Below, piece after piece: positions 1 through 21,947 of a stretch of 21,947 nt of DNA. Positions within the stretch are counted from its first letter, which is position 1, and each line of letters starts with the position of its first letter. Location of the stretch: positions 1-21,947 of the IMG/VR virus record IMGVR_UViG_3300030331_002892; one strand, given 5' to 3'. The translations under genes were made by a program, and so were the position numbers. The notes beneath the pieces were generated by a model. The model was not told the origin of the DNA, searched no databases, and saw only the letters and a list, made by a program, of their open reading frames with translations. This DNA comes from a virus.

Positions 1-31
1 GATTAGCTTCACTTTACAGACTGATTAAGAA

Positions 32-589
32 ATGAAGATTGGGTTAGCAGTAGGTCATTCTCGTCAAGGAGACGAGGGGGCCATGACTACTCGTGAGTCT
101 GGCTATTCTATTTCAGAGTATATGTTCAACTCTGATCTAGTTCGTAGGATAGCACCTGCTCTTACTATGGATTATGTGATCTACAACGATTACAAAGACC
201 CTACGTATGTTGGCGCTATTAATTATCTAGCTCAGAAACTAATCGAGGATGAGGTGGATGCTGTTGTCGAGCTACACTTTAACTCGGCCACTCCCCAAGC
301 TGAAGGACACGAATGGCTCTACTGGCATGCTAGCAAAGGTGGTAGCAAGTTAGCTTACGCTTTGAAAGAAGAGATGGAGGAATCGTATCCTGATATGAAG
401 TCCAGAGGGGCGAAGCCTAGAGCCGCAAAGCAACGTGGCTCATACCTGCTTCGCAAAGTTCGACCTATCGCGGTCATTGCGGAACCTTTCTTTGGGAGCA
501 ACTGCGAAGAGTGGATGATGATTAACAACAATCGTGGGAAACTAGCAGGGGTTTACGCGAGAGCCCTAAACAAATTTGCAGACGGATGA
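32..589 (+). CDS. N-acetylmuramoyl-L-alanine amidase (endolysin), Amidase_3-like
   Basis: The 185-residue protein has the pattern of zinc-dependent Amidase_3 enzymes, which cut the amide bond between N-acetylmuramic acid and L-alanine in peptidoglycan. An N-terminal GHSRQGDEGA stretch gives zinc ligand His9. Glu29 fits the second ligand. ELHFNSA around residue 82 supplies the second His. AEPFFGSNCEE around residue 151 supplies the probable catalytic Glu. No signal peptide or membrane segment is seen, so release to the cell wall would need a holin or host lysis; no holin is evident in the window. The start is an ATG preceded by an A-rich stretch without a clear Shine-Dalgarno. Its stop overlaps the next ATG (ATGA), so the two genes are probably translated together. 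The function call is from motifs and is fairly secure; the exact cleaved bond is inferred from the family. Confidence 0.82.
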   Translation: MKIGLAVGHSRQGDEGAMTTRESGYSISEYMFNSDLVRRIAPALTMDYVIYNDYKDPTYVGAINYLAQKLIEDEVDAVVELHFNSATPQAEGHEWLYWHASKGGSKLAYALKEEMEESYPDMKSRGAKPRAAKQRGSYLLRKVRPIAVIAEPFFGSNCEEWMMINNNRGKLAGVYARALNKFADG

Positions 590-897
590 CTCTCCCCAAA
601 TCAATCCACATAGCAGGAGTTCCTGTTAAGATTATTAGAGAAGACCTAAGCGATGAGAACAATCGTTCAAAAGGGTATTACGGATACTACTCTCACGAGC
701 GAAAAACCATAGTAATTGATTCGTCCTTAAAACCAGCAGAAATAAAATCAACAATTCGACACGAAATGATCCACGCCTCTCTCGCCTTCAGCGGCCTCGA
801 TAGATTGGATTCCTTTGAGGAAGAGAGTCTGGTAGTATGTATTGAAGAACTATTCTTTCCAGCATGGGAAAGATTCTGCAAAAGATTTAAAGTATAA
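586..897 (+). CDS. Small HExxH putative zinc metallopeptidase
   Basis: This 103-residue protein carries an HEMIH motif (His59, Glu60, His63), the classical zinc-binding and catalytic signature of gluzincin-type metallopeptidases. A run of acidic residues 16-17 positions later (Glu78-Glu80, followed by SLV) could supply the third zinc ligand. The size and layout, a beta-rich N-terminal half followed by the HExxH helix, resemble the small phage metallopeptidases related to SprT or ImmA/IrrE. I cannot assign it to one family. It starts inside the amidase stop codon (ATGA), and its own TAA overlaps the next ATG (TAATG), placing it in the left plus-strand operon. A substrate cannot be read from the sequence. 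Lysis assistance, virion maturation or cleavage of a host regulator are all possible. Confidence 0.65.
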   Translation: MTLPKSIHIAGVPVKIIREDLSDENNRSKGYYGYYSHERKTIVIDSSLKPAEIKSTIRHEMIHASLAFSGLDRLDSFEEESLVVCIEELFFPAWERFCKRFKV

Positions 898-1085
898 TGC
901 CTAAGAAAAAATCTAAATCTCGTGTAAATGAAGCCGGTAATTACACCAAGCCCGCTATGCGAAAGCGTATGTTTCAGCGCATTAAAGCCGGTTCCAAGGG
1001 CGGGAGGCCGGGACAATGGTCAGCTAGAAAAGCTCAGTTGCTCGCATCGCGTTACAAAAAAGCGGGCGGCGGTTATCGAAACTAA
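897..1085 (+). CDS. Small basic phage protein of unknown function (62 aa)
   Basis: This short, strongly basic protein (Lys, Arg, Gly and Ser rich) has a conserved-looking centre, KPAMRKRMFQRIKAG, followed by a GGRPGQWSARKAQLLA segment and a Gly-rich end (GGGYRN). I recognise this pattern from many marine phage genomes, where it is annotated only as hypothetical. The WSARKAQLLA stretch is probably an amphipathic helix. The charge suggests nucleic acid binding, which is inference. The ATG overlaps the previous stop as TAATG, so translation is probably coupled to the metallopeptidase-like gene. No function is established. Confidence 0.72.
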   Translation: MPKKKSKSRVNEAGNYTKPAMRKRMFQRIKAGSKGGRPGQWSARKAQLLASRYKKAGGGYRN

Positions 1086-1100
1086 TTACTCATAACTACT

Positions 1101-1295
1101 ATGAAAACACCCCAACAAAAACGTGGAGAAAAACTCCTAAAAAAGAAAGCTCTTACCAAGAGGCAAGAAGACACAATGAAACGCCATAGTGTTCACCACA
1201 CAAAGGCGCATATGACTTCTATGAGAAATGCAATGATGGCAGGGAAGACCTTTGGTCAAGCCCATAAAGAAGCCATGAAAAAAGTAGGTAAGTAA
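1101..1295 (+). CDS. Small basic His/Met/Lys-rich protein (64 aa)
   Basis: This 64-residue protein has three parts. The N-terminal third is Lys-rich. A middle segment reads KRQEDTMKRHSVHHTKAHM. A C-terminal segment resembles MRNAMMAGKTFGQAHKEAMKKVGK-type endings that I recall from other aquatic phage and algal virus proteins. Four histidines fall within about ten residues (34-43), which could bind a metal or pack as a charged helix. It lies 15 nt downstream of the preceding stop, and its TAA overlaps the next ATG (TAATG). No enzymatic motif is visible. Its role is unknown. A small nucleic-acid-binding or virion-associated protein is plausible but unproven. Confidence 0.68.
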   Translation: MKTPQQKRGEKLLKKKALTKRQEDTMKRHSVHHTKAHMTSMRNAMMAGKTFGQAHKEAMKKVGK

Positions 1296-1612
1296 TGGCC
1301 AAGGCAGCTTCACAGAGATCTTTAGAGCGTTGGACTAAACAGAAGTGGCGCACTAAAAGCGGCAAGAAGTCTAGTGAGACGGGAGAAAGATATTTGCCCG
1401 AAGCAGCAATCAAGGCATTGTCCCCTGCTGAGTATGCAGCAACAACACGAGCTAAACGTGCAGGGACTAGGAAAGGAAAGCAGTTCGTAAAACAGCCCAA
1501 ACGAATTGCAGAAAAAACAAGAGCATACAGGGGTGGGTCTTTACGAAGAGCTAGTAAGCCCCCGCGCCGCCGTTCACGAGCCTCGGCTATGCGGCGAGCG
1601 CGTAAAAAATGA
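1295..1612 (+). CDS. Basic protein of unknown function, DUF5872-like pattern (105 aa)
   Basis: The sequence begins SLERWTKQKWRTKSGKKS, continues with RYLPEAAIKALSPAEYAATTRAKRAGTRKGKQF, and ends in an Arg/Lys-rich tail (residues about 80-105). The Trp-Thr-Lys-Gln-Lys-Trp-Arg start and the AATTRAK-x-KGKQF centre match a small family of unknown function found in phages and large algal viruses. I believe this is the one called DUF5872, but I cannot check. The extreme positive charge of the tail argues for binding DNA or RNA. The upstream TAGGT, 5-6 nt before the ATG, is one of the few near-Shine-Dalgarno matches in the window. The start also overlaps the preceding stop (TAATG), and the stop overlaps the next start (ATGA). 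Confidence 0.72.
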   Translation: MAKAASQRSLERWTKQKWRTKSGKKSSETGERYLPEAAIKALSPAEYAATTRAKRAGTRKGKQFVKQPKRIAEKTRAYRGGSLRRASKPPRRRSRASAMRRARKK

Positions 1613-2160
1613 GTCAATTCAGACAACTTAAAAATAGGTTTGTCCTGTTTCACCCAAACAAAGATGATGTAGCAGAAGCTTTTCGCAGGTCGCAATCTTT
1701 GGGTATCCCCCCTAATTCTTTTACAAGAGGGGTGGGCCGCATGACTGGTTTTCTTGGCGAAGTAGCTTTTGAGAAATACATTAAAGGAGCAAAGCATGTC
1801 GGTGAACAGTGCTACACGCATGACTATCTTTTCAAAGGTAACAAAGTAGACGTAAAGTCAAAGACCTGCACGACACGTCCTCAGCTTCATTATATTGCGA
1901 GCGTAAACTCAGAGAACAAGAAGCTGAAAGCTGATGTGTATTTCTTCACACGAGTCCACAAGGATTTAACTCGGGTTTGGTTACTAGGTTGGGCGAGTGC
2001 CTACCATGTAACGCGACCAAAGAACTACAAAGAAAAAGGAGACTGCGACAGCGAGGGGTTCAAGTATTTAAGTAGCGGATTCCACCTCCCGATCAAACGG
2101 CTACGGCGTCCTGATTCTTTTGAGTCATCACATCAATATCGTAAGCGGAAGAAAGATTGA
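1609..2160 (+). CDS. PD-(D/E)XK nuclease-like phage protein (183 aa)
   Basis: Three elements match the core of a restriction-endonuclease-like fold in the right order. The first is a helix with GFLGEVAFE (Glu51). The second is HDYLF with Asp72, followed by a short turn. The third is VDVKSK, whose Asp81 and Lys83 form the D-x-K pair. This layout is typical of small PD-(D/E)XK phage endonucleases. The rest of the protein is beta-rich with a basic, Arg/Lys-rich C-terminus. It closes the left plus-strand operon, and its ATG lies in the stop codon of the preceding basic protein (ATGA). The last 22 codons overlap, tail to tail, the end of the minus-strand primase-helicase gene. The substrate is unknown; host DNA degradation, packaging or recombination are all possible. 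Confidence 0.65.
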   Translation: MSQFRQLKNRFVLFHPNKDDVAEAFRRSQSLGIPPNSFTRGVGRMTGFLGEVAFEKYIKGAKHVGEQCYTHDYLFKGNKVDVKSKTCTTRPQLHYIASVNSENKKLKADVYFFTRVHKDLTRVWLLGWASAYHVTRPKNYKEKGDCDSEGFKYLSSGFHLPIKRLRRPDSFESSHQYRKRKKD

Positions 2161-4270
2161 TCTCCCAGATCTTCCCACCCCCTCTGCCCTTTGATAACAC
2201 GGGGCGCACATGGTCATTGTTCTTGCTGGATTCTTCTAGTGTAGACATACCGCGCCGGACGAACTCAAGATTGTTGGACATCCCCACGTTTCTCCCATTG
2301 TTGAAATCGTGCAGGGCAACTTGGAACTCCGTTAGTGTCCCCGTCCAATGCGACATCTTATCGTTCATCTCGCGGCACCTCTTAACAAAGAACTCCACTA
2401 GTTCAGCAACTGTGCTCCGGCTTGAGTTGTCGTAAGCGGCGTCGGCTACCTTACGGTCGATAAAGGAGCGAACCCCGAACCGGCCTACATCTTCCACGGC
2501 TGGCGGGATCACCCAGTCCATCAAGAACTTCGCAAAGAAAGGAAGTTCTTCCTCAATAGTCTTCTCCAGAATAGTATTACTAGGGAAGTTGCTGGTAGCC
2601 TTTTCGGATATTCGCAAAGCCATAAGCTTGTCCCTGTTGCTGCTATCGAGCGACGGGATCACAGACAGGCTGTTGATGTCCATGTTAAGGGACATCACGA
2701 CTCGTCCAGTCCACGGAATACTCATAGCATCTGCATACTTAGCTTGATACTCAACTCTTGGATTAGCCACCGCCCTCTTGATCAACTCTGTCGCTTTGCG
2801 TTGGTCCTGAAAAGAGGCTGCTGATGTCGTATCGTCAATCACCCATGCGGCTACACGGCCAAGGTCTTTGTTGAATCGAGTCTGGCCTGACAGGTAATCT
2901 GAAGCGTCCGCATACCCTCCGACCAGACCGCTGATGACTCTGTTGGATAGCAGGGACTTTCCTTTGTTGGTTGGTCCCACCAATAGCAAAGCCTGACCTT
3001 GGACAAACTCTTTTTGCAGCACGGACATATAGAATCTCTTCAACCAAGAATAGAAGTAGTCCAAAGCAGGGCTTGTCCCACTGTCCACAAACAGTTGATT
3101 CAACCACTTATTTAAGAACGGCCACTTAGATCTATCCCCGTCCGCATCAGGTTGAACAGGATCAATATTCGCACAGTTAAGTATTCTGTGCCCGTTGTAG
3201 CTCACCACCCGATCTCCTGAGAATACAACAGGTGCAATTTCGTCGATCCTGTTCTGATTGCTTACGGTCAATATAGCGGCCTCAACTTCTGACAATGGTT
3301 GGTTCTTGCGAGGCTTGGCCGTGAACCCTGCTTGCCGTAGCTCTAAAATGAGCTGGTCTCGTGGTATAGACACCGCGCTGTTATACAACACCTTAAAGAA
3401 ACTACGACCATTAAACCAGTATTCGTCGAGAAGACCCGCCAGCTTCTTCTCTTCGTAGTCCTTCACAAACCCCGCTCCGAATATGTCGCGCCACGACATG
3501 AACCCTTTCCCAGCACGGTCGCTGTAGCAGACAATCCCATCTTCTACCACCTGACACCCGTCCCTGTTTATTCCATCGTCAATCCAGAACAGTGGCCCAC
3601 GAGATCCTATCTCAAAGTCCCCGACCCAACGGTTCGGGAATCGGGATTCAATCTCTTCCGCTACGGCAATGATAGGTATCGAGGTATCGGCAGACTGAGG
3701 AGGCTTGTCATCTACTGACTTGGCCAGAGCGGCTTGAACAATACTATCCTCTATGGGGTCAGCAGTATTGACCCAATCTTCGCCTAGTTCAAAATACTGA
3801 TTGGCCCGAAGTGATGAGCTATCGAAACCAGCGAATAGTTTGTTGAGCTGCAACGACTTCATCATGTTCAACATGAACGTGTCGAACAGCTCGGGCTCTA
3901 TGGGTATAGGGTTTTTAAACTCCCACACCAAACGTAAATATCCTGATTGAGTTTGTGATCTCCATGTCGGGCTTTTACCCGCCCCACATTTATACTTAAT
4001 ATCACTATCAATAGCTAACCAGTTTACCGATGCGTCGTAGTCTGCTACCACACCATATATCTTATTGGCAGGATTGTCATTGCTGATCCTTTTTGAAGGA
4101 GCCCTCCCCTCCACAGTAGAGTAAAAAACATGATCCGTTTGTGAATCAGCACACCAATCTCGATACTCTGCTTTGTTTGAAAACTTGGGTTTCTGTTTCT
4201 TAATTTTACTTACGTCTGCTGTAAAGTGGGCGCTATTGTCCCGCAGATTTTTCAAGTAACGATATTTCAT
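2093..4270 (-). CDS. AEP-type primase fused to SF3 helicase (primase-helicase)
   Basis: This replicative protein of 725 residues combines two activities. The N-terminal third looks like an archaeo-eukaryotic primase domain: VVADYD gives Asp77 and Asp79 as metal ligands, and FAGFDSS gives Asp150. The C-terminal half is a superfamily 3 helicase, with Walker A GPTNKGKS at 432-439, Walker B WVIDD at 476-480 and sensor-type SLNMD at 527-531. Such proteins make primers and unwind the fork for the phage polymerase. I chose the ATG at 4270 because it overlaps the polymerase stop codon as ATGA; the frame stays open upstream to 4327 but that part lies inside polA. The 3' end overlaps the convergent nuclease-like gene by 68 bp. 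It is the last gene of the minus-strand operon. Confidence 0.85.
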   Translation of the reverse strand: MKYRYLKNLRDNSAHFTADVSKIKKQKPKFSNKAEYRDWCADSQTDHVFYSTVEGRAPSKRISNDNPANKIYGVVADYDASVNWLAIDSDIKYKCGAGKSPTWRSQTQSGYLRLVWEFKNPIPIEPELFDTFMLNMMKSLQLNKLFAGFDSSSLRANQYFELGEDWVNTADPIEDSIVQAALAKSVDDKPPQSADTSIPIIAVAEEIESRFPNRWVGDFEIGSRGPLFWIDDGINRDGCQVVEDGIVCYSDRAGKGFMSWRDIFGAGFVKDYEEKKLAGLLDEYWFNGRSFFKVLYNSAVSIPRDQLILELRQAGFTAKPRKNQPLSEVEAAILTVSNQNRIDEIAPVVFSGDRVVSYNGHRILNCANIDPVQPDADGDRSKWPFLNKWLNQLFVDSGTSPALDYFYSWLKRFYMSVLQKEFVQGQALLLVGPTNKGKSLLSNRVISGLVGGYADASDYLSGQTRFNKDLGRVAAWVIDDTTSAASFQDQRKATELIKRAVANPRVEYQAKYADAMSIPWTGRVVMSLNMDINSLSVIPSLDSSNRDKLMALRISEKATSNFPSNTILEKTIEEELPFFAKFLMDWVIPPAVEDVGRFGVRSFIDRKVADAAYDNSSRSTVAELVEFFVKRCREMNDKMSHWTGTLTEFQVALHDFNNGRNVGMSNNLEFVRRGMSTLEESSKNNDHVRPVLSKGRGGGKIWEINLSSAYDIDVMTQKNQDAVAV

Positions 4271-6027
4271 TTTTGGTATCTCTGTATGATCTGTCCTTCT
4301 GCCGCCAAAGGAATGTCGGGAATCCATGTCGGCGGCGTTGACATGATCTCTATTGTTTTCTCCAAAACTGACTCAGATTCTTTTTCATCACATTCAATAA
4401 TGACCTCATCGTGGACGTGAAAAATTAACTTCAAACCCTCCTGCTCCAACCTGACGATCATGTCTGAAAAGACATCTCTTGCAAGTCCTTGCGAAAGGTT
4501 TTCCGCGACTACCCCACCCCATAACTTCATTGGTAGTCTTTTGCCGTTTCGGCTGATTATAGCCTGATGACTTAAGCGCCCATTCTGTTTAACCAGTTTT
4601 ATTCGACCGTAGTCAATTTTTCGACCTGACGGGAGCAGTGCGACGTAAGGAGTTTTTGTGTCGTAGCATTGCCTCAAGCGGTAGTTGATTTTCCTCCAGA
4701 ACCTTGGGATGGTAAAAAGCCTGTTTCTGTAAAGATCTACAGCATTCTTTGCCTCATCTATTGGCATGTTATACATCTCAGAAAATTTAATAGCTCCTGC
4801 ACCATACCCACACCCTAAGACAATAGCCTTTACCTTGTGCCGTAGTTTAGGGTTTTTCTCTTTCAAAGACCCCCAGTCCTTTTCCCACAAATCCATCCTG
4901 ATTGCGAACGCTTCGTAAATGTCTTCAGTGTTGGCGATTTCATTTAAAGTGGCTTTATCCTCAGCTAACCAGCACAAAGTCCGCACCTCGATCTGAGATA
5001 GGTCAACGACAACTAGCTTCTTACCTTCGGGCGCACAAATCATGTGGCGAAGGTTGACCCCGAACATTTCCTCGCGGGGTAGGTTCTGTAGGTTAAGGTT
5101 GCCGCCACTGCCGGAAAAACGTCCAGTGTGCCCACCCCAATACATCAAGCCTCCGTAGTATCTCCCGTCTGGCAAGGTGGCGTAGTCGAATGCTTCGAGC
5201 TTCTTCTTGAGCGCGTTGATACGACGCCAGTTAGAGACAGCTTCAACCCATTTATATTTATGGCCGAACTGTCGCAGCCACTCCTGTGCGTCTACGTCTG
5301 TTTGCGCTAAAGATTTAGGAGGCTCTAAACCGTGTTGCAAACATTCCTCATCGAATGCTTTCCTGCTTAGAAGAGGTTTTTCACCGGCCCATGGGATAGC
5401 TTGTTCTGCATCAAAAAGCCTTTTATTGATTGTTTCAAGTTGTTCTTTTAGAAGACCTGTATCCATAGGCAGACCTCTCTGGATTATTCTCCTATTAGTA
5501 AGGCTAATCAGCTTCTCATGGTCAGGCCATTTATCTTTATACTTCTGCCAAAGTTGCAAACATAGAACTGAGTCCTTCAAAGCATACTCACTAACTTCCT
5601 TTCGGAAATCTTCGGGCATGTTCTCCCAACGCTTTGCGGACATGTTGTCTCGCGTCGTCTTCGACATTTCGAGGTCAAAGGCCTCTTTGCAGGCATTCTT
5701 CAATGATCTAGGCAGCCCACAAGCAGCAGCCATATCTGCGGTGCAGTGCCATTCAGAAAAGTCAACAGAAGGCCACCAGCCTTTCTCTACTCCAAAGAAG
5801 TAAAGTGTCTCGTCAAAAGATGCGTTATGAGAAAGAACCCTCTGACTTTCAAGCAGACTCCAGTCAAAGTCTTTAGGGTGGCCGACAAACTCGTAGCCGT
5901 TGTCGCCAACCACCGACACCATGTAGGCGTCAAATTCAGGGTGTGAAAAATATCCCAGTGGTCCTAGCCGCCTGATTGAGCAGGTCTTGTCATAGTAAGA
6001 CTCAAAGTCCAATGCGTAGGTATCCAT
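4267..6027 (-). CDS. polA: Family A DNA polymerase with 3'-5' exonuclease (Leu at the '762' position)
   Basis: This 586-residue replicative polymerase has a proofreading exonuclease domain: Exo I ALDFES (Asp7, Glu9), Exo II SHNASFD (Asp72) and Exo III YALKD (Tyr148, Asp152). The polymerase motifs follow. Motif A is VVVDLSQIEVR (Asp342). Motif B is RHKVKAIVLGCGYG (Arg396, Lys400, Tyr408). Motif C is HVHDEV (Asp540). Aligned to E. coli Pol I, position 762 is Leu404 rather than Phe or Tyr. No 5'-3' exonuclease domain is present. I chose the ATG at 6027, nine residues before Exo I begins. The frame extends to a GTG at 6054, but that GTG lies inside the terminator hairpin. Shine-Dalgarno support is weak. 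The stop overlaps the primase-helicase start. Confidence 0.93.
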   Translation of the reverse strand: MDTYALDFESYYDKTCSIRRLGPLGYFSHPEFDAYMVSVVGDNGYEFVGHPKDFDWSLLESQRVLSHNASFDETLYFFGVEKGWWPSVDFSEWHCTADMAAACGLPRSLKNACKEAFDLEMSKTTRDNMSAKRWENMPEDFRKEVSEYALKDSVLCLQLWQKYKDKWPDHEKLISLTNRRIIQRGLPMDTGLLKEQLETINKRLFDAEQAIPWAGEKPLLSRKAFDEECLQHGLEPPKSLAQTDVDAQEWLRQFGHKYKWVEAVSNWRRINALKKKLEAFDYATLPDGRYYGGLMYWGGHTGRFSGSGGNLNLQNLPREEMFGVNLRHMICAPEGKKLVVVDLSQIEVRTLCWLAEDKATLNEIANTEDIYEAFAIRMDLWEKDWGSLKEKNPKLRHKVKAIVLGCGYGAGAIKFSEMYNMPIDEAKNAVDLYRNRLFTIPRFWRKINYRLRQCYDTKTPYVALLPSGRKIDYGRIKLVKQNGRLSHQAIISRNGKRLPMKLWGGVVAENLSQGLARDVFSDMIVRLEQEGLKLIFHVHDEVIIECDEKESESVLEKTIEIMSTPPTWIPDIPLAAEGQIIQRYQK

Positions 6028-6042
6028 AATGTCGTCATATGT

Positions 6043-6082
6043 AAAAAAGCCCACCCCGATGACAAATGGGTCGGGGTGGGCT
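6043..6082 (-). terminator. Strong intrinsic terminator upstream of polA
   Basis: Read on the minus strand, a perfect 12-bp stem (arms 6071-6082 and 6048-6059, GC-rich) closes an 11-nt loop (6060-6070). A run of T residues follows directly (6048-6043). This is a textbook Rho-independent terminator for minus-strand transcripts. There is no T-run on the plus-strand side, so it acts in one direction only. It sits after the coiled-coil gene and only 15 nt before the polA ATG. Confidence 0.87.
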
Positions 6083-6089
6083 ATAAGGG

Positions 6090-6281
6090 TTATTCGTCTA
6101 ACTCAAGATCGAGTTGAGACTCTCCAACATGAGTTTGAAGGGCATCACGAACGACTGACAACTTTCGCAGGTTCGATTGCGCCTCCTCAACTTTTGCGGT
6201 CATTTCCGCAATCATGCCAGAGAGCATTTCAATCTCGGCCTCTAAGACTTCGTGATCCGTCTGGATTGGCTGCGCTTCCAT
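6090..6281 (-). CDS. Small acidic coiled-coil protein (63 aa)
   Basis: The protein is almost wholly predicted helix with heptad-like spacing from residue 10 to about 50 (LEAEIEMLSGMIAEMTAKVEEAQ and on), ending in an acidic tail (LDLELDE). No catalytic motif is seen. It starts in a TAATG overlap with the upstream gene, so it is probably co-translated with the candidate ssDNA-binding protein. It is followed at once by the terminator, so it would be the last gene of the upstream transcript. A partner or oligomerisation role in replication is inferred only from position. It is short, but the in-frame coupling and helical periodicity support it as a real gene. Confidence 0.66.
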   Translation of the reverse strand: MEAQPIQTDHEVLEAEIEMLSGMIAEMTAKVEEAQSNLRKLSVVRDALQTHVGESQLDLELDE

Positions 6282-6955
6282 TACGAGAAGTTTGTAACGA
6301 AAGTTTTAACAGCATCAGTTGGCTCTCCTTGAGCCACTGACAATGACGGTGCATACCACGAATATTTACCTCGGCTGATCAAGGAACTTTTAAAGTCCCA
6401 CAATCTGTGTTGGAGAGAAGCGTCGGGGTTGAAGGCAGCAAACGTAGCTAGACGTTTGAACGTCTGCCGGTATGCGTCCTTTGCGACGTTGAGCCGCCCG
6501 ATTGCGTAGTTATCGTCCCCAATAGGAAACGAATACGCCGCACCATCTCCACCCTCTGGCTGCTTGAACAGGATGGTGATCTCCGCAAACTCCAAGAGAT
6601 CATACTCAGAAGTTGCTTTGATCTGATCGGCCTCTTCCTGCGTGTATGCAATCTGAGGAATCTCATCGCTGTCGTAGTCGATGTCTTCACGCCAACCCTT
6701 GATGACGGAAAGAACGGTGACCGCAACGGTGTCTTCGGCCTCTGCCAAGATGTGTGTCTTGTCGAGAACTAGACTTCCCAGAGGTGCCTCGATTTCACTT
6801 GTCTTCTGAATGATGTTGACGCGAGGCACGTCGATGTCAGAAGAGCTGATTATCAGTCCACTTGCGTTAGCGGTGGTGAGTTCAGCTTTTGGTTTTTCCG
6901 CAAGAGCGGTATTGGTTTCTTGTTTCTTGCTCACTGTTTCTTGTTTCTTGCTCAC
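6281..6955 (-). CDS. Candidate phage ssDNA-binding protein by position (224 aa)
   Basis: I do not recognise the sequence with certainty. It has a low-complexity N-terminus (two copies of a SKKQET heptad), then a beta-rich body with PRVNIIQKTSEIEAPLGS, a VTVLSVIKGWREDI strand and a C-terminal aromatic stretch (GKYSWYAPS). The gene lies directly after a DUF2800-type nuclease and shortly before polA. In many phages that slot holds a DUF2815-type ssDNA-binding protein, so this role is inferred from order, not from motif. The C-terminus is not the acidic tail usual for SSBs. The start is a GTG inside a tandem 21-bp repeat that also provides a second in-frame GTG seven codons later, so the true start is ambiguous. 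The stop overlaps the next ATG (TAATG). Confidence 0.72.
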   Translation of the reverse strand: MSKKQETVSKKQETNTALAEKPKAELTTANASGLIISSSDIDVPRVNIIQKTSEIEAPLGSLVLDKTHILAEAEDTVAVTVLSVIKGWREDIDYDSDEIPQIAYTQEEADQIKATSEYDLLEFAEITILFKQPEGGDGAAYSFPIGDDNYAIGRLNVAKDAYRQTFKRLATFAAFNPDASLQHRLWDFKSSLISRGKYSWYAPSLSVAQGEPTDAVKTFVTNFS

Positions 6956-6966
6956 TGTTTCTTGTT
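6915..6966. repeat. Tandem 21-bp direct repeat (2.5 copies)
   Basis: Two identical 21-bp units occupy 6915-6935 and 6936-6956, followed by about ten bases of a third unit to 6966. The repeat lies over the 5' end of the 224-residue gene. Each full unit encodes the same seven residues and carries one in-frame GTG. The length keeps the reading frame, as expected for slipped-strand duplication under selection. Confidence 0.9.
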
Positions 6967-8092
6967 ATTGGCTGACAATCGAGAACCGTTCGTCAGACGT
7001 GCGGATAATGCCCGCGCTTTCACAGGCGTCAATAAAATTGCGCTCGGCCTCTTTTTTTTCTCCTTTCGGAGCAGATGACCCGACAGCTTTAGCTACTTTT
7101 GCTAACGGGAAATTTGCATGCTCAAGTAAAGATTCTTCGGTCAATCCGAATTCTTCCGCAATCTGCGTAAGCGTTGCGTTGTCTGTAACCTTGCGTGACT
7201 TACCCATCGAACGAAGTTTCAGGCCGTCCAGTTCCATCCCGCCCATGGCCGCTTCCTTTGCGCGTTCCTTAATACGTGCTGCCCAGTTCTCTACAATCTT
7301 AGCAATGTTAAAAAGCTCAGTAAGCCTTGCAGGGTCGTCGATGTTTTCAAGGTCTACATCAGGCAGGGTGGAGTCTAACTTCTTAGCTACGTCAATAACC
7401 AGACCACCCAACGCAGGGCAGGAGTCTTCATGGCGACAGAACCGGCAGTATTGGGTTGGGTTACAATCCGAAAGTTCAGGCCCACCCTTCTCCCATTTCG
7501 GTCGGACACGTTCTCCTTTAGTAATCACATTACTGAGATCGTCGATAAGAGATTCTAGGTCATCCCTCTCAAACGTATGATGAAGACTGTCGTGGTGCTG
7601 GGGAACGTAGAAGACGAAGACGATTTTGTTGATGTCTTTGTATTTTTGAAAAGCACCTACGGTATATGCCTTTGCTTGCCAGTTGTGTTCAGGAGGGTCG
7701 ATGATGCTAATGCCTGTCTTGTAATCGGCCATCACCGCAGTAGCCCCTGAGTCTAATATCAAGAATCTGTCACAGGTGCCCCATGTCTTTGTTCCGTCTA
7801 ACTCAACATCAACTTGGATCTCGTTGTGCTCTTCCTTAATAGCTGAGAAGTTGCCCATGAAGTCTGCCTCCATCTCCACGATCTGATCGTAAATATCTGT
7901 CTCCTTCTCGTTATGCAGCGCAGAAGGATCACGAACTTCAAGAGCCTCGTGGATGCGGGTGCCCATCTCTGCTGCTGCGCTGGTTCCGTCTTTGCCCTGA
8001 TAAGCAGGGCAGGCAGCAACATATTTTAATGATGATGGGGAGAACTCAGCGTGTCCCCTGCTGCTATGGTCGGGTTGGTTCATGCAGGTCAT
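6965..8092 (-). CDS. DUF2800/Cas4-like PD-(D/E)XK exonuclease with Fe-S cysteines
   Basis: This 375-residue protein matches RecB/Cas4-type nucleases. SPSSLKYVAACPAY near the N-terminus gives Cys28. GTRIHE gives His48. WGTCDRF gives Asp108. MADYKTG gives Asp123 and Lys125. NWQAKAY gives Gln139. A C-terminal cysteine set (Cys216, Cys219, Cys225) pairs with Cys28 in the pattern known to hold a 4Fe-4S cluster in this superfamily. The DUF2800 branch typically sits between a helicase and an ssDNA-binding gene in phage replication loci, as here. Its likely task is DNA end processing in recombination-linked replication. It overlaps the helicase 3' end by 29 nt, and a second ATG at 8083 is an alternative start. 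Residues beyond 280 resemble no domain I can name. Confidence 0.83.
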   Translation of the reverse strand: MTCMNQPDHSSRGHAEFSPSSLKYVAACPAYQGKDGTSAAAEMGTRIHEALEVRDPSALHNEKETDIYDQIVEMEADFMGNFSAIKEEHNEIQVDVELDGTKTWGTCDRFLILDSGATAVMADYKTGISIIDPPEHNWQAKAYTVGAFQKYKDINKIVFVFYVPQHHDSLHHTFERDDLESLIDDLSNVITKGERVRPKWEKGGPELSDCNPTQYCRFCRHEDSCPALGGLVIDVAKKLDSTLPDVDLENIDDPARLTELFNIAKIVENWAARIKERAKEAAMGGMELDGLKLRSMGKSRKVTDNATLTQIAEEFGLTEESLLEHANFPLAKVAKAVGSSAPKGEKKEAERNFIDACESAGIIRTSDERFSIVSQ

Positions 8093-9368
8093 TAAGGTTA
8101 GCTAGTCTGGCGCTAATCGCTTTCATCACATGTTCTTCTATAGATCGGTTAGCTACCAGAATTTTCTGGATCGCATCGCTCTTGGCCCCGTTGCGGTGGA
8201 TACGGCCCAACGTCTGCATGTGGTTTTTAGCAGAAAATGATGGGCAGATTATCGAGACTCGCTGTCTCTCCCCACGCACATCGTGCAGACTAATACCCGT
8301 CCCGCCCGCCGCAATGTTGACGACGATCATATGTTTCTCATCGTTTTGAAACCTGTCGATAGCCTGCTGCCTTTCCGCTTCAGTTTGCCCTCCCTCGATA
8401 CGGTCGCAGCCAAGATTCTGACATAAGGTCTGGACTGTCTCTGCAAAGTTTACAAAAAGCACCACGCTCTTCCCTTCGTGGATAAGCTCTTCTGTGATAT
8501 CAACAAGATCCGGTATCTTAAATGACTCAGCTAACATACGCGCTCGTAAAATATTAACGAGCATATGCTCAGAGTCTTCGACTGTCCCGTGCTCGACATA
8601 CTGCTGCACAATCTCTGGTGTGATGCCAGCTTGTCGGTAGGCCGAACGGATCTTGGAGATATTGCTAAAGTCTAACGGCTCTACAATCACCCTGTTCTTT
8701 TTGAACGAGTCGGGGAAGTCATCAATCGTAAGACGGCTTACGTTATCGTCATACATAATCTCTCTGAGAGCAGGCAGCAAAGACCTCCTGATTAACTCCC
8801 ACTTACCCCATTCGTTTTTCTTGCAACCCCATTTTAACATCCACGAATACCAACTCCGCAATCCGTTGTCTGGTTTGTTGAGCGAGTGCAACCCTAACAT
8901 GTATCCCAGACCCCTCATCTCGGTCGGGTCTTCCGCTGCTGTTGCTGACATACCATGGATCGAATACCCATGCTGCCGGAGCGAGATGAGTAGCTGCGCG
9001 TTAAGTGTGTAGGGGCCTTTGCATTTATGGATCTCATCGATGAATACAAGCGTGTCATCGGGGAGGTGCCACCGCATGATCTTCTTTCCCACCTTAGTCA
9101 TGTGTGGGGTTTTACCTGTCCTTAGTCTTTCAAAGTTGAGGATAAAGATAGGAGATATATCCATCTCCGCCATCTCCCGCTGCCAACTCGGAACTACAGC
9201 TTTAGGACAGATCACGGCTACTGGCATACCTAACGTCTTAGCTAGGTAGCACCCAACGATAGTCTTACCTACTCCAGTGTGGGATGTATCACAGGTGCAT
9301 TTACCCTGTCGTTGTTTGGCAACAAACAAGTCGTGGATCTTTTGTTGCTTAGGATAAAGTGTCTTCAT
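8064..9368 (-). CDS. Superfamily 2 DNA helicase (DEIH type)
   Basis: The 434-residue protein has the full SF2 motif set. Walker A is HTGVGKT (residues 30-36). DEIH lies at 111-114 after VFI. SAT is at 141-143. Motif V is NIAAGGTGISL around 351-361. Motif VI is QTLGRIHR at 385-392, with the arginine finger. The arrangement is closest to SNF2-like phage helicases that accompany DUF2800 nucleases. It would unwind or remodel forks or recombination intermediates at the cost of ATP. A Cys pair (residues 24 and 26) just before Walker A is unusual but may mean nothing. The ATG overlaps the stop of the upstream small gene (TAATG), and no Shine-Dalgarno is visible. Confidence 0.9.
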   Translation of the reverse strand: MKTLYPKQQKIHDLFVAKQRQGKCTCDTSHTGVGKTIVGCYLAKTLGMPVAVICPKAVVPSWQREMAEMDISPIFILNFERLRTGKTPHMTKVGKKIMRWHLPDDTLVFIDEIHKCKGPYTLNAQLLISLRQHGYSIHGMSATAAEDPTEMRGLGYMLGLHSLNKPDNGLRSWYSWMLKWGCKKNEWGKWELIRRSLLPALREIMYDDNVSRLTIDDFPDSFKKNRVIVEPLDFSNISKIRSAYRQAGITPEIVQQYVEHGTVEDSEHMLVNILRARMLAESFKIPDLVDITEELIHEGKSVVLFVNFAETVQTLCQNLGCDRIEGGQTEAERQQAIDRFQNDEKHMIVVNIAAGGTGISLHDVRGERQRVSIICPSFSAKNHMQTLGRIHRNGAKSDAIQKILVANRSIEEHVMKAISARLANLNDLHEPTRP

Positions 9369-9628
9369 TAGTGTAAACGGTTACTAAGCATGGCGTGGAG
9401 TAAGATCATCCCTATGTGATATTTAGTCTGATTGAATCCTCGATATACCTTTTTGTGATGATCCGGAGTAAAGACTACAACGTCCCCGCTTTCGGTCTCA
9501 CTTATCCTAAAACCTAACTGGTGAGCGGGCTTAATAGCTTTCCAGTAGAAACTTGGTTTTTCCGCGACAGGCACATCGTGCTGCTCAAAGAACTCCTCTA
9601 CATGTTCCGGTCTGGTAAATCTAGGCAC
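9368..9628 (-). CDS. Unknown small protein (86 aa)
   Basis: I do not recognise this protein. It begins with a GTG (PRFTRPEHVEEFF), has a central strand-rich part (GDVVVFTPDHHKKVYRG) and ends in a helix (HIGMILLHAML). The GTG is preceded by an AAAGG about 7 nt upstream, one of the better ribosome-binding sites in this block. The stop overlaps the helicase ATG as TAATG, which supports a real, co-translated gene. The 40-nt gap to the resolvase gene upstream shows no clear hairpin or promoter. Placement suggests a helicase accessory role, but nothing in the sequence proves it. Confidence 0.62.
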   Translation of the reverse strand: MPRFTRPEHVEEFFEQHDVPVAEKPSFYWKAIKPAHQLGFRISETESGDVVVFTPDHHKKVYRGFNQTKYHIGMILLHAMLSNRLH

Positions 9629-9668
9629 GGGACGCCTTTACCACAAGAGCGTCAGATCACAAGAACAA

Positions 9669-10157
9669 TCAGTTTTTTTCCCGACTGTTGCGGTAATAGT
9701 GCGCGATCAGGAACGCATCAATCATCCCGTCATGGGGAGTGCGACACCTTTTATTCTTCAACCAGTTCTCAGCGGGAGCCATACGCTCGGCTGTATTCAA
9801 TGCCGCTACTTTGGTCATCCCCTTTGGGATAAAACCTAACATTTTCTTTTGCCACTTTTGAACACTGATTCGAGCAACCTCATACTCTTTGCACTCAGCC
9901 ATGCCTAACAACTTACCAAAAGAGATAGCCATCGAGCGGACTGCTTGAGAGCTTTTCGCATGCGCGAGAGGTTCTTCAATGGCCAGAACAAATAGAGTGT
10001 TTAAGTCAGACAACCATTGATGAATTTTTCGGATGTCTATCTCGCGTTTCTTGCTTCGCTGTCGGCAAGGCATAGCAATCTTGTCAATTACGCTACCATC
10101 GAAATTAGAAAGCGCACACAGCCCTCCCTCAAGGCCGTTGTCTACGCCGACAATCAT
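9669..10157 (-). CDS. RuvC-like Holliday junction resolvase
   Basis: The 162-residue protein has an RNase H fold signature of RuvC-type resolvases. IVGVDNG gives Asp6. LAIEEP gives Glu61 or Glu62. A C-terminal HDGMIDAFLIA gives Asp143 and Asp147. These four acids hold the two metals used to cut four-way DNA junctions. Phages use such enzymes to resolve recombination intermediates or trim branched DNA before packaging. I place the start at the ATG at 10157 because it overlaps the stop of the upstream gene (ATGA). The frame continues to another ATG at 10175, which would add six residues. The length fits the phage/poxvirus-like branch of short resolvases. Confidence 0.83.
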   Translation of the reverse strand: MIVGVDNGLEGGLCALSNFDGSVIDKIAMPCRQRSKKREIDIRKIHQWLSDLNTLFVLAIEEPLAHAKSSQAVRSMAISFGKLLGMAECKEYEVARISVQKWQKKMLGFIPKGMTKVAALNTAERMAPAENWLKNKRCRTPHDGMIDAFLIAHYYRNSREKN

Positions 10158-10357
10158 TTCTGGATGGCCATCCATCCAGCTTTATCTACGTTAGCTTTTA
10201 CCCGTCCCACGTAGCGATCAAGGATATACAATGTGACCTCAACATCAGTGATGTCTTTTTTCATCATTTCGGCTCTATCTACGAGCCATGATGCTAGATC
10301 TCTGCACCCTTTGGAGCACTCTTCTAAACGGGCTTCTTCAGCGATAGTTGTTTCCAT
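10154..10357 (-). CDS. Unknown small helical protein (67 aa)
   Basis: This short protein is rich in charged residues and mostly predicted helix. It has two cysteines near the N-terminus (CSKGC) and an amphipathic centre (DVEVTLYILDRYVGRVKANVD). No known domain is recognised. The ATG lies 2 nt after the stop of the upstream DUF1599-like gene, and its stop overlaps the resolvase start (ATGA). This tight spacing supports translation. The CxxxC pair is isolated and does not make a convincing zinc site by itself. Confidence 0.6.
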   Translation of the reverse strand: METTIAEEARLEECSKGCRDLASWLVDRAEMMKKDITDVEVTLYILDRYVGRVKANVDKAGWMAIQK

Positions 10358-10359
10358 CT

Positions 10360-10689
10360 CTATTCTGATTTAGTTTCTGCCTCTTCGCGTAGTAAAGCTT
10401 TGCAAAGAATAGCGTAGTTTACGATGTCGTCGCACGCATCCTCTACAGATTCGTTCATCACGCGAAGTTCTCCATCAGCCACGAATGACCGTATCCTCAT
10501 TATCTTGTCCTGAACACGAAGCAGGAGTCCGGTTACAGGGTGCAGGTTGAGGGCTAAAGATGCTTTGAAGTTGGCCAGCGCATCAGTGGCTCCAGAACCT
10601 CCGGTATAGTCGGAGTTTTTCTGCCGCATAATCTCTTGAGCTGCATCACAGGTTTCTTTATGGATCTCAAGCAGACGGTCAGTGTTCAT
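10360..10689 (-). CDS. DUF1599/MazG-like nucleotide-associated protein
   Basis: The 109-residue protein has the layout of small all-alpha phage proteins related to DUF1599, also called nucleotide-modification-associated domain 1. KNSDYTGGSGATDALANFK lies near residue 25, GLLLRVQDKIMRIRSF in the middle, and an acidic helix ESVEDACDDIVNYAIL at residues 80-95. The spaced Glu/Asp residues of that helix resemble the metal site of MazG-type nucleoside triphosphate pyrophosphohydrolases. The likely role is handling of unusual or excess nucleotides during phage DNA synthesis, inferred from family. The ATG overlaps the upstream stop (ATGA). Confidence 0.7.
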   Translation of the reverse strand: MNTDRLLEIHKETCDAAQEIMRQKNSDYTGGSGATDALANFKASLALNLHPVTGLLLRVQDKIMRIRSFVADGELRVMNESVEDACDDIVNYAILCKALLREEAETKSE

Positions 10690-10922
10690 GATTGTAGTGG
10701 CGCAACGGTGTCTCGGATAACTACCCCATCCCCATCGGCGGGGACTTCCAAGGTATCTCCCTTCTCAAGAAGTTTAAGGTAACAGATCTCTTTCCAGTTA
10801 TCGGGGATAACTCGATAAAATGTCCCTTTCGCTTGAGTGACACGATAAGTGAATTTGTTTTCTCCTAAATCTTTTCGCCGTAGAACCATAGGATCTTCGA
10901 TGATCTGTCGAAAGAGAAACAT
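10686..10922 (-). CDS. Unknown small protein (78 aa)
   Basis: No family is recognised. The sequence is beta-leaning (KFTYRVTQAKGTFYRVIPDNW, then DTLEVPADGDGVVIRDT), which suggests a small barrel or sandwich. Two ATGs compete: 10922, which is 4 nt after the upstream stop, and 10889 (MVLRRKDLG). The first fits the packed pattern of this operon. The stop overlaps the DUF1599-like start as ATGA. Function unknown; its position is early in the replication operon. Confidence 0.58.
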   Translation of the reverse strand: MFLFRQIIEDPMVLRRKDLGENKFTYRVTQAKGTFYRVIPDNWKEICYLKLLEKGDTLEVPADGDGVVIRDTVAPLQS

Positions 10923-10926
10923 GGCT

Positions 10927-11196
10927 TCACGTTTTTAAGAATGCTGGAGGTGACTTACCTTTAGCGTTTTGAGACAGATAGTCAATCAAATTGGAAGCTG
11001 CGTTGATAGAGATATTCCAGTTAGACGAAATGATTGCAGCAGCTATAGGGTGGCTATAGCAAGATACAGGCGGGCCGTTAGGGTGATAGACCACCCCAAT
11101 ATAAGCTTCTTCTAAGTCATTTAGCAGACTCAGAGTTAGATGCCCTTCAACATCTTCATCATCGTCGAACTCAATACTAAATCTATCCGTCCACAT
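10927..11196 (-). CDS. Unknown small acidic protein (about 89 aa)
   Basis: No family is recognised. An acidic patch (FDDDEDVEGH) follows the N-terminus, then a segment with Pro/Gly turns (YHPNGPPVS) and a C-terminal helix ending in basic residues. Three nearby in-frame ATGs at 11214, 11202 and 11196 are possible starts, all inside the end of the HTH gene. I prefer 11196 because it gives the shortest overlap (14 nt). Its tight placement between the HTH protein and the next small gene supports co-expression, but its role is unknown. Confidence 0.55.
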   Translation of the reverse strand: MWTDRFSIEFDDDEDVEGHLTLSLLNDLEEAYIGVVYHPNGPPVSCYSHPIAAAIISSNWNISINAASNLIDYLSQNAKGKSPPAFLKT

Positions 11197-11785
11197 TGCC
11201 ATCGCTGTCCACATCGATCACGGTTTTACCCTTCATCTTGTCCAGCGATCCCTCACCCTTATCAGCGTTGGAATTATTAAGTATGGAAATATCTATTTGC
11301 ATGCGGCTTGCACCGCCCCCTGTCTTGGCATTCAGGCCAAGGTTCCTTCTGATAAGCTGATCTAGTTCTGACATCTCGCGGACAGTCTTCGGACCCTTGA
11401 TGTTTATCATGCTGTCCCGCAATAGTTTGATGCCTGCCGCCGCTACGTAGTGCTGGTATTTGTCAGCGGGGCTGTTTTGAGATTCTGCAATCTCGGCGAG
11501 AATCTTGTCCTCTTCTTTTGACGCAGCGAGTTTTGCTTCGGTCGCTGCTTCGCGGGTCATCTCAGACAAATGCACCTCCAGATCTTCTTTGAGTGTGTCT
11601 TTATCGGCCTCTTTGTTTGGTAACTTGAACCCAGCCTTCTTTGGGGGTAAACCAAGCTTCTTAAACCAACGGCGCACAGTGCCTTGATGGACACCTAACC
11701 TTCTACCTATAGCTGCATTCGTCATACCCGCTGCATTCAACCGCAGGGCTTCTTGCACTATTTCGGTATTGCCTTCGCTCGACAT
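11183..11785 (-). CDS. HTH protein, candidate terminase small subunit
   Basis: The 200-residue protein has an N-terminal helix-turn-helix (residues about 12-42, with MTNAAIGRRLGVHQGTVRRWF), a charged helical middle (about 60-110) and a flexible C-terminus. That order, DNA-binding HTH then oligomerising helices, is typical of small terminase subunits, which select phage DNA for packaging. It is the neighbour of the large terminase gene, which strengthens the idea. However, it lies on the opposite strand and heads the replication operon, so a transcriptional regulator is the main alternative. Only 33 nt separate its ATG from the large terminase ATG, so divergent promoters would have to lie within the two coding regions. 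Confidence 0.62.
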   Translation of the reverse strand: MSSEGNTEIVQEALRLNAAGMTNAAIGRRLGVHQGTVRRWFKKLGLPPKKAGFKLPNKEADKDTLKEDLEVHLSEMTREAATEAKLAASKEEDKILAEIAESQNSPADKYQHYVAAAGIKLLRDSMINIKGPKTVREMSELDQLIRRNLGLNAKTGGGASRMQIDISILNNSNADKGEGSLDKMKGKTVIDVDSDGNVDG

Positions 11786-11818
11786 GATAACAACAGTAGA
11801 CTCCGATCTGATTTAACC

Positions 11819-13606
11819 ATGCCGTCCGATCCAAATAAACGCAAGCGTGTTCTCGAACCACGAATAGACTCGCAAACAAAAAAGATGGACATTGGTGGTT
11901 TGGTAATACCACCAACAAGTCTGATCACAGCTTTGTTATACGGTTTTGCACACCACCCCAAAGTAATCGCAAAGGAGTATTATTTCTGGCGAATTTGTGA
12001 CGAGCTATGGAACCACGAGGATTTACCGGAACCTATGATGGTCAAGCACCCATGGGCAGAGCAGATGATACGCGCCGCCCTCAACAACAAATATTTGTCG
12101 ATTGGTGGTTCTGCATCATCAGGTAAGTCACACACGATGGCCGCATGGGGGATTGTGAACTGGTTATCACAACCACGAGACACGCTGGTCTTGATGACCT
12201 CAACCACATTACGCGAAGCACGTAAGCGGATATGGGGTTCGGTCATGTCGTTGCTGTCCGTGATCGACGGAGCACCAATCAAGATAAGGGATTCAATAGG
12301 CAACGCTGCTTATGTAGACGAGAAAGAAACGCTTATCGAACGGGCTGGTTTGTCGCTTATCGCCGCAGAGAAGCAAAAGACCAGAGATGCTGTTGGTAAA
12401 TTTATTGGTCTAAAGCAGAAGCGAGTGATTTTGATCGGGGACGAGCTGGCAGAACTGTCAGAGGCAATAGTCAATGCTGGCCTGACTAACCTGTCGAAGA
12501 ACCCGTTTTTCCAAATGATCGGCATGTCTAACCCGAACTCAAGGTTCGACGCATTTGGCGTATGGTCAGAACCCAAAGACGGCTGGGAGTCGGTAGACAT
12601 CCAGACAGCCGACGAATGGAACACAAAGTGGGGCGGCAAATACATCCGGCTAGATGGAGAGCGCAGCCCAAATGTTATACTAGGCGAGACGAAATATCCT
12701 TGGCTCCCGACTGAGGCTAAGTTGCAAGAGGACCGTCTACTGCTCGGGCCGGAATCAAGGGGTTACATGCGAATGGTCAAGGCTATCTTTTTTGACAGCG
12801 ACGAGACAACAGGCATTTACGCAGAATCCGAACTATCTACCAGCGGGGCCTTGGGTAGTGTCGAGTGGGAGAGCACCCCGACAGTGGTCGCCGGTATCGA
12901 CCCCGCATTCACGAACGGGGGCGACAGGACAATCATGTTCACCGCAGAAGTTGGATACGCCCGCAACGGACAGTATGTCTGCCAGTTCAAGGATGCGATC
13001 CACTTGAACGATGATGCCACCAACAAGGCCGTGCCTCGGACATATCAGATCGTCAACCAGATTATAGAGCACTGTAAGAAGCGCAAGGTGTCCCCAGAGA
13101 ATGTGGCGGTTGACTCCACTGGCGCGGGGGCTCCGTTCTGTGACGTGTTGGCTGGCGAGTGGTCGCCTAATTTTATGCGGGTCACGTTTGGCGGTAAGGC
13201 ATCCGACAAGCGTGTGTCTATGAACAGCCAGCTTACTGGTGAAGAACTCTACATGAACCGTGTATCTGAGTTATGGTTTGTGGGTAAGGAACTTATGAGG
13301 ACTAAACAAGTATATGGCGTAAGTTCTGATCTTGCACAAGAGATGTGTGCGAGGAACTATGACATGATCAAAAGCTCCACACTGAAGATGAAGATTGAGT
13401 CTAAGCCGGAGTTTAAGTCTCGGTTCGGTCGCAGCCCTGACTTGGCAGATGCTGCATTCCTTGCGCTAGACTGCGCCCGCCAGAGATTAGGGCTCGTGGC
13501 TATCGACCCACCGAAAGAGGATCAGGCTACAGGGTTCAGGAGACGGGTTACAATCCAGTCGTTAGGGCAGTCGTTGGAGAACCCTGACACGAGTTTGATG
13601 TCGTAA
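11819..13606 (+). CDS. terL: Terminase large subunit (ATPase and nuclease)
   Basis: This 595-residue packaging motor has an N-terminal ATPase and a C-terminal RNase H-like nuclease. Walker A is GGSASSGKSHT (97-107), Walker B is VILIGDE (203-209) and the coupling motif is MIGMSNP (234-239). The nuclease acids are Asp361 (GIDPAF), Asp432 (AVDSTGAG) and Asp541/Asp544 (SPDLADAAF). The protein pumps DNA into the prohead and cuts concatemers. The frame is open from 11753, but that part lies within the divergent HTH gene. I take the ATG at 11819 because MPSDPNKRKR is typical of such N-termini and the longer version would overlap the neighbour's coding region. The next plus-strand gene follows after a 135-nt gap with regulatory-looking structure. 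Confidence 0.93.
   Translation: MPSDPNKRKRVLEPRIDSQTKKMDIGGLVIPPTSLITALLYGFAHHPKVIAKEYYFWRICDELWNHEDLPEPMMVKHPWAEQMIRAALNNKYLSIGGSASSGKSHTMAAWGIVNWLSQPRDTLVLMTSTTLREARKRIWGSVMSLLSVIDGAPIKIRDSIGNAAYVDEKETLIERAGLSLIAAEKQKTRDAVGKFIGLKQKRVILIGDELAELSEAIVNAGLTNLSKNPFFQMIGMSNPNSRFDAFGVWSEPKDGWESVDIQTADEWNTKWGGKYIRLDGERSPNVILGETKYPWLPTEAKLQEDRLLLGPESRGYMRMVKAIFFDSDETTGIYAESELSTSGALGSVEWESTPTVVAGIDPAFTNGGDRTIMFTAEVGYARNGQYVCQFKDAIHLNDDATNKAVPRTYQIVNQIIEHCKKRKVSPENVAVDSTGAGAPFCDVLAGEWSPNFMRVTFGGKASDKRVSMNSQLTGEELYMNRVSELWFVGKELMRTKQVYGVSSDLAQEMCARNYDMIKSSTLKMKIESKPEFKSRFGRSPDLADAAFLALDCARQRLGLVAIDPPKEDQATGFRRRVTIQSLGQSLENPDTSLMS
11892..11915. repeat. Short inverted repeat in the start of terL
   Basis: An 8-bp perfect inverted repeat (arms 11892-11899 and 11908-11915, loop 8 nt) lies 71 bp into terL. 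It could be an operator or simply a result of the GGLVIPPT codons. It is recorded because promoters for the divergent HTH gene would have to lie in this stretch. Confidence 0.45.
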
Positions 13607-13622
13607 AAGTATTCCCTAGACA

Positions 13623-13657
13623 GCATAGGCACATTGGAGAGACCAATGTGCCTATGT
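13623..13657. repeat. 14-bp perfect inverted repeat after terL
   Basis: Arms at 13624-13637 and 13643-13656 pair perfectly around a 5-nt loop; one further G-T pair extends the stem. It lies 17 nt after the terL stop. There is no T-run on either side, so it is not a standard intrinsic terminator. It could be a dyad operator, an RNA processing or stabilising hairpin, or a terminator that uses another mechanism. The 135-nt space around it (13607-13741) holds only this and the promoter-like boxes. Confidence 0.85.
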
Positions 13658-13696
13658 ATTACAGGGAGAAACTTTTGAAGTCGGTTCGCACTTATA

Positions 13697-13724
13697 TTGA
13701 CAGAATTGACAATATACTTACATA
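13697..13724 (+). promoter_or_regulatory. Possible sigma70-like promoter, doubled TTGACA
   Basis: Two exact TTGACA hexamers lie at 13697-13702 and 13706-13711. The first is followed after 16 bp by TACATA (13719-13724), a moderate -10 match. It stands between the inverted repeat and the next gene, in the only non-coding stretch of more than 100 nt in the window. The -10 is weak, so the call rests mainly on the -35 copies and the position. Confidence 0.38.
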
Positions 13725-13741
13725 AAGGTAATTTAGCGGCT

Positions 13742-14035
13742 GTGGCGTCAAAAAGATTCAAACGTCTTCCCTCCGGTCGAATCCAGTATATGGGGGAGTC
13801 ATATGCTGGCTTCAATAAACCTAAAAGAGCGCCTAAAGGATCTAAGAAAAAGTTCGTCGTGTTAGGTAAGCAGGGCGACAAGATTAAAAAAGTGTCGTAT
13901 GGACATCGTGATTACAGCGATTTCCGTAAACACAAGAACCCTAAACGCAGAGCTAACTTCCGCGCTAGGCACAACTGCGCGACAGCAAAAGACAAGACTA
14001 CTGCCCGCTACTGGGCATGCAAACACCTTTGGTAA
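13742..14035 (+). CDS. Small basic phage protein of unknown function (97 aa)
   Basis: The protein reads ASKRFKRLPSGRIQYMGESYAGFNKPKRAPKGSKKK, then FVVLGKQGDKIKKVSYGHRDY, and ends ANFRARH-x-CATAKDK-x-SARYW-like (KTTARYWACKHLW). This is a pattern I recall from small proteins of marine phages and other large viruses, with no known function. I prefer the GTG at 13742 since the family consensus begins around ASKRF. An AAAGG lies 13 nt before it. The longer TTG-initiated frame would put coding sequence over the promoter-like boxes. The very basic character suggests nucleic acid contact, which is inference. The stop is 2 nt before the next ATG. Confidence 0.72.
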   Translation: MASKRFKRLPSGRIQYMGESYAGFNKPKRAPKGSKKKFVVLGKQGDKIKKVSYGHRDYSDFRKHKNPKRRANFRARHNCATAKDKTTARYWACKHLW

Positions 14036-14037
14036 TC

Positions 14038-14778
14038 ATGGCATTAAAAGGCACAGTATCGAAAGAAGAAGAAGAAGAGTTTACAAAAGCTCCACCACTG
14101 CCTGCGACGGGGACAGTTCAGACACAAGAAGCTATCCCATTAGTAGGCCCGCCTAAAGCGGCTATGATGAAAAGTGCTCGTGGCACTTTGGCAAACCCCA
14201 TCACTGGGGCAACAGAAGAAGATAGGAGAAAAGGTTACACACTCGCCTCTGAAGATACAGGACCACTTGGGTTTAAAGATAAGGGTCTTGTCAATATGGA
14301 TAACCTCCAAGGATTAGATATTGGCGCAGACATACAACGCAACAAGATGACCGAAGTATCTGGAGGAGGAGTTCGCCGCCAAGACTTTGCAACTGATGCG
14401 GCCTTTGAGTCCGCTGTAGCTAGAGACAATCAGCAAGAACCTATCGGATCTGGCAGCTCCCTTCGTCAAGCCCCTCGCAGATTAGGAACTCTTTCGGGCG
14501 ATATGCGACGAGCAGCAAGGGCCGCTCAACGTGCTGGTGCGACGAGCGCGGCTAATCAACTTTTTGGTGCTGCCGCTATGCAAGGGCTCAAAGAACCCGG
14601 AATCTTGAGTCAGGAACAACGAGGCCGGATTGCCGCCAAACAACAAGAGGCGCAAGATTTGTCACAGCAGAATCTAAATCTACAAAAAAGATATGTCGAT
14701 TACGCCACACGAGTCATGGATAAACGGATAGCGGATTTAGATAAAGGCGGGATAAGAACAATGGAACAACGCTACTAA
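14038..14778 (+). CDS. Probable virion-associated protein, unknown family (246 aa)
   Basis: No domain is recognised. The N-terminus holds an acidic run (KEEEEEF), followed by a long region rich in Gly, Pro and Thr that looks disordered (residues about 20-130). An Ala/Arg/Gln-rich helical C-terminal half follows (RRAARAAQRAGATSAANQ, then AAKQQEAQDLSQQNLNLQKRY). Such compositions are frequent in phage internal or tail-associated proteins. The order small, medium, giant protein recalls the internal core proteins of podoviruses. The start is the ATG 2 nt after the preceding stop; an earlier in-frame ATG lies inside the preceding gene. The stop overlaps the next ATG as TAATG. Confidence 0.68.
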   Translation: MALKGTVSKEEEEEFTKAPPLPATGTVQTQEAIPLVGPPKAAMMKSARGTLANPITGATEEDRRKGYTLASEDTGPLGFKDKGLVNMDNLQGLDIGADIQRNKMTEVSGGGVRRQDFATDAAFESAVARDNQQEPIGSGSSLRQAPRRLGTLSGDMRRAARAAQRAGATSAANQLFGAAAMQGLKEPGILSQEQRGRIAAKQQEAQDLSQQNLNLQKRYVDYATRVMDKRIADLDKGGIRTMEQRY

Positions 14779-15809
14779 TGGCTACTATCGCATTTAACAG
14801 AGACATCGCACCTCTTCGCTCACAGTTTTTCCCTGTGGGCGGTTTGCGTCAATCGGAGTTTGCACAACTGCAAGCTATTGACCAACAGATGCAGCCAGCT
14901 CGTGATCAGCAAATGAAGCTGGTCAACAACATGCTCAACCTGCAACAACAAGAGTTAGCTTTTGAACGGTCGCAACTTGCGCTCGATAGCGCCCGCCGAA
15001 AATCAAAGATGGAAGTAGACGCAATGGGTCAGTTACCTGCTTTGAGTCAGCGGCTCGAAGAAATCTACAGCGACGATTCTAAAGACTCATTTCAAAAAAC
15101 CAAAGAAATTGCTCAAGTTAAAATGGGCTACGCAACTACATTGCAGTTTAGTCCTGCAATGCAAGACATGTTTACTTCTGCTTCATCTGCTGTGCAGGCT
15201 GACGCCGCCCGCGAAAGACAGAAACAAGCCGAAGCTAAAACCATAACAGGCTCTGCGTTCCAGATCGCTCAGCAAGGCGGTGATGTTGAATCCCTGCTCA
15301 CTGATCCTGATTCACAAGGGGGTGCTAACATAACGGCTGGAGAACGGGCTGTTCAGGTTCTTGCTGACACAGCGAAGAAGCGTTCTAAAGATAGTCTGGA
15401 GAAAGAGCGAATACAGTTAGAGAGAAGACAAAAAGAAAAACAAGATGCTTCTCTCAAGCAAGATTTGCTTAGAGCACAAGACACACTTAACAAACTAGAT
15501 GTCGTTGATCAGGGAGATATGTTTGAGCGTCTTATCGCTGCAAGAGAAAGAGGAGAAGAAATAGATTTTTCTAATCTTCCAGAGCCTAAAGACACTAGCT
15601 TTGAGTATACGCAAGAGTCTTTACAAGACCTACAAGAGCTAATGCTAAACTTGAACCCCAGTCTTGATGAGGATTTTGTTCGCAACGCCGACCCTGAACA
15701 ACTTCGGCGAGCAGCTCTTCGCACCACTTTCAAAAAACTCAGAGAGCTAAGCCCTGTTGCTCCTGCTCCTTCACCTGCTGCGAGTGCTATTCGTAGCTCC
15801 TTCGACTAA
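14778..15809 (+). CDS. Probable internal virion protein with coiled coils (343 aa)
   Basis: The 343-residue protein is Gln/Ala rich and largely helical. A first coiled-coil candidate covers residues about 27-75 (QLQAIDQQMQPARDQQMKLV and on) and a second about 200-245 (SLEKERIQLERRQKEKQ and on). The C-terminus has a Pro/Ala linker-like tail. There is no enzymatic motif. It starts in a TAATG overlap with the preceding gene and stands directly before the giant frame, an arrangement like that of podovirus inner-core proteins. This is inference from order and composition. A scaffold or tail-needle protein is an alternative. Confidence 0.7.
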   Translation: MATIAFNRDIAPLRSQFFPVGGLRQSEFAQLQAIDQQMQPARDQQMKLVNNMLNLQQQELAFERSQLALDSARRKSKMEVDAMGQLPALSQRLEEIYSDDSKDSFQKTKEIAQVKMGYATTLQFSPAMQDMFTSASSAVQADAARERQKQAEAKTITGSAFQIAQQGGDVESLLTDPDSQGGANITAGERAVQVLADTAKKRSKDSLEKERIQLERRQKEKQDASLKQDLLRAQDTLNKLDVVDQGDMFERLIAARERGEEIDFSNLPEPKDTSFEYTQESLQDLQELMLNLNPSLDEDFVRNADPEQLRRAALRTTFKKLRELSPVAPAPSPAASAIRSSFD

Positions 15810-15841
15810 ACCTACCTACATATCCAACGCTTAATTCAGCT

Positions 15842-18800
15842 ATGACTGATTTTGAAATCCTCATGGGGGAGTCGCCTAAAGCGGCCCCGTTAGAAATAAA
15901 GAAGTATTCTGACTGGTCTAAAACTGCTCCTCCCGCAGAGGACGACATCCAGAACAGAAAAGCGTTTAGTGATTACATTCGAGAGGAGTATCTCAAAGCC
16001 GATCAATACTCGGTTGATGTAGAAAGCGAGATTAGGGATAGCCTACGTTCTTCTTTAGTTGAAAACGGCCTTGTTGAAGAAGGGGATACAGACACGATTA
16101 ATTCTTTGTATACCGCTAAGGAGCGGCCATTTGACAACAAGGTAGATCTAATCCAGTCGTCGATTGATTTCCAGACCGACCCAGACTGGGAGGTTATTAC
16201 AAGGTATAAAGCGTTAGCTAAGATAGACGATCCTACTGTTGAGACTTCTGACAAGCTTGAGCAGGCCAGACTTCAGGTTGAGCAAATTGTAGCTAATCGT
16301 TTTGACGATGTAAAAAGGAGCTTGGTTCATAACGGAGAGCTAGCTTTTGCGTTTGTAAAAGGTGAGGACGGAGAACAAGAGCTAATTGCAGGAGATCGCG
16401 CAACCAAGAGTGATTTTTTAACTGCCCTCAAAGATTCAAAAATTGGTGGAGTGCAGTTGTCTGATGCGTTTATTGCTCAACAACAAATACAACTACAAGA
16501 AGGCACAGACATACCGCGCTACAAATACAAAAGATTGCGGGAAGCCCACGCCATGATGACTGATCTAGTAAAAGAAGATCAGCTCTTTAGGTATCAGGTA
16601 TCGGGACACGGCACTAGGCTAGCAACTGGAGAATACGATAAAGGTGACATTTGGCAGATGATGCTAAATGAAACCGGCCAAGACATTACTGATGCCGCTG
16701 GATGGTTGATCGGCAAAGTCACTGGTGGGGATCAAGACGAGCGCACTGCTGCTGAGCGTGAAAAGCGTCAAGCCATAGCTAAGGCAGGTAATGTAAACTT
16801 TGATGAGGCGACTCAACTTTTGGCAAAACGACTGAACAGTGTCGGGGAGGGTCGAGGCAGTGATGCTTTCACATTAGAAGAGGTCCAGAGTGCTTATAAG
16901 CAACTGATTTTAGATGATGCTAATTCAAACAATAAGTTTGAATTCCACGATGAGGACGACGAAGTAGGTAAGAACATCAGAACCTACGGGTATCTGGGGC
17001 CTGTCGTCCATCCCGCTGCGATGGCCAACGAAAAAGTCTTCGATAAGATGTTGGCTGCTCGTCCTGACGTGGAAGATTCTGTAAAGGACACCCTGAAAAA
17101 AAGTCGTGTAGCTTTCTTAGAGAGCAACTTTAGCGGTATGAGCGACCTTCTCCTCCGCTCAGGAAAGGCCGACGAATGGTCTGAGGCTCTGACCAAGGGG
17201 AGGGCAACAGGTAAAAAGAACCACGAGATACTTTCTGATTACTTATCGGACGAAGATAACTACAGCAAGTTTGCCGAAGGCACTAAGGGTATTGCGTGGT
17301 CTTTGTGGGATTCGGTTACACAGCTAGCGGCTGCTGTTCCCGCTGCGTTTGGTGCAGAGTGGGCTCAAAATACTTTGATGTCTTCTGCTAGACGTAACTC
17401 TGACCGGCGTGAAGTTGCTAATTTGTTTGGTGAAGAGTTTGGATTTGTCCAAGACATCGGGGAGACTATTGCCCCCCTGCTTGTTGATGTCGCAGCTACT
17501 GCGACTCTTGCGACTGTAACAGCCCCCGCCGCAGGAGCAGGCGGCGCTGCATACCTAGCTGCTCGACAAGGCGCACGACTGACAGCTAAAGGTTTTGGTA
17601 AGGCTCTTACTAGCTCTGTGTTTAGGACTACAGGAACAGAAGGCGCAGAAAAGGCTGCCCAAAAACTACTCACAGAAAACCTAATTAAGCAGTCTGTTAA
17701 AGATGGAGGGTCTGAGGGAGCTGCTGCTGCAATCAAAGGCTACAATAGTCTTGTAGCCCAGAGGTTTGGTATCGCTTCGGCTTCTTTCATACCCGCAGCC
17801 ACTAGGTCTGGAGGTGCTACCTATGGAACACTCTTTAACGAGTTATCTAAAAGCACCGATTTAAGTAGAGAAGAAATACACGACCGCGCATTAGGTGGCG
17901 CATTAGTAGCGGGTGCTTTCACGGGTTTCATCACCGCTGGTTTTGGTGCCCTTGGACGAGGCGGTGTAGAGGACGCTTTGCTAAAAGGCATGCCGTTCAA
18001 AGACCTATCAAAAACTCTGAAGTCTATTGCGAATACTAAAGGCATTGACGATACTGTTGTAGCCAATGCTTTTGCAAAGGTAGCAGCGGCGCAGCAGAAG
18101 CTTTACAAGTTTGCAGGGTCTAAGTCTCTTCTAGGGAATGCAAAAGACGAAGCGATAGAGGAAGGTCTCGACGAATTCATCAATGGGTTTGTTACTGATG
18201 CTGTCTTGAGCGAGAACACGCCGATGCTGGACCGCATGAGTCAGTCTCTTTACGCCGGTATGTTAGGCGGTGTTATGGGAGCTGGTGCCCCTGCAATTAG
18301 AAAAGTTTCAGAAAAAGTCCGGCCTAATAAGTTTAATCGCGCAGCTCAAGCTGCTAAGTTAGCTAGAGATTTTGACGAGCAAGTAGCAAAAGAGTTAGAA
18401 AACACAGGCAGTCCGTTAACTGCTGAGGCTGTTCGTAACAGAAGACGACAAGCAGCTCGTGAGCGTGGGGAGTTTCTCCCCCGTGATCCTGAAGCTGAGG
18501 CAGCCCCCGTTGCTCCAACACCAGAAGCAGAGGCAGAGGCAGAGGCTGCACCAGAGGCAGAGGCTGCACCAGAGGCAGAGGCTGCACCCGCACCTCCTGA
18601 GCAGTTGACGCTTTTTGCTGGGGGTAGAACCCGTGAAGCGCAGGCCGACGCCTTTGTAAAGAAGGTCGATGAAGCCCTTAACACTGATGAAGGACAAGCT
18701 GAGCTACAGAGGGCTATTTCCAACTTCGATGCCAAACAAGATTTGTTGTCTAATGATACTAGGAGTAGCGTTGCCCTCGACGTAAACCCTGAAGTTAGAA

Positions 18801-21800
18801 AAGACGTTGCTGATCTGACCTACCCACTAGCCAGCCAAAACAAAGAGTATGTCGCAGGTCTTTTGGGTGTTGATGTTGTAGACCTTATAGTGAGAGAAAA
18901 CAGCAGCCTGTCGCTGAATGACTATCTCCCCAAGCAAGACCTCAAGTTTGTTAAACAGGCAGAAGTGAGAACGGCTCCTTCTATGGAAGGTATAGACGTA
19001 TCTGAGACAGGTGATTTTGATCTGTCCCCTTTTAAAACAGGCGCGACAATATCAGATACCGAAAAAGCAGAGGCGATGGATTACGCCAAGCTTGCTGTTC
19101 GGTTTGGCGTTCCCGTTCGCGTAACTTCAGATGCGCGGTTTGGTTTGCCAAAGTCGAAAGGTTACTCTGATAAATCAGATTTCTTGGCAAAAGTTGTATA
19201 CGACCGTTACCCGATTATCCCTGTCGATGCTGTAGGCAGGGACACTTTCAAAAGCAGCCGGAAGAAAACTTACTTCGATCCAGTCACAGGAAAGAAAAAA
19301 GTAGATGGACGCCTTGAGGGTGTCTTAGACGACAGCGGGCGAGTTATTTTTAACAACGACCCTGTGATGATTGCAGAAATGCTCTCGAACAAACAGCCTG
19401 TCTTAGCTCCTGAAGAGGGGGCTGAAAACATAAACCCAGCTTTTAAGATAGTAGATGATAGGGTCGTCGATGTTTTTAGGCCTTCGCTCGACGGCAACCT
19501 AAAAGAGTCTTTAATTACCCCAATTCAAAAATCAGGGTCGCTAGAGCTGAACCACGACTTGTATTATGCTCAAGCAGGAGTCCCCTTCATCAAGGACTTT
19601 GACAAGGTTCTGCCCGCTGGCGCTATGGGAGTCAGTATTGAAGGAGGTAAATATGGGGATGTCTCGCTAGGTGGCCAAACGATTGGAGACCTAGACCAAC
19701 AACTCCGTGCTTTTGATCGGGCTTATAGAAATGACGAGGCTTCTTTCAATACATTCTTCACTACTTACGGGGGAGCGCAGCTACGAGAGTCTGCTCCTGA
19801 TGCGTTGCAGGCTGCGTTTATTGAGATGAGGTTGTCGGCCAACCTGTTTGAGTTGCGGACAGAACTTCTAAAGGAAGGCTCTGGTCTGACAGAAACAATC
19901 GGGAACAACTTAATAGTTGCCCCAAGCAAAAAGAAAAAAGTCGTCAAAACCGTGCTTGGCCGCATGAAGACGCAAGACAAGAAGACAGTAGCAGGTAGAT
20001 TAAAGCCTTTGGTTTCTACCACTCAGTCAAAGTCCCCAACTAATACTGATATTATTATTCAGTTTGTTGAGGAGCAGGTTCTTAACAACTCTGACTTTGA
20101 TGGCAACAACATGCCTACGTTCTCTAGTTTGCTGAGCAGGAGCGTCGGTAGATATGTCGCGCAAGAAAAATCAAGGGGCATACACGAATCCGAAAGAGTC
20201 ATAACAAACATGACTGATGAGGCAGCGCGAGATGCCGCTGGCCTTGCTAATGCCGAAAACCAAGCTTTGTATTTAGGTGGCCCTGTTGGAGAAACCGTAA
20301 GCCCCCAAGTTATCCCTGATGTTGTTGCTCGAAACATAGACGATGCGGTTTCTGCCATTGATGAAGACCCCGAACTTCGTGAGGCCCTTAGCGATATAGC
20401 TTTCCAGTCTCTGTATCCTGACCCTGACCCAGAGATGGTGGCCTATGTCACCAACATGAAAACCCCTTATCTGCTTAACAAGATAGGTGGATGGATGGCC
20501 GCTAACCCTACTAGCCGTGAAGTTGTAGAGTTCGTAAACCTTCTCGAAGGTCGTAGGGGGATCAGATTCCGATCAGGAAGTATTCTCGCAATTGCTCTAA
20601 AAGGTAATGGACTAGGCAGCCGTGTCGATGGAGACCCCACAAAAGATAACGATCAGATTCTTTATGTGACGGAGCAGCTCAAGAAGGCGGGGCTAGCTCA
20701 AGAACCAACTAGAGAACAGGCCATAAATTTCATAAAAAGCATCGACGGACCTATCAGGCGTCTGATGTCTAAGTCTCACCTTACAGAGGCAGAGCGTCAG
20801 CAAGCAGAGATTGACAACGCCCGTGACATGGAGCGATTGGGCTTGGTCTCAGGAGATCCAGAGTCGGTTGTTCAAGCTCTTACTCAAATTGCTAATACCA
20901 GCAGTAACCCTAATCATAAGTTGGTCGCTGAGATGCTGTTGGAAGATCCGAACTTCATACGGAATGTCCGGTTCGCCACCACCTCATCACCACTAGTAGA
21001 TGCCGCAGGAGAGTATCATAAAGGAAAAGATGGAACCCATCGAGTTATCATCAACCTTGCTCAAGGTAACGGGAGAGGTTTGGAGAATGTTCTCCTCGAA
21101 GAATACCTTCACGCTACTACTGCCGACATTATCGCCAAAGACGAGTCGCTGCTCACTAAAAGGCAGAGGCTAGCCAAGCAGAGATTGCAGGGACTCAAGA
21201 CTCTCGCAGAGAAACAATACGAGATTGATAGGAAGACACTCAAAAGAAACCCAATTCTCGAAGACGGCTTTGTAAACTTAGAAGAGTTTGTGGCATCCAT
21301 AATGCTGTCGCCTGATTTCCAACAGCACATCAGAAGCTTAGCGACCCCAAGGGGTGAGCGGGGATTCTTCCAAAGAATCGTTGATGCTATTGCTAGCTTC
21401 TTTAGAAAGGTTACAAAGCGCGAAGGCCGCCAGTTTGCTCAAGCTATCGAGGATGTAGTTAGCCTCGGACCTAAGAAGCTGTATACCGTGAAGGCTTCAA
21501 TGATGTCTACAGTTGCCCACAAAGCAGCAGAGGACGCTAAAGCAAACGCGCAGCGTAGGAGTGAGACAAGTGAAGACAGCCTTACCGGAAGAGAGATTGC
21601 TGAAGAACCAACTACTCAAGACAGGAGACAAGAAGGCCCTGCCCGCCCGCTAGACCAAGAGCCTGATGTGGCAGCAGCGATTGAAGAAAGCAACGGAGAA
21701 GCAGCTACCTCTGAAGAGCAAGAGGTTGGAGAGGAAATCATACTCTTCTTGAAATCCATTATGCCCCTTGGATCGAATCTCAGGACCGATCCAAATCAAG

Positions 21801-21947
21801 ACGGACCTATAGGCGCACGAGGGCTTGATGTTGTTATCAATGTTAAGCTCCTTCTAGCTGAGTTGTCCGACATGGATACAGTATCTCAAAAGAGATACGT
21901 CCAGTCTCTCGTCAATGAAGAGCTAGCGCATGTTGCATCTTACGGGT
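15842..21947 (+). CDS. Giant open frame, probable internal virion or polyvalent protein (5' part, >2,035 codons)
   Basis: I read this frame codon by codon from the ATG at 15842 to the window end and found no stop, so the protein exceeds 2,035 residues. Residues 1-480 are charged and mostly helical. Hydrophobic Gly/Ala-rich segments lie near 543-576, 683-707 and 803-818 and could insert into a membrane. A low-complexity EAEAAP linker follows at about 885-920. Two metallopeptidase-like segments lie near the end: EEYLH (1753-1757), followed by EFVAS, and EELAH (2026-2030). In both, the first His of a canonical HExxH is replaced by Glu. Giant multidomain proteins like this are known as phage polyvalent or ejection proteins that enter the host with the DNA. 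That role is inferred. No Shine-Dalgarno precedes the ATG. Confidence 0.85.
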   Translation, partial: MTDFEILMGESPKAAPLEIKKYSDWSKTAPPAEDDIQNRKAFSDYIREEYLKADQYSVDVESEIRDSLRSSLVENGLVEEGDTDTINSLYTAKERPFDNKVDLIQSSIDFQTDPDWEVITRYKALAKIDDPTVETSDKLEQARLQVEQIVANRFDDVKRSLVHNGELAFAFVKGEDGEQELIAGDRATKSDFLTALKDSKIGGVQLSDAFIAQQQIQLQEGTDIPRYKYKRLREAHAMMTDLVKEDQLFRYQVSGHGTRLATGEYDKGDIWQMMLNETGQDITDAAGWLIGKVTGGDQDERTAAEREKRQAIAKAGNVNFDEATQLLAKRLNSVGEGRGSDAFTLEEVQSAYKQLILDDANSNNKFEFHDEDDEVGKNIRTYGYLGPVVHPAAMANEKVFDKMLAARPDVEDSVKDTLKKSRVAFLESNFSGMSDLLLRSGKADEWSEALTKGRATGKKNHEILSDYLSDEDNYSKFAEGTKGIAWSLWDSVTQLAAAVPAAFGAEWAQNTLMSSARRNSDRREVANLFGEEFGFVQDIGETIAPLLVDVAATATLATVTAPAAGAGGAAYLAARQGARLTAKGFGKALTSSVFRTTGTEGAEKAAQKLLTENLIKQSVKDGGSEGAAAAIKGYNSLVAQRFGIASASFIPAATRSGGATYGTLFNELSKSTDLSREEIHDRALGGALVAGAFTGFITAGFGALGRGGVEDALLKGMPFKDLSKTLKSIANTKGIDDTVVANAFAKVAAAQQKLYKFAGSKSLLGNAKDEAIEEGLDEFINGFVTDAVLSENTPMLDRMSQSLYAGMLGGVMGAGAPAIRKVSEKVRPNKFNRAAQAAKLARDFDEQVAKELENTGSPLTAEAVRNRRRQAARERGEFLPRDPEAEAAPVAPTPEAEAEAEAAPEAEAAPEAEAAPAPPEQLTLFAGGRTREAQADAFVKKVDEALNTDEGQAELQRAISNFDAKQDLLSNDTRSSVALDVNPEVRKDVADLTYPLASQNKEYVAGLLGVDVVDLIVRENSSLSLNDYLPKQDLKFVKQAEVRTAPSMEGIDVSETGDFDLSPFKTGATISDTEKAEAMDYAKLAVRFGVPVRVTSDARFGLPKSKGYSDKSDFLAKVVYDRYPIIPVDAVGRDTFKSSRKKTYFDPVTGKKKVDGRLEGVLDDSGRVIFNNDPVMIAEMLSNKQPVLAPEEGAENINPAFKIVDDRVVDVFRPSLDGNLKESLITPIQKSGSLELNHDLYYAQAGVPFIKDFDKVLPAGAMGVSIEGGKYGDVSLGGQTIGDLDQQLRAFDRAYRNDEASFNTFFTTYGGAQLRESAPDALQAAFIEMRLSANLFELRTELLKEGSGLTETIGNNLIVAPSKKKKVVKTVLGRMKTQDKKTVAGRLKPLVSTTQSKSPTNTDIIIQFVEEQVLNNSDFDGNNMPTFSSLLSRSVGRYVAQEKSRGIHESERVITNMTDEAARDAAGLANAENQALYLGGPVGETVSPQVIPDVVARNIDDAVSAIDEDPELREALSDIAFQSLYPDPDPEMVAYVTNMKTPYLLNKIGGWMAANPTSREVVEFVNLLEGRRGIRFRSGSILAIALKGNGLGSRVDGDPTKDNDQILYVTEQLKKAGLAQEPTREQAINFIKSIDGPIRRLMSKSHLTEAERQQAEIDNARDMERLGLVSGDPESVVQALTQIANTSSNPNHKLVAEMLLEDPNFIRNVRFATTSSPLVDAAGEYHKGKDGTHRVIINLAQGNGRGLENVLLEEYLHATTADIIAKDESLLTKRQRLAKQRLQGLKTLAEKQYEIDRKTLKRNPILEDGFVNLEEFVASIMLSPDFQQHIRSLATPRGERGFFQRIVDAIASFFRKVTKREGRQFAQAIEDVVSLGPKKLYTVKASMMSTVAHKAAEDAKANAQRRSETSEDSLTGREIAEEPTTQDRRQEGPARPLDQEPDVAAAIEESNGEAATSEEQEVGEEIILFLKSIMPLGSNLRTDPNQDGPIGARGLDVVINVKLLLAELSDMDTVSQKRYVQSLVNEELAHVASYG
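18536..18589. repeat. Three tandem 18-bp units encoding EAEAAP
   Basis: Three near-identical 18-bp units (18536-18553, 18554-18571, 18572-18589) encode residues 899-916 of the giant protein as EAEAAP repeats. Less regular Glu/Ala/Pro codons flank them on both sides. This is a likely flexible linker between the hydrophobic N-terminal part and the C-terminal domains, expandable by slippage without frame change. Confidence 0.9.

What the first reader, a model, noticed from the sequence alone, without database searches (positions are those of the whole stretch)
21041..21947. Two EExxH metallopeptidase-like motifs in the giant protein, both lacking the first zinc His
At residues 1734-1757 a V-I-I-N strand is followed by LLEEYLHATT. 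At 1996-2030 a D-V-V-I-N strand is followed by LVNEELAHVAS. Both look like the beta-strand plus HExxH helix of a zincin, yet both have Glu in place of the first His. The first copy is followed by an EFVAS segment, where related phage domains have their third ligand. Two copies with the same substitution suggest a retained, altered site (structural, or a different metal) rather than random decay. This may be an undescribed repeat domain in a virion-delivered protein.
Basis: partly seen in the sequence, partly recalled or inferred. Interest (0 to 1): 0.62.

Follow-up and report, generated by a model that had tools for sequence, protein, structure and literature searches.

The report
Altered zincin sites in phage protein
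A giant protein of a marine virus of bacteria, probably one injected with its DNA, carries one clear and one likely copy of a protein-cutting fold whose metal-holding histidine has been swapped for glutamate; relatives keep the swap, so the site looks maintained and possibly retuned rather than broken.

Summary
EEYLH (21098-21112) and EELAH (21917-21931) lie in one open frame (15842 to the window end).

Domain 1 (D1) is a zincin fold. Its AlphaFold model (pLDDT 91.5) best matches the PhiM1 tetrameric ejection protein (Z 10.6) and the N4 vRNAP C1 domain (Z 8.7), then classical zincins. Those ejection-protein relatives have HExxH.

Domain 2 (D2) shows no sequence similarity to D1, but its predicted strand/helix order is the same. 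Its zincin assignment is likely, not proven.

In marine relatives position 1 of both motifs is only Glu or His. Pairs (D1,D2) over 56 contigs: E/E 34, H/E 11, E/H 8, H/H 0. The catalytic Glu, second His and third-ligand Glu are invariant in 42 distinct rows; Glu codons vary silently.

The residue seven after the third-ligand Glu tracks position 1 without exception. D1: His with Thr/Ser, Glu with Leu/Val/Phe. D2: His with Glu, Glu with Gln/Asn.

This indicates a maintained, altered site, most likely a carboxylate-rich metal site, not decay. Metal identity and catalysis are untested. H-to-E swaps are known in other HExxH families; this is a new variant of a known kind.

The parts
15842..21947 (+). 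Giant open reading frame (2035 codons, 3' end outside the contig); homologues are mostly about 3,500-4,900 aa where the frame is not cut by the contig
14017..14778 (+). Small upstream gene (253 aa) of the cassette that precedes the giant ORF; similar-sized genes precede it in L008, L067 and (195 aa) L038
   Evidence: position only
14778..15809 (+). 343-aa gene directly upstream; similar-sized genes with a like N-terminus (MAEFSYxxDIAPM...) precede the giant ORF in L008, L067 and L038
20816..21490 (+). Domain 1 (D1), zincin fold, residues about 1659-1883
   Evidence: AF2 pLDDT 91.5, pTM 0.89; VIA-align Z 10.6 to 8vb2_A, 8.7 to 9pnt, then classical zincins
21044..21055 (+). D1 strand V-I-I-N (N1738 invariant)
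21098..21112 (+). D1 motif EEYLH (E1753 in place of first zinc His; E1754 catalytic position; H1757)
21284..21286 (+). D1 third-ligand Glu E1815 (in N-L-E-E-F)
   Evidence: invariant 42/42; aligned with HExxH outgroups
21305..21307 (+). D1 +7 residue (position 1822), coupled to motif position 1
21605..21947 (+). Domain 2 (D2) region, N-terminal part only; cut by the end of the contig
   Evidence: full domain read in L002, L003, L008, L009 and others
21827..21841 (+). D2 strand D-V-V-I-N
21917..21931 (+). D2 motif EELAH (E2026, E2027, H2030)

Best explanation
D1 (firmly) and D2 (probably) are zincin-fold domains in a giant ejection-type (internal virion) protein of marine phages. In both, the first metal-ligand His of HExxH is Glu, giving an E-E-x-x-H ... 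E site. The site is under purifying selection and has a co-varying residue that probably lies in its second shell. It most likely still binds a divalent metal through Glu, His and Glu, with the second Glu still placed as general base. Replacing one neutral imidazole by a carboxylate should weaken Zn preference and favour harder ions (Mn, Fe, Mg, Ca). The most likely job is a metal-stabilised structural and assembly domain of the ejected protein, with slow or conditional (auto)peptidase activity possible. Shown: fold of D1, homology, conservation, coupling. Inferred: metal binding, metal type, catalysis, virion delivery, zincin fold of D2.
For: D1 fold: model; and 120 matches to PhiM1 TEP, N4 vRNAP C1, KMV-like internal core proteins, Spartan and other zincins. 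Profile hits to 9sfn internal virion protein (E 7e-7) and PhiM1 gp48 (E 5e-4), to phrog_2206 vRNAP (18 of 45 members) and phrog_87 metallo-protease (9 members). Conservation: position 1 only E or H in both domains; E2, H5 and E3 invariant in 42 distinct rows. Silent GAA/GAG and CAT/CAC mixture, with no Q or D, which are the one-step intermediates between His and Glu codons. A motif-blind scan returned 29 loci, all on contigs already tabulated as EExxH. Coupling: D2 His with Glu at +7 in 10/10 loci, Glu with Gln/Asn in 60/60; D1 His with Thr/Ser in 20/20, Glu with Leu/Val/Phe in 61/61 (loci counted with redundancy). HExxH D1 domains from N4-like, KMV-like, crAss-like and Vibrio phages obey the rule, and so does L062 by eye (VHEYAH, Ser at +7). 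In D2 that column carries all the information about position 1, far above any other column. Functional precedent: EExxH in ZIP8/ZIP14; replacing it by HExxH in ZIP8 abolishes Mn transport (PMC10457451).
Against: No metal, activity or virion data. The coupled D2 switch happened only 2-3 independent times (sign test cannot reach significance), and D1 switched once on the tree, where many other columns also differ between the two sets. D2 has lower model confidence, no zincin hit of its own and no library family. A pseudo-enzyme could in principle keep the residues for fold stability.
Confidence: 0.6

Rival explanations
1. Pseudo-zincin: the metal site is lost, and the E-E-x-x-H-E residues are kept as a hydrogen-bonded polar core that stabilises the fold of an ejection protein that must refold after passing the tail.
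For: Loss of one of two His ligands is expected to weaken or abolish Zn binding; pseudopeptidases with altered motifs are common (PMC11266112). In D1 the switch to Glu goes with Leu at +7, removing a polar partner.
Against: Position 1 is only E or H, never Q, D, N, R or A, whereas pseudopeptidases listed in PMC11266112 show scattered losses at several positions. D2 switches between E and H with matched Q/E partners, which suits a working site that tolerates two ligand sets.
Confidence: 0.25
2. Active metallopeptidase with a changed metal: EExxH is a fully competent hydrolytic site that self-processes the giant protein or cuts host proteins after ejection.
For: Catalytic Glu, second His and third-ligand Glu are invariant in 42 distinct rows. 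Iyer et al. propose autoprocessing or effector roles for such domains (PMC5512222).
Against: N4 vRNAP with intact HExxH is packaged unprocessed (PMC5512222). No cleavage data; a Glu ligand lowers the Lewis acidity of the metal.
Confidence: 0.2
3. Ferritin-like di-metal site: EExxH is also a usual motif of four-helix diiron proteins.
For: Motif match. D2 is mostly helical, and weak matches to ferritin-like chains appear for the D2 part of the model (3fse, 4v6b, Z about 5).
Against: D1 is clearly a zincin with three strands before the motif helix. D2 also has three strands before it, and its natural His-type members read HExxH.
Confidence: 0.04
4. Chance motifs or annotation artefact.
For: The protein is 8% Glu, so the short motif is not rare by itself.
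Against: Both motifs sit at alignment columns conserved in some 50 contigs, many sampled by patterns that avoid the motif.
Confidence: 0.01

Closest known systems
N4 (Schitoviridae) virion RNA polymerase gp50, C1 domain, residues 2124-2375 (PDB 9pnt; PMC12633501)
   Same: Same zincin-like fold as D1 (Z 8.7, 186 residues, rmsd 4.6); profile homology to the N4-like proteins of Acinetobacter phages XC38, At2 and nACB1; giant proteins of about 3,300-3,500 aa
   Different: HExxH intact; carries an RNA polymerase module that was not detected here; no D2 detected in the N4-like proteins examined
PhiM1 tetrameric ejection protein gp48, residues 288-506 (PDB 8vb2; PMC11440229)
   Same: Best structural match of D1 (Z 10.6, rmsd 2.8 over 143), profile E 5e-4; third-ligand Glu aligned
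   Different: LLHEAAHA (intact HExxH); about 1,260 aa; the authors call residues 268-528 endolysin/exotransglycosidase-like, whereas the comparison here points to a zincin
KMV-like internal virion protein / internal core protein (PDB 9sfn_G; Pseudomonas phage phikF77)
   Same: D1 homologue (E 7e-7); Thr at +7 follows the rule
   Different: HExxH intact; about 1,340 aa
Polyvalent-protein zincin-like MPTase domains (Iyer et al. 2017, PMC5512222)
   Same: Helix, three strands, motif helix, helix with Glu; one or more copies in giant phage proteins
   Different: The text describes HEXXH and HEXXXH forms, not EExxH
EExxH in ZIP8/ZIP14 metal transporters (PMC10457451, PMC5661630)
   Same: Same H-to-E change in an HExxH metal-binding motif, linked to Mn and broader metal specificity
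   Different: Unrelated membrane transporters; analogy only
H1-to-E changes surveyed in HExxH families, frequent in peptidase family M2 (Lenart et al. 2013, PMC3650047)
   Same: Same substitution, about twofold over-represented in HExxH families
   Different: No coupled second-site residue or two-domain pattern is described in the passage read

Membership tests
Zincin-like metallopeptidase (gluzincin type) | Fold: helix, three-stranded sheet, motif helix, C-terminal helix | tested here: met
   D1. D2 only by predicted order of elements
Zincin-like metallopeptidase (gluzincin type) | HExxH motif (first His) | tested here: not met
   E1753 and E2026; E in 44 of 55 contigs scored for D1 and 46 of 54 for D2 or nearly so, His in the rest
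Zincin-like metallopeptidase (gluzincin type) | Catalytic Glu and second His | tested here: met
   42/42 distinct rows in both domains
Zincin-like metallopeptidase (gluzincin type) | Third-ligand Glu on a following helix | tested here: met
   D1 E 42/42; D2 EE 40/40
Zincin-like metallopeptidase (gluzincin type) | Bound zinc and peptidase activity | not testable with these tools
   needs protein
N4 vRNAP C1 / polyvalent MPTase domain | Sequence and fold homology to the N4 C1 domain | tested here: met
   D1:
N4 vRNAP C1 / polyvalent MPTase domain | HEXXH or HEXXXH active site | tested here: not met
   EExxH in both domains
N4-type virion RNA polymerase (whole protein) | Single-subunit RNA polymerase module | tested here: inconclusive
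   No match of the whole-protein profile to a solved RNA polymerase or to a PHROG/Pfam RNAP family outside D1; weak search
Ejection (internal virion) protein | Present in the virion and ejected | not testable with these tools
   Inferred from D1 homologues and giant size
Ferritin-like diiron protein | Four-helix bundle with two ExxH carboxylate motifs | tested here: inconclusive
   D1 is a zincin; D2 model has three strands before the motif helix, weak ferritin-like hits

The most novel reading that the evidence does not exclude
EExxH with its co-varying +7 residue is an alternative, interchangeable zincin active site: marine phages switch a domain of an injected protein between His-type (Zn) and Glu-type (Mn/Fe/Ca) metal sites by a paired substitution, and never keep both domains in the His form at once.
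Probability: 0.22. Interest if true: 0.75.

Novelty: new variant of a known kind. Interest (0 to 1): 0.52.

Why it matters
The role of the zincin-like domain in N4 vRNAP and other ejection proteins is unknown. A natural clade in which the first ligand is Glu, with a specific partner residue, gives matched natural pairs (H-type and E-type) to ask whether the domain needs metal, which metal, and whether it cuts anything. D2 is a conserved domain with no family in Pfam or PHROGs above noise. The comparison also points to a re-reading of the PhiM1 TEP 'endolysin-like' domain as a zincin.

Tried and rejected
Direct repeat (D1 = D2): profile comparison gave probability 1.3-1.5. Pfam, PHROG and PDB sequence searches with D2: nothing above noise. 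Whole two-domain model in Foldseek: no useful match; the VIA second look recovered PhiM1 TEP, Spartan and lethal factor for D1, and only helical look-alikes for D2, so the D2 fold is open. Foldseek of D1 alone against PDB gave no match under E 0.001; the ejection proteins appeared only in the VIA second look and in the viral library. Named phages encoding D2: tblastn with L002 found none. An N4-like motif-blind scan gave only two near-identical loci. Chance motif and frame artefact rejected by conservation. Genome relatives cannot be drawn for a virus record. Signature of an RNA polymerase module in the giant protein: none found.

Full report
Observation. The window is one viral contig of 21,947 bases. 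A frame starting at 15842 runs off its end (2035 codons). EEYLH is at residues 1753-1757 (21098-21112) and EELAH at 2026-2030 (21917-21931), each after a strand ending in Asn. There is no HExxH in the 2035 residues. Residue shuffles give 0.116 EExxH on average, and two or more in 0.46%. The motif alone is weak evidence; what follows is the test.

Relatives. Close relatives come from IMG/VR contigs and a few MAG contigs, mostly marine. Their giant frames are mostly about 3,500-4,900 aa where the contig does not cut them. In the named-phage collection only the D1 region finds anything, first in N4-like Acinetobacter phages, where the aligned motif is HELVHA and the third ligand is NVEEF.

Fold of D1. 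A profile of 41 D1 sequences matches two solved proteins: an internal virion protein (9sfn_G, E 7e-7) and the PhiM1 tetrameric ejection protein gp48 (8vb2_A, E 5e-4), both with HExxH. The AlphaFold model of the window's own D1 (225 residues, 45 sequences) has pLDDT 91.5 and pTM 0.89, with helices, three strands, the motif helix, and later the helix carrying E1815. VIA-align ranks 8vb2_A first (Z 10.6, 2.8 A over 143 residues), N4 vRNAP gp50 residues 2124-2366 second (Z 8.7), then Spartan SprT, anthrax lethal factor, VgrG2b and a minimal zincin. The viral library gives internal core proteins, virion-encapsulated RNA polymerase, large polyvalent proteins and crAss-like proteins. So D1 is the zincin-like domain of podovirus ejection proteins. 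Iyer et al. described it in N4 vRNAP as a metallopeptidase (PMC5512222), and the N4 structure paper notes its HExxH (PMC12633501).

D2. The window holds only its start. Read in relatives, it runs [E/H]ExxH, about 60-75 residues, then EExLR and a conserved tail G-x-T-T-E-E. In the two-domain model of L003 it shows helix, three strands, motif helix and a later helix with the Glu pair, the same order as D1, at moderate confidence. It has no Pfam or PHROG family above noise and no detectable similarity to D1. A zincin assignment for D2 is likely, not shown.

Conservation. Over 56 contigs, position 1 is only Glu or His in both domains. Pairs (D1,D2): E/E 34, H/E 11, E/H 8, H/H 0; three contigs lack one value in that table, and one of these, L062, reads VHEYAH in D1 by eye. 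In 42 distinct rows the second Glu, the His and the third-ligand Glu are invariant. Codons for Glu at position 1 are a mixture of GAA and GAG (19:13 in D1, 21:15 in D2), so silent changes occurred while the residue stayed. His to Glu needs two base changes through Gln or Asp, neither of which is seen. The D2 scan used patterns outside the motif. A later motif-blind D1 scan returned 29 loci, all on contigs already in the table as EExxH in D1. On trees, D1 changed once and D2 two to three times. Because N4-like, KMV-like, crAss-like and Vibrio phage D1 domains are HExxH, Glu is derived in D1.

Coupled residue. Comparing His-type and Glu-type rows, D2 has one other column that switches completely: the residue seven after the second Glu of the EE pair. 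It is Glu with His (10/10 loci) and Gln or Asn with Glu (60/60); that column carries all the information about position 1, well above every other column. In D1 the residue seven after its third-ligand Glu is Thr or Ser with His (20/20 loci, including the outgroups) and Leu, Val or Phe with Glu (61/61). Loci are counted with redundancy, and one Glu-type locus has a gap there. In D1 alone this could be lineage noise, since many other columns also differ between the sets; the same offset in D2 is what makes it notable. My inference is that this residue sits in the second shell of the first ligand: a carboxylate supports a ligating His (as Asp170 does for His142 in thermolysin, from general knowledge), and an amide supports a ligating Glu.

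Mechanism. The pattern argues for a maintained site with an altered ligand. The closest functional precedent is ZIP8/ZIP14, where HExxH is EExxH and replacing it by HExxH in ZIP8 abolishes Mn transport (PMC10457451). H1-to-E changes are about twofold over-represented in HExxH families and frequent in M2 peptidases (PMC3650047). I therefore favour a carboxylate-rich metal site with reduced zinc preference in a structural/assembly domain of an ejected protein. Peptidase activity is possible but unproven; a pure pseudo-zincin is the main rival.

What is new. D1 is a known kind. EExxH in this ejection-protein family, the strict E/H choice in two domains, the coupled +7 residue and the D2 domain were not found in the papers and libraries searched. 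A side result is that the PhiM1 TEP region called endolysin/exotransglycosidase-like (residues 268-528, PMC11440229) matches a zincin with intact HExxH.

Noticed in passing
window 586-897 (+): A 103-aa stand-alone protein with an intact HExxH (RHEMIHA), matching phrog_1233 (E 1e-14) and phrog_87 metallo-protease (E 2e-6): the phage also encodes a small zincin-like protein of the normal type.
   Followed up: partly
PDB 8vb2_A, residues 288-506 (PhiM1 TEP): The domain described by its authors as endolysin/exotransglycosidase-like matches the zincin domain by profile and fold and has LLHEAAHA.
   Followed up: partly
L062 (IMGVR 3300000115_000069), residues about 1243 and 1724 of the giant ORF: This relative has an extra HExxH (VIAHELGHAAH) upstream of its D1, whose own motif is VHEYAH; its D2 is EExxH.
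   Followed up: no
L079 (crAss-like cr53_1), ORF at 7506-12635: N-terminal D1-type domain with LHEIVHA and Thr at +7 in a long uncharacterised protein next to another giant gene.
   Followed up: partly
L042 (IMGVR 3300017775_000003): A distant D1 (29% identity) with EEYFHA and Phe at +7: possibly an independent H-to-E change.
   Followed up: no
all relatives: No contig has His in both D1 and D2; with so few independent switches this may be chance.
   Followed up: partly
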